Notes under the pieces: generated by a model
Seen by the model: the letters and a program-made list of their open reading frames with translations, nothing else
The model's database searches: none
Told to the model about the DNA's origin: nothing
Assembly (NCBI GenBank): GCA_015661825.1
Contig: DQVI01000244.1
Span: 1 to 64,000 of the forward strand
Reading direction: 5' to 3'
DNA from: Novosphingobium capsulatum
GTDB taxonomy: Bacteria > Pseudomonadota > Alphaproteobacteria > Sphingomonadales > Sphingomonadaceae
Length of the DNA: 64,000 bases
Shown here: positions 1-64,000 of the stretch, piece after piece
How positions within the stretch are numbered: position 1 is the first letter of the stretch
How the letters are laid out: every line of letters starts with the position of its first letter
Made by a program: the position numbers and the translations under genes

Positions 1-1
1 A

Positions 2-1438
2 GCGCCCGCCGCGCAAGTTGTGGCGCCGGCCCGCCTCGATGCAGCTGCCGCACAGGGCGCTGCGCAAGGGGAGGGCGCCGCCGCGCTCGACCAGTGGTGG
101 ACCGCCTGGGGCGATCCTGCACTCGACAGGCTGGTGGACGCGGCGCTGGCTGCCAATACCGACTTGCGCGTGGCGCGCGCCCATGTCGAGGCCGCGCGCG
201 CGCTCGCCTCGGTGGCCGAGGCCGCGCTCTATCCGACCATCGCCGCGCAAGGGGCGGGCTGGGGCAATGCCGGCGATACCGGGATCGATGGCACGGCAGG
301 TTCGGTCCTGTCGCCCTTCACGCGCGGCGCGACTGGCGGCGGCTATCTGGTTGGCCTTGGCGCGCAGTGGGAGCCGGACATTTTCGGCGGGCGCCATGCC
401 GATGTCGCTGCCGCACAAGCCATGGCTGGCGGGGTCGACTGGATGGCGCAGGGCGTGCGCCTGATGGTCGTGGCCGATGTGGTAGAGAATTACCAGCAAT
501 GGCGCGGGCTTGAGGCGCGGCTTGCGCTGCTCGACCAGAGCCTTGAGGCCACGCGCGCGTTGACCGCGTATGTCGCCGCGCGGCAGGGCACCGGCCAGGC
601 CAGCAAGCCCGACCTGACCCGCGCGCAGGCCGCCGCAGCGTCGCTTGAAGCCGCGCGTCCCCAGCTTCTGGCCCTGATCGATGCGCGCCGCCGGCGCCTT
701 GCGATCCTGTCGGGCGCGCTGCCCGAAGCGATGGTCGACGTGGTGCCGCGGCGCGGGGGCAGCTCCGATCTTGCGGTTCCGCCGCCACCATCGGGGCAAT
801 GGCCCTCGACCATTCTCGAACGCCGCCCCGATGTACGCGCGAGCATGGCCATGGTCGCGGCGCGGGCGGCCAAGCTCAAGAGCTACAAGGCCGATCTCTA
901 CCCGCGTTTCAGCATCGGTTTTTCGGGGCAGAACGGCGAGTTGGGTCTTTCGGGCCTGCCCGGCTTCGGGGGGACGATGGGCCTGCTCAACGTCAAGGCG
1001 AGCGTGCCGATCTTCACCGGCGGGCTCTTGCGCGGGCGGATCGCGGCGGGACAGGCCGAACTGGAAGGTGCGCTGGCCGCGCAGGACCGCACGGTCCTGT
1101 CCTCGCTGGAGGAAGTCGAGACCGCCTATGGCCTGCGCGCCGGGTTCGATGCGCGGGTCACCGGGCTTGTCTCCGCCCGCACGCTCTCGGCCCGCCGGGC
1201 GGACGAGGCACAGGCTTTCTATCGCGCCGGGCGTGTCACGCTGGGCGATGTGCTTCAGGCCCGGCTCGATACGCTGTCCGACGCCGACAAACTCGAACAG
1301 GCCCGCATTGCCCAGCGCAGCGCCACCGTGCAACTCTACCGGGCTTTGGGTGGTGGCTGGAGCCCGCCCGCACCCGGCCCATCCGTTTCATCCGCCCATC
1401 CTGCCCCGCCAGCCTTGCAAGGGAGTTCCCCCCGATGA
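2..1438 (+). CDS. NodT-family RND efflux outer-membrane factor (5' truncated by window)
   Basis: This is the C-terminal part, about 478 codons, of a TolC/OprM/NodT-type outer-membrane channel of a tripartite efflux pump. The reading frame is open to the first base, so the signal peptide and lipobox lie upstream. Family features seen are the helical-hairpin repeats rich in Ala, Gln and Arg, the motif ERRPDV near base 825, and the second repeat with PRFSIGFSGQNG followed by VKASVPIFTGG. Known role: outer-membrane duct for an RND pump; the pump and adaptor genes are expected upstream. The stop codon overlaps the start of the PHA synthase gene (ATGA), an unusual coupling of an efflux gene to polymer synthesis. 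The call of the family is secure; the substrate is unknown. Confidence 0.88.
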   Translation, partial: APAAQVVAPARLDAAAAQGAAQGEGAAALDQWWTAWGDPALDRLVDAALAANTDLRVARAHVEAARALASVAEAALYPTIAAQGAGWGNAGDTGIDGTAGSVLSPFTRGATGGGYLVGLGAQWEPDIFGGRHADVAAAQAMAGGVDWMAQGVRLMVVADVVENYQQWRGLEARLALLDQSLEATRALTAYVAARQGTGQASKPDLTRAQAAAASLEAARPQLLALIDARRRRLAILSGALPEAMVDVVPRRGGSSDLAVPPPPSGQWPSTILERRPDVRASMAMVAARAAKLKSYKADLYPRFSIGFSGQNGELGLSGLPGFGGTMGLLNVKASVPIFTGGLLRGRIAAGQAELEGALAAQDRTVLSSLEEVETAYGLRAGFDARVTGLVSARTLSARRADEAQAFYRAGRVTLGDVLQARLDTLSDADKLEQARIAQRSATVQLYRALGGGWSPPAPGPSVSSAHPAPPALQGSSPR

Positions 1439-3216
1439 CCGAGCCTGCTGCCTACCATCCCCCCGCAGCTCCGCCCCCCGCGCCCGATCCGCTCGACGGT
1501 CTGGCCGCAACCCTCGACCGCGCGGCCTTTGCAGGCATCGCCAGCATGACCGGGGGACTTTCGCCGGTCACCGTGGCCCAGGCCTTTTCCGACTGGGCGC
1601 TCCATCTGTCCGCCTCGCCCGGAAAGCGGCTCGATCTGGTGGGCAAGGCGGTGCGGCAATGGCTGCGCCTGGCCGACCAGTGTTGCCATGGACCCAATCC
1701 TGAACATCCCGGAGCCCCGGCGATCAAGCCCCTGCCACAGGATCACCGCTTCGATGATCCGGCCTGGCAGCAAGGCCCCTTCGGCCTGATCACCCAGTCC
1801 TTCCTGCTTGCCCAGCAGTGGTGGAACAACGCCACGACCGGCATTTCGGGGGTCAGCGCCCATCACGAGGCGATCACTGCCTTTGCGGTCCGCCAGATGC
1901 TCGACATGGCCGCGCCCAGCAATTTTCTGGCGACCAATCCGGTCCTGCAACAGCGCATCCTCGATACCGGCGGGATGTGTCTGGTCGAAGGGGCAAAGCT
2001 GTTCCTTGCCGATCTTGCCGAACTGGCGCGCGGCGGCCCCGATCCGAAGGAAAGTCCGCTCCAGATCGGTCGCGACATCGCCGCCACGCCGGGCAAGGTC
2101 GTCTATCGCAACCGGCTGATCGAACTGATCCAGTACAGCCCGACGACCGCCGAAGTGAAGCCCGAACCGGTGCTGATCGTGCCTGCCTGGATCATGAAAT
2201 ATTACATCCTTGATCTTTCGGCCAACAATTCGCTGATCGCCTGGCTGGTCGGGCAGGGCTATACCGTCTTCGCGATCTCGTGGCACAATCCCACCAGCGA
2301 GGACCGCAACCTCGACATGGACGATTATCGCCAGCTTGGCCCGTTGGCCGCGCTGACGGCGATCCAGGCGATCACTGGCGCGGCGCATATTCATGCGCTC
2401 GGCTATTGCCTGGGCGGAACGCTGCTGAGCATCGCGGCGGCGGCCATGGCGCGCGAGGGCGACGAGCGCCTTGCCTCGATCACCCTGCTGGCCGCGCAGA
2501 CCGACTTTACCGAACCGGGTGAACTGGGCCTGTTCATCGACGAGGGCCAGCTCAACCTGCTCGACAGCATGATGTGGGAACGCGGCTATCTCGACAGCCA
2601 CCAGATGGGCGGCGCGTTCCAGATGCTGCGCCCCAACGATCTGGTGTGGTCGCGCGTCCTCAACGAGTACCTGATGGGCGAGCGGCCGGGCGTCAACGAC
2701 CTGATGGCCTGGAACGCGGACGGGACGCGCATGCCCTATGCCATGCACAGCGAATACCTGCGCCGTCTGTTCCTGCACAACGATCTGGCCGAAGGGCGTT
2801 TTCTGGCCGATGGCCGGGCCATTGCGCTCTCCTCGATCCGCCAGCCGCTGTTCGTGGTGGGCACAGAGACCGACCATGTCGCCCCGTGGCATTCGGTCCA
2901 CAAGATCCACATGCTCACCAGCGCGGCGATCACCTTCGTGCTGACGAGCGGCGGGCACAATGCCGGGATCGTCTCCGAACCGGGCCACAAGCATCGCCAT
3001 TATCACATGCTTGAACGCCGCGAAGGCCAGGCCGCGCTTTCGCCCGACGACTGGCTGACCCAGGCAAATCCTTATGAGGGATCGTGGTGGGAGGCGTGGG
3101 GCCGCTGGCTCGACGCCCATTCCGGCTCTCCCGTGCCGCCTCCGCCGATGGGCGCCCCGGACAAGGGCTATCCCCCGATCGCCGCCGCGCCGGGCACATA
3201 CGTTCTGGAGAACTGA
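1435..3216 (+). CDS. phaC: Class I poly(3-hydroxyalkanoate) synthase PhaC
   Basis: The 593-residue product polymerises (R)-3-hydroxyacyl-CoA into polyhydroxyalkanoate at the granule surface. The lipase-like box GYCLGG carries the nucleophile Cys325; the other triad members are read as Asp480 (in ETDHVAPW) and His508 (in SGGHNAG), close to the numbering of the Ralstonia class I enzyme. Length is typical of class I. The ATG at 1435 overlaps the stop of the efflux gene and has GGGAG upstream; an in-frame extension further upstream is only the shadow of that gene. Downstream genes follow with almost no gaps, so PHA synthesis and acyl phosphate/acetate metabolism are probably co-expressed. Confidence 0.95.
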   Translation: MTEPAAYHPPAAPPPAPDPLDGLAATLDRAAFAGIASMTGGLSPVTVAQAFSDWALHLSASPGKRLDLVGKAVRQWLRLADQCCHGPNPEHPGAPAIKPLPQDHRFDDPAWQQGPFGLITQSFLLAQQWWNNATTGISGVSAHHEAITAFAVRQMLDMAAPSNFLATNPVLQQRILDTGGMCLVEGAKLFLADLAELARGGPDPKESPLQIGRDIAATPGKVVYRNRLIELIQYSPTTAEVKPEPVLIVPAWIMKYYILDLSANNSLIAWLVGQGYTVFAISWHNPTSEDRNLDMDDYRQLGPLAALTAIQAITGAAHIHALGYCLGGTLLSIAAAAMAREGDERLASITLLAAQTDFTEPGELGLFIDEGQLNLLDSMMWERGYLDSHQMGGAFQMLRPNDLVWSRVLNEYLMGERPGVNDLMAWNADGTRMPYAMHSEYLRRLFLHNDLAEGRFLADGRAIALSSIRQPLFVVGTETDHVAPWHSVHKIHMLTSAAITFVLTSGGHNAGIVSEPGHKHRHYHMLERREGQAALSPDDWLTQANPYEGSWWEAWGRWLDAHSGSPVPPPPMGAPDKGYPPIAAAPGTYVLEN

Positions 3217-3219
3217 CCG

Positions 3220-4677
3220 ATGACCTCCACCCCCGCAAATACGCCCGCCCCGGATATGCCTGCCCCGAATATGCCTGCCCCGAATATGATCGAGAATCGC
3301 ACGTTCGAGGAAATCACCGTGGGCGAGAGCGCGCAGATCTCGCGCACGCTCGGCCAGCGCGAGATCCAGCTTTTCGCGCTGGCCTCGGGCGACGTCAATC
3401 CGGCCCATGTCGATCCTGAATTCGCCGCGACCGACATGTTCCACAAGGTCATCGCCCATGGCCTGTGGGGCGGTGGGCTGATCTCGGCAGTGCTGGGAAC
3501 CGAGTTGCCGGGGCCGGGCACGATCTATCTTGAACAGAGCCTGCGCTTCGAGCGACCGGTCGGACTGGGTGACACGATCACCGCGCAGGTCGTCGTTACC
3601 GGAAAGGACGAGCATCACCACTTCGTGACATTCGCCTGTACCTGCACCAACCAGGCGGGCGAGGAAGTGATCTCGGGCATCGCCAAGGTCAAGGCGCCAT
3701 CCGAGAAGATCCGCCGCCCCCGCGCCGCGCTGCCCGATATCCGCTTTGCCGACCACGATGGCTATCGCCGCCTGATGGAAGCGGCGCGCGGCCATCAGGC
3801 CATGCCGGTCGCCGTGGTCCATCCGTGCAGCGTGGCCGCGATCAGCGCGGTGATCGAGGCCTTCGAGGAAGGGCTGATCACGCCGATCCTCGTGGGGCCC
3901 ACCGCCCGCATTCAGGCCGCTGCCAGCGAGGCGGGGGCCGACATTGGCACCTTCCGCATCGTCGATACGCCCCACAGCCATGCCTCCGCCAGCGCGGCGG
4001 TCGCCCTGATTCATTCGGGCGAGGCGCAGGCCCTGATGAAGGGCTCGCTCCATACCGATGAACTGATGGGGGCGGCTGTTTCACGCGATGGGGGCCTGCG
4101 CACCGAAAGGCGCATCAGCCACGTCTACCTGATGGACGTTCCGGGCCATCCGACCCCGCTGCTGATCACCGATGCGGCCATCAATATCGCGCCCAACCTT
4201 CTGGAAAAAGCCGATATAATTCGCAACGCCATCGATCTGGCCCATGTGATCGGGATCGCGCAGCCCAAAGTGGCGATCCTCTCGGCGGTCGAGACGATCA
4301 ACCCGGCGCTGGCCTCGACCCTCGACGCGGCGGCCTTGTGCAAGATGGCGGACCGGGGGCAGATCACCGGCGGCCTGCTCGATGGCCCGCTGGCCTTCGA
4401 CAATGCGATCAGCGCGGCCGCCGCGCGCGAGAAGGGGATCGTCTCGCCCGTGGCCGGACAGGCCGAAATCCTCGTCGTGCCCGATCTGGAAGCGGGTAAC
4501 ATGCTGGCCAAGCAGCTGACGTTCCTGGGCGGGGCCGATGCCGCCGGGATCGTGCTGGGCGCGCGGGTGCCGATCATCCTGACGAGCCGCGCCGACAGCC
4601 TGCGCACGCGCCTCGCTTCGTGCGCGGTGGCGGTGCTGCTGGCAGCAGCAGCCCAGACCGGCGGGAAAAACGCATGA
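3220..4677 (+). CDS. MaoC-like hydratase / phosphate acetyl(butyryl)transferase fusion
   Basis: The 485-residue protein joins two domains. Residues about 25-160 form a MaoC-type hot-dog hydratase (FALASGDVNPAH with the catalytic Asp/His pair). Residues about 185-480 form a phosphate acetyl/butyryl transferase (PTA_PTB). This fusion is known in alphaproteobacteria as bifunctional enoyl-CoA hydratase/phosphate acetyltransferase. It probably supplies acyl-phosphate to the acetate kinase encoded next. GGAG lies 8 bases before the ATG, and only three bases separate it from phaC. The first 20 or so residues are a low-complexity repeat (PAPNM units) encoded by three 15-bp direct repeats, so the mature domain may begin near the Met encoded at 3286. 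Confidence 0.92.
   Translation: MTSTPANTPAPDMPAPNMPAPNMIENRTFEEITVGESAQISRTLGQREIQLFALASGDVNPAHVDPEFAATDMFHKVIAHGLWGGGLISAVLGTELPGPGTIYLEQSLRFERPVGLGDTITAQVVVTGKDEHHHFVTFACTCTNQAGEEVISGIAKVKAPSEKIRRPRAALPDIRFADHDGYRRLMEAARGHQAMPVAVVHPCSVAAISAVIEAFEEGLITPILVGPTARIQAAASEAGADIGTFRIVDTPHSHASASAAVALIHSGEAQALMKGSLHTDELMGAAVSRDGGLRTERRISHVYLMDVPGHPTPLLITDAAINIAPNLLEKADIIRNAIDLAHVIGIAQPKVAILSAVETINPALASTLDAAALCKMADRGQITGGLLDGPLAFDNAISAAAAREKGIVSPVAGQAEILVVPDLEAGNMLAKQLTFLGGADAAGIVLGARVPIILTSRADSLRTRLASCAVAVLLAAAAQTGGKNA
3247..3291 (+). repeat. Three tandem 15-bp repeats in the MaoC-Pta N-terminus
   Basis: Three consecutive 15-base units (GCCCCGAATATGCCT, the first with one change and the last diverging in its final three bases) encode the repeated peptide PAPNM/PAPDM. 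Each unit contains an in-frame ATG, so the repeat multiplies possible start codons. It looks like a recent slippage expansion in a disordered leader. Confidence 0.8.
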
Positions 4678-5897
4678 CCCGCTCGATCATCAGCCTCAAC
4701 TCGGGCTCATCGAGTATCAAGTTTGGCCTCTATCATCTTGAGGAACAAGGGCCGGTCCATGTCGCCGGAGGCAAGCTCGAAGGGATCGGCACGGCCCCGC
4801 GCATCCGCATCCACAGTGATACGGGCGAAGTCCTGCTCGAAAAAAGCTGGGGCGAGGGAACCAAGGACGGCGGCGCCGGGCTGACCCACGAGCCCTTGCT
4901 CAGCGAACTCTACGACTGGGCCCACGATCACCTTCAGGATCACGCCATCGTCGCGGTCGGTCACCGCGTGGTCCATGGCGGTGGGCGCTATTGGGCACCG
5001 CGCCTGATCGACGAGGCGCTCGTTGCCGAACTTGATACCTTTTCCCCGCTTGCCCCGCTCCACCAGCCCCACAACCTCGCCGCGATCCGCGAGATCGCAC
5101 GCAAGGCCCCTCATCTGGTGCAGGTCGCCTGTTTCGACACCGGCTTCCACCATGCCATGCCCGGCGTCGCCACGCGCCTGCCGCTCCCGCGCGCCTATGC
5201 CGCGCGGGGGATGCGCCGCTATGGCTTCCACGGACTGTCCTACGAATATGTCTCGGCCCGTCTGGCCACGCTCGATCCGGCGCTGGCGCAAGGGCGGGTG
5301 ATCGTCGCTCATCTGGGCAACGGGGCGAGCCTTTGCGCGATGCGCGGGGGGGCGAGCGTCGACACCACGATGGGCTTTACCGCGCTCGACGGGCTGATCA
5401 TGGGAACCCGCACCGGCATGCTCGATCCCGGCGCGGTGATCCACCTGCAATTGCAGGAAGGCCTTTCCGCGCACGAGGTCGAAAGCCTGCTCTATCGCCG
5501 CTCGGGCCTGCTGGGCCTGTCCGAACTGTCGAGCGACATGCGCAGCCTTCATGCCAGCGATGATCCGCGCGCGGCTGAAGCCATCGAATCTTTCGTGTGG
5601 ACCGCCGCGCGCCAGATGGGCGCCCTGATGGTCTCGCTCGAAGGGCTCGACGGCCTCGTCTTCACCGCCGGGATCGGCGAGAACGACCCGGTCATCCGCG
5701 CGGCCATCTGCGCGCGCCTGGCCTGGACGGGGCTGGTCCTCGACGAGGCGGCCAATGCGGCAAATGCCCCCGTGATCAGCAGCCCGGAAAGCCGGGTCAT
5801 CGTGCGCGTGATCCCCACTGACGAAGAACGCCAGATCGCGCTTCACACGTTTTCGCTCACCCAGCCTTTCATGGATGCCGACAAGGGAGTTTCCTGA
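4674..5897 (+). CDS. ackA: Acetate kinase AckA
   Basis: The 407-residue acetokinase interconverts acetate plus ATP and acetyl-phosphate plus ADP in the cytoplasm. Family signatures are the N-terminal phosphate loop NSGSSSIKF, GHRVVHGG, the phosphate-binding HLGNGAS and GIGEND near the C-terminus. The ATG overlaps the stop of the Pta fusion (ATGA), which supports translational coupling. The Pta-AckA pair offers an overflow or propionate/acetate route next to PHA synthesis. Confidence 0.96.
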   Translation: MTRSIISLNSGSSSIKFGLYHLEEQGPVHVAGGKLEGIGTAPRIRIHSDTGEVLLEKSWGEGTKDGGAGLTHEPLLSELYDWAHDHLQDHAIVAVGHRVVHGGGRYWAPRLIDEALVAELDTFSPLAPLHQPHNLAAIREIARKAPHLVQVACFDTGFHHAMPGVATRLPLPRAYAARGMRRYGFHGLSYEYVSARLATLDPALAQGRVIVAHLGNGASLCAMRGGASVDTTMGFTALDGLIMGTRTGMLDPGAVIHLQLQEGLSAHEVESLLYRRSGLLGLSELSSDMRSLHASDDPRAAEAIESFVWTAARQMGALMVSLEGLDGLVFTAGIGENDPVIRAAICARLAWTGLVLDEAANAANAPVISSPESRVIVRVIPTDEERQIALHTFSLTQPFMDADKGVS

Positions 5898-6670
5898 TGA
5901 CGCCTCTGGTCGATCTGTCCGGCAAGCGCGGGCTTGTCGTGGGCATTGCCAACGAACATTCGATTGCCGCAGGCTGCGCGGCTGCCTTTGCCCGTTGCGG
6001 GGCGAGCCTTGCGGCAACCTATCTCAATGACAAGGCCAAGCCGTTTGTCGCGCCGGTGGCCGAAAAGCTGGGCGTGGACATGCTGCTTCCGTGCGACGTG
6101 CGCGTGCCGGGCGAACTCGAAGCGGTCTTCGAAACGATCCGCAAGGAGTGGGGAAAGCTCGATTTCGTGCTGCACTCGATTGCCTTTGCCCCGCATGACG
6201 ACCTGTTCGGGCGGGTCGTCGACAGCTCGGCCGAAGGCTTTGCCCTGGCCATGGATGTCTCGTGCCACAGTTTCGTGCGCATGGCCCATCTGGCCGAACC
6301 GCTGATGGACAAGGGCGGGGCCCTGTTGAGCGTGACGTTCTACGGATCGGAGCGCGTGGTTGCGCATTACAACCTCATGGGGCCGGTCAAGGCCGCGCTC
6401 GAAAGCACGACCCGCTATGTCGCCGCCGAACTGGGCGCCAAGGGCATTCGCGCCCACGCCATCTCGCCGGGGCCTATTTCCACGCGGGCGGCCAGCGGGA
6501 TCGACCGGTTCGACGAACTGCTCGACCGTGCCAGCGCGCTGGCCCCGGAAGGCACACTCGCCACGATCGACGATGTGGGCGCACTGGCCGCCTTTCTGGC
6601 CAGCGATGCAGCCCGTCACATAACCGGAACGGTGATTCCGGTTGACGGGGGTGCGCATTTGATGGCTTGA
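5897..6670 (+). CDS. fabI: Enoyl-ACP reductase FabI
   Basis: This 257-residue short-chain dehydrogenase reduces trans-2-enoyl-ACP with NAD(P)H in fatty-acid elongation. The FabI-type active site YNLMGPVK (Tyr-x6-Lys) and the N-terminal GLVVGIANEHSIA nucleotide-binding turn are present. The start overlaps the acetate kinase stop by one base (TGATG). Similar Pta/AckA/FabI groupings occur in rhizobia. It may be a second FabI rather than the housekeeping copy, but that cannot be judged from this window. Confidence 0.92.
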   Translation: MTPLVDLSGKRGLVVGIANEHSIAAGCAAAFARCGASLAATYLNDKAKPFVAPVAEKLGVDMLLPCDVRVPGELEAVFETIRKEWGKLDFVLHSIAFAPHDDLFGRVVDSSAEGFALAMDVSCHSFVRMAHLAEPLMDKGGALLSVTFYGSERVVAHYNLMGPVKAALESTTRYVAAELGAKGIRAHAISPGPISTRAASGIDRFDELLDRASALAPEGTLATIDDVGALAAFLASDAARHITGTVIPVDGGAHLMA

Positions 6671-6683
6671 GCGCCCAGGCGCC

Positions 6684-7478
6684 ATGGACGGGACAATGGA
6701 CAAGGGGCCGGTAACGGAACGACCAGCAACGGATCGAATGGTCATGCCTCACACCCGCAAGGGCCCTTATGGACCATCGGAGAAGCGCGAGACGACCCGT
6801 GCGCGCAACATGGAGAAGATCGAGGCGGCGGCCTGGAAGGTTTTCGCCTCGATAGGCCTCGATGGTGCCACGGTGCGCGATATCGTCACCCAGAGCGATG
6901 TCTCGGCGGGCAGTTTCTACAACTACTTCGGAACCAAGGAGGCTGTCTTCGGGAAGCTGATTGCCGATCTGGTCGATCGCGTCCGCATCGAGGTTGCACA
7001 GGCGCGCGCCAAAAGCGCGCAAGTGGCCGCGCAGGGGCCGGATGGCGTGGCTGTCGAGGATGTCGAGGCCATGCTCGCGCGCGGATACCGGGTGTTCATG
7101 GATGTCGTTCTGGCCATTCCCGAAGGGCCGGCCTTTTTCGAGAAAAACCAGCATCACATCCGCTCACGCCTGTTCGGCGCGCGCCAGATCGATGTCCTGA
7201 TGGCCGATATCGCCGCCAATGTCGACGAACTTGCCGCCTCGCGCGGGCTTTCGCCCGGCGAGCGGCAATTGCTCAGTGCGATCATCTATGCATCGGGGAC
7301 CGAGGCGCTGTTTGTCGCGCTGCGCAGCGGGCAAACGATCAGTGCCGGATACCCCGACTTCCTCGCGCAGTTGCTGGCCCGTGGATTTGGCGCACTGATC
7401 GTTGGTGGCCAGTTCGGCGCTCGCCCGTCAGTCGCCGCGCCAGCGCAAGGCCTCGATCAGCAGGCTGAAAGCCGGTGA
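6684..7478 (+). CDS. TetR-family transcriptional regulator
   Basis: The product has up to 264 residues. A TetR helix-turn-helix spans about residues 38-85 (KVFASIGLDGATVRDIV, then SAGSFYNYFGTKEAVF), followed by a divergent ligand domain. It lies 13 bases after fabI on the same strand and may regulate the PHA/Pta/AckA/FabI genes. The ATG at 6684 is followed by in-frame Met codons at 6696, 6738 and 6744, so about 20 N-terminal residues are uncertain. The 3' end overlaps the end of the convergent LysR gene by 51 bases. Confidence 0.85.
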   Translation: MDGTMDKGPVTERPATDRMVMPHTRKGPYGPSEKRETTRARNMEKIEAAAWKVFASIGLDGATVRDIVTQSDVSAGSFYNYFGTKEAVFGKLIADLVDRVRIEVAQARAKSAQVAAQGPDGVAVEDVEAMLARGYRVFMDVVLAIPEGPAFFEKNQHHIRSRLFGARQIDVLMADIAANVDELAASRGLSPGERQLLSAIIYASGTEALFVALRSGQTISAGYPDFLAQLLARGFGALIVGGQFGARPSVAAPAQGLDQQAESR

Positions 7479-8330
7479 AGCCTGTCGGCGGCTCGGATAA
7501 TAGAGGTGATAGCCGGGGAAAGGCGGGCACCAGTCTTCGAGTACGCGAATGAGACGGCCTTCCTCGATAGCCTCGGAAACCTGATCCTCGATGGTCACCG
7601 CAAGGCCGAGCCCGGCTTCGGCGGCATCGATGGCGAGTTCCGTGCCCGCAAAGGTAAGCTGCCCGTCGACCCGCACATTCATCACGCGTCCGTCCTTCTC
7701 GAACTCCCACGCATAGAGCCCGCCTGCGGTGGGCATGCGCCAATTGATGCACGAATGGGCGGACAGGTCGTGCGGGGTAAGCGGGATCGGGTTGCGTTCG
7801 AAATAGGAAGGCGCGCCCACGCAGGCCATGCGCAGTTGCGGCCCGACGCGCACGGCGATCATGTCGCGGTCGATCGCTTCGCCCAGGCGGATCCCGGCAT
7901 CGAAACGCTCCTCGACAATATCGACGAAGCCATTGTTGACGTTCACTTCGACATGGATGTCGGGATATTCGGGCAGGAGCGTGCGCAGGACCGGCCAGAG
8001 CACCGTGCGCGCCACATTATCGGTCACCGTCAGGCGGATATTGCCGGCAGGCTTGTCGCGCAGGCTGGTGATCTCGCTGATGCCGGTGGCGATCTGGTCG
8101 AGCGCCGGGCCGATCACCTCGACCATGCGGTCTCCCGCATCGGTGGGCGAGACCGCACGGGTCGTCCGCGTCAGCAGGCGGACACCGACCTTGGATTCCA
8201 GGCGCCGCATCGCGTGGCTGAGCGCCGATTGCGAAGTCCCCAGACGAGCCGCGGCGCGGGTGAAGCTGCGTTCCTCGGCCACGACCAGAAATGCCGCCAG
8301 CGAGGCGAGGTCGGAACGGTCATAGCTCAT
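7428..8330 (-). CDS. LysR-family transcriptional regulator
   Basis: The 300-residue protein has the LysR helix-turn-helix (residues about 5-63, FLVVAEERSFTRAAARLGTS) and a type-2 periplasmic-binding-like effector domain from about residue 90. Its 3' end overlaps the TetR gene tail to tail. It belongs to the common proteobacterial group that regulates oxidoreductases. The upstream neighbour on this strand is the guanidine/urea operon, but a hairpin separates them, so a regulatory link is not supported. Confidence 0.9.
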   Translation of the reverse strand: MSYDRSDLASLAAFLVVAEERSFTRAAARLGTSQSALSHAMRRLESKVGVRLLTRTTRAVSPTDAGDRMVEVIGPALDQIATGISEITSLRDKPAGNIRLTVTDNVARTVLWPVLRTLLPEYPDIHVEVNVNNGFVDIVEERFDAGIRLGEAIDRDMIAVRVGPQLRMACVGAPSYFERNPIPLTPHDLSAHSCINWRMPTAGGLYAWEFEKDGRVMNVRVDGQLTFAGTELAIDAAEAGLGLAVTIEDQVSEAIEEGRLIRVLEDWCPPFPGYHLYYPSRRQASPAFSLLIEALRWRGD

Positions 8331-8506
8331 GACGGTGTACTCTCGTGGGTCCGCAGGACGTTGCTCGCAAAGCCCGTCCTGCTGCCCATCGGCGAGGTCA
8401 GCAGGCGCGTCATCGTGCGAGGAACGGAACCCGAACTTCTAGCCGCCCGCCATACATGTTGCAACCGTGCGGAGTATTCTGCCGGTCGTGATAGCTGTTC
8501 ATGAAT

Positions 8507-8534
8507 GTCCCGCGAGCGGACAGGCTCGCGGGAC
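8507..8534 (-). terminator. Strong GC hairpin downstream of the guanidine operon
   Basis: A perfect 11-bp stem (GTCCCGCGAGC paired with GCTCGCGGGAC) with a 6-base loop lies about 20 bases past the stop of the beta-propeller gene. It is the likely 3' end of the long minus-strand operon. There is no long T run, so it could instead be an mRNA-stabilising stem. Confidence 0.6.
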
Positions 8535-8552
8535 GAAAGGGAATGAACCGGG

Positions 8553-9506
8553 TCAGGCCGCCGGCTTGACCAGACTTTCGGGCGCGGGCCACCAGGTCAG
8601 CGTGTGCTGGTCATGGGCGGTCGTCCACACGCCCTTGGGCGTGAAGCGCAAGGCCCCGCTGCCAGCGGGCTTTCCCTGCCGCGCGGCGACCGTCATCGTC
8701 TCGGGGGCGATCACGGCAAAGACCTGATCGTCGGTCGTGCGCAGCCAGACTTTGCCAAGTCCCGTGTCGATGTCACCCCACTTGAGGTTGGCGCCGACCT
8801 TGATCCGCCCGGCGAGCGTCACGCTGGCCGGATCGATCCGCGCGAGCGTGCCATCACCCTGTTCCTGAACCCAGACCCCATCGGCGCCGGCGGCCAGGAA
8901 ACCGGGCTGCGCGCCCAGACCCACGCGCCCGGTGACGGTGTTGGTCTTCGGGTCCACGCGCTGGAGGGTCTGCTTGTCGGCGCTCACCGCCCAGACCGCA
9001 TCGAAGCCGAAGGCCAGATACCAGGTGCCCGGATCGACCGCGACCGTGGCGGCGACCGCATTGGTCGCCGGATCGATGCGGGCGAGTGTCCCGGCAGCAT
9101 CGCTCGCCACCCAGATCGAGCCAGCCCCGGCCACGACATTGAGCTCACCCGCCGGGTTCGCGATCCCGGTGGGGATCGTGGCGACAATCTTCGCGGTCTT
9201 GAGATCGATCCGCTTGATCGCCTTGTCCTGACAATCAGCAACCCAGAGCGCGCCATCACTGACAGCCATGGCCCCGCACGGGTGGGGCGTGGCGACTTGC
9301 GCCAGCTTGCCCTTGCGCGACCAGTGCTCGACCCGCCCCCGGTTGGTGGCCCAGACGGTCTTGCCGTCAACCGCGAGGAAGTCGGCAAAGCCGGGCACCG
9401 CAATCACCTGCGGGGCCGGGGCCTCTGCGCGGGCAGGACTGGCCACGGGGGCGGCGAGTGGGGCAAGCGCGGCCACTGCCGCCAAAATCAACCGGTTGCG
9501 GACCAT
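8553..9506 (-). CDS. Exported beta-propeller (YncE/Vgb-like) protein, unknown role
   Basis: The 317-residue product starts with a signal peptide (LILAAVAALAPLAAPVASPARA, predicted cleavage after ARA at about residue 28). At least five repeats follow of the type GSIWVASDAAGTLARIDPAT, diagnostic of a YncE/virginiamycin-B-lyase-like seven-bladed propeller. The protein should act in the periplasm, probably in binding; no catalytic residue is evident. It follows the allophanate hydrolase gene by 39 bases on the same strand, and a hairpin lies just beyond it. It therefore looks like the last gene of the guanidine operon. A role in that pathway is inference from position only. Confidence 0.8.
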   Translation of the reverse strand: MVRNRLILAAVAALAPLAAPVASPARAEAPAPQVIAVPGFADFLAVDGKTVWATNRGRVEHWSRKGKLAQVATPHPCGAMAVSDGALWVADCQDKAIKRIDLKTAKIVATIPTGIANPAGELNVVAGAGSIWVASDAAGTLARIDPATNAVAATVAVDPGTWYLAFGFDAVWAVSADKQTLQRVDPKTNTVTGRVGLGAQPGFLAAGADGVWVQEQGDGTLARIDPASVTLAGRIKVGANLKWGDIDTGLGKVWLRTTDDQVFAVIAPETMTVAARQGKPAGSGALRFTPKGVWTTAHDQHTLTWWPAPESLVKPAA

Positions 9507-9545
9507 GCCGGGTCTCCTGAAAAAAGGGGCGGGGAGGGCGGGTCT

Positions 9546-11315
9546 TCAGGCGTTTTGGGCGATGAACGCGCGCCAGCCACCCAGATCGGTGATGTCCTGG
9601 GCGCCCTCGATGGCGCGGGGTTCGGCCACGAAGCCCTTGACGCTGGTGCCATCGGCGAGGGTCACCGTACCGATGGCGAGCGGGGCAGGCACTTCGACGG
9701 TGAAGCTGCCGAATTCAGCGACGCCCATTTCATAGACCTCGACCGCGATGGCCGCGCCGTCTTCGGCATGGATCAGCGCGGGCTTGGGCGGCACGCTGTT
9801 GGCAATCGCATAGAGGCGATAAGTGGGCGCGGTCTGCGTTGCTTCCACGAACGTCGCGTTGCGCGAGGTCAGCTGCCAGTGCAGCGGCATGTCCTTGAGG
9901 TGGGCTCCGACAACGGCGAGTTTCACGGTCTGCATTTTGCCCTCCAGGTCGAGCGGGGGAACGGGGGGAAGATCGGCAATCGCCAGATATTCGTCGGCAA
10001 TGTCGAGCAGGGCACGGTCGGTATCCGCCGGGCCGATCAGGGTAATGCCAAAGCCCGTGGCATTGGCGCGCACCCCGGCCGGCACGGCCAGCGCGGCCAT
10101 GTCGAGCAGGTTCACGAAGTTGGTATAGGCGCCAAGGTTGCTGTTGAGGGCAACCGGGGCCACGGCCAGTTCGGCCACGCGATAAGTCGTGCCGGTGGTG
10201 GGGAAGGCGAAGATGTCGATCTGTTCGAACAGGCCGTCGGCATGGCGCTTGAGTTCGGCCATGCGATAGATGCCGTTCCACAGTTCGACCGCGCCCTGGG
10301 TCAGGCCGGGTTCGACCACCGTGCGGACCGTGGGATCGATGGCCTCGGGATTGCTGGCGAGGAGCCCGGCAATCGCTGCCGTGCGCTCGGCCACCCACGG
10401 GCCGCCATAGAGCAGTTGCGCGGCTTCCTTGAGCGGTTCGATGTCGATCTCGACGATCGTGCCCAGCGTGGCCAGCTTTTCGAGCGCGCGATCATAGAGA
10501 TATTCGGATTCCGCGTCGCCAAAGAACACGCGCTGGTCGCGGCGGGGAACACCGATGACCTTGTGGCCGACGGGGCGGTTTGCCAAGGGCTTGGACCAGG
10601 CATCGGCGACGTCGAACCCGGCCACCACACCATCGACGAGCCGCGCATCGGCGGTGTCGGACGTGAAGACCGAGATGCAGTCGAGCGAACGGCAGGCCGG
10701 AACCAGCCCTTGCGTGCTCCAGCGGCCCTTGGTGGGTTTGAAACCGATCAGGTGGTTGAAGGCAGCGGGCACGCGGCCCGATCCGGCGGTGTCAGTGCCC
10801 AGCGCGAAGGCGGCAAGGCCCGCAGCGACCGCGACGGACGAGCCGGAACTCGATCCGCCGCTCACATAGGCGAGGTTGGAGGCATTGCGCGGGATGCCAT
10901 AGGGGCTGCGCGTGCCGACAAGGCCGGTGGCGAACTGGTCGAGGTTGGTCTTGCCCAGACACAGCGCACCGGCCGCCAGAAGGCGCGCAACGACCGTGGC
11001 CGAGGCTTCTGGCTCATAGGCGAAGGCCGGGCAAGCCGCCGTGGTGGCAAGGCCCGCCACGTCGATATTGTCCTTGACCGCAAAGGGCACGCCCGCGAGC
11101 GGCAGGTGTTCCCCCGCCGCCACGCGCGCGTCGATGGCGGCGGCCTGTTCGAGCAGGGCCTCGGGCGTGGGGCGCCCGATCCAGATCTGGGGCTGGATCG
11201 CGTCATAGGCCGCGATCCGTTCCAGACATTCGTGGGCCACGGCGAGCGCGGTGGTCGCGCCCGCATGGACGGCTGCCGCAATCCCTGCGACGCTCAGCCG
11301 CTCGGGCGCGCTCAT
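9546..11315 (-). CDS. atzF: Allophanate hydrolase AtzF
   Basis: The 589-residue amidase hydrolyses allophanate to ammonia and carbon dioxide. The amidase-signature triad is visible as Lys81 (GVPFAVKDN), the serine-rich loop GGSSSGSS near residues 153-160, and Ser179 in DTAGSGR. A C-terminal domain typical of AtzF follows from about residue 470. The start was set at the Met of MSAPERLSV because it overlaps the carboxylase stop (ATGA); upstream residues are a shadow of that gene. It performs the last step of urea- or guanidine-derived nitrogen release. Confidence 0.94.
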   Translation of the reverse strand: MSAPERLSVAGIAAAVHAGATTALAVAHECLERIAAYDAIQPQIWIGRPTPEALLEQAAAIDARVAAGEHLPLAGVPFAVKDNIDVAGLATTAACPAFAYEPEASATVVARLLAAGALCLGKTNLDQFATGLVGTRSPYGIPRNASNLAYVSGGSSSGSSVAVAAGLAAFALGTDTAGSGRVPAAFNHLIGFKPTKGRWSTQGLVPACRSLDCISVFTSDTADARLVDGVVAGFDVADAWSKPLANRPVGHKVIGVPRRDQRVFFGDAESEYLYDRALEKLATLGTIVEIDIEPLKEAAQLLYGGPWVAERTAAIAGLLASNPEAIDPTVRTVVEPGLTQGAVELWNGIYRMAELKRHADGLFEQIDIFAFPTTGTTYRVAELAVAPVALNSNLGAYTNFVNLLDMAALAVPAGVRANATGFGITLIGPADTDRALLDIADEYLAIADLPPVPPLDLEGKMQTVKLAVVGAHLKDMPLHWQLTSRNATFVEATQTAPTYRLYAIANSVPPKPALIHAEDGAAIAVEVYEMGVAEFGSFTVEVPAPLAIGTVTLADGTSVKGFVAEPRAIEGAQDITDLGGWRAFIAQNA

Positions 11316-14300
11316 GCATGCCTCCGCAGGGCGAGCATCGGCGCGCCGGGCTGGAGGGCCTGCTTTTCTTCCATGTAGAGCGCGGCCACGGTGCCGCTGC
11401 CGGGGCTTTCGACCGGGCATTCCATCTTCATCGCTTCGAGCACGGCAATGGTATCCCCGGCTTTCACGTCGTCGCCTTCGGCCACGAGCAGTTTCCAAAC
11501 GCTTCCGCCGAACGGCGCTTCGACCAGATCGGCGCCCTCGGGCAGTTCGATGGTGCTGGCCGAGGGGGCATCGGCATCGGCCAGATCCGTCACCCGGTCG
11601 AACTCGCCCTTGCGTTGCCAGTCGGCGCGTTCCTCGTCGAAGGCGGCCTTCCGGCGGGCCTCGAATTCGGCAATGCCTTCCGCGTTTTCAGCCAGATAGG
11701 CGCGATAGTCGGCAAGACGGAACTCGGACTGCTCGATCCTGATCGAACGCCGCCCGGTCGGGAAATCGCGGCGCCATTCGACCAGTTCCTCGGCACTGAC
11801 CGGGTAGAAGCGGATCTGGTCGAAGAACCGCAGCAGCCAGGGCTTGCCCTCGATGAAGGCATCGGTCTGGCGGTGCGAATTCCACACCTGAATGGTCCGC
11901 CCGAACAACTGGTAGCCGCCGGGGCCTTCCATGCCATAGATGCACATATAGGCCCCGCCGATGCCCACCACGTTGGGCGGGGTCCAGGTGCGGGCCGGGT
12001 TGTACTTGGTGGTGACCAGACGGTGACGCGGATCGACCGGCGTGGCAACCGGCGCGCCCAGATAGACATCGCCCAGACCCATGACGAGGTAATTGGCCTC
12101 GAAGATCAGGTTCTCGACCGCGGCTGCATCGGGCAAGCCGTTGATACGGCGGATGAACTCGATGTTGTCCGGGCACCAGGGCGCGTCGTCGCGCACCGCG
12201 CTCATGTACTTTTCGATCGTCTCGATCGTCGCCGGATCGCGCCAGCTCAGGGGCAGGTAGACGATGCGCGAGGGGATCGCGAAGTCTTCCAGATCGCCCA
12301 AACGCTCCTCGGCCTCGATCAGCGCGGCAAGGGCGGCGGCCTGATCAAGATGGATGCCGTCGAAGTGAAGCTGAAGCGAACGGATGCCGGGCACGATGTC
12401 GATCACACCGGGCAGGGCCAGACGCTCCATCTCGGTCATCAGGGCATGGACGCGAATGCGCAACTCGATGTCGAGCACGATCGGGCCATATTCGACCAGA
12501 ATGTTGCGGTCGCCCTGCTGGCGATAGACCGTGCGCGGACGGCCCGCCGTCTCGGGAATTTCCGCGAGGACGGGGTTGAGCGTCTCCACCTCGCGCGCGG
12601 GGGTACTGACCGGGACTTCGCCGCTGGAAAGCAGGGTCTGCTGGGCCAGATCGGCGGCCTTGGCATCGGCGATGTTGACCGGCACGAAGCGCAGGCGATC
12701 GCCCGGCACGAGCTGACCGATCTTCCACTGGTCGGCGGCGATCACCACGAACGGGCAGACAAAACCGCCCAGCGAAGGCCCGTCGGGGCCCAGAATGATC
12801 GGCATGTCGCCGGTGAAGTCCACCGCGCCGATGGCGTAGGGGTTGTCGTGGATGTTCGAGGGGTGCAGGCCCGCCTCGCCCCCGTCCGAGCGCGTCCACT
12901 TGGGCTTGGGGCCAATCAGGCGCACGCCGGTGCGGTTGGAGTTGTAGTGGACCTGCCAGTCGGCATTGACGACCATCGCGATGTCTTCGGGCGTGAAGAA
13001 ATCGGGCGCGCCATGCGGGCCATAGAGGACGCGCAAGGTCCATTCAGTGGGCAGCGCGGGAAGGCCGGTGGATTCCAGCGGAGCTTCGAGCGGTTCATCG
13101 CCCAGATGGAGGACATCGCCCGCCACCAGACGGCGCGCGGCATGGCCACCGAACTGGCCGAGCTCGAAGGTCGCGCGGCTGCCGAGATAGGGCGCGATGT
13201 CGAGCCCGCCGGCAAACAGGATATAGCCGCGCATACCCCCGCCACGGGTACGGCCCATGGTGAGCGTCTGGCCGGCGGCCACATCGACAGCCACGCCGCG
13301 TTCGACCGGGACGCCATCGAGCGTGGCGCCAAAATCGGCCCCGGTCAGGCAGATACGCGCCGAAGACGAGAACGCGAGCGAAGGTCCGGTGTGGGTCACT
13401 TCAAGCCCGGCGGTGCCTTCGGCATTGCCCAGCAGGCGGTTGCCGAGGCGGAACGACTGGTCGTCCATCGGGCCCGAAGGGGGCACGCCCACGTCCCACA
13501 GGTGCTGGCGACCGGGCCAGTCCTGCACGGTGGTGGCCGTGCCGCCGCTGATCACGCGGAAGCTGCGCGGGGCAAAGGCGATGGTGTCGAGCACGCGGGT
13601 CGAGACTTCGCCGCTGGTGAAGGCGTCCGAGCGCACGACCGAGCGCAGCCAGCGCAAGTTGGTCTCGATCCCGTCGACGCGCGCCTTGTCGAGCGCGGCC
13701 TGCATGGCCAGCACGGCTTCCTCGCGCGTGGGGGCGTGAACGATCAGCTTGGCGAGCATGGGATCGTACCAGGCGCTGACCGTGCTGCCCGCCATGACCC
13801 AGGTTTCGGTGCGGATGTCGGCGGGGAATTCGACCGCCGTCAGCGTGCCCGAAGTCGGGCGATAGTCTTGCGCGGGGTCTTCGGCGTAGAGGCGGACCTG
13901 CACCGAATGGCCGCTCGGGCGGGTCGGGGCAGTATCGAGGAAGGCAAAGTCGCCCGCGCCGCCCCGGATCATCCACTCGACCAGATCGACGCCCATGACC
14001 TCTTCGGTCACGCCATGTTCGACCTGAAGTCGGGTGTTCATTTCGAGGAAAAAGAATTCCTCACGGTCGGAATCGTAGAGAAATTCGACCGTGCCCGCCG
14101 AGCGATAGCGCGCCGCCTGACCCAGATTGATCGCCGCGGCGTAGAGATCCTGACGGACCTTTTCGGGCAGCAGCGGGGCAGGGGCCTCTTCGACGACCTT
14201 CTGGTTGCGGCGCTGGAGCGAGCAGTCACGCTCGCCAAGGGCGACGATACGCCCCTCGCCATCGCCGAAGATCTGCACTTCGACGTGGCGCGCGCGGCGC

Positions 14301-14908
14301 ACATAGCGTTCGAGGAAGACCCCGGCGTCGCCGAAGTTGCTCTTGCCCAGACGCGCGACCGTGGCAAAGCCCTCGCGCACGGCGTCTGCGTCCTCGCACA
14401 CGCGCATGCCGATGCCGCCGCCGCCAGCGGTGGCCTTGAGCATGATCGGGTAGCCGATGCGGTCTGCGGCCTCAAGCGCGGCCGCCTCGTCGGTGAGAAG
14501 GTCGCTGCCGGGCGCCAGGGGAACGCCATGGGCAGCGGCCAGTTCGCGGGCGCTGTGCTTGAGGCCGAAGGTGCGGATATTCTCGGGCGTGGGGCCGATG
14601 AAGACGATCCCCTCCGCCGCGCAGGCATCTGCAAATTCGACGTTTTCAGCCAGAAAGCCATAGCCGGGGTGGATCGCCCCGGCGCCGGTCTGCCTCGCTG
14701 CCGCGATGATCGCGGGAATGTTGAGATAGCTCTCGGTGGCGCGGGCGCCCCCGATGCACACGGCCTCGTCGGCCATGGCGACATGGAGCGAGCCCTCGTC
14801 GGCCTCGGAATAGACCGCGACCGAGCGCAGCCCCATGGTCTTGAGCGTGCGGATGATCCGGGTGGCAATCGCGCCCCGGTTGGCGATGAGGACGGTATCG
14901 AAGCTCAT
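11312..14908 (-). CDS. Urea carboxylase-family biotin enzyme, probably guanidine carboxylase
   Basis: The 1198-residue cytoplasmic enzyme has a biotin carboxylase module (residues 1 to about 450, start MSFDTVLIANRG), allophanate-hydrolase-like carboxyltransferase subdomains (about 480-1050) and a C-terminal biotinyl domain with the attachment site EAMKMECP. Classical annotation is urea carboxylase. Members encoded with two DUF1989 proteins have been shown in other bacteria to carboxylate guanidine. Here both DUF1989 genes and a matching ABC importer are present, so guanidine is the more likely substrate. Start and stop overlap both neighbours by four bases, giving tight coupling. The substrate-discriminating residue was not checked. 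Confidence 0.9.
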   Translation of the reverse strand: MSFDTVLIANRGAIATRIIRTLKTMGLRSVAVYSEADEGSLHVAMADEAVCIGGARATESYLNIPAIIAAARQTGAGAIHPGYGFLAENVEFADACAAEGIVFIGPTPENIRTFGLKHSARELAAAHGVPLAPGSDLLTDEAAALEAADRIGYPIMLKATAGGGGIGMRVCEDADAVREGFATVARLGKSNFGDAGVFLERYVRRARHVEVQIFGDGEGRIVALGERDCSLQRRNQKVVEEAPAPLLPEKVRQDLYAAAINLGQAARYRSAGTVEFLYDSDREEFFFLEMNTRLQVEHGVTEEVMGVDLVEWMIRGGAGDFAFLDTAPTRPSGHSVQVRLYAEDPAQDYRPTSGTLTAVEFPADIRTETWVMAGSTVSAWYDPMLAKLIVHAPTREEAVLAMQAALDKARVDGIETNLRWLRSVVRSDAFTSGEVSTRVLDTIAFAPRSFRVISGGTATTVQDWPGRQHLWDVGVPPSGPMDDQSFRLGNRLLGNAEGTAGLEVTHTGPSLAFSSSARICLTGADFGATLDGVPVERGVAVDVAAGQTLTMGRTRGGGMRGYILFAGGLDIAPYLGSRATFELGQFGGHAARRLVAGDVLHLGDEPLEAPLESTGLPALPTEWTLRVLYGPHGAPDFFTPEDIAMVVNADWQVHYNSNRTGVRLIGPKPKWTRSDGGEAGLHPSNIHDNPYAIGAVDFTGDMPIILGPDGPSLGGFVCPFVVIAADQWKIGQLVPGDRLRFVPVNIADAKAADLAQQTLLSSGEVPVSTPAREVETLNPVLAEIPETAGRPRTVYRQQGDRNILVEYGPIVLDIELRIRVHALMTEMERLALPGVIDIVPGIRSLQLHFDGIHLDQAAALAALIEAEERLGDLEDFAIPSRIVYLPLSWRDPATIETIEKYMSAVRDDAPWCPDNIEFIRRINGLPDAAAVENLIFEANYLVMGLGDVYLGAPVATPVDPRHRLVTTKYNPARTWTPPNVVGIGGAYMCIYGMEGPGGYQLFGRTIQVWNSHRQTDAFIEGKPWLLRFFDQIRFYPVSAEELVEWRRDFPTGRRSIRIEQSEFRLADYRAYLAENAEGIAEFEARRKAAFDEERADWQRKGEFDRVTDLADADAPSASTIELPEGADLVEAPFGGSVWKLLVAEGDDVKAGDTIAVLEAMKMECPVESPGSGTVAALYMEEKQALQPGAPMLALRRHA

Positions 14909-15540
14909 GCGGTCACGATCATGCGAACGGGGGTGGGGTTGAAGGCGTTGCACGGATTGTTGATCTGCGGGCAGTTGGAGACCACCACGATCACGTCCAT
15001 CTCGGCCTTCAGGTCGACCGTGAGGCCCGGCGCGGAAATGCCGTCGACGATGCCCAGCGAACCATCGGCTTCGACCGGCACGTTCATGAAGAAGTTGATG
15101 TTCGAGACGATGTCGCGCTTGCCGCGCCCTTCCAGAAGGTTGGCTTCGAGGAAGTTTTCGACACAGGCATGTTGCGACTTGGTGTGATGACCATAGCGCA
15201 AGGTATTGGATTCACATGAGCAAGCGCCGCCGATGGTGTCGTGGTATTCGACCGCGCTGCCCGCGATGGTCATCAGCGGGCGGCCTTCGTTCGACATCAG
15301 CACGGTGCCCTTGCGCAGGAACAGGTTGCCCTGCGCCGCCACAGTATCCTGCGCGCTGTAGCGTTCGGCATCATCAGCCGCCGAATAGATCAGGAAGTCG
15401 ACCGCCTGGTTGCCTTCAAGGTCGACGATGCGCAGCGTCTGCCCGGCGGCGACATGGTGAAGCCAGGGCGCGCGGGCAGGCACCACTTCGTCGTGGACCA
15501 CGGCGCCCGAAAGACCGGCAAGATGAATATCTGCGTTCAT
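14905..15540 (-). CDS. Carboxyguanidine deiminase subunit (urea amidolyase-associated protein 2, DUF1989)
   Basis: The 211-residue DUF1989 protein carries the family segments EGNQAVDFLIY, GACSCESN near the middle, NINFFMNVPV and MDVIVVVSNCPQINNPCN. This type (UAAP2/CgdB) forms, with its partner, a metal-dependent deiminase converting carboxyguanidine to allophanate and ammonia. The start MNADIHLAG is preferred because AGGTAGGGG precedes it and it leaves a 19-base gap after the partner gene; an extension to 15585 would overlap that gene. The stop overlaps the carboxylase start. Confidence 0.9.
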   Translation of the reverse strand: MNADIHLAGLSGAVVHDEVVPARAPWLHHVAAGQTLRIVDLEGNQAVDFLIYSAADDAERYSAQDTVAAQGNLFLRKGTVLMSNEGRPLMTIAGSAVEYHDTIGGACSCESNTLRYGHHTKSQHACVENFLEANLLEGRGKRDIVSNINFFMNVPVEADGSLGIVDGISAPGLTVDLKAEMDVIVVVSNCPQINNPCNAFNPTPVRMIVTA

Positions 15541-15559
15541 GGAAATGGCCCCTACCTTT

Positions 15560-16423
15560 TCAGCGGCGGAAGTAGTCTTCGACATTGAGGAAGGCGCGCA
15601 GGCCTTCGGGCGTCGCGTTGCGCACGGGATCGTCCTGCCCGGTCACGGCCCCGCGCCATGCGGTGGCGCGCAGCGGGGTCACGGTATAGGCGGGGCGCGG
15701 ATCGAGGACGTGGGGCACGTTGGCGATCACCACGATCACGTCCATCTCCGCGCGCAGCACCACTTCGCGGCCCGGTTCATAAGGGCCGACCAGCGGGGTG
15801 ATCGTGCCGTCGGTTTCGATCCGGGTGCCCTTGAACAGGTTGATGCACGGGTGCACGTCGCGGCGACCCAGCCCATGCTTGGCCGCGCCCAGCAGAAAAC
15901 GGTCCCGGCCATTGGGAAAGGCGCCGCTGTTGCGCCCTTCGCCATATTTGGCGAGGTTGGTGGCCGCGTTCGAGGTGCCCGCAAAACAGTCGTGGGTGGC
16001 AGCGCCATCTTCGACCAGGCTCATCAGCACGCGGCCCATGTCCGAAAGCAGGAGCTTGCCCGCGCCCAGATAGGCGTTCCACTGGACCTTGACGGTATCG
16101 GCCACGTTGAGGCGCTCGGTCGGCATGGCCGCGTTGAACACCTGAAGACCGGCGCAGGCATCGCCCTTGACGTCGATCAGGCGCAGGCGGGTGCCGCGCG
16201 CAAGGACGCGGGTGGCATAGCCCCCTGCCGCGATGGTTTCCTCCCAGACGAGATCTTCGGTAGCCACGCCCTCGGGCAGGTCGGTGGCGACCGGGGGCAG
16301 CACGGGCATCGATTCCACCACGGTGCCCCCCATGGCGCGGGCATGATCGCGCGCGGCCAGCGGGTTGGCCAGCGGGCTGCCGGTGGGGTTTGCAGCGGGA
16401 GTTTGGGTGAGCGTGTCGGTCAT
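15560..16423 (-). CDS. Carboxyguanidine deiminase subunit (urea amidolyase-associated protein 1, DUF1989)
   Basis: The 287-residue DUF1989 protein is paralogous to the next gene product. Parallel segments are VKGDACAGLQVFNA, THDCFAGTSNAATN, DVHPCINLFKG and MDVIVVIANVPHVLDPR. It corresponds to UAAP1/CgdA, the other half of the carboxyguanidine deiminase. The Cys and His residues in these segments probably bind the metal. The start overlaps the stop of the NikR-like regulator gene by four bases. Confidence 0.9.
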   Translation of the reverse strand: MTDTLTQTPAANPTGSPLANPLAARDHARAMGGTVVESMPVLPPVATDLPEGVATEDLVWEETIAAGGYATRVLARGTRLRLIDVKGDACAGLQVFNAAMPTERLNVADTVKVQWNAYLGAGKLLLSDMGRVLMSLVEDGAATHDCFAGTSNAATNLAKYGEGRNSGAFPNGRDRFLLGAAKHGLGRRDVHPCINLFKGTRIETDGTITPLVGPYEPGREVVLRAEMDVIVVIANVPHVLDPRPAYTVTPLRATAWRGAVTGQDDPVRNATPEGLRAFLNVEDYFRR

Positions 16424-16899
16424 GCAGCCGCTCCATCAGAGGCGTCCTTGGCCGCATCCTGAACATAGATGGGCGGCAGCAAGGCGGTGGTGGTGACAAG
16501 TTCGAGTTGCTGGACGCCGCGCACACGGCGCAGGGCGTCGGAAAGATCCTTGAGGCGGACAGCCGGGCCCTGCACGAGCAGGACTTCGAGCGACTGGTCG
16601 TCTTCCAGAAACACATGCTGGGACGAGATCACTTCGATCAGGTAGTCGGCCTGGGTCTGCGCGAGCTGGTGGCGGACCCGTCCGCGATCACCGCGATAGA
16701 CGAGGGTGATCGTGCCTGCGAGCATCTCGTCGGGGCGGGTGAGCGCCTCGTGCTCGGCCAGGGCATGGCGGATCAGTTCGGCAATCAGCTGCGAGCGCGA
16801 GGGAAGCTGGCGCTCCTCGACCATCATGTCGAGCTTGCGGAAGAGGTCCGCGGGCAGGCTCATGCTGAGCCTGGCAAGGCTGGCAGGTTCGCTGCTCAT
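16420..16899 (-). CDS. NikR-like ribbon-helix-helix regulator lacking most nickel ligands
   Basis: The 159-residue protein has an N-terminal ribbon-helix-helix (residues about 9-50, RLSMSLPADLFRKLD then SRSQLIAELIRHALAEHE) and a C-terminal ACT-like domain as in NikR (AGTITLVYRGDRG, SLEVLLVQGP, GVQQLEL). In my alignment to Escherichia coli NikR only His95 (H87 in E. coli) is kept. The other nickel ligands H76, H89 and C95 correspond to Ala84, Phe97 and Ser103. It probably regulates this operon in response to something other than nickel, perhaps a pathway compound. It lies inside the operon, coupled to the deiminase gene. Confidence 0.88.
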   Translation of the reverse strand: MSSEPASLARLSMSLPADLFRKLDMMVEERQLPSRSQLIAELIRHALAEHEALTRPDEMLAGTITLVYRGDRGRVRHQLAQTQADYLIEVISSQHVFLEDDQSLEVLLVQGPAVRLKDLSDALRRVRGVQQLELVTTTALLPPIYVQDAAKDASDGAAA

Positions 16900-16913
16900 C
16901 GTCGGGTCCTTTC

Positions 16914-17711
16914 TTAGTGCGCTACGGCTTGGGGGTGGGCCTGTTCGGGGACAGGCTCCTTTTCGGGCGCGGCATCTTCGGCCTCATCTCGCTGGCGCAA
17001 GGGCAGGTCGTAGACCACCTTGGCGCCAAAGCGGTGGGGGGCGTGGGGATCGTGGCGCACCTTGTCGATGGCCAGCACGCGGGTTCCGAGCGAGAACGCC
17101 TCGCGCAAGTCGTGGGTGACCATCATGATGGTCAGCCCGTGCTCGCGCCACAGGCGGCGCACGAGGGCGTGCATGTCGGCCCTGATGCCCGGATCGAGCG
17201 CGCCGAAGGGCTCGTCGAGCAGGAGGATGCGCGGGCGCTTGATCAGCGCCTGGGCAAAGGCGAGGCGCTGCTGCATGCCCCCTGAGAGTTCCGCCGGATA
17301 CTGGTCGAGGCTGTGGCCAAGGCCCACCGCTTCGAGCATCGCGACCGCTTCCTCGCGGGCGGCGCGGCGGGCCGAGCCGAACAGGCGTGCGGTGAGCGGC
17401 GCCTTGGCGCATTCGATGCCGAACATCGTGTTCTGAAGCGCGGTCAGGTGCGGAAACACCGAATAGCGCTGGAACACAACGCCCCGGTCAGGCCCGCATT
17501 CGCTGGCCAGAGGGGCACCATCGAGCAGGATGCGCCCGCGCGAGGGGGCCTGCTGGCCGAGCACGAGCCGCAAAAGGCTGCTCTTGCCCGCGCCCGAAGG
17601 GCCCACGATGGAAACGATCGACTTCTCGGCAATGTCGAGGTTGATCTTTTCGAGGATGATCCGGTCGCCGAATTCGACCCAGATGTCGCGGAAGGAGAGG
17701 AGCGCGGTCAA
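16914..17711 (-). CDS. ABC transporter ATP-binding protein of the guanidine/urea-carboxylase cluster
   Basis: The 265-residue ATPase of the SsuB/TauB type has Walker A GPSGAGKSS, signature LSGGMQQRLAFAQAL and Walker B ILLLDEPFGALD. The start is a TTG overlapping the permease stop, with GGAG seven bases upstream. No ATG fits, and the longer frame reads through the permease as a shadow. It powers import with the permease and lipoprotein encoded just upstream. Confidence 0.93.
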   Translation of the reverse strand: MTALLSFRDIWVEFGDRIILEKINLDIAEKSIVSIVGPSGAGKSSLLRLVLGQQAPSRGRILLDGAPLASECGPDRGVVFQRYSVFPHLTALQNTMFGIECAKAPLTARLFGSARRAAREEAVAMLEAVGLGHSLDQYPAELSGGMQQRLAFAQALIKRPRILLLDEPFGALDPGIRADMHALVRRLWREHGLTIMMVTHDLREAFSLGTRVLAIDKVRHDPHAPHRFGAKVVYDLPLRQRDEAEDAAPEKEPVPEQAHPQAVAH

Positions 17712-18523
17712 TGGCTTGCTCCATGGGCCCAGGGGAAGAGACGCTTGCTGGCCTGATCGAGCGCCACGTCCATGACGATGGCCAGAAGCGCGATCCAGGC
17801 CACGTAAGGGATGATCACGTCCATCGAGAGGTAGCGGCGGACCAGAAAGATGCGATAGCCAAGCCCGGTGTCCGAAGCGATCGCCTCGGCCGAGATCAGG
17901 AAGACCCAGGCCGGGCCCAGCGCCAGACGCACCGCCTGGAGCAGCCGCGGCATGGCCTGGGGCAGGGCAACGCGGATCATGATCTGCCAACTGCTCGCGC
18001 CCAAGGTCTGGGCCTTGATGATCTGCTCGCGCGGGAGTGCGGCGACATGGTCGGTGATGTCGCGGATCATGACCGGGGCGATGCCCACCACGATCAGCGC
18101 CACTTTGGCCGTCTCGCCAAGCCCGAGCGCGATGAACAGGATCGGCAGCAGCGCGATCGGCGGGATCACCGCGATGCCCGTCACCAGCGGCCCGAACGTG
18201 GCGCGCACCGGCGGCAGCACGCCCAGCACGAGGCCAACCAGCAGGGCCATGATCGTGGCAATGCCCAGCCCCATGCCCAGACGTTCGAGGCTGGCGAGGG
18301 TATCGGTCCAGAACAGGAACGTACCCGACAGCGGATCGCGCTGCGCGACGAGTGCGGCCATGCCCTGGATCATCGCGCCGGGCAGCGGCAGGATCTTGTC
18401 CGAAGGATTGGCGGCATGACGCTGGGCCGCCATGATCAGGTAGCCGATCACCAGGATCAGGATCGGAATGGCCCCGGCGACCAGACGGTCGTTGCGGCGC
18501 ATGTTACGGTTGACCCACCGCAT
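17708..18523 (-). CDS. ABC transporter permease of the guanidine/urea-carboxylase cluster
   Basis: The 271-residue inner-membrane protein has about six transmembrane segments (first at LVAGAIPILILVIGYLIM) and the EAA loop EQIIKAQTLGASSWQIMI for ATPase docking. It belongs to the nitrate/sulfonate/taurine permease family. The ATG at 18523 with GAGGG upstream is preferred over a TTG at 18556. Its stop overlaps the TTG start of the ATPase. Confidence 0.92.
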   Translation of the reverse strand: MRWVNRNMRRNDRLVAGAIPILILVIGYLIMAAQRHAANPSDKILPLPGAMIQGMAALVAQRDPLSGTFLFWTDTLASLERLGMGLGIATIMALLVGLVLGVLPPVRATFGPLVTGIAVIPPIALLPILFIALGLGETAKVALIVVGIAPVMIRDITDHVAALPREQIIKAQTLGASSWQIMIRVALPQAMPRLLQAVRLALGPAWVFLISAEAIASDTGLGYRIFLVRRYLSMDVIIPYVAWIALLAIVMDVALDQASKRLFPWAHGASH

Positions 18524-18577
18524 GGTGCGTGTTCCCTCGATCAGACTTGCGGACAAACTTGGCCCCGAAAGGGCGGC

Positions 18578-19672
18578 TCAGAGCTTCCCGTCAGCCGCCA
18601 TTTTCATGAAGCTGTCATCGAAGCGCAGCGTGACATGCTGTGCATCGCCCAGCGTCTTGCCTCCCGGAAAGCTCATGCCGACCGCGTCCGCCGACGAGGC
18701 GCCCTTGAACAGCCCCTTCGAGAAGCTGAAATCGCGCACGCGGGTCATCGTGGTGACCAGCGAGGGCGAGCCGGTGGCGGCAACCGCTGCCTTGGGATCG
18801 TCGTAGAGGAAGGTCGTCTTGAGCTGGTTGTCGAAGACCTCGGGCGTGGTGCCGGCCAGCTTGGCCATGGCGGCGCGCGCGGCCTTGCCTTGCGCATCCT
18901 GACGCTTCATCAGGGCCATGGTTTCATACCAGATGCCCGCCAGCGCCTTGCCCAGATCGGGATTGGCCTTGAGCGTGGCGGTGTCGACCGTCAGCAGATC
19001 GAGGATCTCGCCGGGCACCTGGGCCGAGCTGAACACCTGGTTGACCCCTTGCTGGCCCCGCATGACCGAAAGCTGCGGGTTCCAGGCGACAGCGGCCTGC
19101 GCATCGGGGCTGGAGAACGCGCCCACGATGTCGGCGTCCGACGTATTCACCGTCTTGACATCGCTGAGCGAAAGGCCCGCCGTGCCCAGCGCCCGTGCCA
19201 GAAGATAGTGCGAGACCGACAGCTCGACGAGGTAAACCTGCTTGCCCTTGAGCGCCGCAATCGAATTGGCGCCCTTGAGCAGCACGCCGTCGTTGCCGTT
19301 TGAATAGTCGCCCATGATGATCGCGCTGGTGTCCTTGCCGGCAGCAGCCGGAATGGTCAGCGCGTCCATGTTGGTGACGGTCACGCCGTCAAACTTGCCG
19401 GCGTTGAACTGGTTCACCGATTCAACATAGTCGTTCACCTGAACGATGTTGATCTTGATGTGGTACTTGTCGGCCCATTTCTTGACGATACCGGCCTGCT
19501 GGGCATAGGGCCAGGGCATCCAGCCGGCATAGATCGACCAGCCGATGTTGAATTCGGTCTTCTTCTGGGCCTGTCCGGCGGGAGCCGGCGAGCAGCCTGC
19601 CAGCATTGCGGTTCCGGCCAGCATGCCTGCCATCAGGGCAACCTTGCCCGCCTCACCGATCTTCTTGATCAT
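18578..19672 (-). CDS. Substrate-binding lipoprotein of the urea-carboxylase-region ABC transporter
   Basis: The 364-residue product has a lipoprotein signal ending in LAGC (Cys27), then a NitT/TauT-like binding protein (FNIGWSIYAGWMPWPYAQQAGI, NQFNAGKFDGVTVTNMDAL). This matches the family found specifically next to urea/guanidine carboxylase genes. It should capture the substrate, probably guanidine, at the periplasmic face. The start has AGGGAG seven bases upstream. It is the first gene of the nine-gene operon; a promoter with an overlapping dyad lies about 55 bases further upstream. Confidence 0.92.
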   Translation of the reverse strand: MIKKIGEAGKVALMAGMLAGTAMLAGCSPAPAGQAQKKTEFNIGWSIYAGWMPWPYAQQAGIVKKWADKYHIKINIVQVNDYVESVNQFNAGKFDGVTVTNMDALTIPAAAGKDTSAIIMGDYSNGNDGVLLKGANSIAALKGKQVYLVELSVSHYLLARALGTAGLSLSDVKTVNTSDADIVGAFSSPDAQAAVAWNPQLSVMRGQQGVNQVFSSAQVPGEILDLLTVDTATLKANPDLGKALAGIWYETMALMKRQDAQGKAARAAMAKLAGTTPEVFDNQLKTTFLYDDPKAAVAATGSPSLVTTMTRVRDFSFSKGLFKGASSADAVGMSFPGGKTLGDAQHVTLRFDDSFMKMAADGKL

Positions 19673-19732
19673 GATTCGCTCCCTGTTCGCAACCGCACCA
19701 TCGCTGCAATGCGCCTCCTTGTCCATGCAAAA

Positions 19733-19759
19733 ATATTACAAGTTCTGCATTTGGTAATA
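19733..19759 (-). promoter_or_regulatory. Candidate promoter and operator dyad of the guanidine operon
   Basis: On the minus strand TTATTA and TAATAT are separated by 16 bases and resemble -35 and -10 boxes. The inverted repeat TATTAC-N14-GTAATA (19734-19739 and 19754-19759) overlaps both boxes, which is the arrangement expected for a repressor. Half-site length and about 20-bp spacing resemble operators of NikR-type proteins. The tract is AT-rich in a GC-rich region. Nearby ATGCA/TGCAT copies at 19725, 19746 and 19763 add symmetry. Confidence 0.5.
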
Positions 19760-20429
19760 ATAATGCATCTGCAACAGGAGAGCGCCCGCGCCACGCCGGA
19801 AAGACGCCGCCTTGTGATCACTGATGGTGGGTTTTCTGGTCGCAAGTCCGCGCCTGACGCAGGCATGCTGCGGGGCGGCATCTTGCCGTTCTGCTATCGA
19901 TGGTGCGGCCGGATCGCGAATCAAGCAAGGGGCTTTTGACGGCGCGCGCGAGGGCTTCCTGTGGCAATCCTGCATCGCGTGGGGCGCGGGCGTTGGCTCT
20001 GTCCGGCCCCTGTTTCAGGCAAAAAATGCCTGTTTTTCGCGCCGCACCCACTCGGACGTCATACTGAATGGCTCATGAATTATTACGCTTGACCAATTAT
20101 GTAATATCGGTACCGTGGTGGGTGTCGATGTTCAGGGCGACACCAAAACACGAATGAGGAATCCGGCGCAGATGGCCCGTCGCAAGGCGGGGCATCTCGG
20201 GCGGAACAAAGTAGAGTTTGACGCAATAACGATGATGCGAACAGTGCGTGATGCACTTTTGCAAACGGGTACTTGCGCCTTTCTCTCGGGATATTTGCTC
20301 CTGACTTGACGGAGCAGGTCGTGTCCAGGTGTCGAACGGCAGATCAAAAGGGGGCTGCCGGCCTTTCGGACAAAGCGCGCAGACGTGTCTGCGTACTGGA
20401 ATGCAATTGACTGGCGAGGTTCGCAAAGA

Positions 20430-20455
20430 GCCCGCCCTGACCCGACTGGGCGGGC
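20430..20455 (+). promoter_or_regulatory. Leader hairpin upstream of the TonB receptor
   Basis: GCCCGCC pairs with GGCGGGC across a 12-base loop, about 60 bases before the proposed GTG start. There is no T run after it, so it is more likely a leader structure than a terminator. Its function is unknown. Confidence 0.35.
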
Positions 20456-20516
20456 CCGTGTGAAAACAAAGAGGATGTCTTCGGCAACTGGCTTTTCGAG
20501 CGAGGCGAGGGCTGAC

Positions 20517-22958
20517 GTGACCAAACGAACTTTCCGTACCACACTCTATTGCGCGACCATGATGATGGGCTGCGCTTCCGTCCCGGCTTTGGCCCAGACC
20601 GCTCCCGATGCTGGCGCTCCCGACGCGAGCGCCGCCGATCCGGGCGGGGAGGGCAACGCCATCGTCGTGACGGCCACCCGCCGCGCCACCACCCTGATGG
20701 ACACGCCGATCAACATCAGCGCGATCAGTCCGTCCGAACTGGCCCGCCAGCGCATCGACGACGTCAAGGGGCTGGCCGCCTTCACGCCGGGCATGACGGT
20801 GGTCGACACCGGGCCGGGGTCGAGCGGTAACATCGTTCTGCGCGGCGTCAATTCGAGCGATTCTTCGGTGAATGGCGCCAATGCCAACTCGGCGGTGGGT
20901 GTCTACCTGGGTGAAGTGCCGCTCTACGTCGACTTCAAGCTGCTCGACATTGATCACGTCGAAGTTCTTCAGGGGCCGCAGGGCACCCTCTATGGCCTCG
21001 GCACGCTGGCCGGTGCGGTGCGCTACATGCCCAGCCGCCCCGATGCCGAGCACTATTCGGTCGATCTCCACGGGCGCTGGTTCGGGGAATCGCACAGCCG
21101 TTCGGCGGGGGTGAATGCCGATGGCACGGTGAACATCCCGATCATCAAGGACCACATCGCGCTGCGCAGCACGGTGGGCTATTATGACAATCCGGGCTTC
21201 ATCGATTACAACTACCTGCTGCGCCAGCCGGGCGTGTCCGACCCGCAGCCCGGTCGCAGCGCCACGGGCGAGGGCGCCTCGTTCGGCACGCCCGCCCAGC
21301 AGGCCGCCAATTTCTATTCCAAGAAGGACGTGAACTACGAGCACACCTTCACCACGCGCAACCAGTTGCTGCTTGAGGTAAATCCCGACCTCAAGGCCTA
21401 CTTCACCTGGGCGCACCAGATCACCAAGACCGGCGGCGCGCAGGCCAATGGCGCGGGCGTGATGGGCACTGGCCGCTACGAGGCACCGTGGCGCTATCTG
21501 GAACCCACCAGCCGCAAGTCGGACCTCTATTCAGCCGAAGTCTTCGCCAACCTTGGCCACGTGGCGCAGCTGGTTTCGACCACTGCCTTCACCACGCAGA
21601 CCAACCACACCCAGCGCGACAACACCGACCTTCTGCTCGACCTCGACTATGGCTATGAAGCCTTCCCCGAGTTCTCGTCGTACAACCGCTCGACGGTCAA
21701 GTATCACCAGTTCAACGAGGAACTGCGCCTGGTTTCGACCCATGGCGGGCCGTTCAGCTGGGTGCTCGGCGGCTTCTACAACAACATGCGCTATGGCTCG
21801 CAGTATCGCGAATATGTGCCCGGCTATGCGGACTGGGCCGGTATCTACCGTCCCGACAATCTGGAATACATGTCGTTCGTCAACACCCGCATGAAGGAAA
21901 AGGCGGTCTACGGCGAAGGCACGTTCCACATCACCAAGGCCTGGCAGGTCACCGGCGGCATCCGCTACTATTCGTACAACGCCTTTGCCGAAGGCGGCAC
22001 CGACACGCCGCTGTTGTCCGGTGGCCAGCGTCGCACGCCCTATCCGCTGGTCGTGTTCGATCCGAGCCGTATCCGCAGCGGCTCGACCGGCTACAACGGT
22101 GTGGTGTGGAAGGCCAACACCTCGTACAAGTTCAGCCCGAACCTGATGGCCTACTTTACCTACAGCACCGGCTATCGCCCCGGCAACGTGAACCGCGTGG
22201 CGCCTTGCGTGCTGCCGCTGCCACCCGGCCAGAACGTCTGCGCCATGCCCAACGAAATGTCCTACACCCCGGACAAGACCCGCAACGCAGAACTGGGTAT
22301 TCGCGGCTCGCTGTTCAACAAGCGCCTCGACTTCACCCTGAGCGGGTATCACATCAACTGGGACGATCTTCAGATCCAGAGCACGACCGTCAACGGTGCG
22401 GTGGGCATTACCGTCAACGCGGGCAAGGCCATTTCGCAGGGCATCGACTTCTCGGCCCAGTTCAAGGTCACGGATCGTCTCGCCCTGCGCGGCAACTATT
22501 CGTATACCGACGCGCATCTAACCGAGGATTCTCCCAACCTCGTCGTCAGCCAGGGCGTCCCCTATGATGCCTTCTCCGGCGACCGCCTGCCCGGTTCAAC
22601 CAGGAACTCGGGCGCGGTGGGGGCGACCTACACCTATCCGCTGGCCAATGGCCACGACGTCGAGGCAAGCTGGACGACGGTCTTTACCGGCGACATCTAC
22701 TCGCGCGTGGGCTTGCGCGGCAACGGCGAGGTCATCCCCGCCTACAACACCAGCCGCGCGTCGCTCACCTACCATGGCGGCACGTTCGACGTGAGCGTCT
22801 ATGCCGACAACATCTTCGACAAGTACGCAGTCACGGCCGTCGAGAACGACAAGTCCTCGTACAACCAGGTCCGCACCGATGTCGTCGAGCGTTACTATGC
22901 CTATGGCGTGCTGACGCCGCGCCGGGTCGGCATCGACCTGCGCTTCCACTACAAGTAA
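20517..22958 (+). CDS. TonB-dependent outer-membrane receptor
   Basis: The product has about 813 residues from the GTG at 20517, which has GAGGG five bases upstream and gives a clean signal peptide (CASVPALAQ). An ATG at 20475 would add 14 residues. The plug domain is recognised by IVVTATRRATTLMDTPINIS and DHVEVLQGPQGTLYGLGTLAGAVRY; the barrel ends in the outer-membrane signature RRVGIDLRFHYK. It is one of the large sphingomonad receptor groups, with an unknown ligand. The next genes encode a hydroxylase-family membrane protein and a sulfotransferase. A strong terminator directly follows this gene. Confidence 0.9.
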   Translation: MTKRTFRTTLYCATMMMGCASVPALAQTAPDAGAPDASAADPGGEGNAIVVTATRRATTLMDTPINISAISPSELARQRIDDVKGLAAFTPGMTVVDTGPGSSGNIVLRGVNSSDSSVNGANANSAVGVYLGEVPLYVDFKLLDIDHVEVLQGPQGTLYGLGTLAGAVRYMPSRPDAEHYSVDLHGRWFGESHSRSAGVNADGTVNIPIIKDHIALRSTVGYYDNPGFIDYNYLLRQPGVSDPQPGRSATGEGASFGTPAQQAANFYSKKDVNYEHTFTTRNQLLLEVNPDLKAYFTWAHQITKTGGAQANGAGVMGTGRYEAPWRYLEPTSRKSDLYSAEVFANLGHVAQLVSTTAFTTQTNHTQRDNTDLLLDLDYGYEAFPEFSSYNRSTVKYHQFNEELRLVSTHGGPFSWVLGGFYNNMRYGSQYREYVPGYADWAGIYRPDNLEYMSFVNTRMKEKAVYGEGTFHITKAWQVTGGIRYYSYNAFAEGGTDTPLLSGGQRRTPYPLVVFDPSRIRSGSTGYNGVVWKANTSYKFSPNLMAYFTYSTGYRPGNVNRVAPCVLPLPPGQNVCAMPNEMSYTPDKTRNAELGIRGSLFNKRLDFTLSGYHINWDDLQIQSTTVNGAVGITVNAGKAISQGIDFSAQFKVTDRLALRGNYSYTDAHLTEDSPNLVVSQGVPYDAFSGDRLPGSTRNSGAVGATYTYPLANGHDVEASWTTVFTGDIYSRVGLRGNGEVIPAYNTSRASLTYHGGTFDVSVYADNIFDKYAVTAVENDKSSYNQVRTDVVERYYAYGVLTPRRVGIDLRFHYK

Positions 22959-22970
22959 GAAACCGCGTGT

Positions 22971-23046
22971 ACCGGCCCGTTGCCTCCTGTCGGTCTGCTT
23001 CTGCCCTCGGGCAGGGGCAGGCCGGGGGTGACGGGGCCGGTTTTTT
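22971..23046 (+). terminator. Branched intrinsic terminator after the TonB receptor
   Basis: ACCGGCCCGT (22971-22980) pairs with ACGGGGCCGGT ending at 23041, with one bulged G. An inner stem CTGCCC/GGGCAG (23001-23014) makes it branched, and a run of six T follows at 23041-23046. This fits a Rho-independent terminator on the plus strand, which would lower read-through into the next gene. Confidence 0.7.
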
Positions 23047-23169
23047 CATGCCCCGCGCGCGCGATGGCCGCGCTTTTCGACAATCAGCCCGCCTTTCGGA
23101 GCCCGCTTTCAGGCGCTCCGATCCCGGCGTGAACACGCGACGGGCGCGGATAATAGAGAACGAAGTGTC

Positions 23170-24036
23170 ATGAAACAGCGTCTCATCGGGTTGATCCCGC
23201 CTGCCACCCTGCTCGCCGTCGTCCTGTTCTGGGGCTATGCACCCCGGTCGGTGGTCGACAACCCGTGGACGCTCACGATCCTTTCGACCGTGGTCTCGGC
23301 CTTCATTTTGGGCCTCGAATGGCTGTTCGAGCGCCACGCGGGCTGGCGCATGAACTGGCGGGAATTTGCCACCGACGTCTTCTATGTCGTGCTGGGCACC
23401 ATCGTGATCTCGCGCGCGACTGAATTCTTTGCCGAAGCGCCGCTCAAGGCGGCCAAGGCCCATCTGGGGCTGGCAACGCCCTGGCTCGAACACCTGCCGT
23501 TTCTGGCCCAGGTCGGCATCATTTTCGCGCTGTTCGAGTTTGGCCAGTACTGGATGCATCGCGGCATGCACAACTGGACCCCGTTGTGGCTGACCCATGC
23601 CCCCCATCACCACATCACCCAGCTCAACGCACTCAAGGGCTATGTCGGCAATCCGCTCGAACTGTTCCTGATCAGCCTGGGGATTATCGCCCTGCTCGAT
23701 TTCACGCCGGCAGCGATCCTGTGTGCGGCGAGTGTCGGTCAGGTCGTCTCGGGCTTTGCCCATGCCAATGTGCGCGCCGATCCGCCCCCGTTCTATTCGT
23801 TCTTCCTCACCACCATACGCCATCACAGCCTGCACCATTCGACCGACTATGAAAGCACCCGGTGCAACTATGCCAACAGCCTGATCCTGATCGACCGGGT
23901 GTTCGGCACGTTCCGCGATGGCGAGGCCATCGTGGTCGGTCAGGACGACTTGCGCCGTCTGTCGATCCGCGAGCAGTTCCTGTTCCCGTTCGTTCCTGTT
24001 ATCGAGGCCATGCGCAAGCGCCGCCACCACGTCTGA
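23170..24036 (+). CDS. Sterol desaturase / fatty acid hydroxylase family membrane protein
   Basis: The 288-residue integral membrane protein has about four hydrophobic segments. Histidine clusters typical of di-iron membrane hydroxylases are HRGMHNW, HAPHHHI and HHSLHHSTDYE. The family hydroxylates or desaturates lipids such as fatty acids, sterols or carotenoids; the actual substrate is unknown. It lies between a TonB receptor and a sulfotransferase on the same strand, separated from the receptor gene by a terminator. The ribosome site is weak (GAACGAAG). Confidence 0.88.
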   Translation: MKQRLIGLIPPATLLAVVLFWGYAPRSVVDNPWTLTILSTVVSAFILGLEWLFERHAGWRMNWREFATDVFYVVLGTIVISRATEFFAEAPLKAAKAHLGLATPWLEHLPFLAQVGIIFALFEFGQYWMHRGMHNWTPLWLTHAPHHHITQLNALKGYVGNPLELFLISLGIIALLDFTPAAILCAASVGQVVSGFAHANVRADPPPFYSFFLTTIRHHSLHHSTDYESTRCNYANSLILIDRVFGTFRDGEAIVVGQDDLRRLSIREQFLFPFVPVIEAMRKRRHHV

Positions 24037-24049
24037 CAGGATCCGCGTT

Positions 24050-25648
24050 CTGACCTCCCTTTCGCCTTCGAACGCGCCTCCCGTATCCCGCTCCGCCGCC
24101 GCGCGTGAGGCGCTTGCGCGGGGCGATCTGGCGGCAACCGCCCGGCTTGCCGACGCGCTTGTCGCCCGGCCCGAGACTGCCGCCGAGGGGCATTTCCTGA
24201 TGGCCATGGCGCAGGCGGGGCAGGGGGCGATCGGTCCGGCGCTGGCCGGACTGGCCCAGGCCATCGCACTGGCCCCGCGCGGCGAATATCGCGCCCAACT
24301 GGCCCGGCTCCAGATCCTCACCCGTCAGGACGGCGCCGCCGCGCAGACACTGGCCGATGCCGAAACCGACCTGCCCGATGACGCGCTCAGCCGCGATACC
24401 ATGGGCTGCGTCTATGCCCGGCTCGGCGATCATGCCGCCTCGCTGCCCCACTTTACCTTTGCCGTCGAAACCGCGCCCGAGGTGAGCGACTATCGCTACA
24501 ATCTGGCCGCAGCCCTCGGGTTTCTGGGGAAAGTGGACGAAGCCGAAGAGGTGATCGAGGCGCTGCTGGCGCGCGTTCCGGGCGATGCGCGCGCGCATCA
24601 CCTGCTCGCCGGTCTGCGCAAGGTGAGCGTACAGGGCAACCATGTCGCCCGCCTTGGGCAGGTTCTGGGGCAGGCGCGCGATCCGCGTGATCGCCTGCTG
24701 CTTGGCTATGCGCTGGCCAAGGAGCAGGACGATCTGGGCGAGGGCGGGGCAGCCATGGCGCAACTGCTCGCCACCAATGGTGAATATCGCGCGCGCCTGC
24801 CTTATGATTTCGCCACGGTCGATGCCGCCAATTTCGATGCGATCGAGGCGGCCTGGCCGCATCTTGCCGCCCGGTCTGTCACCGGTGCTTCGGACGAGGC
24901 GCCGATTTTCGTGATCGGCATGCCGCGCACGGGGACCACGCTGGTCGACCGCATCCTGTCCTCGCACCCGCAGGTCGAAAGCGCGGGGGAGCTTCAGGCC
25001 ATGCCGCTGGCGGTCAAGCGCGCGGCGGGTACGCGCACGCGCACCGTGCTCGACCCTGAAACCATCGTGTCGGCGGCATCGGCAGACCTTGCCGCGATCG
25101 GGCACGACTATCTGGCCCGCGCCCGCCATCACCGACGGCGCGAGGGCGCGCGCTTCATCGACAAGTTTCCCGGCAATTTCCAGTATGCGGGCTTCATCGC
25201 GCAGGCCCTGCCACAGGCGCGGATCGTCTGCCTGCGCCGCCATCCGATGGACACGGTGCTGTCCAACTTCCGCAATCTCTTTGCGATTTCCTCGCGCTAC
25301 TACGACTACAGCTACGACCTGATCGACATCGCGCGCTATTACGCCCGCTTCCACCGCCTCATGGCCTTCTGGCAGGAAGCCTTGCCGGGCCGCATCCTCG
25401 AAGTTTCCTACGAGGACCTCGTCGCCGATCAGGAAGGGGAGAGCCGCCGCCTGCTGGCCCATTGCGGGCTGGAGTGGGACGCGGCGTGCCTCGATTTCCA
25501 CCGCAACGCCGCCCCGGTCTCGACCCCGAGCGCCGCGCAAGTGCGCCGCCCGATCTACCGCGACGCGCTCGCCCGCTGGAAACGCCACGAAGAGGCGCTG
25601 GCCCCTGTCGCGGCGTTCTTTGCTGCCGAGGGTATCGCCATCGCTTAA
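24050..25648 (+). CDS. TPR-containing sulfotransferase
   Basis: The product has about 532 residues. Tetratricopeptide-like helices fill residues 1 to about 270 (for example AAREALARGDLAATARLADAL). A sulfotransferase domain follows with the PAPS 5'-phosphate loop VIGMPRTGTT and the 3'-phosphate region RIVCLRRHPMDTVLSNF. The start is a problem: the only ATG/GTG/TTG in frame is the ATG at 23918, inside the preceding gene, and the 44 codons after it look like shadow translation. A CTG at 24050 with AGGA eight bases upstream gives a sensible N-terminus and is used here. Proteins of this type often accompany sphingomonad TonB receptors. The sulfated acceptor is unknown. Confidence 0.82.
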   Translation: MTSLSPSNAPPVSRSAAAREALARGDLAATARLADALVARPETAAEGHFLMAMAQAGQGAIGPALAGLAQAIALAPRGEYRAQLARLQILTRQDGAAAQTLADAETDLPDDALSRDTMGCVYARLGDHAASLPHFTFAVETAPEVSDYRYNLAAALGFLGKVDEAEEVIEALLARVPGDARAHHLLAGLRKVSVQGNHVARLGQVLGQARDPRDRLLLGYALAKEQDDLGEGGAAMAQLLATNGEYRARLPYDFATVDAANFDAIEAAWPHLAARSVTGASDEAPIFVIGMPRTGTTLVDRILSSHPQVESAGELQAMPLAVKRAAGTRTRTVLDPETIVSAASADLAAIGHDYLARARHHRRREGARFIDKFPGNFQYAGFIAQALPQARIVCLRRHPMDTVLSNFRNLFAISSRYYDYSYDLIDIARYYARFHRLMAFWQEALPGRILEVSYEDLVADQEGESRRLLAHCGLEWDAACLDFHRNAAPVSTPSAAQVRRPIYRDALARWKRHEEALAPVAAFFAAEGIAIA

Positions 25649-25663
25649 GCCCGGCCAACTGGG

Positions 25664-26542
25664 CTAGCGATAGCGTTCCACGGCCGTCAACGGCAGGAAG
25701 GCCGGGGCGCCATGCCCGGCATAGACCTGTTCGAGCAGCCAGGTGCGTTCGTCGTCGGCCTCGCTGGCGGGAATGTCCTTGCTCCAGTGGCGCATGGCCG
25801 CGTTCCAGCGGTAGCCGCGCGCCTTGAGGCGGTCCTTGCTCTCGAACGGGGCGTCGATGGCATTGACGCGGAAGCTGTCCTGTGTGGAGGCTTCGAGCAG
25901 ATGCGAAAGGACGGTGCGCCCGTCGTCGAGGTCATGAGCCATCAGGTAGAGCACGGCCAGAATGTCGTTCTGCGCGCGGTGCCCTTCGTAGAACCACCCG
26001 CATTGCGAGACGAGATGGGCGAGCGCGCGCCCGTCGAAACCGAGCGCCAGCCAGTCCACTTCGGCCATCGTGCAGGCCCATGCCTTGCCCGCAGCGGCAG
26101 GCAGGCGCCTGTCGACGAAGGGGCGGTCGAACCGGGCATTGTGGGCCACGACCAGATCGGCGCTGGCCAGAAGGTCGAGCGCGGCGGGCTCGTCGATGGC
26201 CTGGTCCTTGAGCACGGCGTCGGTCAGGCCGGTCAGTGCGGTGATTCGGGGATCGAGCGGAACGCCCGGATCCTCCCGCCAGACGCGCGGCGCGCCCACT
26301 TGCACGATATGGCCCGCCTCGTCGTAGCGGAAGCGCTGGATGGCCAGTTCGATGATCCGGTCTGTCTCGGCGTCGAGCCCGGTCGTCTCGACATCGAGAA
26401 CAACCCCCACGCGCAGCGCGGCATCCTCGCGCGGGCGATGGAACTGGTGAACGGGGCGCAGGCGGCGCAGCACGCGGTAGTCCTCGCTCTGGGCCAGAAA
26501 GCGGGCGGCGCGGGCAAATTCGTCGGGGGCGACAACAGTCAT
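25664..26542 (-). CDS. DEDDh 3'-5' exonuclease (DnaQ/PolC epsilon-like)
   Basis: The 292-residue protein has the exonuclease motifs VVLDVETTGLD (Exo I, Asp and Glu), HNARFDRPFV (Exo II) and HRAQND (Exo III, His and Asp), spanning residues about 45-215. A C-terminal segment (KARGYRWNAAMRHWSKDI) is typical of the epsilon-like proteins found outside the replisome. The likely role is 3'-end trimming of DNA or RNA. It converges with the sulfotransferase gene, 15 bases apart. Confidence 0.87.
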   Translation of the reverse strand: MTVVAPDEFARAARFLAQSEDYRVLRRLRPVHQFHRPREDAALRVGVVLDVETTGLDAETDRIIELAIQRFRYDEAGHIVQVGAPRVWREDPGVPLDPRITALTGLTDAVLKDQAIDEPAALDLLASADLVVAHNARFDRPFVDRRLPAAAGKAWACTMAEVDWLALGFDGRALAHLVSQCGWFYEGHRAQNDILAVLYLMAHDLDDGRTVLSHLLEASTQDSFRVNAIDAPFESKDRLKARGYRWNAAMRHWSKDIPASEADDERTWLLEQVYAGHGAPAFLPLTAVERYR

Positions 26543-26655
26543 GCGGAAAATCGGGCTCCGGGCCGGGCTTGCAGGGACAGGGGGCCGTCCTTTCTCCCTT
26601 GCGCCCAGCCTTGTCCAGTCCGCGAAGCCGATTTTGCTGCCGGTGAAAGGTCCGT

Positions 26656-27000
26656 TTACGCAGCGAAGCGGGCAATCGCCTCGATCTGGGGGGCCGCCAG
26701 ACCGAACCCGTGAAGCTCGCCTACCAGATCCTGCGAGGGATCAACCCCGGCATGGGTGGCGCAGGCAAACCGGCGAACCGCCTCAAGGCGCGGATCGGCC
26801 AGCGGCATCGGTGCATTGTCGCCCAGCAGCCAGAGCTTGAACCGGCCCCACCGGCCCCGCTGCGCTGGGGGCGCGGCCATGGCCCGGCACCCGATGGTCT
26901 CGGCATCCTGCGTGCCCAGATGGGCCGCCAACCAATCCTGGCGCGAGAGCGTGGACGAGCGAGCCGGAGAAGCGGGGAAGGGAGCGGGGGCAGCAGTCAT
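26656..27000 (-). CDS. Hypothetical protein, 114 residues
   Basis: I do not recognise this protein. Its composition is plausibly coding: Ala- and Pro-rich N-terminus, then SRQDWLAAHLGTQ and DPRLEAVRRFACATHAG. It has no signal peptide or membrane segment. The start was placed at MTAAPAPFP; an upstream ATG would add 13 residues. It lies 113 bases ahead of the exonuclease on the same strand and could be co-transcribed. Confidence 0.55.
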   Translation of the reverse strand: MTAAPAPFPASPARSSTLSRQDWLAAHLGTQDAETIGCRAMAAPPAQRGRWGRFKLWLLGDNAPMPLADPRLEAVRRFACATHAGVDPSQDLVGELHGFGLAAPQIEAIARFAA

Positions 27001-27120
27001 GGCGTCATGGCCTTTGCATGCAGGGGATGGGAGGGGCACGGGAAGAAGCGAGGGTCAGGGTGGGGCGGCCCCCATGTGGGAAGGCCGCCCGTTCAGAACA
27101 AGATGACGCCGAAGCGACTT

Positions 27121-27819
27121 TTACAGCGTGTCGACCAGAACCACTTCGCTTTCTTCCAGCGCGGTGATGGTGATCGTGTCGACATCGGCAATGGCCAGCC
27201 CGTCGCGGGCATTGGCTTCCACCCCGTTGACCGAAATGCGGCCCGTGGCGGGAACCAGATAGCCCTTGCGCTCGGCACCCAGCACATAGTCGACGCTCTG
27301 CCCGGCCTTCAGGGTCGCGGCCACGAGGCGGGCCTCGGTGCGGATCGGCAGGGCATCCTTGTCTTGCGCATAGCCGCTGGCCAGAACGACCAGTTCGCCC
27401 GCACGGTCGGCCTTGGGGAACTGGCGCGCACCCCAGCTGGGCTTTTCACCCCGGCGCGTGGGCATGATCCAGATCTGGAAGATGCGGGTGGTTTCGTCTT
27501 CCAGATTGTATTCGGAATGGGTGATGCCGGTGCCCGCGCTCATGACCTGCACGTCGCCCGCCGCGGTGCGGCCCTGGTTGCCCAGATTGTCGCGGTGGGT
27601 GATCGCTCCGGCGCGGACATAAGTGATGATCTCCATGTCGGCATGGGGGTGGGGCGGAAAGCCGCTCTTCGAGGCGATGGTGTCGTCGTTCCACACGCGC
27701 AGGTTGCCCCAGTGCATGCGCTGGGGGTTGTAGTAGTCGGCGAAAGAGAAGTGATGGGCGGCATCGAGCCAGCCGTGGTTGGCGCGGCCGATACCGGAAA
27801 AGGGACGCAGTTCGATCAT
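27121..27819 (-). CDS. Pirin-family protein (YhaK/YhhW type)
   Basis: The 232-residue bicupin has the pirin N-terminus with metal-binding histidines in FPPHPHADMEIITYV, a third near THRDN and GTGITHSEYN. Family members bind iron or other metals, and some show quercetinase activity. A LysR gene is divergent 130 bases away, a frequent arrangement in which the regulator controls the pirin gene under oxidative or electrophilic stress. Confidence 0.92.
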   Translation of the reverse strand: MIELRPFSGIGRANHGWLDAAHHFSFADYYNPQRMHWGNLRVWNDDTIASKSGFPPHPHADMEIITYVRAGAITHRDNLGNQGRTAAGDVQVMSAGTGITHSEYNLEDETTRIFQIWIMPTRRGEKPSWGARQFPKADRAGELVVLASGYAQDKDALPIRTEARLVAATLKAGQSVDYVLGAERKGYLVPATGRISVNGVEANARDGLAIADVDTITITALEESEVVLVDTL

Positions 27820-27917
27820 GATTTGTCTCCTGATGCCGTCTGCAAAGGCTGGGTAAGGGCTTCGTCTGCGGCTGTTGGGGCCAATCTAGGCATTCCTGCT
27901 TGCAAAGAAATGGCAAT

Positions 27918-27931
27918 GATGGAAAACCATC
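27918..27931. promoter_or_regulatory. Small dyad between divergent pirin and LysR genes
   Basis: GATGG-AAAA-CCATC is a perfect 5-bp inverted repeat just ahead of the LysR gene in the 130-base divergent spacer. It is a reasonable LysR operator half-site pair, but short. Confidence 0.4.
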
Positions 27932-27949
27932 GGTGAAGGAATTTTATCA

Positions 27950-28906
27950 ATGTCTCTTCCCGATCTCGAAGCCTGGGCGATCTTTGCCAAAGTCGTCGAT
28001 ACCGGCTCGTTCGCCGCCGCCGCAGAGGCGTTGGGGCTGTCCAAGCCCACGGTATCCAAGGCGCTGGGCCGTCTGGAGGCGCGGCTCGGCGTGCCCTTGC
28101 TGCACCGGACCAGCCGCCGTCTGGCGCTGACCGAGAGCGGGCGCGGCGTGCTCGAACGCGCGCGGCGCATCCTTACCGATGGCGAGGCCGCCGAGGCACA
28201 GGCGGGCGCCGAGGGCGACACCCCGCGCGGGCTGGTGAGGCTGGCCGTGCCGATGAGTTTTGGTTTGCGCCATGTCGCGCCGCTCCTGCCCGAATTCATG
28301 GCGCTGTACCCGCATGTCGCGCTCGATCTCGATCTGTCCGATGCGCGGGTCGATGTGGTGGGCGGCGGGCACGACGTGGTGCTGCGCATCGCCGAACTGG
28401 GGGATTCCTCGCTGCGGGCGCGGCGCCTGTGCGCGGTGCGCCGCCCGCTGGTGGCCGCCCCTGCCTATCTGGCCGCCCATGGCACGCCCGTCCATCCGCG
28501 CGAACTGTCCGATCACGAGGGGTTGCTCTATACCAACCTCGATCTTCCCGCCTCGTGGCGCTTTCACCATGCCGCGCAAGGGGACTATGTGGTGACCGTC
28601 AAGGGGCGGCTCGGGGCCAACAATGCCGATGCGCTGGCCCCTGCGCTGCTGGCCGGGCTGGGCTTTGCGCTCCAGCCCGATTTCATGGTCTGGGATCATC
28701 TGGCCTCGGGCCGACTGGTCGAGGTCATGCCCGAGTGGCGCCTGCCCGACATCGCGCTCCATCTCGTCACTCCGCCCGGCCTCCATCGCCCGGCGCGGGT
28801 GCGGGTGCTGATCGATTTTCTGGCTGCCCGCCTGAGCCGGGCGGCGTGGGTTTCACCCCTTCAAGGGGCAAAACACGAAGTCGAAGGGTTGCCATTGGCC
28901 CAGTGA
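27950..28906 (+). CDS. LysR-family regulator, divergent from pirin gene
   Basis: The 318-residue protein has the LysR helix-turn-helix at residues about 6-64 ([31 protein letters not shown]) and the effector domain from about residue 92 ([20 protein letters not shown]). It belongs to the CrgA/AaeR-like subgroup and is likely to control the pirin gene and itself. Its 3' end overlaps the end of the convergent LysR gene by 46 bases. Confidence 0.92.
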
Positions 28907-29730
28907 AGGATCGCGGCGGTCAGGGCTTCTGCCGCCGGATGGTTGCCGCCGGGGCCCAGTACGGCAAATTCGATGCCGGGCAGCTCGGGCAAGTCGCCGT
29001 GCGGGCGAACCGGGGCCAGTCCCTGAGGGATGAGGCGCAGCGAATGGGGCATGACACCAAGCCCCGCGCGGGCCGCTGCCGTCAATCCGCTCAGGCTTCC
29101 GCTGGTGAAGGCCACCCGCCATGTCCGCCTTTCGCGTTCGAGCGTGTCGAGCGCCAGCGCGCGGGTCACGCTGGGTGGCGGATAGAGCAGAAGCGGCACC
29201 GGCTCGCCCGGTTCGACGCGGTGGTCGGGCCGGGAAACCCAGCCCACCGTCTCGCGCCAGGCGGTCACCCCGCGCCGTTCGGTTTTGCGCTTTTTCACCA
29301 GCACCATGTCGAGTTGCCCGGCGTCGAACTGGTCGTAGAGCGTTTCGCTCAACCCCACGGTCAGCGCCACGTCGACATCGGGGTGGCGACTGGCAAACAG
29401 CGCCAGCACGTCGGGCAGGGCCGAGAGCACGAAATCCTCGCAAGCTCCGAACCGCAGCCGCCCGCGCAGCCGCATGCCGGCCAGATGCGCGTCCATCTGC
29501 CCATGCGCGGCCAGAACCCGGCGGGCATGATCGAGAAAAGCCTCGCCCTCGGTCGAGAGCGCCACGCGGTGGGTGTCGCGGGCAAGCAGGCGGCGGCGGG
29601 CAAGGTCTTCGAGGCGGCGGATCTGCTGGCTCACAGTCGATTGCCGCATGCCCAGAACCCGCGCCGCGCCAGTGAAGCTGCCACATTCGGCAACCGTGAC
29701 GAAGGCAAGCAGAAGGTCGGGCCCGATCAT
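28861..29730 (-). CDS. LysR-family regulator, divergent from SBF transporter
   Basis: The 289-residue LysR protein has a helix-turn-helix at about residues 5-62 ([31 protein letters not shown]) and an effector domain from about residue 90. It is divergent from the bile-acid-symporter-family transporter gene, which it probably regulates. Confidence 0.92.
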
Positions 29731-29876
29731 GGCCCAAGGCTATCGCATCGGGGCCGGGACAGGTCAATTATCGTAATCCTGAATGACTATTATCACGATG
29801 ATCAAGATTGTGCATGATCGCGCACCCGCCTAACGCGCAAGGCAAGCTGGAAGCGCAAAACAAGGACAGGCCGCTC

Positions 29877-30845
29877 ATGCAAAGGCTCCGCACGCTCATC
29901 GATCCCTACCTGCTGATGCTGATCGGCACGATCACGCTGGCCGCGCTGTTCCCCGCCCATGGCGCCGGGGTGGCCTGGGCCGACATGGCTGTGACGGTGG
30001 CGGTCGCGCTGCTGTTCTTCCTCTATGGCACGCGTCTGGCGCCACAGGCCGTGTGGCAGGGGCTCGCCCACTGGCGGCTTCAGGGGCTGGTTTTTGCCAG
30101 CACTTTCATACTTTTTCCGATCATCGGGATACTCGTGGTCCATGCCATTGGCGGGCTGGTCGCCCCTGATATTGCGCTCGGGCTGCTCTACTTGTGCGTG
30201 CTGCCTTCCACGGTGCAAAGCTCGATCGCGTTCACCTCGATCGCGCGCGGCAATGTGCCCGCCGCGCTGTGCAGTGCTTCGGTCTCCAACCTCGTGGGTG
30301 TCGTGCTCACCCCGCTGCTGACCGCACTGGTCCTGCCGACTTCGGCCAGCGGCGGCTTTTCGCTCCACAGCCTCGAATCCATCGCCATGCAGATCTTGCT
30401 GCCTTTCGCGGCCGGGCAGGTCGCGCGGCCATTCATCGGGCCGTTCCTGGCCCGCTACAAGAAGATCGTCGGCTATGTCGATCGCGGCTCGATCCTGCTG
30501 GTGGTCTATGCCGCGTTCAGCGCGGGCATGGTGGCGGGCGTGTGGACACGTCTGGCGCCGCTCGATCTGGGTGTGGTTCTGGTGATCGACCTGGTGATCC
30601 TCGCGATGGTCATCGTGGCAACCACCCTCGCCAGCCGCCGTCTGGGCTTCTCGAAGGAGGACGAGATCACCATCGTCTTCTGCGGCTCGAAGAAGAGCAT
30701 GGCCAGCGGCATTCCCATGGCCACGATCCTGTTCGCCGGCCACGCCGTCAGCCTGATCGTGCTGCCGCTGATGCTGTTCCATCAGGCCCAGCTTTTCGTC
30801 TGCGCGACGCTGGCCCGCCGCTATGCCGCGCGCGATCAGGACTGA
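29877..30845 (+). CDS. Bile acid:sodium symporter family transporter
   Basis: The 322-residue inner-membrane protein has about nine or ten hydrophobic segments. Family motifs are LYLCVLPSTVQSSIAFTSIARGN and FCGSKKSMASGIPMA, the latter typical of SBF-like (DUF4137) carriers. The substrate is an organic anion of unknown identity. The start MQRLRTLIDP is preferred because AGGA precedes it; an upstream ATG at 29808 is possible. It ends 12 bases from the convergent Lrp gene. Confidence 0.88.
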   Translation: MQRLRTLIDPYLLMLIGTITLAALFPAHGAGVAWADMAVTVAVALLFFLYGTRLAPQAVWQGLAHWRLQGLVFASTFILFPIIGILVVHAIGGLVAPDIALGLLYLCVLPSTVQSSIAFTSIARGNVPAALCSASVSNLVGVVLTPLLTALVLPTSASGGFSLHSLESIAMQILLPFAAGQVARPFIGPFLARYKKIVGYVDRGSILLVVYAAFSAGMVAGVWTRLAPLDLGVVLVIDLVILAMVIVATTLASRRLGFSKEDEITIVFCGSKKSMASGIPMATILFAGHAVSLIVLPLMLFHQAQLFVCATLARRYAARDQD

Positions 30846-30857
30846 GGCCGCACTCTG

Positions 30858-31325
30858 TCAAATTGGCAGGGTGAGGCCGGTCTTCACCCTGTCGAGCACC
30901 ATCGTCGAACTGTACGAGCGCACGAGTTCGTTGTCGGCAAAGAGCCGGGCCGAGGTGCGCTCGTAATCGGCCAGCGAGGGCGCCACCACCACCAGCACGA
31001 AGCAGATCGTGCCCATCACCAGATAGCACTGCTGGACTTCGGGCGCGGCCCGGAAGAAGGCCTTGGCCGCCACGACCGTCGGGGAACGGTCGTCGACGAG
31101 GGCCACTTCGACGAGAACCGTGATCGGCAGGTCGACCGCCACCGGATCGACAAGCGCGGCCATCTTCTCGATCACGCCATCTTCGCTCAGGCGGGCGATC
31201 CGCCGCTGGACTGCCGGAGCCGAGAGGTTGACCCGCTGCGCAATCTCGCGCTGGGGCCGGGTGGCGTCGTCCTGGAGCAGGCGCAGGATGGCGCGATCAT
31301 AGTCATCGAGCTTGCGAGCGGACAT
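30858..31325 (-). CDS. Lrp/AsnC-family regulator
   Basis: The 155-residue protein has an N-terminal AsnC helix-turn-helix (LDDYDRAILRLLQDDATRPQ, LSAPAVQRRIARL) and a C-terminal RAM/ACT domain (TVVAAKAFFRAAPEVQQCYL, YERTSARLF). Family members respond to amino acids. It is divergent from an EamA exporter gene, suggesting control of amino-acid or metabolite export. The start MSARKLDDYD is chosen; upstream codons run into the spacer. Confidence 0.93.
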   Translation of the reverse strand: MSARKLDDYDRAILRLLQDDATRPQREIAQRVNLSAPAVQRRIARLSEDGVIEKMAALVDPVAVDLPITVLVEVALVDDRSPTVVAAKAFFRAAPEVQQCYLVMGTICFVLVVVAPSLADYERTSARLFADNELVRSYSSTMVLDRVKTGLTLPI

Positions 31326-31477
31326 TGCGCCAAAGGCTCCCCGGGCGAGTGAAAAATTCGTGATCAGCCCGAAATCATAGCCCCGAAATGCCATGAATGG
31401 TGGTATTGGTTCAAGACAGATCGCGCCGGAGACAGGCCGGGCGGTTTGCATCCCCCCTGATTTTTTCGGATTCCATC

Positions 31478-32425
31478 GTGATAGAACGCAAGCCTATCGA
31501 CGCCACCGCCGTTGCCATCATGGTCGTGCTCTGCGCGATCTGGGGGGCGCAGCAGGTGCCGATCAAGCTGGTCGCAGCGGCCATGAGCCCGATCCTCCAG
31601 ATGGGGCTGCGTTCGGGGCTGGCCGCGCTGGCCACACTTTGCGTCATTTTCTGGCGGGGCGATGCCCATGCGATCAACCGCCACACCGTGCTGCCTGGCC
31701 TTGCCATCGGCGCGCTGTTCGGCACCGAATTCGTGATGGCGGGCGAGGCGCTGCGCTTCACCAGCGCCTCGCATGTGACGATTTACCTTTATACCGCTCC
31801 CATCGGCGCGGCGCTGGGGCTCGGGCTGCTGCGCCGTGACGAACGCCTGCAACCCGCGCAATGGCTCGGTATCGCGCTGGCCTTTGGCGGGGTCGTGCTG
31901 GCGTTCAGCGGGGGCGGGGATGGCGCGCACTATCCGCAGATGCGTCTGGGTGATGCGCTGGCACTGGCCGGGGCCTGTGGCTGGGCCTGTACCTCGATGG
32001 TCCTGCGCAACAGCGCCATGGCCAATGCGCCCGCTTCGGTGGCGCTGTTCTTCCAGCTTTCCGGGGCCTTCGTGCTGTGCACGATGCTGGCCCCGGTTCT
32101 GGGCGAAACCCGCGTGACGGTCACCACGCCCCTGATCGCAAGCCTCGCCTTTCAGGTCATCGTGGTCGCCTTTGCCAGCTATTTGTGCTGGTATTCGCTG
32201 CTGCGCCGCTACAGCGCCTCGCGTCTGGGCGTGCTCACTTTCATGACCCCGATGTTCGGGGTCGCCTCCGGGGTGGTCCTGCTGGGCGACCGGCTCGACG
32301 CGGCGTTCATCGGCGGGGCGCTGCTGATCCTGGCGGGCATCCTCATCGTGAGCAGTGCGGGCCTGCTGCCCGCGCTCGCCGCGCGGCTGTTCCGGCGCCT
32401 GCGCCCGGCGGCGCTCAACTCCTGA
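31478..32425 (+). CDS. EamA (DMT) family transporter
   Basis: The 315-residue protein carries ten predicted membrane segments in two EamA repeats (AIMVVLCAIWGAQQVPIKLV starts the first). Members export amino acids and other metabolites. The GTG at 31478 was chosen because it begins just before the first helix; an ATG at 31397 would add 27 doubtful residues. It pairs with the divergent Lrp gene. Confidence 0.88.
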   Translation: MIERKPIDATAVAIMVVLCAIWGAQQVPIKLVAAAMSPILQMGLRSGLAALATLCVIFWRGDAHAINRHTVLPGLAIGALFGTEFVMAGEALRFTSASHVTIYLYTAPIGAALGLGLLRRDERLQPAQWLGIALAFGGVVLAFSGGGDGAHYPQMRLGDALALAGACGWACTSMVLRNSAMANAPASVALFFQLSGAFVLCTMLAPVLGETRVTVTTPLIASLAFQVIVVAFASYLCWYSLLRRYSASRLGVLTFMTPMFGVASGVVLLGDRLDAAFIGGALLILAGILIVSSAGLLPALAARLFRRLRPAALNS

Positions 32426-32447
32426 CCGGCCTCGCTTTTCCCCCCCG

Positions 32448-32921
32448 TCAGTCCTTTGCAGGCGCATCCTTGAGCAGGCCGATCCGTTCGAGCGCCTCTT
32501 CTTCCATGGCCTGAAGCTCGGTCATTGTCTTTTGCAGCGCCACACGCTGGCTTTCCAGCTTCCTGAGCCGCATGCGAATGTGGCTGACGAGGTGCTGCAA
32601 CTGTTCGAGCCGGGTGGGATCGACATCGTAGAGATCGAGAAATTCCTTGATCTCGCGAATGGTGAAGCCCAGCCGTTTTCCGCGTAAAATCAACTGCATG
32701 CGCGCGACATCGCGATGCGAGTAGATGCGCGTGCTGCCCACGCGGGCCGGTTCGATCAGGCCCTTGTCCTCGTAGAAGCGCAAGGTCCGGTGGGTCACCC
32801 CCAGCTTGCGGGCCACGTCCTGAATGCCCTGGAGTTTTTCCTCGGGCGAGGGTTCGGGCGTCTCCTGCTGCTGTGGGGGCGGCGGGGGCGGATCGGCATG
32901 GGTTTCGATGTCGAGGGTCAC
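32448..32921 (-). CDS. MerR-family regulator without cysteines
   Basis: The 157-residue protein has a Pro-rich N-terminus, a MerR helix-turn-helix at about residues 33-100 (IQDVARKLGVTHRTLRFYED, LGFTIREIKEFLDL) and a C-terminal coiled coil (about 105-150). It has no Cys residue, so it is not a metal or thiol sensor of the classical type. It sits 63 bases after the acyl-CoA ligase gene on the same strand, so an acyl-CoA-responsive role over fatty-acid genes is a fair guess. Confidence 0.88.
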   Translation of the reverse strand: MTLDIETHADPPPPPPQQQETPEPSPEEKLQGIQDVARKLGVTHRTLRFYEDKGLIEPARVGSTRIYSHRDVARMQLILRGKRLGFTIREIKEFLDLYDVDPTRLEQLQHLVSHIRMRLRKLESQRVALQKTMTELQAMEEEALERIGLLKDAPAKD

Positions 32922-32984
32922 GGGTCTTGGCCTCCGGTGGCACGGGAGCTTGTGCCATAAGCAGACAGGATTGTCGTGTCACGT

Positions 32985-34718
32985 TCAAGCGTTGCCGGCT
33001 TCGTTCGCCTTGGCCGCTTCACGGCGGGCACGCTCCTCGGCGACGAGTTCCTTCTTGGAAAGCTTGCCCACCATGGTCCGGGGCAGGCTGTCGCGGATCT
33101 CGACGGCACGGGGCACCTCGATCTTGTTGAGATGCCCGGCGAGGAAGACCAGCAGGTCTTCCGGGCTGATGGAATGCCCGGCATGGAGCTTTACGAAGAG
33201 CTTGGCGCTCTGTCCGCGATAGGTGTCGGGAATGCCGATGGCGATGGCTTCCTCGATGGCCGGGTGGAGATAGGCAGCCTCCTCGATCACGCGCGGATAG
33301 ACATTGTAGCCGCCCGAGAGGATCACGTCCTTGAGCCGGTCGACGAGATAGAGATAGCCGTCCGCGTCGAGATGGCCGATGTCGCCCGTGCGCAGCGCGC
33401 CCTCGATGAAGACTTGCGCGGTCTCCTCGGGGCGTTTCCAGTACCCGGCCATGACTTGCGGGCCCCGCACGCAGACCTCGCCATTCTCGCCAAGGGGCAG
33501 GATCGTGCCCGGATTGTCGGGATCGCGGATTTCGATCCAGGTGCCGGGGAAATGGACCCCGCAACTGTTGGCGCGGATTTCACCATCGACCGGGTTGCAG
33601 GTCACGATGGGCGAGGCCTCGGTCAGGCCATAGCCCTCGCAGACCCGTGCGCCGGTGCGCTTCTCGAAAGTCTCGCGCACTTCGAGCGGCAGCGGCGCCC
33701 CGCCCGAAATGCAGGCCCGCAACCGCGAGAAATCGGGCACACGGGCATCGTCGAGCGCATTGATCGCGATGAACAGCGTGGGCACCCCGAAGAACAGCGT
33801 GGGCGGCTTGCGCCGGATCGTGGCGAGGAAGGCCCCCATCTCGAAACGCGGCATCAGCACGAGCTCGGCCCCGGCCAGGATCGAGAAATCGAGCACCGCG
33901 GTCAGCGCGAAGACATGGAAGAACGGCAGCACCGCCAGCGTGCGCTGGGGCGGGGGCAGATCCCCGTGGATATGGGCCTGTTGTTGCAGGGCGTTGGCGG
34001 TCAGGTTGCGGTGGGTGAGCATGGCGCCCTTGGGGGTGCCGGTGGTGCCGCCGGTATACTGGAGCACGGCGAGGTCGTCGGGCACCAGCGCCACCGGGCT
34101 GACCGGATCGCCGCGCGCGATGAGGTCGCAAAAGCGCATGTGGAGCGCATCATGGGCATAGCGGGCATGGTCGCGCCGCTTGAACAGGCGCCAGGCCCAG
34201 GCCTTCACCTGCGGCAGGATGCCTGCCATCGGGCAGACGAGGATCTTCGAAAGCCCGCATTCCTGTGCCAGGTCGCGCACTTTGCCGTGGATCTCGCGCA
34301 AGTCGGGCACGGCGACGATCCGCGCGCCGCTGTCCTTGAGCAGGTGGCGCATTTCGCCCGGCGTATAGAGCGGGTTGAGGTTGACCACGACCGCCCCGAT
34401 CTTGAGCGCGGCGAAATAGAGCACGATGTAGTAGGGCGTGTTGGGCAGGCACAGCGCGATGCGGTCGCCCTTGACCACGCCCAGATCCTGAAAGCCGCGT
34501 GCGGCGCGCTCGATCATTCGGCCCAGCGCGCGATAGGTCCAGGTCCGGCCCATGAAATCGACGGCGATGCGCGGGCCATGGTCGCGCACCGTCTGGTCGA
34601 TCAGATCGCCCAGCAGCATGGGAGGAGGCGACCAGTCGGGCGACAGCGTATCGCGGAAGGGGGCCGATGATGCGCCAGGCGCGGAGGACGAAGGGGGCAT
34701 CGTGAGGGCGGCGACCAT
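32985..34718 (-). CDS. Long-chain fatty acid-CoA ligase
   Basis: The 577-residue AMP-binding enzyme activates fatty acids with ATP and CoA. Motifs are the P-loop YTGGTTGTPKGAML, EGYGLTEASP, the adenylate-binding TGDIGHLDADGYLYLVDR and the C-terminal KVEL-like region with Lys in GKLSKKELV. The start MVAALTMPP was set because earlier residues overlap the FadL region. It probably forms an operon with the FadL-type channel gene 97 bases upstream. Confidence 0.92.
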   Translation of the reverse strand: MVAALTMPPSSSAPGASSAPFRDTLSPDWSPPPMLLGDLIDQTVRDHGPRIAVDFMGRTWTYRALGRMIERAARGFQDLGVVKGDRIALCLPNTPYYIVLYFAALKIGAVVVNLNPLYTPGEMRHLLKDSGARIVAVPDLREIHGKVRDLAQECGLSKILVCPMAGILPQVKAWAWRLFKRRDHARYAHDALHMRFCDLIARGDPVSPVALVPDDLAVLQYTGGTTGTPKGAMLTHRNLTANALQQQAHIHGDLPPPQRTLAVLPFFHVFALTAVLDFSILAGAELVLMPRFEMGAFLATIRRKPPTLFFGVPTLFIAINALDDARVPDFSRLRACISGGAPLPLEVRETFEKRTGARVCEGYGLTEASPIVTCNPVDGEIRANSCGVHFPGTWIEIRDPDNPGTILPLGENGEVCVRGPQVMAGYWKRPEETAQVFIEGALRTGDIGHLDADGYLYLVDRLKDVILSGGYNVYPRVIEEAAYLHPAIEEAIAIGIPDTYRGQSAKLFVKLHAGHSISPEDLLVFLAGHLNKIEVPRAVEIRDSLPRTMVGKLSKKELVAEERARREAAKANEAGNA

Positions 34719-34815
34719 GGCGGTTCTCCGATGGGTATCTGGATCAGAAAAGGAAAACAGTGTCCGGTTCCGCGCACCGGGAGGCTTCAGGCCTTCAGGT
34801 GCGCGGACGTGTGGA

Positions 34816-36117
34816 TCAAAACGCGAGGCGGCCTCCCAGTGAGAGGACGACCACATGGGCCTTGCTCAGCGTGCCATCGACCAGAACCGGCGTCTGCGCC
34901 GCCGTGCCGGCATAGGCGGCGGTCACGCGGTTGATCGGGGCATCGTCGAGCGTGATGTAATTGGCGGCCACGTCGATCTTGATGGCCTTGCCCATCAGGT
35001 GGGTGGCGCCCAGCGCGAAGTTCCAGCGGTTGGCATCGGGCACGCGGGCGTCGCGATCGTCGGGGCGGACCGGGCTGACATCGCGCTGGATACCCCCGCG
35101 CACGGTCCACTTGGGGGCCACTTGCGCGTCGAACCCGGCGGCAACGGCCCAGGTGTCGCGATAGTTTTCCGGGATCGCCGTGTTGAGCGGCGCGCCCAGC
35201 CGGATCGCGTCGAACTCCGACCAGCCAAAGCGCGTGGCCTGGGCATTGAGGGTGAGGGCCGGGGTGATCGCCCAGCGCCCGCCAAAAGTCACCTGCCAGG
35301 GCGTGGTAAAGCGCGCATGGGTGGCAATCGTGCCATTGCGCGGGGCCAGCGGCCCGAGCAGCCCGGTGACTTCCACCTGTCCGTTGAGTTTGTGGGTGAT
35401 GGCGGACTTGTAGCTGATCCCCAGCGTCACCCGCTTGCCACGAAACTGGCTGCCGATCGACCAGCCCACGTCCCAACCCTTGCCCGAAAGCGTCTGGCTG
35501 CCATCGGGCAGCGATGCCAGCAGGTTGGGCAGGGCATTACCGAGCCGGGCATCGGCATGTTCGATGTTGATCGCCGCGCCCAGCGCGATCACCGGAGTTA
35601 CTTGCCATGCCAGCGAGGGCTGGAAGTCGATGGTGCGCAGTTTCGTGGTCAATGCGCCATAGCGCGCCCAGCTGTCAGGAGCATATTCGGTGGTGAAATT
35701 GTAGGGGGCGGTGAAGGCAAGCCCTGCGGCAAACCCGTGGCCGAGCGAATGGGCGATGGCGCCTGCCGGAACAACGCCCTTGTGGATCGGATTGTGGGCG
35801 CTCGCCACGCCCCCGACGGGGGCCGGGCTCTGGCCCGGACGGACGATCAGCGTGCCGGCATCATCGACCCGGCCGGTGGGCAGGATGCCCGTGGCGCTCA
35901 TGGCGGATTCGCCGCCGGTCATCCCGGCGATGCTGGCCGGGTTCCACCACAGGCTTTCCGCGCCCGTATCGGCCACTTCGCCCGAAAAGGCGCGGCCCGA
36001 GGCCTTGGTGGACTGGTCCTGAAGGTAGAAGCCGCCAGCCAGCGCAGGGCTTGCCAGCCCCGCCGTTCCGGCCAGAAGCGTGGCAATGCCCAGCGCCTTG
36101 CGATGGATCAGGTTCAT
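34816..36117 (-). CDS. OmpP1/FadL-family outer-membrane channel
   Basis: The 433-residue protein has a signal peptide (GIATLLAGTAGLASPALA) and the FadL hatch signature GGFYLQDQSTKASGRAFSG followed by SLWWNPASIAG. Its C-terminus is a beta-barrel end (VVLSLGGRLAF). The family passes long-chain fatty acids or hydrophobic compounds across the outer membrane. The neighbouring ligase and oxidation genes support a fatty-acid role. Confidence 0.93.
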   Translation of the reverse strand: MNLIHRKALGIATLLAGTAGLASPALAGGFYLQDQSTKASGRAFSGEVADTGAESLWWNPASIAGMTGGESAMSATGILPTGRVDDAGTLIVRPGQSPAPVGGVASAHNPIHKGVVPAGAIAHSLGHGFAAGLAFTAPYNFTTEYAPDSWARYGALTTKLRTIDFQPSLAWQVTPVIALGAAINIEHADARLGNALPNLLASLPDGSQTLSGKGWDVGWSIGSQFRGKRVTLGISYKSAITHKLNGQVEVTGLLGPLAPRNGTIATHARFTTPWQVTFGGRWAITPALTLNAQATRFGWSEFDAIRLGAPLNTAIPENYRDTWAVAAGFDAQVAPKWTVRGGIQRDVSPVRPDDRDARVPDANRWNFALGATHLMGKAIKIDVAANYITLDDAPINRVTAAYAGTAAQTPVLVDGTLSKAHVVVLSLGGRLAF

Positions 36118-36227
36118 CTCTCTCTCCCGTTTTTTTCGGTTATCGTGCCGTCGTTGCGGCGGGACTTGTCTTTTTGGGATCAGTCTTGTCTGAAAATGCG
36201 TAAAATCTGTGGCTTGTGAGCCATTCT

Positions 36228-36674
36228 TCAGGGAAGACGCTTCCACGTCTGGGTCTTGCACAAGGGCCAGACGATGCAGCCCTTGAGCTTGAGCGTGTTG
36301 GCGTCGGCCAGTGTCACGGTGGCCTTGTAGGTGCCGCCATCCTCGGGATTGTAGATCGTCCCGCCGCTCCAGCCCTCGCCGTCACGGCGGAAACCCTGAA
36401 GAATGGTCAGGCCCTTGAGCGCGCGGCTGCGCAGGGCCGGATCGCGATTGGCGCTGTCGGGATAGGCCGGATTGGTGCGGATGTGGTCGGATTCCATCAG
36501 GCGCCCGCAGATCGAGCTTCCACAGGCGGCAATCTCGACGACACCATGGCGGGAAGGGGTGGACCAGCGCCCCATGGCCTGTTCAGGGCGGGTTTGATCA
36601 GGGAGTCCATGCGCGGCAAATGGCATCCCTGTCAGGGACACCACGGCCAATACCAGTAACGGCTTGCCTTTCAT
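36228..36674 (-). CDS. DUF2147 family exported protein
   Basis: The 148-residue protein has a signal peptide (LLVLAVVSLTGMPFAAHG) and the DUF2147 beta-barrel pattern: MGRWSTPSRHGVVEIAACG, GTIYNPEDGGTYKATVTL and LKLKGCIVWPLCKTQTWKR. Family function is unsettled; it is often periplasmic and near fatty-acid or envelope genes. It lies upstream of fadL on the same strand and may share its transcript. Confidence 0.88.
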   Translation of the reverse strand: MKGKPLLVLAVVSLTGMPFAAHGLPDQTRPEQAMGRWSTPSRHGVVEIAACGSSICGRLMESDHIRTNPAYPDSANRDPALRSRALKGLTILQGFRRDGEGWSGGTIYNPEDGGTYKATVTLADANTLKLKGCIVWPLCKTQTWKRLP

Positions 36675-36898
36675 CGTTTTTATCCTCACCCCCGGATTGG
36701 TGGCCAGACTCGCATCGGGCCGCCATCCGGATTTTGACACGACATTCTGTCGCAGTTTCGACTCACTCTATGCCTCAAAAATTGGTTGACGTATAGGGAA
36801 ACTTGCGCACCATTACGGACAACAGCAAGGCCAGTCGCGAATCCGTGCCGGTGGCACAATTCAAGGGCCTCGCCACAACAGGAAGAGGATGCTTGCCC

Positions 36899-38032
36899 AT
36901 GACGAATGCGGTTATTGCCGGCTATGCCCGGTCGCCGTTCCACCTTGCCGGCAAGGGCGCGCTCGCCCGCACGCGGCCCGACGATCTGGCCGCGGCCGTA
37001 GTCGCCGGGCTGGTCGCCCGCACTGGCATCGCCCCCGATGCGATCGAGGATCTGATCGTGGGCTGCGCGTTTCCCGAGGGCGAACAGGGCTTCAATGTCG
37101 CCCGCCTGATCGGCATGATCGCGGGCCTGCCGCGCAGCGTGGGCGGGATGACCGTCAACCGCTTCTGCGGCTCGTCGATGAGCGCGATCCACTATGCCGC
37201 TGGCCAGATCGCGCTGGGCGCGGGCGACGTGTTCATCGCCGCCGGGGTCGAATCGATGAGCCGGGTGCCCATGCTGGGCTTCAACCCGCTGCCCAACCCG
37301 GTGCTGGCCAGGAACAGCGAGGCCTATATCGGCATGGGTGACACTGCCGAGAACCTCGCCCGCCAGTACGACCTGACCCGCGCGGCGCAGGAAGCCTTCG
37401 CCGTCGCGAGCCAGGACAAGGCCGCCGCCGCCATTGCCGAGGGCCGCATGAAGGACGAGATCGTCGCCATCGAGACAAAGGCGGGAACGGTCGACACCGA
37501 TGGTTGCCCCCGTCCGGGCACGAGCGCGGAAACGCTCGCTGGTCTCAAGCCCGCCTTCAGCGCCAATGGCACGGTGACCGCAGGCACCTCCTCGCCGCTG
37601 ACCGACGGGGCGAGCGCGGTTCTCGTTGCCAGCGAGGCCTATGCCCGCGCCCATGGCCTGCCCATCCTGGCCCGGATCAAGAGCGTGGCCATTTCCGGCT
37701 GCGCGCCCGAGATCATGGGGATCGGTCCGGTGGAATCGAGCCGCAAGGCGCTGGAGCGTGCCGGGATCGGCGTGGGCGATCTCGACGTGATCGAACTGAA
37801 CGAGGCCTTTGCCGCCCAGTCCATGGCCTGTATCGCCGACCTCGGGCTTGATCTGGCAAAGGTCAACATCGATGGCGGGGCCATTGCGCTGGGCCATCCG
37901 CTGGGGGCGACGGGCGCGCGCATCGTGGGCAAGGCCGCCTCGCTGCTGGCACGCACCGGTGGCAAGTATGCGCTGGCGACCCAGTGCATCGGCGGCGGAC
38001 AGGGCATCGCGACGGTTCTGGAGGCGATCTGA
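36899..38032 (+). CDS. Acetyl-CoA acyltransferase (thiolase, FadA-like)
   Basis: The 377-residue thiolase cleaves 3-ketoacyl-CoA with CoA. Key segments are VNRFCGSSMSAIHYA (nucleophile Cys), GGAIALGHPLGATGARI (His) and ATQCIGGGQG (second Cys). The start MTNAVIAGYARSPF is preceded by an AGAGGA-like site. It begins the beta-oxidation operon and overlaps the next gene by one base (TGATG). Confidence 0.94.
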   Translation: MTNAVIAGYARSPFHLAGKGALARTRPDDLAAAVVAGLVARTGIAPDAIEDLIVGCAFPEGEQGFNVARLIGMIAGLPRSVGGMTVNRFCGSSMSAIHYAAGQIALGAGDVFIAAGVESMSRVPMLGFNPLPNPVLARNSEAYIGMGDTAENLARQYDLTRAAQEAFAVASQDKAAAAIAEGRMKDEIVAIETKAGTVDTDGCPRPGTSAETLAGLKPAFSANGTVTAGTSSPLTDGASAVLVASEAYARAHGLPILARIKSVAISGCAPEIMGIGPVESSRKALERAGIGVGDLDVIELNEAFAAQSMACIADLGLDLAKVNIDGGAIALGHPLGATGARIVGKAASLLARTGGKYALATQCIGGGQGIATVLEAI

Positions 38033-40392
38033 TGAACGACACATCTCTTTCCGCAGGCCCATCTTCGGGCATCAGGCCTTCGGGTATCGGCAAAGTCTGC
38101 GTGATCGGCGCAGGCACGATGGGGGCAGGCATCGCCGCGCAAGTGGCCAATGCCGGGGTTCCCGTGCTCCTGCTCGACGTGGTGCGCGACCCTGCCAAGC
38201 CCAATGCGGTGGCGCAGGCCGCGCTCGACCGTCTGCTCAAGGCGGAACCTGCCGCCTTCATGAGCAAGCGCGCCGCGCGTCTGGTCGAGGTTGGCAATAT
38301 CGAGAGCGATCTGGCCAAAGTCGCCGATTGCGACTGGGTGATCGAGGCCATTGTCGAGCGCCTCGACCTCAAGCACGCGCTCTATGAAAAGCTGGAAGCC
38401 GTGCGCCGTCCGGGCAGTGCGATCTCGTCGAACACCTCGACGATCCCGCTCGGCCAGTTGGTGGAGGGCCGCAGCGAGGCCTTTGCCCGCGATTTCCTGA
38501 TCACCCACTTCTTCAACCCGCCGCGCTACATGCGCCTGATCGAAGTCGTCGCCGGGCCGCATAGCGATCCTGCGCTGGTCGAGGCGGTCGCCGATTTCGC
38601 CGACCGCGCGCTGGGCAAGACCGTGGTGCGAGCCAAGGATACCCCCGGTTTCCTCGCCAATCGCGTCGGCACGTTCTGGATCCAGCAGGCGATCAACGCC
38701 GCCATCGACCTGGGCCTGAGCGTCGAGGAAGCCGATGCCGTGGTCGGCAAGCCGATGGGCGTGCCCAAGACCGGCGTGTTCGGCCTGATGGATCTGGTCG
38801 GCATCGACCTGATGCCGCACCTCAAGGCCAGCCTGACCGCAACCCTGCCCGCAGATGACCCCTATCGCGCCATTGCCATCGAGCAGCCGTTGATCACGCG
38901 GATGATCGCCGACGGGTTGATCGGCCGCAAGGGCAAGGGCGGCTTCTATCGCCTCAACCGCGAAGCAGGGAAGCGCAAGGAGGCCATCGACCTTTCCACC
39001 GGGGAATATCGCGCCGCCGCCAAGCCGCCCTCGCTGCCCGGCGCGGCCTTCAAGGACTTGCGCGCGCTGGTCGGCCTTTCGGGCAAGCTGGGTGCCTATG
39101 CCTGGGCCGTGCTCGGCCCGACGCTGGCCTATGCCGCCGCCCTCGTGCCGCAGGCGAGCGACGACATCGTCGCCATCGATGCGGCGATGAAGCTGGGCTA
39201 CAACTGGAAATGGGGCCCCTTCGAGCTGATCGACAAGCTCGGCACGGCAGCCTTTGCCCAGCGCCTTGAAGCCGAAGGGCTGCCGGTTCCCGCCATCGTC
39301 ACGCTCGCCGCCGGGCGTCCGTTCTACCGCGTGGAGGGGGGCAAGCGGCAATATCTGGGGCTTGATGGCGCCTATCACGATGTCGTGCGTGCCGATGGCG
39401 TGCTCCTGCTCGAAGACGTCAAGCTTACCGCCAGGCCCCTGCTCAAGACTGCCTCGGCAGCCCTGTGGGACGTGGGCGACGGGGTCGTCGCGCTCGAATT
39501 CACCGGCAAGATGAATGCGCTGGACGCCGAAGTGATGAAGCTGATCGGCATGGCGATCCCGCTCGTCGCGGAAAAGTTCAAGGCCATGGTGATCTACAAC
39601 GAGGGCACCCATTTCTCGGCCGGGGCCAATCTGGGCCTTGCCCTGTTCGCGATGAACATCGCGGCCTGGGGCGAGATCGAGACACTGGTTTCGGGCGGGC
39701 AAAAGGCCCTGAAGGCGCTCAAATACGCGCCCTTTCCGGTGGTCGGCGCGCCTGCGGGCATGGCGCTGGGGGGCGGCTGCGAAGTCCTGCTCCACTGCGA
39801 CGCGATCCAGGCCCATGCCGAAAGCTATATCGGCCTGGTCGAATGCGGGGTCGGCCTCGTGCCCGGATGGGGCGGCAATGGCGAGATGCTCGATCGCTGG
39901 CTCAAGAACCCGGCACTGCCCAGGGGGCCGATGCCCGCCGTGGCCAAGGTCTTCGAGACGGTCTCGACCGCGACGGTCTCCAAATCGGCGGCCCAGGCCA
40001 TCGAGCATGGCTTCCTGCGCCCGACTGACAAGGTGACGATGAACCGCGAACGCCTGCTGGCCGATGCCAAGGCCCGGGCGCTGGCCATGGTCGAAGGCTA
40101 TGCCCCGCCCGAGCCGCCCACGTTCCGCCTGCCCGGCGAAGGGGGAAGGGCCGCGCTGTCCATGGCGGTCGAGGGGTTCCGCGCGCGGGGCCTTGCAACG
40201 CCGCACGACGTGGTCGTCTCGGGCGCGCTCGCGCGCATCCTGACCGGGGGCGAGGCCGATCTGGTCGATACCGTCACCGAGGACGACCTCCTCGCCCTCG
40301 AACGGGCCGAATTCCAGGCGCTCGTGCGCCATCCCGCGACGCAGGCCCGGATCGAGCACATGCTCAAGACCGGCAAGCCGCTTCGCAACTGA
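38032..40392 (+). CDS. 3-hydroxyacyl-CoA dehydrogenase / enoyl-CoA hydratase bifunctional protein
   Basis: The 786-residue enzyme carries out two beta-oxidation steps. The NAD-binding motif VIGAGTMGAG lies at residues about 24-33 and the HAD C-terminal domains run to about 430. A crotonase domain follows at about 490-700 (GTHFSAGANLGLALF, GGGCEVLLHCDAIQAHAE). The order is dehydrogenase first, hydratase last, reversed from FadB of E. coli but common in alphaproteobacteria. Its partner thiolase is encoded just upstream. Confidence 0.93.
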   Translation: MNDTSLSAGPSSGIRPSGIGKVCVIGAGTMGAGIAAQVANAGVPVLLLDVVRDPAKPNAVAQAALDRLLKAEPAAFMSKRAARLVEVGNIESDLAKVADCDWVIEAIVERLDLKHALYEKLEAVRRPGSAISSNTSTIPLGQLVEGRSEAFARDFLITHFFNPPRYMRLIEVVAGPHSDPALVEAVADFADRALGKTVVRAKDTPGFLANRVGTFWIQQAINAAIDLGLSVEEADAVVGKPMGVPKTGVFGLMDLVGIDLMPHLKASLTATLPADDPYRAIAIEQPLITRMIADGLIGRKGKGGFYRLNREAGKRKEAIDLSTGEYRAAAKPPSLPGAAFKDLRALVGLSGKLGAYAWAVLGPTLAYAAALVPQASDDIVAIDAAMKLGYNWKWGPFELIDKLGTAAFAQRLEAEGLPVPAIVTLAAGRPFYRVEGGKRQYLGLDGAYHDVVRADGVLLLEDVKLTARPLLKTASAALWDVGDGVVALEFTGKMNALDAEVMKLIGMAIPLVAEKFKAMVIYNEGTHFSAGANLGLALFAMNIAAWGEIETLVSGGQKALKALKYAPFPVVGAPAGMALGGGCEVLLHCDAIQAHAESYIGLVECGVGLVPGWGGNGEMLDRWLKNPALPRGPMPAVAKVFETVSTATVSKSAAQAIEHGFLRPTDKVTMNRERLLADAKARALAMVEGYAPPEPPTFRLPGEGGRAALSMAVEGFRARGLATPHDVVVSGALARILTGGEADLVDTVTEDDLLALERAEFQALVRHPATQARIEHMLKTGKPLRN

Positions 40393-40413
40393 TCTGATCG
40401 AAGGAGATTTGCC

Positions 40414-42204
40414 ATGCAGATCTATACCGCGCCCTTGCGTGACATGGGCTTTGTTCTCAACGAACTGCACACCGACGACGGCTTTGGCGGCCTGCCTGCT
40501 TTCGCCGATTTCACCCCCGAACTGACCGAAGCGGTGCTGGGCGAGGCCGCGCGCCTGTGTCAGGACGTCTTGCTCCCGCTCAACCGCAGCGGCGACGAGG
40601 AAGGCTGCACGTTCGAAAACGGCACTGTCCGCACGCCCAAGGGCTTCCTTGATGCCTATCGCCAGTTTGTGGACGGGGGCTGGAACGCGCTCGTCCTGCC
40701 GGGCGAATGGGGCGGGCAGGGCGCGCCCGAGGCGCTGGGCAAGCTGGTCGAGGAAATGATCTGCGCGACCAACGTGTCGTTCAGCCTCTATCCGGGCCTC
40801 ACCAACGGCGCGATTGCCGCGCTCACCGTCTATGCCAGCGACACGCTCAAGCAGGCCTACCTGCCCAAGATGGTCAGCGGCGAATGGTCGGGCACGATGT
40901 GCCTGACCGAACCCCATTGCGGGACAGACCTTGGTCTGCTGCGCACGCGTGCCGTGCCTGCGCAGGATGGCAGCTATGCGATTTCGGGCGCCAAGATCTT
41001 CATTTCGGCGGGCGAGCACGACCTGACCGCCAATATCGTCCACCTCGTCCTCGCCCGCCTGCCCGACGCCCCCAAGGGGGTGAAGGGGATCAGCCTGTTC
41101 CTCGTGCCCAAGTTCCTGCCCGACGAGCAGGGCCAGCCTTCCGTCCGCAACGGCGCCCATTGCACCGCGATCGAGCACAAGATGGGCCTCAAGGCCTCGG
41201 CCACCTGCCAGATGCAGTTCGAGGACGCCAAGGGCTGGCTGGTGGGCGAACCCCATCGCGGCCTCGAAGCGATGTTCACGATGATGAACGCCGAACGCGT
41301 GGGCGTGGGCATTCAGGGGCTGGGGATCGGCGAGGCGGCCTATCAGTCGGCGGTGTGGTACGCGCGCGAGCGTGTTCAGGGCCGTTCGCTCTCGGGCGTC
41401 AAGCATCCCGACAAGCCCGCCGATCCGATCATCGTCCACCCCGACGTGCGGCGCATGCTTCTGACCATGCGCGCATGGAACGAAGGGTGCCGGGGCGTGG
41501 CAGGCTGGGTCGCACGCGCGCTCGACGCGGAAAAGCACGGGGAAACGCCCGAGCAGCGCCAGCGGGCCGCCGATTTTGTCGCCCTGATGACCCCGGTGGT
41601 CAAGGCGCTGTTCACCGACCTTGGCCTCGAAAGCGCGAGCCTTGCGGTCCAGTGCTATGGTGGCCACGGCTATATCCGTGAAAGCGGGGTCGAACAGTAC
41701 ATGCGCGACGCACGCATCGCCATGCTCTATGAAGGCACCAACGGCATCCAGGCGCTCGATCTGGTCGGGCGCAAGATGCCCGCCGAAATGGGCCGCTACC
41801 TGCGCAGTTTCTTCCACCCGGTCAGCGACTTCATCGAGGCCAACAGCCAGGACCCGGCCATCGGCAAGATGGCGACCGGGCTGGGGCAGGCGTTCAAGGC
41901 GCTTCAGGGCGCAACGGCTTTGATTGCCGAGCGCGGCCTCAAGGATGCCGAGGAAGGCGGCGCGGCGGCAAGCGACTACTTGCGCCTGCTGGGCCTCGTC
42001 GCGATGGGCTACTGCTTTGCCAAGGCGAGCAAGATTGCGGCGCAGGCGCTGGCCCAGGGCAGCCCGGACGCCGCATTCTACAAGGCCAAGATCGACACCG
42101 CGCGGTTCTTCTTTGAAAAACTGCTGCCCCAGACTGCCTCGCTCTATCTGACGATCAAGGCGGGCAAGGGCGCGGTCATGGACTTCGCCGAAGCGGCATT
42201 CTGA
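40414..42204 (+). CDS. Acyl-CoA dehydrogenase with C-terminal extension
   Basis: The 596-residue flavoprotein performs the first beta-oxidation step. It shows the N-terminal, middle (MCLTEPHCGTDLG) and C-terminal acyl-CoA dehydrogenase domains, the region YEGTNGIQALDL with the catalytic Glu, and an extra C-terminal helical domain (about residues 470-590) typical of the 600-residue subgroup. An AAGGAGA ribosome site precedes the ATG. It completes the thiolase/HAD-ECH/ACAD operon. Confidence 0.94.
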   Translation: MQIYTAPLRDMGFVLNELHTDDGFGGLPAFADFTPELTEAVLGEAARLCQDVLLPLNRSGDEEGCTFENGTVRTPKGFLDAYRQFVDGGWNALVLPGEWGGQGAPEALGKLVEEMICATNVSFSLYPGLTNGAIAALTVYASDTLKQAYLPKMVSGEWSGTMCLTEPHCGTDLGLLRTRAVPAQDGSYAISGAKIFISAGEHDLTANIVHLVLARLPDAPKGVKGISLFLVPKFLPDEQGQPSVRNGAHCTAIEHKMGLKASATCQMQFEDAKGWLVGEPHRGLEAMFTMMNAERVGVGIQGLGIGEAAYQSAVWYARERVQGRSLSGVKHPDKPADPIIVHPDVRRMLLTMRAWNEGCRGVAGWVARALDAEKHGETPEQRQRAADFVALMTPVVKALFTDLGLESASLAVQCYGGHGYIRESGVEQYMRDARIAMLYEGTNGIQALDLVGRKMPAEMGRYLRSFFHPVSDFIEANSQDPAIGKMATGLGQAFKALQGATALIAERGLKDAEEGGAAASDYLRLLGLVAMGYCFAKASKIAAQALAQGSPDAAFYKAKIDTARFFFEKLLPQTASLYLTIKAGKGAVMDFAEAAF

Positions 42205-42225
42205 CACAGGCACGCAACAGTTCCC

Positions 42226-42263
42226 CCCCTGATCGCAAGGCGATACCCTTGCGATCAGAGGGG
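42226..42263 (+). terminator. Hairpin closing the beta-oxidation operon
   Basis: CCCCTGATCGCAAG pairs with CTTGCGATCAGAGGGG, with one bulged A and an 8-base loop, about 20 bases after the dehydrogenase stop. There is no T tract, so termination may depend on other factors. It separates the operon from the transporter gene. Confidence 0.5.
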
Positions 42264-42283
42264 CGGCGGCTAAAAGGCCGCCC

Positions 42284-43582
42284 ATGGACAGAGCGGAAAA
42301 TGCCCCCATGAGCAATGCCCAGCGCTTGCGCGCAATTCTGGCAGGTTCGGCGGGTAACCTCATAGAATGGTACGATTTCTACATATACGCGTTCACTGCG
42401 CTCTATTTCTCCTCGGCCTTCTTTCCCGAGGGTGATCCGCTGGTTCAGATCATGGCGACGAGCGGCATCTTTGCCGTCGGCTTCCTGATCCGGCCCATCG
42501 GGGGCTGGTACTTTGGCCGTCTGGCCGACCGCCACGGGCGCCAGCGCGCGATGGTGGTTTCGGTGCTGATGATGGGCTGTGGCGCGGCGCTGATCGCGGT
42601 TCTGCCGACCTATGATCAGGTCGGGCTGGCCGCGCCCGCACTCCTGCTGCTGGCGCGGATGATCCAGGGTTTCTCGACCGGCGGCCAATATGGCACCGCC
42701 GCCACCTACCTGAGCGAAATCGCGGGCAAGGGCCATCGCGGGTTCTGGTCCTCGTTCCAGTATGTCACGCTGGTGGGCGGGCAATTGCTGGCGACGGTCG
42801 TGGTCCTGGCCATGCAGCACGGGCTGGGCGAGGCTGCGATGAAGGCCTATGGCTGGCGCATCGGCTTTGCGCTGGGCGCTGGCGGGGCCGGCCTGATCCT
42901 CGTTTTGCGGCGCTTCATGCTCGAAACCGGCAAGGCCGGGCAGGGCAAGGCGGGCGCCGGTTCACTGCGCGAGTTGCTGACGGTCCACTTGCGTCCGTTC
43001 CTGCTGGTCGTCGCGCTCACAGCGGGGGGCAGCCTCTCGTTCTACACGTTCACGACCTACATGCAGAAGTATCTCGTGCTGACCGTGGGGATGACCAAAC
43101 CCGACGCAACCCTGCTGATGCTCGGCGTGCTGGTGGTGTTCATGATCCTTCAGCCGATCATGGGCGCGGTGTCCGACCGGATCGGGCGGCGCGCCAACAT
43201 TCTGGTCTTCTCGGCCCTTGCCACGGTCGCGACGTTCCCGATCTTCACCGCGCTCGCCCATGTTGATGTCCATGGGCCGCGCGGGAGCCTGCCTGCGGGC
43301 CTGCTGGTTCTGGCCGGGCTGCTGATCAACAGTTTCTACACCTCGGTCAGCGGGGTGTTCAAGGCCGAGATGTTCCCGGTCCACGTTCGCGCGCTGGGGG
43401 TCGGGCTGGCCTATGGCCTGGGCAATGCCCTGTTCGGCGGCACGGCGGAGAATGTTGCGCTCGCGCTCAAGAGTACGGGCCACGAAAGCGGGTTCTACTG
43501 GTATGTTACCGCGCTGTGTGCCGTGGCACTGGTCGCCGCGCTCATGCTCAAGGACACGCGGCGCGACGATCCGCTGGGCTGA
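42284..43582 (+). CDS. MFS transporter, metabolite:H+ symporter (KgtP-like) type
   Basis: The 432-residue protein has twelve membrane segments and the MHS signatures GNLIEWYDFYIYAF, IRPIGGWYFGRLADRHGRQ and RMIQGFSTGGQYGTAATYL. The family imports organic acids such as 2-oxoglutarate, citrate or proline-betaine; the substrate is not certain. A second Met at 42308 is an alternative start. A hairpin separates it from the beta-oxidation genes. Confidence 0.9.
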   Translation: MDRAENAPMSNAQRLRAILAGSAGNLIEWYDFYIYAFTALYFSSAFFPEGDPLVQIMATSGIFAVGFLIRPIGGWYFGRLADRHGRQRAMVVSVLMMGCGAALIAVLPTYDQVGLAAPALLLLARMIQGFSTGGQYGTAATYLSEIAGKGHRGFWSSFQYVTLVGGQLLATVVVLAMQHGLGEAAMKAYGWRIGFALGAGGAGLILVLRRFMLETGKAGQGKAGAGSLRELLTVHLRPFLLVVALTAGGSLSFYTFTTYMQKYLVLTVGMTKPDATLLMLGVLVVFMILQPIMGAVSDRIGRRANILVFSALATVATFPIFTALAHVDVHGPRGSLPAGLLVLAGLLINSFYTSVSGVFKAEMFPVHVRALGVGLAYGLGNALFGGTAENVALALKSTGHESGFYWYVTALCAVALVAALMLKDTRRDDPLG

Positions 43583-43604
43583 ACGCTGGCCGCTGGGCTG
43601 CAAA

Positions 43605-43997
43605 TCAGCCGGGCAGAAGGTCCGCTTCCATCCGCGCGTCGTAATCGGCCTGCGCCGTGGCGATGGCGGCCATGTTGGTCTCGGCCCAGTGGGTGAGCAC
43701 GGCGACTGTCTCGGTCAAGGTCTCGCCCAGCGGGGTGAGCGCGTAGACGACCGTGACCGGCACCGTGGCAAAGACCGTGCGCGAGACCAGCCCATCGCGT
43801 TCGAGCCGCTTGAGCACTTGCGAGAGCACCTTTTGCGAAATGCCCCGGATCGACTGGCGCAACCCGTTGAAGCGTACTTCACCCCCGCGCAAGTGATCGA
43901 GCACCAGCAGGGCCCATTTGTCGCCCAGCCTGTCGAGAACCTGCCGCGCCGGACAGCCGGGGTCATAAACGTTATAATTTCCGCCGCTACAGGGCAT
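43605..43997 (-). CDS. HxlR-family regulator
   Basis: The 130-residue winged helix-turn-helix protein carries the HxlR core CPARQVLDRLGDKWALLVLDHL and RGISQKVLSQVLKRLERDGL. Cys residues at about positions 3 and 15 are placed as in redox-sensing members (YodB type), so quinone or electrophile sensing is plausible. It is divergent from a WrbA-like flavoprotein gene, its probable target. Confidence 0.92.
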   Translation of the reverse strand: MPCSGGNYNVYDPGCPARQVLDRLGDKWALLVLDHLRGGEVRFNGLRQSIRGISQKVLSQVLKRLERDGLVSRTVFATVPVTVVYALTPLGETLTETVAVLTHWAETNMAAIATAQADYDARMEADLLPG

Positions 43998-44105
43998 GCC
44001 ATTCTCCGAAAGCTCCACTCTCCGCAAGCCTGGGCGGTTTCCCCAAGGTAACCTCGTTACGGACAAGTGCCTTCTTACCATGATTTCGAATCGGCACTAT
44101 GCATC

Positions 44106-44133
44106 GTATCGAAACATGGTTTCCATTGGATAC
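44106..44133. promoter_or_regulatory. Nested palindrome between HxlR and flavoprotein genes
   Basis: GTATC (44106-44110) and GATAC (44129-44133) flank an inner palindrome GAAAC-ATG-GTTTC (44111-44123). The site sits about 70 bases ahead of the flavoprotein gene and 110 from the HxlR gene. It is the best operator candidate for the HxlR protein in the 202-base spacer. Confidence 0.5.
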
Positions 44134-44199
44134 CAAATTTCCTGCGTGAGGCCAAACCGCCGCCGCAGTCGTGCCCATTCATGAACAAGGAGGCCCGCG

Positions 44200-44751
44200 A
44201 TGGCCCGCACTGTCGTTGTCTATCATTCCGGCTATGGTCACACCAAGGTCGTGGCCGAACACGTTGCCCGCGGCGCGCAAGGAACCCTCGTGGCGATCGA
44301 CGCCGAAGGCAACCTGACCGAAGACGAATGGGCGCTGGTCAACGAAGCCGACGCGATAATCTTCGGCACGCCCACCTACATGGGCAACGTGAGCTGGCAG
44401 TTCAAGAAATTCGCCGATGCCACCTCGAAGGCCTGGTTCACCCGCGCCTGGCAGGACAAGGTCTTCGGCGGCTTCACCAATTCGGCCAGCCCCAACGGCG
44501 ACAAGCAGGTCGCGATGATCACGCTCCAGACGCTCGCCTCGCAGCACGGCGGCATCTGGGTGAGCCTTGGCGTGCCTCCGTCGAACACAAAGGCGGCAAC
44601 GATTGCCGATCCCAACAATCTTGGCGGTTCGGTCGGGTTGCTCACCCGCGCTCCGGCTGATGCCTCGGTCGATGAAGTGCATTCGGGCGACCTTGTGACG
44701 GCGGAAACCTATGGCGCCCGCGTGGCGGCCATCGCGGCCCGTCTGGCTTGA
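44200..44751 (+). CDS. WrbA-like NAD(P)H:quinone oxidoreductase / flavodoxin-family protein
   Basis: The 183-residue protein has the flavodoxin FMN phosphate loop VVYHSGYGHTKVVAEHVARG, FGTPTYMGNVSWQFKKF and a C-terminal Rossmann-like fold. The family reduces quinones by two electrons and protects from semiquinone formation. Its ATG has an AAGGAGG site. Control by the divergent HxlR regulator is likely. A hairpin terminator follows. Confidence 0.92.
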   Translation: MARTVVVYHSGYGHTKVVAEHVARGAQGTLVAIDAEGNLTEDEWALVNEADAIIFGTPTYMGNVSWQFKKFADATSKAWFTRAWQDKVFGGFTNSASPNGDKQVAMITLQTLASQHGGIWVSLGVPPSNTKAATIADPNNLGGSVGLLTRAPADASVDEVHSGDLVTAETYGARVAAIAARLA

Positions 44752-44759
44752 TGAAAATC

Positions 44760-44789
44760 GATGCGGGGCCTGCGTGCTCCGCATCTTTT
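44760..44789 (+). terminator. Terminator after the flavoprotein gene
   Basis: GATGCGG pairs with CCGCATC, with additional inner pairs (GGC with GCT) and a short loop, followed by TTTTC. It lies just past the flavoprotein stop, between convergent genes. Confidence 0.6.
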
Positions 44790-44812
44790 CAATGGCATGG
44801 GTCGCGTTCTTG

Positions 44813-45709
44813 CTACGCCAGTGAAGCTCCTCTGGCCATCGCCTCGGGCAATTCGCGGCCCAGCAGGTCGATGAAATCGGCAACCTTGCGCGGCACGAGG
44901 CGGCGGCGCGGATGCAGCGCCCAGACCGGCTCCTCGGTGGCCCGGAAGGCTTCGAGCACGGGTTCGAGCAGGCCCGACGCAATCGCCTGCGCGGCATAGA
45001 AATCGGGCACCTGACAGATGCCCAGTCCGGCCAGCGCCGCCGAAGTGACTGCCGGGCCGTTGTTGCACCGCCAGCGTCCGCGCGGCTGATAGGTCGTTTC
45101 GGCAAGGTCGCGCCGGAACTGCCAGTGATCGGACGAGCCCATCAGGCAATCGTGGTGTTCGAGATCCTCGATGGTCTCCGGGCGCCCCATCCGGTCGAGA
45201 TAGGACGGCGCCGCGCAGGTCACGAGGTTGCGCCCGCCCAGACGGTGCGCCGCGAGGCGCAAATCCCCTTGCGCACCGGTGCGGATGGCCAGGTCGAAGC
45301 CTTCAGCCACGATGTCGACCACGCGGTTGCTGAAATCGAGGGTCACGTCGAGCGAGGGGTTGTCCATCGCATGGCGCAGCGCGAGCGGCGCGACGAAATG
45401 TTGGCCAAGCGCAGTCGGACAGGTTATCCTGAGGCTTCCGCGCAGGCCAAGGTCGCCGCTTGCGACCGCCAGTGCCGCATCGCGCTCGTCGATCAGGCGG
45501 CGCCCGCGTTCGGCCAGTTCGCGGCCCGCTGCCGTCAGCGCGACCTGCCGGGTCGTGCGGTGGAGCAGGGCGGTGCCGGTGCGGTGTTCGAGCGCGGCAA
45601 TGGCCCGGCTGACATGCGAGGTGGAGCGCCGCAGTTTGCGGGCAGCGGCCGCAAAAGTGCCGTTTTCGGCAATGGCAACGAGTTCTTCCAGACCCGCCCA
45701 GTCTGACAT
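44813..45709 (-). CDS. LysR-family regulator, divergent from formaldehyde dehydrogenase
   Basis: The 298-residue LysR protein has a helix-turn-helix at about residues 5-60 (LVAIAENGTFAAAARKLRRS, HVSRAIAALEHRTG) and an effector domain of the CrgA group. Its start MSDWAGLEEL is 101 bases from the divergent frmA-like gene, which it may control. The upstream in-frame codons reach into that spacer and were not used. Confidence 0.92.
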   Translation of the reverse strand: MSDWAGLEELVAIAENGTFAAAARKLRRSTSHVSRAIAALEHRTGTALLHRTTRQVALTAAGRELAERGRRLIDERDAALAVASGDLGLRGSLRITCPTALGQHFVAPLALRHAMDNPSLDVTLDFSNRVVDIVAEGFDLAIRTGAQGDLRLAAHRLGGRNLVTCAAPSYLDRMGRPETIEDLEHHDCLMGSSDHWQFRRDLAETTYQPRGRWRCNNGPAVTSAALAGLGICQVPDFYAAQAIASGLLEPVLEAFRATEEPVWALHPRRRLVPRKVADFIDLLGRELPEAMARGASLA

Positions 45710-45810
45710 GGCATTATCCCGGTGGTGCAATAAACTTTTGCACAAATGCGCTCTTTGTGCCCGCCATGCAATGATGTAGGCCAAGCCCCTCGATAAGGAG
45801 GAATTCCCGG

Positions 45811-46923
45811 ATGAAGACCCGTGCCGCCGTGGCCTTTGAGGCCAAGAAACCGCTGGAAATCGTCGAGCTCGATCTCGAAGGCCCCAAGGCGGGCGAGGTT
45901 CTGGTGGAAATCATGGCCACCGGCGTCTGCCACACCGATGCCTATACGCTCGACGGGCTCGACAGCGAGGGGCTGTTCCCTTCGGTGCTCGGCCATGAAG
46001 GCGCCGGGATCGTGCGCGAAGTGGGGCCGGGCGTGACCAGCGTGAAGCCGGGCGACCACGTGATCCCGCTTTACACCCCCGAATGCCGCCAGTGCAAATC
46101 GTGCCTCTCGGGCAAGACCAACCTGTGCACCGCGATCCGCGCCACGCAGGGCAAGGGCCTGATGCCCGATGGCACCACGCGCTTTTCCTACAAGGGCCAG
46201 CCGATCTTCCACTACATGGGCTGCTCGACGTTCTCGAACTTCACGGTCCTTCCCGAAATCGCGGTCGCCAAGATCCGTGAAGACGCCCCGTTCCAGTCGA
46301 GCTGCTACATCGGCTGCGGCGTGACGACGGGCGTTGGCGCGGTGATCAACACCGCCAAAGTGCAGGTCGGCGACAATGTCGTGATCTTCGGTCTGGGCGG
46401 TATCGGCCTCAACGTGATCCAGGGCGCGCGTCTGGCTGGCGCCAACAAGATCATCGGTGTCGACCTCAATCCTGACCGCGAGGAATGGGGCCGCCGCTTC
46501 GGCATGACCGACTTCCTCAATTCCAAGGGGCTGAGCCGCGAGGAAACCGTCGCAAAGATCGTCGAGATGACCGATGGCGGCGCGGACTACACGTTCGATG
46601 CGACCGGCAACACCGAAGTGATGCGCACCGCGCTCGAAGCCTGCCATCGTGGCTGGGGCACCAGCATCATCATCGGCGTGGCGGAAGCGGGCAAGACCAT
46701 CGAGACCCGTCCGTTCCAGCTGGTGACGGGCCGCAACTGGCGCGGCACGGCCTTCGGCGGCGCCAAGGGCCGCACCGACGTGCCCAAGATCGTCGACATG
46801 TACATGCAGGGCAAGATCGAGATCGACCCGATGATCACCCACGTCATGGGCCTCGAAGAGATCAACACCGCATTCGACCTGATGCACGCGGGCAAGTCGA
46901 TCCGCAGTGTCGTGGTGTTCTGA
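45811..46923 (+). CDS. frmA: S-(hydroxymethyl)glutathione dehydrogenase / class III alcohol dehydrogenase
   Basis: The 370-residue zinc enzyme oxidises the glutathione adduct of formaldehyde and also acts in S-nitrosoglutathione reduction. Visible are the catalytic zinc ligands ([18 protein letters not shown]), the structural-zinc cysteines [15 protein letters not shown], and NAD-binding [15 protein letters not shown]. Length is typical. AAGGAGGA precedes the ATG. No esterase (frmB/fghA) follows; it must lie elsewhere. Confidence 0.96.
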
Positions 46924-46976
46924 TCCGGTCTTGAGGGGCAGGCTCAGGTTCGCCTCTCACGGCCTTGAATGCCCAT

Positions 46977-47017
46977 AAAAAGGGGGCCGCGCGATGCACT
47001 CGCGCGGCCCCTTTTTT
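46977..47017. terminator. Bidirectional intrinsic terminator between frmA and putA
   Basis: A long perfect stem (AAAAAGGGGG CCGCGCGA with its complement, 17 bp including one G:T pair) with a 5-base loop has an A run on the left and six T on the right, so it works on both strands. It serves the convergent frmA and putA genes. Confidence 0.92.
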
Positions 47018-47031
47018 GTACGCTTTCCCGC

Positions 47032-50000
47032 TTATACCATGGCCATCAGGCTGGCATTGCCGCCAGCGGCCGTGGTGTTGATCGAAACGCTCACTTCCTC
47101 GACCAGCAGGTCGAGCGGATAGCTTCCGTCCTCCGGATCGGCGGCATGGAGCGCCACGATCATGCCTTCACGGTCGGCCAGTGCCTGCGCCACGGCCTGC
47201 GCAGGCGCGCCGGTTTCCTCGACGAGGGCGGCGGCCAGGATCTGGGGCCGTCCGGGGCGGGCCCAGATCACGCGGTCGGCCAGCGTCCTGGACCACTCGG
47301 CAGGGGCTTTGTTCAGCAGAGCATTGGGGGCCAGAGGCGCGCCGGACATGACGACGGCGCTGTTGCCGGTGGCCAGAACCGCGCCGAGCTGACGCCAGAA
47401 CCCGGCCTCGCTCGCCGCATGGAGGGCAATGGCCCCGCGCGGCGCGATGCGGTAGCGGTTGCTTTCGCCCACGGGGCCCGCCAGTTCGATCTCCACGCCC
47501 AGCTTCGAGGCTGCCATTGCCGCGCGGACGGCAAGGGCCGCCTTCCGGTCGCCCTTGTGGTCGAGCCAGTCGGCCAGATCGGCGGCGGCAAGATCACCCT
47601 TGGTGGCCACGCCCTTGAACACGGCCGGAACGCCCGCCCGCCCGCGCACGAGGCGCGAGAGGTAGAGCGGCCCGCCCGCCTTGGGCCCGGTGCCCGAAAG
47701 GCCGCGCCCGCCAAAGGGCTGGACCCCGACCACCGCGCCGATGGTGTTGCGGTTGACGTAGAGATTGCCCGCGTCGATCGCCCCGGTCACGCGCTCGACC
47801 GTTTCGTCGAGGCGGGTGTGCAGGCCAAACGTCAGGCCATAGCCGGTGGCGTTGACCGCCGCGATCACCTGTTCGAGATCGCGGGCGGCATAGCGGACGA
47901 CATGGAGCACCGGCCCGAAGACCTCGCGCCCGAGCGCGTCGATGCCCGGCACTTCGATCAGCGTGGGGGCGACGAAAGTTCCGGCCTGCGCAGCCTCGGG
48001 CAGCGCCACGCGATGGACGCGGAAACCCCGTGCGGCCATCGCCGCGACATGGGCCTCGATCACGCCTTGCGCCTTGGCGGTGATCACCGGGCCGACATCG
48101 GTTGCCAGTTGCACCGGGTTGCCCAGCGCGAGTTCGGCCATCGCGCCCTTGAGCATGGTCAGCGTGCGGTCGGCCACGTCGTCCTGAAGGCAAAGCACGC
48201 GCAGCGCCGAACAGCGCTGGCCCGCGCTGTCGAAGGCCGAAGCGATCACGTCGCCCACGACCTGCTCGGCCAGCGCCGAAGAGTCGACGATCATGGCGTT
48301 CTGCCCGCCGGTTTCGGCGATCAGCGGGATCGGGCGGCCTTGCGCATCGCTGCGGCTTGCCAGCGTGCGCTGGATGATCCGCGCCACTTGCGTCGAGCCG
48401 GTGAACATCACGCCTGCCACGCCCTCGGCCTCGACCAGCGCGGCGCCGATCGCGCCATCGCCGGGCACGAAGACGAGCGCCGATGCCGGAATGCCCGCAT
48501 CGTGGAACAGGCCGACCATGACCGCGGCGATCAGCGGGGTTTCCTGCGCGGGCTTGGCCAGCACCGGGTTCCCCGCGACGAGGGCGGCGGCGATCTGCCC
48601 GGCGAAGATCGCCAGCGGGAAGTTCCACGGCGAGATGCACACGACCGGCCCGAGCGGAGCAGTGCCTTCAAGGGTTTCGCGGGCCTGCGCGGCATAATAG
48701 CGCAGGAAATCGACCGCTTCGCGCACTTCGCCCACGGCATTGGCGGCGGTCTTGCCCGCCTCGCGGATGATCAGGCCGAGAAGCTGGCTTCCGCGTGCTT
48801 CGAGCAGGTCTGCGGCGCGTTGGAGCATGGCTGTCCGCTCGCCCACGGGAACTTGCGCCCAGGCCTCCGCACCTTCGCGGGCAAGGGTAACGGCTCCGGC
48901 GGCTTCCTCGCGCGTCATCGGCCAGACCGTGCCCACGATGTCGGCATGGTCGGCGGGGTTGCGCACGGGCTCGCCCTCACGCCCGCTCGTACCCGCTTTC
49001 CAATCGGTCTGGGCGCTGGCGGTGAGCAGGGGAGCAAGGCCATCGAGCACGGCTTCATCGGCCAGATCGAGCCCCTTCGAATTGGCGCGGCTGCCATAGA
49101 GCGCGCCGGGCAGGGCGACCGCCGGATGGGGCGCGCCCGGATCGGCGCTGGCCACGACTTTGGCGACAGGATCGGCCACCAGCTCGGACACCGCCACATC
49201 CGGGTCGCCGATGCGGTTGACGAACGAGGAATTGGCCCCGTTTTCGAGCAGGCGGCGGACCAGATAGGCCAGAAGCGTCTCGTGCGTGCCCACCGGGGCA
49301 TAGACGCGGCACGGGCGATTGAGCTTGGCGGCGCCCACGACCTGATCATAGAGCCCTTCGCCCATGCCATGGAGGCACTGGAATTCGTAGTCACCGACCT
49401 TGAAGTCGGGCCCGGCCAGATGGAGCACGGTCGCCAGCGACTGGGCATTGTGGGTGGCGAACTGGGGGAACACCACGTCGCGCGCGGCCAGCAGCTTGCG
49501 GGCACAGGCGACATAGGCGATGTCGGTGTGAACCTTTTGGGTATAGACCGGGAAATCGGCGAGGCCATCGACTTGCGCACGCTTGATCTCGGCATCCCAA
49601 TAGGCGCCCTTGACGAGGCGGACCATGATCCGCCGCCCGCTGCGGCGCGCGAGGTCGATGATCCAGTCGATCACGAACGGGCACCGCTTCTGATAGGCCT
49701 GAACCACGAAGCCAAGCCCGTCCCAGCCCGCCAGATCGGGATCGAGCGCGAGCATTTCGAGCAGGTCGAGCGAGAGTTCGAGGCGGTCGGCTTCTTCGGC
49801 GTCGATATTGAGGCCGATGTCGTGGGCGCGAGCCATCAGGCACAGCGCCTTGACGCGGGGCAGCAGTTCGGCCTTCACCCGATCGACCTTGGCCCGGAAA
49901 TAGCGCGGGTGGAGCGCGGAAAGCTTGATCGAGATCCCCGGCCCGGCATAGATCCCGCGCCCGGCCGAAGCCCGCCCGATGGCCGCGATGGCGTCTTCGT

Positions 50001-50685
50001 AGGAGGCATTGTAGCGGTCGGCGTCCTCCGCCGTCATCGCCGCTTCGCCCAGCATGTCGTAGGAAAAGGCAAAGCCGACCGCCTCGCGCGGGGCGGCATT
50101 GGCAAGGGCGAGGTCGATGGTCTCGCCGGTCACGAACTGCTCGCCCATCATCCGCATCGCCGCATCGACCGCGCGGCGGATCACCGGTTCGCCCAGACGG
50201 CCCAGCAAGCGGGTCAGGCCAGCGCCGAGCCCGGCCTCGTCGTGTGCGCTGACCAGCTTGCCGGTAACCAGCAGCCCCCACGAGGCTGCATTGACAAAGA
50301 CCGGACGGTCCTTGCCCAGATGGCCGCGCCAGTCGCCATGGGCGATCTTGTCGCGGATCAGCGCGTCGCGCGTGGCCATGTCAGGAATGCGCAGCAGGGC
50401 CTCGGCCAGACACATCAGCGCCACGCCTTCGGGGCTGGAAAGCGCATATTCCTGCACAAGGGCCTGCACCGCGCCGGGCCGCGCGCCCGCGCGCAGCGCC
50501 TCGATCAGCTTGGTGGCCGTGGCGGCAATGGGCCGGGCCAGTTCGGCAGGCACTTGCGCCTGGGGCACGAGCGCGGCGAGGCAGGTGCGCTCGTCGCGGC
50601 GCATGGCGGCGGTGATCGCCTGACGCAGGGGGGAGTGCCCGGCAAGCGGGGCCGTGAAGCGGGCGAAGGGCGCGGTGTGATCCAT
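47032..50685 (-). CDS. putA: Bifunctional proline dehydrogenase / glutamate-semialdehyde dehydrogenase PutA
   Basis: The 1217-residue enzyme oxidises proline to glutamate. The proline dehydrogenase barrel is at about residues 170-480 (ISIKLSALHPRY, RLVKGAYWDAEIK). The aldehyde dehydrogenase domain is at about 545-1010 with nucleophile Cys825 in AGQRCSAL. The C-terminal part (to 1217) is the extra domain of long PutA forms. The N-terminal ribbon-helix-helix of trifunctional PutA is absent, so this form does not repress its own gene. It converges on frmA with a shared terminator. Confidence 0.96.
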   Translation of the reverse strand: MDHTAPFARFTAPLAGHSPLRQAITAAMRRDERTCLAALVPQAQVPAELARPIAATATKLIEALRAGARPGAVQALVQEYALSSPEGVALMCLAEALLRIPDMATRDALIRDKIAHGDWRGHLGKDRPVFVNAASWGLLVTGKLVSAHDEAGLGAGLTRLLGRLGEPVIRRAVDAAMRMMGEQFVTGETIDLALANAAPREAVGFAFSYDMLGEAAMTAEDADRYNASYEDAIAAIGRASAGRGIYAGPGISIKLSALHPRYFRAKVDRVKAELLPRVKALCLMARAHDIGLNIDAEEADRLELSLDLLEMLALDPDLAGWDGLGFVVQAYQKRCPFVIDWIIDLARRSGRRIMVRLVKGAYWDAEIKRAQVDGLADFPVYTQKVHTDIAYVACARKLLAARDVVFPQFATHNAQSLATVLHLAGPDFKVGDYEFQCLHGMGEGLYDQVVGAAKLNRPCRVYAPVGTHETLLAYLVRRLLENGANSSFVNRIGDPDVAVSELVADPVAKVVASADPGAPHPAVALPGALYGSRANSKGLDLADEAVLDGLAPLLTASAQTDWKAGTSGREGEPVRNPADHADIVGTVWPMTREEAAGAVTLAREGAEAWAQVPVGERTAMLQRAADLLEARGSQLLGLIIREAGKTAANAVGEVREAVDFLRYYAAQARETLEGTAPLGPVVCISPWNFPLAIFAGQIAAALVAGNPVLAKPAQETPLIAAVMVGLFHDAGIPASALVFVPGDGAIGAALVEAEGVAGVMFTGSTQVARIIQRTLASRSDAQGRPIPLIAETGGQNAMIVDSSALAEQVVGDVIASAFDSAGQRCSALRVLCLQDDVADRTLTMLKGAMAELALGNPVQLATDVGPVITAKAQGVIEAHVAAMAARGFRVHRVALPEAAQAGTFVAPTLIEVPGIDALGREVFGPVLHVVRYAARDLEQVIAAVNATGYGLTFGLHTRLDETVERVTGAIDAGNLYVNRNTIGAVVGVQPFGGRGLSGTGPKAGGPLYLSRLVRGRAGVPAVFKGVATKGDLAAADLADWLDHKGDRKAALAVRAAMAASKLGVEIELAGPVGESNRYRIAPRGAIALHAASEAGFWRQLGAVLATGNSAVVMSGAPLAPNALLNKAPAEWSRTLADRVIWARPGRPQILAAALVEETGAPAQAVAQALADREGMIVALHAADPEDGSYPLDLLVEEVSVSINTTAAGGNASLMAMV

Positions 50686-50786
50686 GGGTCGATGCTATCA
50701 CGCAAGTCATAGGCCGTTCGGGCGATTTGAGGCCATTTCCAGACCAATCGGACTGATTTTTCACCCTGCGACAGGCCATGCCCGCG

Positions 50787-51548
50787 TCAATCCGCGCCTC
50801 CCGCGCCGAAACGGACCTGCACCTCGAAATGCAGTGGCACCGCTACGTCGTGCGCGGGCGGCAGGGGAAACGGCGCGGCCCGTCGCAGTGCCACGACAGC
50901 GGCCCGATCCAGCATGGCCACGCCGCTGGGCCCCACGACCGCAACGCTTGCCAGATGCCCGCGATCATCGAGATCGAAGCGGAGGGTGACGCGCCCGTCG
51001 ATGGTAATCCCCGCCGGGCGACAGGCCATGATCCGCGCCCACACCTTGTGTACGTAATCGGCCGGAAGCGCCGCCCTGTCAGCTTTCTGGCTGGCCTTGG
51101 CCGGCTCGCCAGCCGGGGCACGGGGCGCGATGGGCGCCAGCGCCGGAAGCGATGCGATGGCCGGGGGAGCAATGGGCTCTGTCCGCAGCGAGGGCGCGGG
51201 GGTGCCGGTTGGGCCCGGAGGAGGGGAAACCTTCGGCAGTCCGGGCGCATGAGCCGCAGGCTGGGCTTGCAAAGGCGCCTTGCGCAAGGATCGGGCCGCA
51301 CGGGGCGCTTCATGGGGGAGAGGACGGGGCGCGGACAGCGTGAAGACCGCCAGTTGCTCTGCCTGCCTGTTCTGGAGTGGCCTGCTCGGGTTCTCCCCGC
51401 AGGCCAGCACTACGCCCAGCACGGCGCCATGCGCCAGCAGGCTGGCCGCAATTCCGGCCAGCCTGCGGCGCAAAAGGGGCCCGGCCGCATCGCCGCGACC
51501 GGGCCCCTTGGGCACAAGACCCTCAGAAACGACGCGAAAGGCCGACAT
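50787..51548 (-). CDS. TonB-family energy transducer of the copper module
   Basis: The 253-residue protein has one N-terminal membrane segment (LAGIAASLLAHGAVLGVVLAC), a Pro/Ala-rich periplasmic linker (about residues 80-165) and a C-terminal TonB fold (ITIDGRVTLRFDLDDRGHLA, AVVALRRAAPFPLPP). Its start lies within the last codons of the receptor gene (26-base overlap), so it is probably dedicated to that receptor. Alternative Met codons allow five more residues. Confidence 0.88.
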   Translation of the reverse strand: MSAFRVVSEGLVPKGPGRGDAAGPLLRRRLAGIAASLLAHGAVLGVVLACGENPSRPLQNRQAEQLAVFTLSAPRPLPHEAPRAARSLRKAPLQAQPAAHAPGLPKVSPPPGPTGTPAPSLRTEPIAPPAIASLPALAPIAPRAPAGEPAKASQKADRAALPADYVHKVWARIMACRPAGITIDGRVTLRFDLDDRGHLASVAVVGPSGVAMLDRAAVVALRRAAPFPLPPAHDVAVPLHFEVQVRFGAGGAD

Positions 51549-53685
51549 TGACCGACCGTCCACGCCCGGCCACAGGCCGCAGGTCCGTGCGCCCGCTGGC
51601 CTTGTAGTCGCCCAGCGAGAGGCCGCCGAGCGGCAGGAAATAGCCCTTGTCGAGCAGGTTCTCGATATCGATGCTCAGGCGCCATGCCTTCCACTGATAG
51701 GCCGTGCGCAAGTTCACCAGCGCATAGGCCGCCGTCGTCGGTTCGTTGCGGGCGGTATCGACACGGGTCTTGCTGTCTACCCAGTTGACCTCGACCGCGC
51801 CGCTGAAGCTGCCCACTTCGTGGCGGACGCTTGCCAGAATGTTGAGCGGCATCTGGTGATAGAGCGGGGTATGGTCCGTCAGGTTCTGGCCGTGGACCCA
51901 CGAGAGCGTGGCGTTCAGGCGTGTCTGGCCCAGTCCCCCGCCATTCCAGAGCGTCGCCTCGCCCGACACATCCAGACCGTAGAACGCGGCCTCTTCGTTG
52001 GTGAACTGCAACTGGTTGAAACGTCCCAGCGACTTGACGAAGCGGGCGTCAACATAATCGTTCACATGGGTGTAGTAGGGCGCCAGCTTGACGAACCAGC
52101 CCTGCTTGTCGCTGCCAGAAACGCCGCGAACCCCGCTGAGCGCGCCATGGCCGGAAACCGTCACCGACCCGCTTACCGTGTCGGCACGTTCGGGTCGCAG
52201 GTTCAGGTTGCCGAAATAGCCGTTGCCATCGCCATACCAGCCGATCATCTGGCTCGACATCGTGCCCTGACCCCAGGTGTAAAGCTCGTAGAGGTTGGGC
52301 GCGCGGGTCTTGTGGGCATAGCCCAGATCGAGCACCACGCCCGCTGTCGGGGTATAGCGCCCGATCAGCGACCCGCTCCAGTCGTTGAAATGGCGCTTGT
52401 GGCTGGCCGCGTTGAAGGCCTGCGCGGCCATGGCATCGGCCATGTTCATCATGCTGGTCGAATAGGGGCTGACATTGCCGGTATTCATGTTCACCCGGTC
52501 ATAGCGTCCGCCCGCCGTCAGGACGAAACGGTCGCCCCAGTGCTGTTCGGCCTCGATATAGCCGGCAATCCGCTCGCGTTGGCCATTGTTGATGTTGCGG
52601 TAGGTGCTTGGCCCCATCATCATGCTGCCCGCGACCGGCGGCCACCAGTCGTCCATGTGCTCGTTGCGATATTCGTTGCCCAGGCGCAGCATCGTGCCCG
52701 CCGATACCGGCAGCTCCACCGCCAGCGTATAGCCGCCCGAGCGCACCCGCGTGTTCATCGGCATGCCGCCATCGGCCACGCCGCCCTTGTCGGCCAGAAA
52801 GTTCATTTCGTGGTCGGTCGCGCGATAATCGGCCTTCAGGTCCACCGTGCCCCAGGCAAAGCTGCCCAGATAATGCCCGTTCAGGAACCACGAATTGTTC
52901 CCCGTCATGTCCATGAACTGATTGGGAAAGCCTTCGTAAGCCGAATGGTGGTAGCCGCCTGCCAGCTCGACAAGGCCAATGTCGCCCTGCCATGCCAGCG
53001 CCAGCTTGTGGTCGGTCTTGGCATATTGGGTGGAATGGACCGTGCCCAGATCGCCACCGGCCCCATAGTTGCCGGCCTTGGTATAGCTGCCGGTATAAGT
53101 GGCCGACAGATGCTCGCCCGCAACCGTCAGCGACAGTCCGGTGCCGAAACCGTCATCGTTGCTGCGGTAATAACCCTGAACCTCGCCCGTCACCAACAGG
53201 TGGCCACTGGTCGAAAAACGAGGTGGCGCGCTCTTTACCGAAATCACCCCGCCGATGGCATCGCCCCCGGCACTGACCGGAGAAACACCGGTGATGACAT
53301 CGATGCTGCCGACCGTCTGGGGATCGGTATAGCTGAGCGGCGGGTTCATGTCGTTGGGGCAGGCCACGTCGACGGGGTGACCATCGACCAGCACGGTCAG
53401 GCGCTGCTCGTTCATCCCGCGAATGGCAGGCATCGTCGAGAAACCGCCGCCCGTATTGCCCGAAACACCCGGCACACGGGCCAGGATCGCGGCGGTGTCG
53501 CTGGTCGAGGAGGCCAGAGCGCGGATATCCTGACGGGTGAGCGTCGTGGTGCCCGTCGCGGCTGATGTCATATCGGTATCGACATCAACGTCGGGCAGGA
53601 CGGTGGTGTCCTGCCCGGCCATCTGGGCCAGGGCCGGCATGGGCACGCCTGCCAGCAGGGCGAGCGTAAAACGCGTGGTTTTCAT
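51523..53685 (-). CDS. OprC/NosA-like copper TonB-dependent receptor
   Basis: The 720-residue outer-membrane receptor has a signal peptide (LALLAGVPMPALAQ), the plug domain (ILARVPGVSG, IRGMNEQRLTVLVDGHPVD) and a barrel ending in SVNVGLSRRF. Two copper-site signatures of OprC are found: a CxxxM motif (Cys109, Met113 in ACPNDMNPP) and an HxM motif (His292, Met294 in DHEMNF). Met and His are frequent elsewhere. It probably imports copper for cuproenzymes. A DUF2946 gene precedes it and a TonB gene overlaps its end. Confidence 0.9.
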   Translation of the reverse strand: MKTTRFTLALLAGVPMPALAQMAGQDTTVLPDVDVDTDMTSAATGTTTLTRQDIRALASSTSDTAAILARVPGVSGNTGGGFSTMPAIRGMNEQRLTVLVDGHPVDVACPNDMNPPLSYTDPQTVGSIDVITGVSPVSAGGDAIGGVISVKSAPPRFSTSGHLLVTGEVQGYYRSNDDGFGTGLSLTVAGEHLSATYTGSYTKAGNYGAGGDLGTVHSTQYAKTDHKLALAWQGDIGLVELAGGYHHSAYEGFPNQFMDMTGNNSWFLNGHYLGSFAWGTVDLKADYRATDHEMNFLADKGGVADGGMPMNTRVRSGGYTLAVELPVSAGTMLRLGNEYRNEHMDDWWPPVAGSMMMGPSTYRNINNGQRERIAGYIEAEQHWGDRFVLTAGGRYDRVNMNTGNVSPYSTSMMNMADAMAAQAFNAASHKRHFNDWSGSLIGRYTPTAGVVLDLGYAHKTRAPNLYELYTWGQGTMSSQMIGWYGDGNGYFGNLNLRPERADTVSGSVTVSGHGALSGVRGVSGSDKQGWFVKLAPYYTHVNDYVDARFVKSLGRFNQLQFTNEEAAFYGLDVSGEATLWNGGGLGQTRLNATLSWVHGQNLTDHTPLYHQMPLNILASVRHEVGSFSGAVEVNWVDSKTRVDTARNEPTTAAYALVNLRTAYQWKAWRLSIDIENLLDKGYFLPLGGLSLGDYKASGRTDLRPVAGRGRSVNVGLSRRF

Positions 53686-53787
53686 CGGAAATTCCTGAAT
53701 ACTGGGCGCGAGCGTCCGCTTGCGAGGCTCGCGCATTCACAAGGATCGTCAGGCCTCAAGCCTGCCGGTCACGGGTTTTGCGAGGTA

Positions 53788-54189
53788 TCAGGAGAAGGCG
53801 GGTGGCGCCCGCAAGGGAGGGCGCAGGCGCGCAGGACGCGCCGGACTGCCCCCGGTGGCCCGTGACAGGGCCAGCACCATGACGAACAGCAAGGCCGCCA
53901 GCAGCAAGACCGCATCCGCCCCGCCCAGCAACGGCATGGCATGAGCGGCAAACGGGCAGGGCGTGTGGTGATCCTGTCCGTCGGGATGAGACGTGGGGCG
54001 ATCGGGCACGAGGATATTCTGAACATGATCGAGACCGCTGGCATCCGCGCAGATCTCGACCGTCAGGACATGTCCCGAAGCGACCGGCATGAAACCCTGA
54101 GGCACCAGCATGCGCACGGCAAGTGCCGAGACGACCAGCGCGAAAGCCAGCCAATGCCTGTTCAGGCACCAGTTGCGCAACATACCCAT
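53788..54189 (-). CDS. DUF2946 family small membrane-associated protein
   Basis: The 133-residue protein has an N-terminal membrane segment (HWLAFALVVSALAVRMLVPQGFMPV), a His/Cys-containing middle (DGQDHHTPCPFAAHAMP) and a second membrane segment (AVLLLAALLFVMVLAL). This is the DUF2946 pattern, found beside copper receptors and other copper genes in proteobacteria. It is the first gene of the three-gene copper module; its exact role is unknown. Confidence 0.85.
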   Translation of the reverse strand: MGMLRNWCLNRHWLAFALVVSALAVRMLVPQGFMPVASGHVLTVEICADASGLDHVQNILVPDRPTSHPDGQDHHTPCPFAAHAMPLLGGADAVLLLAALLFVMVLALSRATGGSPARPARLRPPLRAPPAFS

Positions 54190-54491
54190 TCCCCGATGCC
54201 GTTATACGGGGCAGGCGGGAAGGGCAACCGGACAGAATGCATCTTCGCTGGCCCCGCCCGTCGTTCGGGCGCCTCCGTCGTCTTGCCGGGGAGCCAGGGG
54301 CAACATGTCCTGTCCAACAATTGAGAGCCCGTCCCAAAAGTCGTTATTTCAACCCGGATTCGTCGGAAATATTTACACCATCGCCTTTCGACAGGAATCG
54401 TTTTGCTTTGATTGCAGCAATATGGTGAACTGGCATGAAAAGTGCCTAATATTGGGTTAGCTATTTTGCTTGATTAAAAAAGGCGGGGAAC
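54190..54491. other. Divergent spacer with candidate sigma-54 promoter
   Basis: The 302-base region between the copper module and the PEP-CTERM gene becomes AT-rich toward the latter. It contains a sigma-54-like element at 54431-54446. I found no gene in it and no metal-box repeat that I could support. Confidence 0.6.
54431..54446 (+). promoter_or_regulatory. Candidate sigma-54 (RpoN) promoter of the PEP-CTERM gene
   Basis: TGGCATGAAAAGTGCC keeps the defining GG-N10-GC spacing (GG at 54432, GC at 54444) and matches most positions of TGGCACG-N4-TTGCW. The start of transcription would be near 54456, about 36 bases before the ATG. PEP-CTERM genes of other proteobacteria are controlled by the PrsK/PrsR system with RpoN, which supports the call. 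Confidence 0.6.
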
Positions 54492-55205
54492 ATGGGGCGT
54501 ATCGCATATCGGGCAGGGCTTGCCCTTGCAGCGTTCGTGGCAATGTGCGGAACCGCCAATGCGGATTCCATCACGCTCGGTTCGGGTGACATCGGGACCA
54601 GCTTCACACTCGATTACAACGGCTTTTCGAGCGGAACGGCGATCTCGGGCCTGACCGGATCGACAACATTCACGCTGACGGGCGTCACCGGCAATACCTA
54701 CAATTTCGACTACACGGTCAGCAACACCTCGTCCGCACCGGTCACCGGCTCGCGCATTTCCAGCTTTGCCTTCAATACGGACCCGACGATCGCATCGGCG
54801 TCGAGCACGGGGGCCTACAGCTACACGACATTGTCCTCGACATATCCCAACGGGATCGGCTCGGTCGACGTGTGCTTCAAGGATGCTTCAACCGGCAGTT
54901 GCGCTGGCGGCGGCGGCGGCGGTCTGGACATCGGGCAAACCGGGAGCGGCACGTTTGCGCTCGGGTTTTCCTCGCCCGTCTCGTCGCTGACGCTCAGCGA
55001 TTTCTATGTTCGCTATCAATCGATCAGCGGCGTGCCGGGTATCAGTTCGGCCAGCGGGGCGGGCACGTTGAGCAGCACCACGAGCAGCAGCAGCACGAGC
55101 GGAGGCACTCCGGTGCCCGAACCGGGCATGCTGGGCCTGTTCGGCGCGGGCGTGATCGGCCTTGCCTTCGCGCGCCGCCGCCCCTTCGCGCGGATTGCCC
55201 GCTAA
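54492..55205 (+). CDS. PEP-CTERM sorting domain protein
   Basis: The 237-residue exported protein has a signal peptide (LALAAFVAMCGTANA), a Ser/Thr/Gly-rich beta-type body and the C-terminal tripartite sorting signal: VPEPG, a hydrophobic stretch (MLGLFGAGVIGLAFA) and the basic tail RRRPFARIAR. A Cys pair flanks a Gly run (VCFKDASTGSCAGG), as in the cistern-type PEP-CTERM family. It should be processed by exosortase XrtA and placed in the extracellular matrix. A candidate sigma-54 promoter is upstream; no exosortase lies in this window. Confidence 0.88.
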   Translation: MGRIAYRAGLALAAFVAMCGTANADSITLGSGDIGTSFTLDYNGFSSGTAISGLTGSTTFTLTGVTGNTYNFDYTVSNTSSAPVTGSRISSFAFNTDPTIASASSTGAYSYTTLSSTYPNGIGSVDVCFKDASTGSCAGGGGGGLDIGQTGSGTFALGFSSPVSSLTLSDFYVRYQSISGVPGISSASGAGTLSSTTSSSSTSGGTPVPEPGMLGLFGAGVIGLAFARRRPFARIAR

Positions 55206-55222
55206 AAACGCACCGCTCCTGA

Positions 55223-55257
55223 AAAGCCCTCCCGCTATCCGCAAGCGGGAGGGCTTT
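55223..55257. terminator. Bidirectional terminator between PEP-CTERM and TPR lipoprotein genes
   Basis: A perfect 14-bp stem (AAAGCCCTCCCGCT with its complement) and a 7-base loop end in TTT on the plus strand and TTTT on the minus strand. It serves two convergent genes. Confidence 0.88.
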
Positions 55258-55259
55258 CG

Positions 55260-56792
55260 TTATGGGGCCTTGCCTGCCTGTGCGGCCTCCAGATGGGCCT
55301 TTATCGTCGGATTTGTCGGCGCCCGCTCTGCCGCGCTGCGCAGAAGCTGGAGAGCGCGGGTATGTTCGCCCGGCACGCGCAGCAATTGCCACCCCAAAGT
55401 ATCCATGACCGAAGGATTGTCCGGCGCCAGGGCATAAGCCCTCTTGGCAAGATCGAGCGCACGGGTCGCATTGCCGACCTGGGCCTGGGCGAACGCAAGG
55501 TTGTTCAGGACCAGTGCATTGCCGTTCGTGATCGCCAGAACATGCTCATAGCTGGCAATCGCCTGCCCCCAGTTGTGCGCTTTCATCGCGGCATCGGCCG
55601 TGGCCAGTTCTTCGGCCAGGGCGCGCGGATCGGGGAAGCGAGCCCGCGCGGCCAGCGCCGCAGCCTGGGGATCGCCAGCCCGCCGGGCTGCTTCGGCCAG
55701 AAGGCGCGCGTCCTCGGGCTGGAGAGCCTTGCCGGTCTCACTCAGCGGCCTGAGCGTGGCGAGCGCAGCCTTGGGGTCATTGCCCGCCATTTGGGCCCGC
55801 GCCAGTTCACGACGGACGAGGGCACTTTGCGGGTTGCGCATCAGCAGGGGGGCCAGAAGGGCGGAGGCCTGCGCAGGCTGGCCGAGCTTGAGCAGGACAT
55901 GTCCGTAAAGCGCATTGGCTTCCTCGAACCCTTCGAGAGACTTCTCGTTAGCCTGAAGAATGGCGCGAGCGCCAGCCCAGTCCTTTTTCTCGGCGGCAAG
56001 CCTTGCCCGCAGATAGATTACATCGCGGTTGTAGGAATTGCCCAGCACCGCGAGCGTTTTTTCCATATCGGACCAGCGCCCCAGATCGCCCTGCACACCA
56101 GCCTTGCCCGCGAGCATGGCGATATTGCCGGGATAGAGCCCGGCGGCGCGGTCATAGGCGGCCAGGGCATGGGCCAGATCGCCTTGGGCGGTCGCGATCT
56201 GGGCGTCGGCGGTCATGACTTCGAGGAGATCGCCCCCGCTTCGCAGCGCGGCATTGATTTTGCCGCGCGCCACATCCAGATTGCCATCCTGAAGGTCCAT
56301 CTGGGCGGCAAGCGCCAGAATGCGCGGATCATCGGGGGCTTGCGCCAGAGCTGCGGTAATTGCTTTCGAAGCGCCAGCCCGGTCCTTTTTGGCGAGAAGC
56401 GCGAGGGCTCGCAGCCTCTGCGAGGCAGGGTCTGTAGCCTGTCCCAGATAGGCAAGCGTGCGGTCGGGCAGGCCGCGTTGCAGATCCGCTTCCGCGACAA
56501 GCTTCTGCATATCCGCCGGGGCATGGGGCGACCGGGCCAGCTTGTCGAGCGAACTGGCCGCCGCTTCACCGTTCCCCAGAGCCAGCGCATTGCGGGCATG
56601 AAGTTCCAGCAGACCGGGATCATCGGGCGTGGCAGACAAAGCAGTGGCAAGATCGGTTTGCGCAGCCGCATAGTCGTGCGCGGCATATTCACGCGCCGCG
56701 CGCTGGCCTGCTGCCTTGGGGTCTGCCCCGCACCCGTACAAAAAAATTGTACCCAGCCAGCAACCCGCCATCCAGAGTTTCCGGTCCACCAT
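55260..56792 (-). CDS. TPR-repeat lipoprotein, PEP-CTERM system-associated (PrsT-like)
   Basis: The 510-residue protein begins with a lipoprotein signal (LGTIFLYGC) and consists of about a dozen tetratricopeptide-like repeats. Examples are RAAREYAAHDYAAAQTDLATAL near the start and NNLAFAQAQVGNATRALDLA near the end. Similar large TPR proteins (PrsT) accompany the XrtA/PEP-CTERM polysaccharide system. Position next to a PEP-CTERM gene favours this over a generic TPR protein. An alternative Met six codons upstream exists. It probably resides at the periplasmic face of a membrane. Confidence 0.85.
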   Translation of the reverse strand: MVDRKLWMAGCWLGTIFLYGCGADPKAAGQRAAREYAAHDYAAAQTDLATALSATPDDPGLLELHARNALALGNGEAAASSLDKLARSPHAPADMQKLVAEADLQRGLPDRTLAYLGQATDPASQRLRALALLAKKDRAGASKAITAALAQAPDDPRILALAAQMDLQDGNLDVARGKINAALRSGGDLLEVMTADAQIATAQGDLAHALAAYDRAAGLYPGNIAMLAGKAGVQGDLGRWSDMEKTLAVLGNSYNRDVIYLRARLAAEKKDWAGARAILQANEKSLEGFEEANALYGHVLLKLGQPAQASALLAPLLMRNPQSALVRRELARAQMAGNDPKAALATLRPLSETGKALQPEDARLLAEAARRAGDPQAAALAARARFPDPRALAEELATADAAMKAHNWGQAIASYEHVLAITNGNALVLNNLAFAQAQVGNATRALDLAKRAYALAPDNPSVMDTLGWQLLRVPGEHTRALQLLRSAAERAPTNPTIKAHLEAAQAGKAP

Positions 56793-56886
56793 CAGTGCTG
56801 CCCTCCGCAACTCTTTCCGGCCTTACGGCAAAATACCTTAATATCTCTGGCAGAATACAAAGCACTCGGGTGAAATGCCAAGCCGC

Positions 56887-57105
56887 TTATTGAGGCAATA
56901 CACCATGGCCTGATGTGCCGATGGATGTCTGGTTATCCTGAATTTCGCGGCGATTGGCCTCGATGCTGGCGAAACGGTCAGCCATGGCCTGCCACGCTTT
57001 TGCCGAATGCAGATGGCGTTCACGGACATTGACCAGAACACTGGCCTCTGCATTGCGCAGGCTTTGTTCGGCACATGCCTGATAAAAAGCGCTGGAGTTG
57101 GCCAC
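56887..57105 (-). CDS. Small sphingomonad-type conserved protein (72 residues)
   Basis: The 72-residue soluble, helical protein has the pattern FYQACAEQSLRNAEASVLVN followed by RHLHSAKAWQAMADRF. It resembles a family of short sphingomonad proteins with an Arg/Ala-rich helix and a conserved AW-MADR segment. The GTG start has AGGA five bases upstream. Function is unknown. Confidence 0.65.
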   Translation of the reverse strand: MANSSAFYQACAEQSLRNAEASVLVNVRERHLHSAKAWQAMADRFASIEANRREIQDNQTSIGTSGHGVLPQ

Positions 57106-57504
57106 GGCCGTCCTTTCTCAGAGGTGCGCTTGTCGATCAATCCACCATATCAGCCACCAATCGGCGCATTTCGGCAGCAGAGAGAACGCCCGATGTCAAA
57201 GGGACTGCGAAAACAGGGCGGGGCGAGGGGGATTTTACAGAGAAAATAGGATGCTTGATAACAGTATTACGCATATAGTTTATTGAAAACTCGGATAATT
57301 CGCAGCCTGATGGCTGCGCAAGGGAAGGGTAAAGGAGGGTCCGCCTCGTTCAAATTGTGCAAGACGGAGGCAGTTTCCCATGCCAGGCCCGCGATCACGC
57401 AAAGCGGATCAAGCAGGCCAAGCACGGGCCATCATGACGCAAGGGACCCTTTCGTCATAACGGACAGTTCCCGGTGCCCCTGCGGACACCGGCGAACATC
57501 TTGA
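57106..57504. other. Gene-poor spacer with palindromes
   Basis: The 399 bases between the small protein gene and the cold-shock gene hold no convincing gene. Two hairpins are seen: a 25-base near-perfect palindrome at 57434-57458 and CCGGTG/CACCGG at 57471-57492, close to the cold-shock stop codon. Confidence 0.6.
57434..57458. repeat. 25-base near-perfect palindrome
   Basis: ATGACG-C-AAGGG-A-CCCTT-T-CGTCAT has one mismatch pair and a single central base. It lies 46 bases beyond the cold-shock gene. It could be a protein-binding site or an mRNA 3' stem; no T run follows. Confidence 0.5.
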
Positions 57505-57711
57505 TCAGGCGCAAACCAGATTGACAGCGGACTGCTTGCCGCGACGATCGGTTTCGACTTCATAGCTCAGGCGCTGATCCTTGTTCAGCGTGTTCATGCC
57601 GGCCTGCTGAACGGCGCTGATATGAACAAAGCTGTCATTGCCGCCGTCTTCGGGGGCGATGAAGCCATAGCCTTTGTCGGTATTGAAGAATTTGACTGTG
57701 CCGATAGGCAT
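57505..57711 (-). CDS. CspA-family cold-shock protein
   Basis: The 68-residue protein has both RNA-binding motifs, KGYGFIAPEDG and SFVHISAV, on the five-strand cold-shock fold. It acts as an RNA chaperone. The 253-base upstream spacer could hold the long leader typical of cold-shock mRNAs. A hairpin at 57471-57492 follows the stop. Confidence 0.95.
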   Translation of the reverse strand: MPIGTVKFFNTDKGYGFIAPEDGGNDSFVHISAVQQAGMNTLNKDQRLSYEVETDRRGKQSAVNLVCA

Positions 57712-57964
57712 GGGTGTTTCCTTTTCACGAAAACAAGAGAACCCGCCCGCAAAAGCGCAAGCGGAGCTGGCAGCATGTGAAAGGAAGAATAACCGAACGA
57801 ATCGGAGTCAAATTCCGTCGCAGGCGACGTTAGCAAGAGCCCTGATATATCGAGGCGGCGGGAAAGTCAATTTAGCAATCAACAAGCTGGAGATGGCAAC
57901 AGGCTGAAACCGGCATTTTCGGCACAACCGAAATTGCCGCATCCATTTTGCGCGATCTTCAGCG

Positions 57965-58174
57965 TCAGTCTTGACGTGCGTGATAGAAGGGAAAGCGCTT
58001 CACCGGCCCCTCGATCAGATGTCCTTTCAGGCGGCGGCGGATCTCCTCGGCGCCTTCGCTGGTAATGCACACCAGATGCGTGCCGCCCGAGGGGAGGGTT
58101 TCAATGTCGCTGATGCGGACCCCGACTTTTTCGCACAGCGCGGCGATCTGCGCTTCGGGCAGGCCGATGTTCAT
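57965..58174 (-). CDS. Small conserved protein (69 residues)
   Basis: The 69-residue protein starts MNIGLPEAQIAALCEKVG, with the middle ISDIETLPSGGTHLVCIT and the basic end GPVKRFPFYHARQD. It resembles a short sphingomonad protein of unknown function. It follows the next small gene by 8 bases on the same strand, so the two form an operon. Confidence 0.7.
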   Translation of the reverse strand: MNIGLPEAQIAALCEKVGVRISDIETLPSGGTHLVCITSEGAEEIRRRLKGHLIEGPVKRFPFYHARQD

Positions 58175-58182
58175 CGCGCGGC

Positions 58183-58368
58183 TCACTGCACGCCATCCGC
58201 TTGCCAGGAGGTAGCCGCTGTTGCCCCGGCGCTGGCCTGAAACGCACCGATGCTGCGCGCAATTCTTGCAGCTTTTTCCTCGTGCTTCAGGCTGGTTCTC
58301 TCGTTCGAGGCGCTGCTGGCCTGCATGAGCAAAAGCTGGTGCCTGAAATAAAGGTGATTGAGATCCAT
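58183..58368 (-). CDS. Small conserved protein (61 residues)
   Basis: The 61-residue protein begins MDLNHLYFRHQLLLMQASSA, a pattern I associate with a short sphingomonad protein family of unknown function. It is helical and has no signal. An AT-rich promoter-like tract with an operator-type dyad lies about 80 bases upstream. Confidence 0.7.
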   Translation of the reverse strand: MDLNHLYFRHQLLLMQASSASNERTSLKHEEKAARIARSIGAFQASAGATAATSWQADGVQ

Positions 58369-58446
58369 GCCCTGTCCCTCTTGTGTAAGCGGGAGCACAC
58401 CTGTCTCTCAGTCGCGGCTGCCTACGAAATGAGTGCCGCAATGCTG

Positions 58447-58474
58447 TATATATAAACATTTTAGATTAAAATGT
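58447..58474 (-). promoter_or_regulatory. AT-rich promoter with perfect dyad ahead of the small-protein operon
   Basis: ACATTTTA-GAT-TAAAATGT (58456-58474) is a perfect 8-bp inverted repeat. On the minus strand it starts within a TTACAT box and leads to TATATA about 17-18 bases later, so the dyad fills a -35/-10 spacer, as in MerR-type operators. No regulator gene is adjacent. It could instead help end the DUF4010 transcript. Confidence 0.45.
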
Positions 58475-58513
58475 AAGATCAAATCCAATAAATTAAATTT
58501 TGCCATGGGGATT

Positions 58514-59761
58514 TCAAAGGATCTGCAAGGCCACAAGCCCTGCAATCCATGACGCTGCAATAATGCCAGCCTGTGCGGGAATGACCCGTGCTGCAAACGC
58601 TCTCGTTCCTGCCGTGGCCGAAAACAGCATCTTGGCAATGCTGCTGGTGGTACAGGCGATCAGCACCGGCACGATGGCCTGCGTCGAAGTGATCGTTCTC
58701 TCGTTCACCTGCGTCGCGATGGAGATCACGGCGGCGTGGACATCCAGCACGCCGCCAATCGCCGCCGCTGCCGCGATCCCCACGGCACCGAACCATGCAC
58801 GCATCGCAGCAACCAGGATCAGCATGCCAGCCAGCATCGCGGCAAACATCAGCGCGATCATCACATTGAATGACCGACTGAACTTGGGAGGCTCGGCCGA
58901 AGTCTCGCGCCATGCCACCACCATGAACCAGCCGCCCGAAAGAGCCGCGGCCAGGGCTGCGGCGGCAACGGGCGCGGCTGTCGCCGCAAAGGCGCTGCGA
59001 TCGGTAACCGCGATAACCACGGCCATCTGCACATAATTGGCAACCGTTGAAAGCACCGCTGCCGCGACCCCTGCCGAGAGGGACGCCGGATTGACGCGCA
59101 CCCAGGCCCCCATCGCGCCAATCGTTGCCGAACTGGAGATAAAGCCCGACACCAGCCCCAGCATCGGCACGCCCAGTCGTGCGCCCAGCAGCCGCGTGGC
59201 CAGTTGCCCCACCGCATTGATGCCAAGGATCATGATGACCACCAGCCAGATGGCATGGGGGTTGAGCGCCGCGAAAGGCCCCATGGGGCGATCGGGCAAC
59301 ATGGGCAGGACGATCAGCGTCGCGCCTGAAATCAGCAGCACATCCGCCACTTCATCAGCCGTGACCATCTGCCCCACAAAGCGGTGCAACGGGTCGCGGG
59401 CGGCCAGAATGATGGTGAGGAGTACCGCCCCTGCGCCAGCAAGAGCGGGCGCACCGACCGACAAGGCACCGAGCAGCGTAGTGGTGATCAGCGCGATTTC
59501 GGTGGTGATGCCGGGATCGCCAGAGGCGCGGCGTTGCCAGTTGCTGAACAGCGCCAGCGCGGTGATGCAGGCCAGGATGACACCGCTCATCCAGTTCCAC
59601 GGCGTCAACGCGCTGGCGCAGCCCATGAGGCTGGCGATGGTAAAGGAACGCAGCCCGGCAGAGGCCGGTCGCTGGGCCTTGCGCCGCTCCCGCTCCGCGC
59701 CGATCAGCAGGCCGATGCCCAGCGCAATCAGCAAATGGTGCATCAGCGCAATGTCAGCCAT
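58514..59761 (-). CDS. MgtC/DUF4010 family membrane protein
   Basis: The 415-residue integral membrane protein has about twelve hydrophobic segments. The N-terminal MgtC-like part (LLIALGIGLLIGAERERRKA, GLRSFTIASLMG) is followed by a DUF4010 region (GFISSSATIGAMGAWVRVNP). Function is unknown; MgtC relatives affect growth at low magnesium or act on ATP synthase. The start overlaps the LuxR gene by eight bases. Confidence 0.88.
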   Translation of the reverse strand: MADIALMHHLLIALGIGLLIGAERERRKAQRPASAGLRSFTIASLMGCASALTPWNWMSGVILACITALALFSNWQRRASGDPGITTEIALITTTLLGALSVGAPALAGAGAVLLTIILAARDPLHRFVGQMVTADEVADVLLISGATLIVLPMLPDRPMGPFAALNPHAIWLVVIMILGINAVGQLATRLLGARLGVPMLGLVSGFISSSATIGAMGAWVRVNPASLSAGVAAAVLSTVANYVQMAVVIAVTDRSAFAATAAPVAAAALAAALSGGWFMVVAWRETSAEPPKFSRSFNVMIALMFAAMLAGMLILVAAMRAWFGAVGIAAAAAIGGVLDVHAAVISIATQVNERTITSTQAIVPVLIACTTSSIAKMLFSATAGTRAFAARVIPAQAGIIAASWIAGLVALQIL

Positions 59762-60275
59762 GCGTGCTTTCCTTGCCCGGGGCGAAGGCCGGATCGATCA
59801 GTTCTTCCATGAACAGCGCGATCAGGCCGGTCTGCGATGTGATGCCCGCCTTGGCATATATCCGGGTCAATTGCGCGCGCACGGTTCCCTGCGCCGATCC
59901 GCGCAGGGCGGCGATCTCGGCCACATCCAGCCCCTTGATGGCGAACAGCGCCACATCGGCCTCGGCAGCGGTCAACCGCCATTCGACAAACCGGGCGCGG
60001 ATCAGGGCCCCCATCGCCCCGCGCGCGGCAGTGATCAGCGCCTGATCCTGTCGCGCGCGTTCGATCAGGGAGCGGACATGGATGGCGCCCACCACCACCC
60101 CGGCAGCCAGCGCCAGCGTGGCGAGCAATTCGATCGACAGGTGCCAGCCCAGACCCGCCTCGGCAATGTCACCGGCTATATCAAGGGTGAAGAACATCGC
60201 CGCCAGCACCTGACAGCCCAGTACCAGCGTCAGGATCAGGGCTTTGCGTTCCAGAGATCGGGTCGCAGGTTGCAT
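59754..60275 (-). CDS. Membrane-anchored LuxR-type regulator
   Basis: The 173-residue protein has two N-terminal membrane helices (ALILTLVLGCQVLAAMFF and LLATLALAAGVVVGAIHV). A linker leads to a C-terminal LuxR helix-turn-helix at about residues 97-160 (LTAAEADVALFAIKGLDVAE, TVRAQLTRIYAKAGI). No receiver or autoinducer domain is present, so it is a membrane-tethered DNA-binding protein. It lies between cytochrome b561 (9-base gap) and DUF4010 (8-base overlap). Confidence 0.85.
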   Translation of the reverse strand: MQPATRSLERKALILTLVLGCQVLAAMFFTLDIAGDIAEAGLGWHLSIELLATLALAAGVVVGAIHVRSLIERARQDQALITAARGAMGALIRARFVEWRLTAAEADVALFAIKGLDVAEIAALRGSAQGTVRAQLTRIYAKAGITSQTGLIALFMEELIDPAFAPGKESTHG

Positions 60276-60284
60276 TGGGCCTGT

Positions 60285-60884
60285 TTACCGTCGGCCGGGC
60301 AACATGGCCAGCACCAGCCCGCGCCCCGAGCGTCGCGTTTCAAAGACGACCCCGCCCAGATGCAACACGATCAGCAGGTAGAGCAGGTTGACGGCAGCTT
60401 CATGCGTTTCGCCAAGCGGGCTTTCCTCGCCTTCACCATCTTCGCCCTCCTCATCGACAGACTGCGCGGCCTGCTCCACGCCATGATGGTCATGCGTCAC
60501 CGCCCTGGGCGGCAGGCCCGCCATCGCAATGCCGCTGGCGATGATAATGCCCAGCGTGCCCCAGATGGCATAGACCATCAGGGCCCCCAGCGGGTTGTGG
60601 GAAGGCTGATCGTGGACTTTGCCGGCCCTGATCTCGCGAATATGGGCCAGCGCACGCGGGAGGCTGGGCGGAAAGGCTGAAAAGCGCGCTTCGCGTGGCC
60701 CCACCAGCCCCCACAGCAGGCGCAGCACCAGCATTCCGGCCAGCGCATAGCCAACCCAGATATGCGGCCACGAGCCGCCTTCGGTGAAAACGCCATTGCA
60801 GAGCACTGCCGCCACGATGCTCCAATGCGTCAGTTTGACCACCGGGTCCCAGTTGCGCGGCGATTTGGTGAGGGCAATAGTCAT
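60285..60884 (-). CDS. Cytochrome b561-type membrane protein
   Basis: The 199-residue protein has four membrane helices and haem-ligand histidines (KLTHWSIVAAVLCNG; VVLHLGGVVFE near the C-terminus). An acidic, His-containing loop (DEEGEDGEGEESPL) sits between helices. The start MTIALTKSPRNWDPVVK is typical of the family; upstream Met codons are not. It is probably a quinone-linked electron carrier or partner of a periplasmic haem protein. It heads the three-gene operon. Confidence 0.9.
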   Translation of the reverse strand: MTIALTKSPRNWDPVVKLTHWSIVAAVLCNGVFTEGGSWPHIWVGYALAGMLVLRLLWGLVGPREARFSAFPPSLPRALAHIREIRAGKVHDQPSHNPLGALMVYAIWGTLGIIIASGIAMAGLPPRAVTHDHHGVEQAAQSVDEEGEDGEGEESPLGETHEAAVNLLYLLIVLHLGGVVFETRRSGRGLVLAMLPGRR

Positions 60885-61334
60885 GCGGGTGCTCCTGAAC
60901 GGGTGCGAATGACCGCTGACCTGAACCGCCTTGTTCCGGGGTGCCATTGCAGCGGCGCTTATTCCGGCTGCCGTAAGCGGCTGCTTATCCATTGCCGAGG
61001 GCGTGAACGGCGCCTTTCCGCCCTCGCGAATGACGGCACCGCCAGTGCGCCGCGACACCCTATATGATGTTTTCTGCATTCACATACGTGAACGATGTTG
61101 CCGATTCGAATGACTCCGCCGTTCCCGGAGGCCGGTTTTGCAGAACATCCATCAGGCGAACGGGCACAAATCGGGACATACTCTTCGCCAATTCGCCCAA
61201 AAAACGAGCAACAAACGACACTTGTCACATTTGCAGCATCAATTTGACGACAGATCCAAATGCAGTCATGATGTTCACAAGAATGAACGATCAGTTCTCA
61301 ATCGTGAACAATCACACGGCTGGACGGGGACGGC
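60885..61334. other. Divergent spacer with repeat-rich operator region
   Basis: The 450 bases between the cytochrome b561 and IclR genes contain no convincing gene. The part near the IclR gene (61272-61310) carries several GTTCA/TGAAC elements. The remainder shows nothing I can name. Confidence 0.6.
61272..61310. promoter_or_regulatory. Candidate IclR operator (GTTCA/TGAAC repeats)
   Basis: TGTTCAC (61272-61278) and GTGAACA (61304-61310) form a perfect outer inverted repeat spaced 32 bases centre to centre. Inside are TGAAC (61284-61288) and GTTC (61294-61297), giving nested symmetry. The site ends 25 bases before the IclR start codon, as expected for autoregulation. Confidence 0.6.
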
Positions 61335-62096
61335 ATGAGCGACGAGATAAAATCCGCAGCCCGCGTGCTGGATATGCTGGAGCTGTTCTCGGCCCGGTGC
61401 GATGGTCTGACTCTGAGCGAAGTCGCGCGCGGGCTGGAACTCCCCAAAAGCAGCACTCTGGGCTTGCTGCGAACTTTGCACAAGCGCGGTTATCTGGTCC
61501 GTGAAGGGGACAATGACGCCTACCGCCTGAACGACATGATCCGTCGCGACGGCTTTGCCCGGCACGGGCGCATTTTGCGAGTGGCTCCGCCGGTGATGAC
61601 GACGCTGGCGGTGGAGGCCGGTGAAACCGTTCTGCTGGGTATGCCCGATGCGGCCGGCATGGTTCGCCTGCTCGCCAAAGAGGCTTCGCCCTCGGACATC
61701 CGTTTCGATATCGAACTGCCGCGCAAGGTGCCCGCATACTGCACGGCGCTCGGTCGGGTGCTGCTCGCCCGGCTGGACGCGGCTGCTCTTGACGCGGCGC
61801 TGGACTGCGTGCCCCGCGCATCGCTGACCGCTGCAACCCGCGTCGACCGGGGCGCTGTGGCGGATGCGGTAATGGCTGCACGAGAAACCGGCTTTGCCGT
61901 AGTCGAGGACGAATTTGCCGTAGGCGGAACAGGCGTTGCGGCGGTCATTCCGCTCGGGCCGGGCCAGCCGCTGGCCGCGCTTGGCCTTGCCTGTATTTCA
62001 CAGCGCTACCGACAGGATCCACCGCGCCTTCAGGCGCATCTGGCCGGCGCCATTTCCCGCATTGCAGAGGCAATGGCAGGACAGGGCAATATGTAA
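61335..62096 (+). CDS. IclR-family regulator
   Basis: The 253-residue protein has an N-terminal winged helix (AARVLDMLELFSARCDGLTL, LELPKSSTLGLLRTLHKRG) and the C-terminal IclR effector domain (VPAYCTALGRVLLARL). It precedes an exported amidohydrolase and an MFS transporter on the same strand and likely controls them and itself. Confidence 0.93.
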   Translation: MSDEIKSAARVLDMLELFSARCDGLTLSEVARGLELPKSSTLGLLRTLHKRGYLVREGDNDAYRLNDMIRRDGFARHGRILRVAPPVMTTLAVEAGETVLLGMPDAAGMVRLLAKEASPSDIRFDIELPRKVPAYCTALGRVLLARLDAAALDAALDCVPRASLTAATRVDRGAVADAVMAARETGFAVVEDEFAVGGTGVAAVIPLGPGQPLAALGLACISQRYRQDPPRLQAHLAGAISRIAEAMAGQGNM

Positions 62097-62112
62097 CTGG
62101 CTCGACGAGCCC

Positions 62113-63585
62113 ATGACGGTTGCAAACATCATGAAGCATCCTTTTCGAAAGTCCGGCGCGAATGCCGCCCGGAACCTGATCCTGGCAGGGGCTGCACTGT
62201 CCGGCCTGGGCCTTGCCAACACCGGTTTCGCCGCCGCGCCTGCGCCTGATGCAGCGGTCGGGCGGACCGACCGCCATGACTGGATCGCGGCGGGGACCAA
62301 CACCGATCACACCCCGCGCATGGTCCCCGAACAGCCTGAAGCGGTCGGGGGGCGAATCGTGGTCTTGCGCGGGGGCCTCGTCTTCGACACGCAATCCCTT
62401 CGGGTCGCACCGGGAAGCGTGGTGATCCAGGGCAGCCGAGTGCGGGCCGTGCTTTCTCCCGACAGCACGGCGTGGCCCGCCGACGCGGAAGTGATCGATG
62501 TAACCGGCAAGTTCGTCATGCCGGGCCTGATCGACATGCATGTCCACCTGACCTACCCGGACAATGACACCCCTTACGACGTGCAGGCAGAAGATGCTGA
62601 CGGTGTTCTGCGCGGGGAGCGCAATCTGCGCTGGTTCATCGAAGCGGGCTTCACTTCCGTGCGCGATCTCAACGGTGTAGGCGATGCTCCCTATCGCCTG
62701 GCCGACTGGGCAGCGCAGGATGCCATTCCGGCCCCCCGCGTGTTCACTGCCGGGCACATCATCACCGGCACGGGCGGTCATGCCACCGAGCGCCCGGTGC
62801 GCCCCTCGCACGGTCCCGACTATGCCTGGGAACGGAACGGTGCCGACGCCTGGCGTGCGGCGGTGCGCGAGACCTTCAAGAAGGGGGCCAGCGTCATCAA
62901 GGTCGCCAGCCACTTCGCGCCGGACGAAATCCAGGCCGCAGTAGACGAGGCGCATCGCCTCGGCCTGAAGGTGACGTGCGACTGCGAGACCATCTACACC
63001 CAGATGGCGGTGGAAGCGGGCATCGACATGATCGAGCATCCGCTGCCGCGCACCGACAAGACGATTGCCGAGATGGCGCAGCATCACACCGCCTCGGTGC
63101 CAACGCTACAGGTCTATCAGAACGTGCTCGACCGTGCGGGCGGTTTCTGGGATTCGACTTCGCGCCGCTTCACGATGACCTCGGACGCGAACTTCGCATT
63201 GTTCGAGAAGATGAAGAAAGCCGGGATCGTGATGGGCGTGGGTACCGACACGATCGGTGACGCGAACAAGATGATCCCCAATATCTACCTCGCCGAACTC
63301 AAGTGGTTCGTGAAGGGCGGCTACTCGATCCCGCAGGCGCTTCAGGCCGCGACGCTCACCAATGCCAGGCTGCTGGCAATGGACGACCTCATCGGCTCGA
63401 TCCAGCCGGGCAAGCTGGCCGATGTCATCGTGGTCGACGGCCGCCCGGATCTGGATATCGACGCGCTGCGCAAGGTTGCGATGGTGTTCAAGGATGGCCG
63501 CATGATGGTGAGGGACGGCGGGGTCGTCATCCCCCCGCACGTACCGGTCCCGCTGCCCAGGCCTTCGCCCGCCGAAAAGCCCTGA
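62113..63585 (+). CDS. Exported amidohydrolase (metal-dependent)
   Basis: The product has up to 490 residues. A signal peptide (LILAGAALSGLGLANTGFAA) is followed by an amidohydrolase barrel. Metal-site features are HVHLTYP (HxH), the Lys in SVIKVASHF, His in EHPLPRTD and the Asp in VGTDTIGDAN. It resembles prolidase/imidazolonepropionase-like enzymes and might hydrolyse peptides or amides outside the cytoplasm. A second Met at 62131 gives a better signal peptide start. It is 16 bases after the IclR gene. Confidence 0.88.
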   Translation: MTVANIMKHPFRKSGANAARNLILAGAALSGLGLANTGFAAAPAPDAAVGRTDRHDWIAAGTNTDHTPRMVPEQPEAVGGRIVVLRGGLVFDTQSLRVAPGSVVIQGSRVRAVLSPDSTAWPADAEVIDVTGKFVMPGLIDMHVHLTYPDNDTPYDVQAEDADGVLRGERNLRWFIEAGFTSVRDLNGVGDAPYRLADWAAQDAIPAPRVFTAGHIITGTGGHATERPVRPSHGPDYAWERNGADAWRAAVRETFKKGASVIKVASHFAPDEIQAAVDEAHRLGLKVTCDCETIYTQMAVEAGIDMIEHPLPRTDKTIAEMAQHHTASVPTLQVYQNVLDRAGGFWDSTSRRFTMTSDANFALFEKMKKAGIVMGVGTDTIGDANKMIPNIYLAELKWFVKGGYSIPQALQAATLTNARLLAMDDLIGSIQPGKLADVIVVDGRPDLDIDALRKVAMVFKDGRMMVRDGGVVIPPHVPVPLPRPSPAEKP

Positions 63586-63604
63586 GACCCAAGGAAGACC
63601 TGCC

Positions 63605-64000
63605 ATGACGACAACGGCGCTTCCCGCCGAGGGACTTGCTGCGCGCCCTGTTCCGGGCCGCAAGGACATTGCCCGGGCACTGGCTTCGGCGATGATCGGC
63701 AACTGGTTCGAGCTGTTTGACTTCATCATCTACGGGTATTTCGCCGCGCAGATCGGCATCGCCATGTTCCCGGCGTCCGATCCGGTGACGACGATCCTGT
63801 CCAGCTTTGCGACCTACGGCGTCGGCTTCGTCATGCGGCCGGTCGGCTCGATGGTGCTGGGTTCGATGGGGGACCGGTTCGGGCGCAAGTCGGCGCTGGT
63901 GCTAACGATGATGCTGATGGCAGGCGCGACATGCGCCACCGGGCTCATTCCGACATATGCCACGGTGGGAATTGTGGCACCGTGTGCGCTCGTGGTCTGT
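63605..64000 (+). CDS. MFS transporter, MHS type (3' truncated by window)
   Basis: The first 132 codons of an MHS-type transporter are present. They show GNWFELFDFIIYGYFAAQIG, MRPVGSMVLGSMGDRFGRK and the start of the third to fourth membrane helices. It begins 19 bases after the amidohydrolase gene and probably imports its product or substrate. The remaining two-thirds lie outside the window. Confidence 0.88.
   Translation, partial: MTTTALPAEGLAARPVPGRKDIARALASAMIGNWFELFDFIIYGYFAAQIGIAMFPASDPVTTILSSFATYGVGFVMRPVGSMVLGSMGDRFGRKSALVLTMMLMAGATCATGLIPTYATVGIVAPCALVVC

Follow-up and report, generated by a model that had tools for sequence, protein, structure and literature searches.

Among described regulators, NikR (PDB 2bj1, 1q5v, 2ca9) joins an RHH domain to a NikR_C domain, holds nickel through three His and one Cys (the HHHC ligand set) and serves nickel genes. 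It acts at an inverted-repeat operator, which the part of PMC545781 available to us predicts, for the deltaproteobacterial protein, as GTGTTAC-N13/14-GTAACAC. Guanidine use, on the other hand, is associated with RNA aptamers, the Guanidine-I and -II riboswitches, which go with a gene set of importer, cgdAB, carboxylase and allophanate hydrolase. CgdA and CgdB are placed in the guanidine pathway by the accessible sections of PMC12508155, and those of PMC12186494 state that an Asp, as against an Asn, marks guanidine carboxylases.

Here, we describe a protein that has the architecture of NikR and sits among the genes otherwise associated with these riboswitches. We refer to it as NikRL; it was found in a 64,000-nucleotide stretch of DNA from Novosphingobium capsulatum, which was analyzed as a whole and is called the window below. 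The original prediction knew of no such regulator for this pathway, and open-licence PMC papers likewise yielded no description of a NikR-type regulator of the guanidine pathway or of a NikR with altered nickel ligands; nor does the portion of PMC2667541 at hand describe a guanidine regulator of the NikRL type.

A NikR-like gene in a predicted guanidine operon

The genes and sites to which we refer are as follows.

8553..9506, minus strand: YncE/Vgb-like beta-propeller protein, a frequent operon neighbour
9546..11324, minus strand: allophanate hydrolase; the listed ORF extends upstream to 11498
11312..14953, minus strand: urea-carboxylase-family enzyme, guanidine type, with Asp712 opposite Asn1330 of the 5i8i urea amidolyase chain
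14905..15585, minus strand: DUF1989 / UAAP2 (TIGR03424), putative carboxyguanidine deiminase subunit B
15560..16423, minus strand: DUF1989 / UAAP1 (TIGR03425), putative carboxyguanidine deiminase subunit A
16420..16899, minus strand: NikRL, NikR-like RHH and NikR_C protein of 159 aa, nickel positions A84, H95, F97 and S103
16914..17990, minus strand: ABC ATPase (listed ORF); homology begins at about residue 97 and the true start is probably near 17702
17708..18556, minus strand: ABC permease, from profile matches
18578..19726, minus strand: substrate-binding protein of a urea/guanidine-type ABC importer, TIGR03427 above cut-off; listed ORF, whose real start may be further in
19734..19759, no strand assigned: predicted operator TATTAC-N14-GTAATA, exact copy, upstream of the importer operon
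20081..20106, no strand assigned: second predicted operator, exact, on the side of the divergent TonB receptor, with a -35-like TTGAC in its spacer
20385..22958, plus strand: TonB-dependent receptor, divergent, probably of the same regulon

The minus-strand operon runs from the substrate-binding protein through permease, ATPase, NikRL, the two DUF1989 genes (UAAP1, then UAAP2) and carboxylase to allophanate hydrolase. The NikRL gene starts 14 bp past the stop of the ABC ATPase gene and shares 4 bp with the beginning of the first DUF1989 gene, and its position between importer and deiminase genes is as originally predicted, with the ATPase on one side and the DUF1989 pair on the other. From what is known of the pathway, we take the DUF1989 pair to be the carboxyguanidine deiminase CgdA/CgdB. 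With importer, CgdA, CgdB, Asp-type carboxylase and allophanate hydrolase all present, the locus can be classed, on its sequence, as a guanidine carboxylase operon. The carboxylase was of the Asp type in all 44 loci in which the motif could be read, out of 47 given (five loci with a LysR-type regulator included; L053, L054 and L201 gave no motif). Profile searches recognized no nickel gene in the operon of the window.

Several neighbouring genes recur as well. The TonB-receptor gene is followed by a gene of the fatty-acid-hydroxylase (sterol desaturase) family (23170-24036), and this pair is found again near other guanidine operons. Guanidine itself would be an odd substrate for an outer-membrane receptor, and a larger guanidino compound may be the real one. 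A beta-propeller gene lies near most guanidine operons, and in locus L080 (3540-5505) genes for a metallo-beta-lactamase-fold protein and a YncE/Vgb-like beta-propeller protein lie between importer and TonB receptor; both types of gene perhaps belong to the NikRL regulon.

NikRL resembles NikR but has lost its nickel site

Pfam finds RHH_1 at residues 10-48 of the 159-residue protein (E 4.3e-05) and a full NikR_C domain at residues 61-137 (E 9.4e-20), the domain order that had been read from the sequence at the outset. The top PDB matches of an AF2 model are NikR structures, and against isolated NikR C-terminal domains the model reaches TMt 0.80-0.91, mostly at 1.5-1.6 A; the model is moderate overall (pLDDT 68.6, pTM 0.51), with five blocks of the C-terminal domain above 80. 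Domains and modelled fold together indicate that NikRL belongs to the NikR family, as far as a model of moderate confidence allows. It is not a canonical NikR, an identity that we rejected because the ligands are replaced and the cut-offs of the NCBI NikR equivalog models are missed (scores of 93.5 against 105, 57.1 against 83 and 55.5 against 175.45).

In the phmmer alignment to the NikR of 2bj1 (E 9.4e-24), the ligands His, His, His and Cys pair with A84, H95, F97 and S103, which confirms that three of the four nickel ligands are replaced while His95 remains. The same holds across type-I NikRL proteins, compared in 135 alignment rows (39 from a first set and 96 from the 79 named loci L082-L160) that are not independent, with several species in both sets and 17 named loci holding two NikRL copies. 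The HHHC set, or any other combination of His and Cys at all four positions, occurs in none of these rows. Position 84 is never His; H95 and S103 are kept in 135/135 rows; and position 97 is Phe in 124 and Val in 11. The RHH residues are likewise strongly conserved. Since the substitutions are conserved over all 135 rows, the loss of the nickel site is not an assembly slip.

The paired copies lie about 3 kb apart in the 17 of 79 named loci, and L040 also carries two (7823-8299 and 11287-11745). A different NikR variant, with H, H, I or V, and S at the ligand positions and a His-rich tail, is encoded at L068:9733-10206 and L070:9522-9995, divergent from a gene that by eye resembles a TonB-type receptor, and represents a separate, partial loss of the nickel site.

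NikRL occurs with the guanidine pathway

We searched 298 genomes of the same family for NikRL and for CgdB (called at E 1e-40). A NikRL match at E 0.001 was found in 42 genomes, comprising 37 with close relatives (E below 1e-50) and 5 with distant NikR-like proteins; CgdB was also found in 42. All 37 NikRL genomes have CgdB, and none of the 256 genomes without CgdB has NikRL (Fisher 3e-42, a value that ignores kinship). Part of this association reflects the joint inheritance of a gene and the operon that contains it. At the level of loci, NikRL lies in or beside a guanidine operon in 36 of 37 cases from other genomes (L031-L066); the remaining one, L067, is a second, stand-alone copy elsewhere in genome G138. 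The importer genes of L062-L066 have another arrangement and in most cases diverge from NikRL-cgdAB.

The five CgdB genomes without NikRL (L071-L075) also carry this operon, but there a LysR-type gene lies upstream of the importer gene, and its product carries HTH_1 and LysR_substrate domains in all five. This protein is unrelated to NikRL, but apparently fills its role; the same gene occurs in only one of the 37 NikRL loci (L063). No specific regulator other than NikRL or LysR was seen in the loci of the family. The LysR-type gene is thus a second candidate protein regulator of the guanidine pathway.

A predicted operator accompanies NikRL

Aligned regions upstream of the importer gene share a conserved TATTAC...GTAAT block, from which the predicted operator TATTAC-N14-GTAATA derives; this operator and its recurrence with NikRL at guanidine genes are new here. 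The window has two matches, both exact, where 0.02 would be expected at up to two mismatches. The whole genome (3.5 Mb) has three exact sites; at two mismatches the pattern gives 9 hits and a reversed control 24, and only exact or near-exact sites are therefore meaningful. The third exact site, L076:8158-8183 on contig 238, is flanked by genes for an ArsR-family protein and a 2Fe-2S ferredoxin.

Among 55 genomes, exact sites were found in 34 of the 37 with NikRL, in none of the 5 with the LysR-type gene and in 1 of the 13 without CgdB, while the reversed pattern gave 5 hits in 4 of the 55. The three NikRL genomes without an exact site belong to one genus and have one-mismatch sites before NikRL (L064-L066). 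No tested pathway gene was identified alongside the exact site in G218 or one on contig 12 of G138 (L079), and both are possibly chance matches. At up to one mismatch, the operator is present in 36/36 operon loci (L031-L066), mostly close to the gene for NikRL, the importer or the TonB receptor, in 0/5 LysR loci and not at the stand-alone copy L067. It is also found in 76 of the 79 named loci, and in the other three (L112, L116, L152) the contig ends 0.4-2.5 kb upstream of NikRL. The gene nearest to the 200 sites in named loci is the importer in 85 cases, NikRL in 49, the TonB receptor in 33, a beta-propeller gene in 4 and none of these in 29. Random first-order sequence modelled on 20 named loci contained no site in 402 kb.

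The spacer often contains promoter-like elements. In the window and L031-L066 (37 loci), 64 of 90 sites at up to one mismatch have TTGA[CT] in the searched part of the spacer, at one offset in 63 of 65 oriented hits. Sixteen bases on, TA[CG]CGT follows in 24/65 oriented hits, mostly at receptor-side sites, and TATGAT in 5/65, mostly pointing away from the importer; overall, -10-like hexamers are mostly weak, with at most 3/6 matches in 55/65 oriented hits. The importer-side site of the window (19734-19759) is without TTGA[CT] in its spacer, and at several importer-side sites the element points away from the importer. For part of the sites, it is thus likely that a promoter overlaps the operator, and with it that the operator serves repression. 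Repression by NikRL is what the placement of the operator and the behaviour of NikR would suggest.

Relatives outside the family

Class-wide (385 genomes, 11 matches) and phylum-wide (398 genomes, 36 matches) samples returned mostly other NikR proteins. Sixteen loci were taken from them, giving 15 usable rows (none from L204), of which 11 have the HHHC ligands. In L198, from another family of the same class, the positions are G, H, F and S, and the locus has a guanidine operon with an exact operator. The Asticcacaulis locus L216 has both features as well.

A second branch, in which the positions read Y or R, H, H and T, comprises L199, L200 and L201. In the family of L199, which belongs to another class, 18 of 150 genomes match at 1e-20. 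The 17 loci that we compared (16 fetched, plus L199; not counting G1044, with 35% identity, or a second match in G1030) all have the operator, 13 of them exactly and 4 with one mismatch; CgdA and CgdB adjoin the gene in 15, and the other two, from one genus, have an importer and a GlnT-like gene. Around the genome of L201, 4 of 199 genomes match; CgdA is present in 4/4 loci and the operator in 3/4, L251 having none at up to one mismatch. L200 has no operator at that threshold and no Cgd gene in its 20 kb, its neighbours being creatininase-family and GlnT-like genes only. Many second-branch operons (among L199-L201 and L234-L252) carry creatininase-family and type III glutamate-ammonia-ligase-like genes between importer and cgdAB.

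Two Acinetobacter loci (L214, L215) encode a more distant relative, with Q, H, Q and V or I. Both have two DUF1989 genes, carboxylase and allophanate hydrolase, and each has at least one exact and one one-mismatch operator site. Alongside a hypothetical gene, L214 further encodes an SMR exporter and a 2OG-Fe(II) oxygenase, which by their description are reminiscent of the methylguanidine genes in the available part of PMC12508155.

The operator thus tracks relatives that are only 33-44% identical to NikRL; for those at guanidine operons of the other class and of Acinetobacter, identity is 33-40%. The old metal positions vary by branch (A/H/F/S; R or Y/H/H/T; Q/H/Q/V or I), and conservation reveals no ligand pocket common to the three.

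Origin from NikR

We built a tree of 34 proteins with the four ligand columns removed. All 19 NikRL rows, from type I, the second branch and Acinetobacter, fall on one side of a branch supported at 98/98; the 13 rows labelled canonical NikR are HHHC by definition of that label. The NikR of 2bj1 is placed next to the NikRL rows with weak support (85/47), and without it the NikRL branch is supported at 100/94. Like the predicted NikR operator, TATTAC-N14-GTAATA is a spaced inverted repeat. In the second branch and in Acinetobacter its half-site extends to GTATTAC, which is one base off the NikR half-site GTGTTAC, as predicted in the accessible part of PMC545781. This likeness suggests that the DNA site was kept close to that of NikR when the metal site was lost. 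NikR serves nickel genes, whereas the neighbours of NikRL and most of its predicted operator sites are those of guanidine-pathway genes.

Proposed function and alternative explanations

What we observe is a lost nickel site, an operon, a regulator that occurs together with the pathway, and an operator that occurs together with the regulator. Context in several bacterial groups and the conserved operator support the idea, raised in the original prediction, of a NikR relative that has lost its nickel site and serves the guanidine pathway. We consider that NikRL probably descends from NikR, has ceased to use the NikR nickel site and represses guanidine catabolism; operator binding, repression and ligand are the inferred parts of this reading. 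It very likely regulates the guanidine operon through the predicted operator, and there is good reason to expect that it does so independently of the NikR nickel site.

In the mechanism that we propose, NikRL would act as an RHH repressor of the genes for guanidine uptake and the carboxylase pathway and, in many relatives, of its own gene. A NikR-like tetramer, as the fold suggests, would bind TATTAC-N14-GTAATA and so block transcription; at many sites, a -35-like hexamer lies within this sequence. Guanidine or a product of the pathway (carboxyguanidine, allophanate) would accumulate and bind the regulatory domain where the metal site used to be, or close by; the ligand-bound repressor would then release the DNA, so that importer, deiminase, carboxylase, hydrolase and outer-membrane receptor could be made. 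That the ligand is guanidine or a pathway intermediate seems a slightly better than even proposition, and that it is guanidine itself a somewhat weaker one, which we put forward tentatively.

The nature of the signal is also where the guanidine riboswitches bear on the argument. No riboswitch reached the gathering score in the window or in L062, L064 and L071-L075, and Guanidine-I was found in none of the 42 CgdB genomes of the family (this search of more than 40 genomes used stricter filters; Bacillus subtilis served as control and was positive); a riboswitch-controlled operon in the window was rejected on these grounds. Elsewhere, Guanidine-I or -II aptamers occur in both Acinetobacter loci, in L201 and in 5 of another 7 second-branch loci that were scanned, the exceptions being L234 and L241; none was found in L199, L200 or L216. 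The Acinetobacter locus L215 has, in this order, an exact operator (2771-2796), a Guanidine-I aptamer (2832-2927) and CgdA, and in L242 the operator (3262-3287) precedes a Guanidine-I aptamer (3305-3412). Where riboswitches share the operon (Acinetobacter and some of the second branch), a second guanidine sensor would be partly redundant, which makes guanidine a less convincing ligand in those relatives; in sphingomonads, where riboswitches are apparently absent, the argument for it is stronger. NikRL might accordingly control the same operon through the same operator and yet report nitrogen status or another general cue, with guanidine specificity coming from the riboswitches where these are present. 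The type III glutamate-ammonia-ligase-like gene in many operons of the riboswitch groups would fit such a role, but within the family of the window, Guanidine-I was found in none of the CgdB genomes and the loci show no specific regulator besides NikRL or LysR, and we hold this explanation to be unlikely.

Considerably less probable is that NikRL still senses nickel or another metal through H95 and other residues, switching on a nickel-free nitrogen route when nickel is scarce. The invariant H95, the two His kept in the second branch and the NikR fold of the model would agree with this, but three of the four ligands are gone, the operon contains no recognized nickel gene, and urease-alpha has no match in the genome itself. 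It was matched in 10 of 43 genomes, 6 of them over the cut-off and each over at most 75 of 121 positions. Because urease-alpha has no match in the genome itself and only partial ones elsewhere, there is no clear nickel route to trade against; a nickel/urease trade-off was rejected, and nickel control of NikRL is unlikely. That NikRL is a degenerate passenger while another factor binds the palindrome, which could be proposed because binding by NikRL is a prediction, is highly improbable given the strong conservation over 135 rows (RHH residues included), the lack of sites at up to one mismatch where LysR replaces NikRL, and a site that tracks relatives of 33-44% identity and resembles the NikR operator predicted in the part of PMC545781 at hand.

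We thus return to NikRL as a NikR-derived regulator of guanidine use. In its widest form, which we offer as a tentative reading, it would be a protein guanidine sensor, with an ACT-like metal-sensing domain turned guanidinium receptor, that controls guanidine catabolism by binding DNA in Alpha- and Gammaproteobacteria and one family of another class; it would replace the riboswitch in sphingomonads and work in tandem with it elsewhere. NikRL is a candidate protein regulator with a defined operator, so that a single protein and a single 26-bp DNA suffice to test the idea. If true, this would be a clear example of how a family of metal sensors was recruited to a metabolic pathway with its DNA site nearly unchanged, and the predicted regulon (TonB receptor, importer and pathway enzymes) points to further guanidine-related genes.
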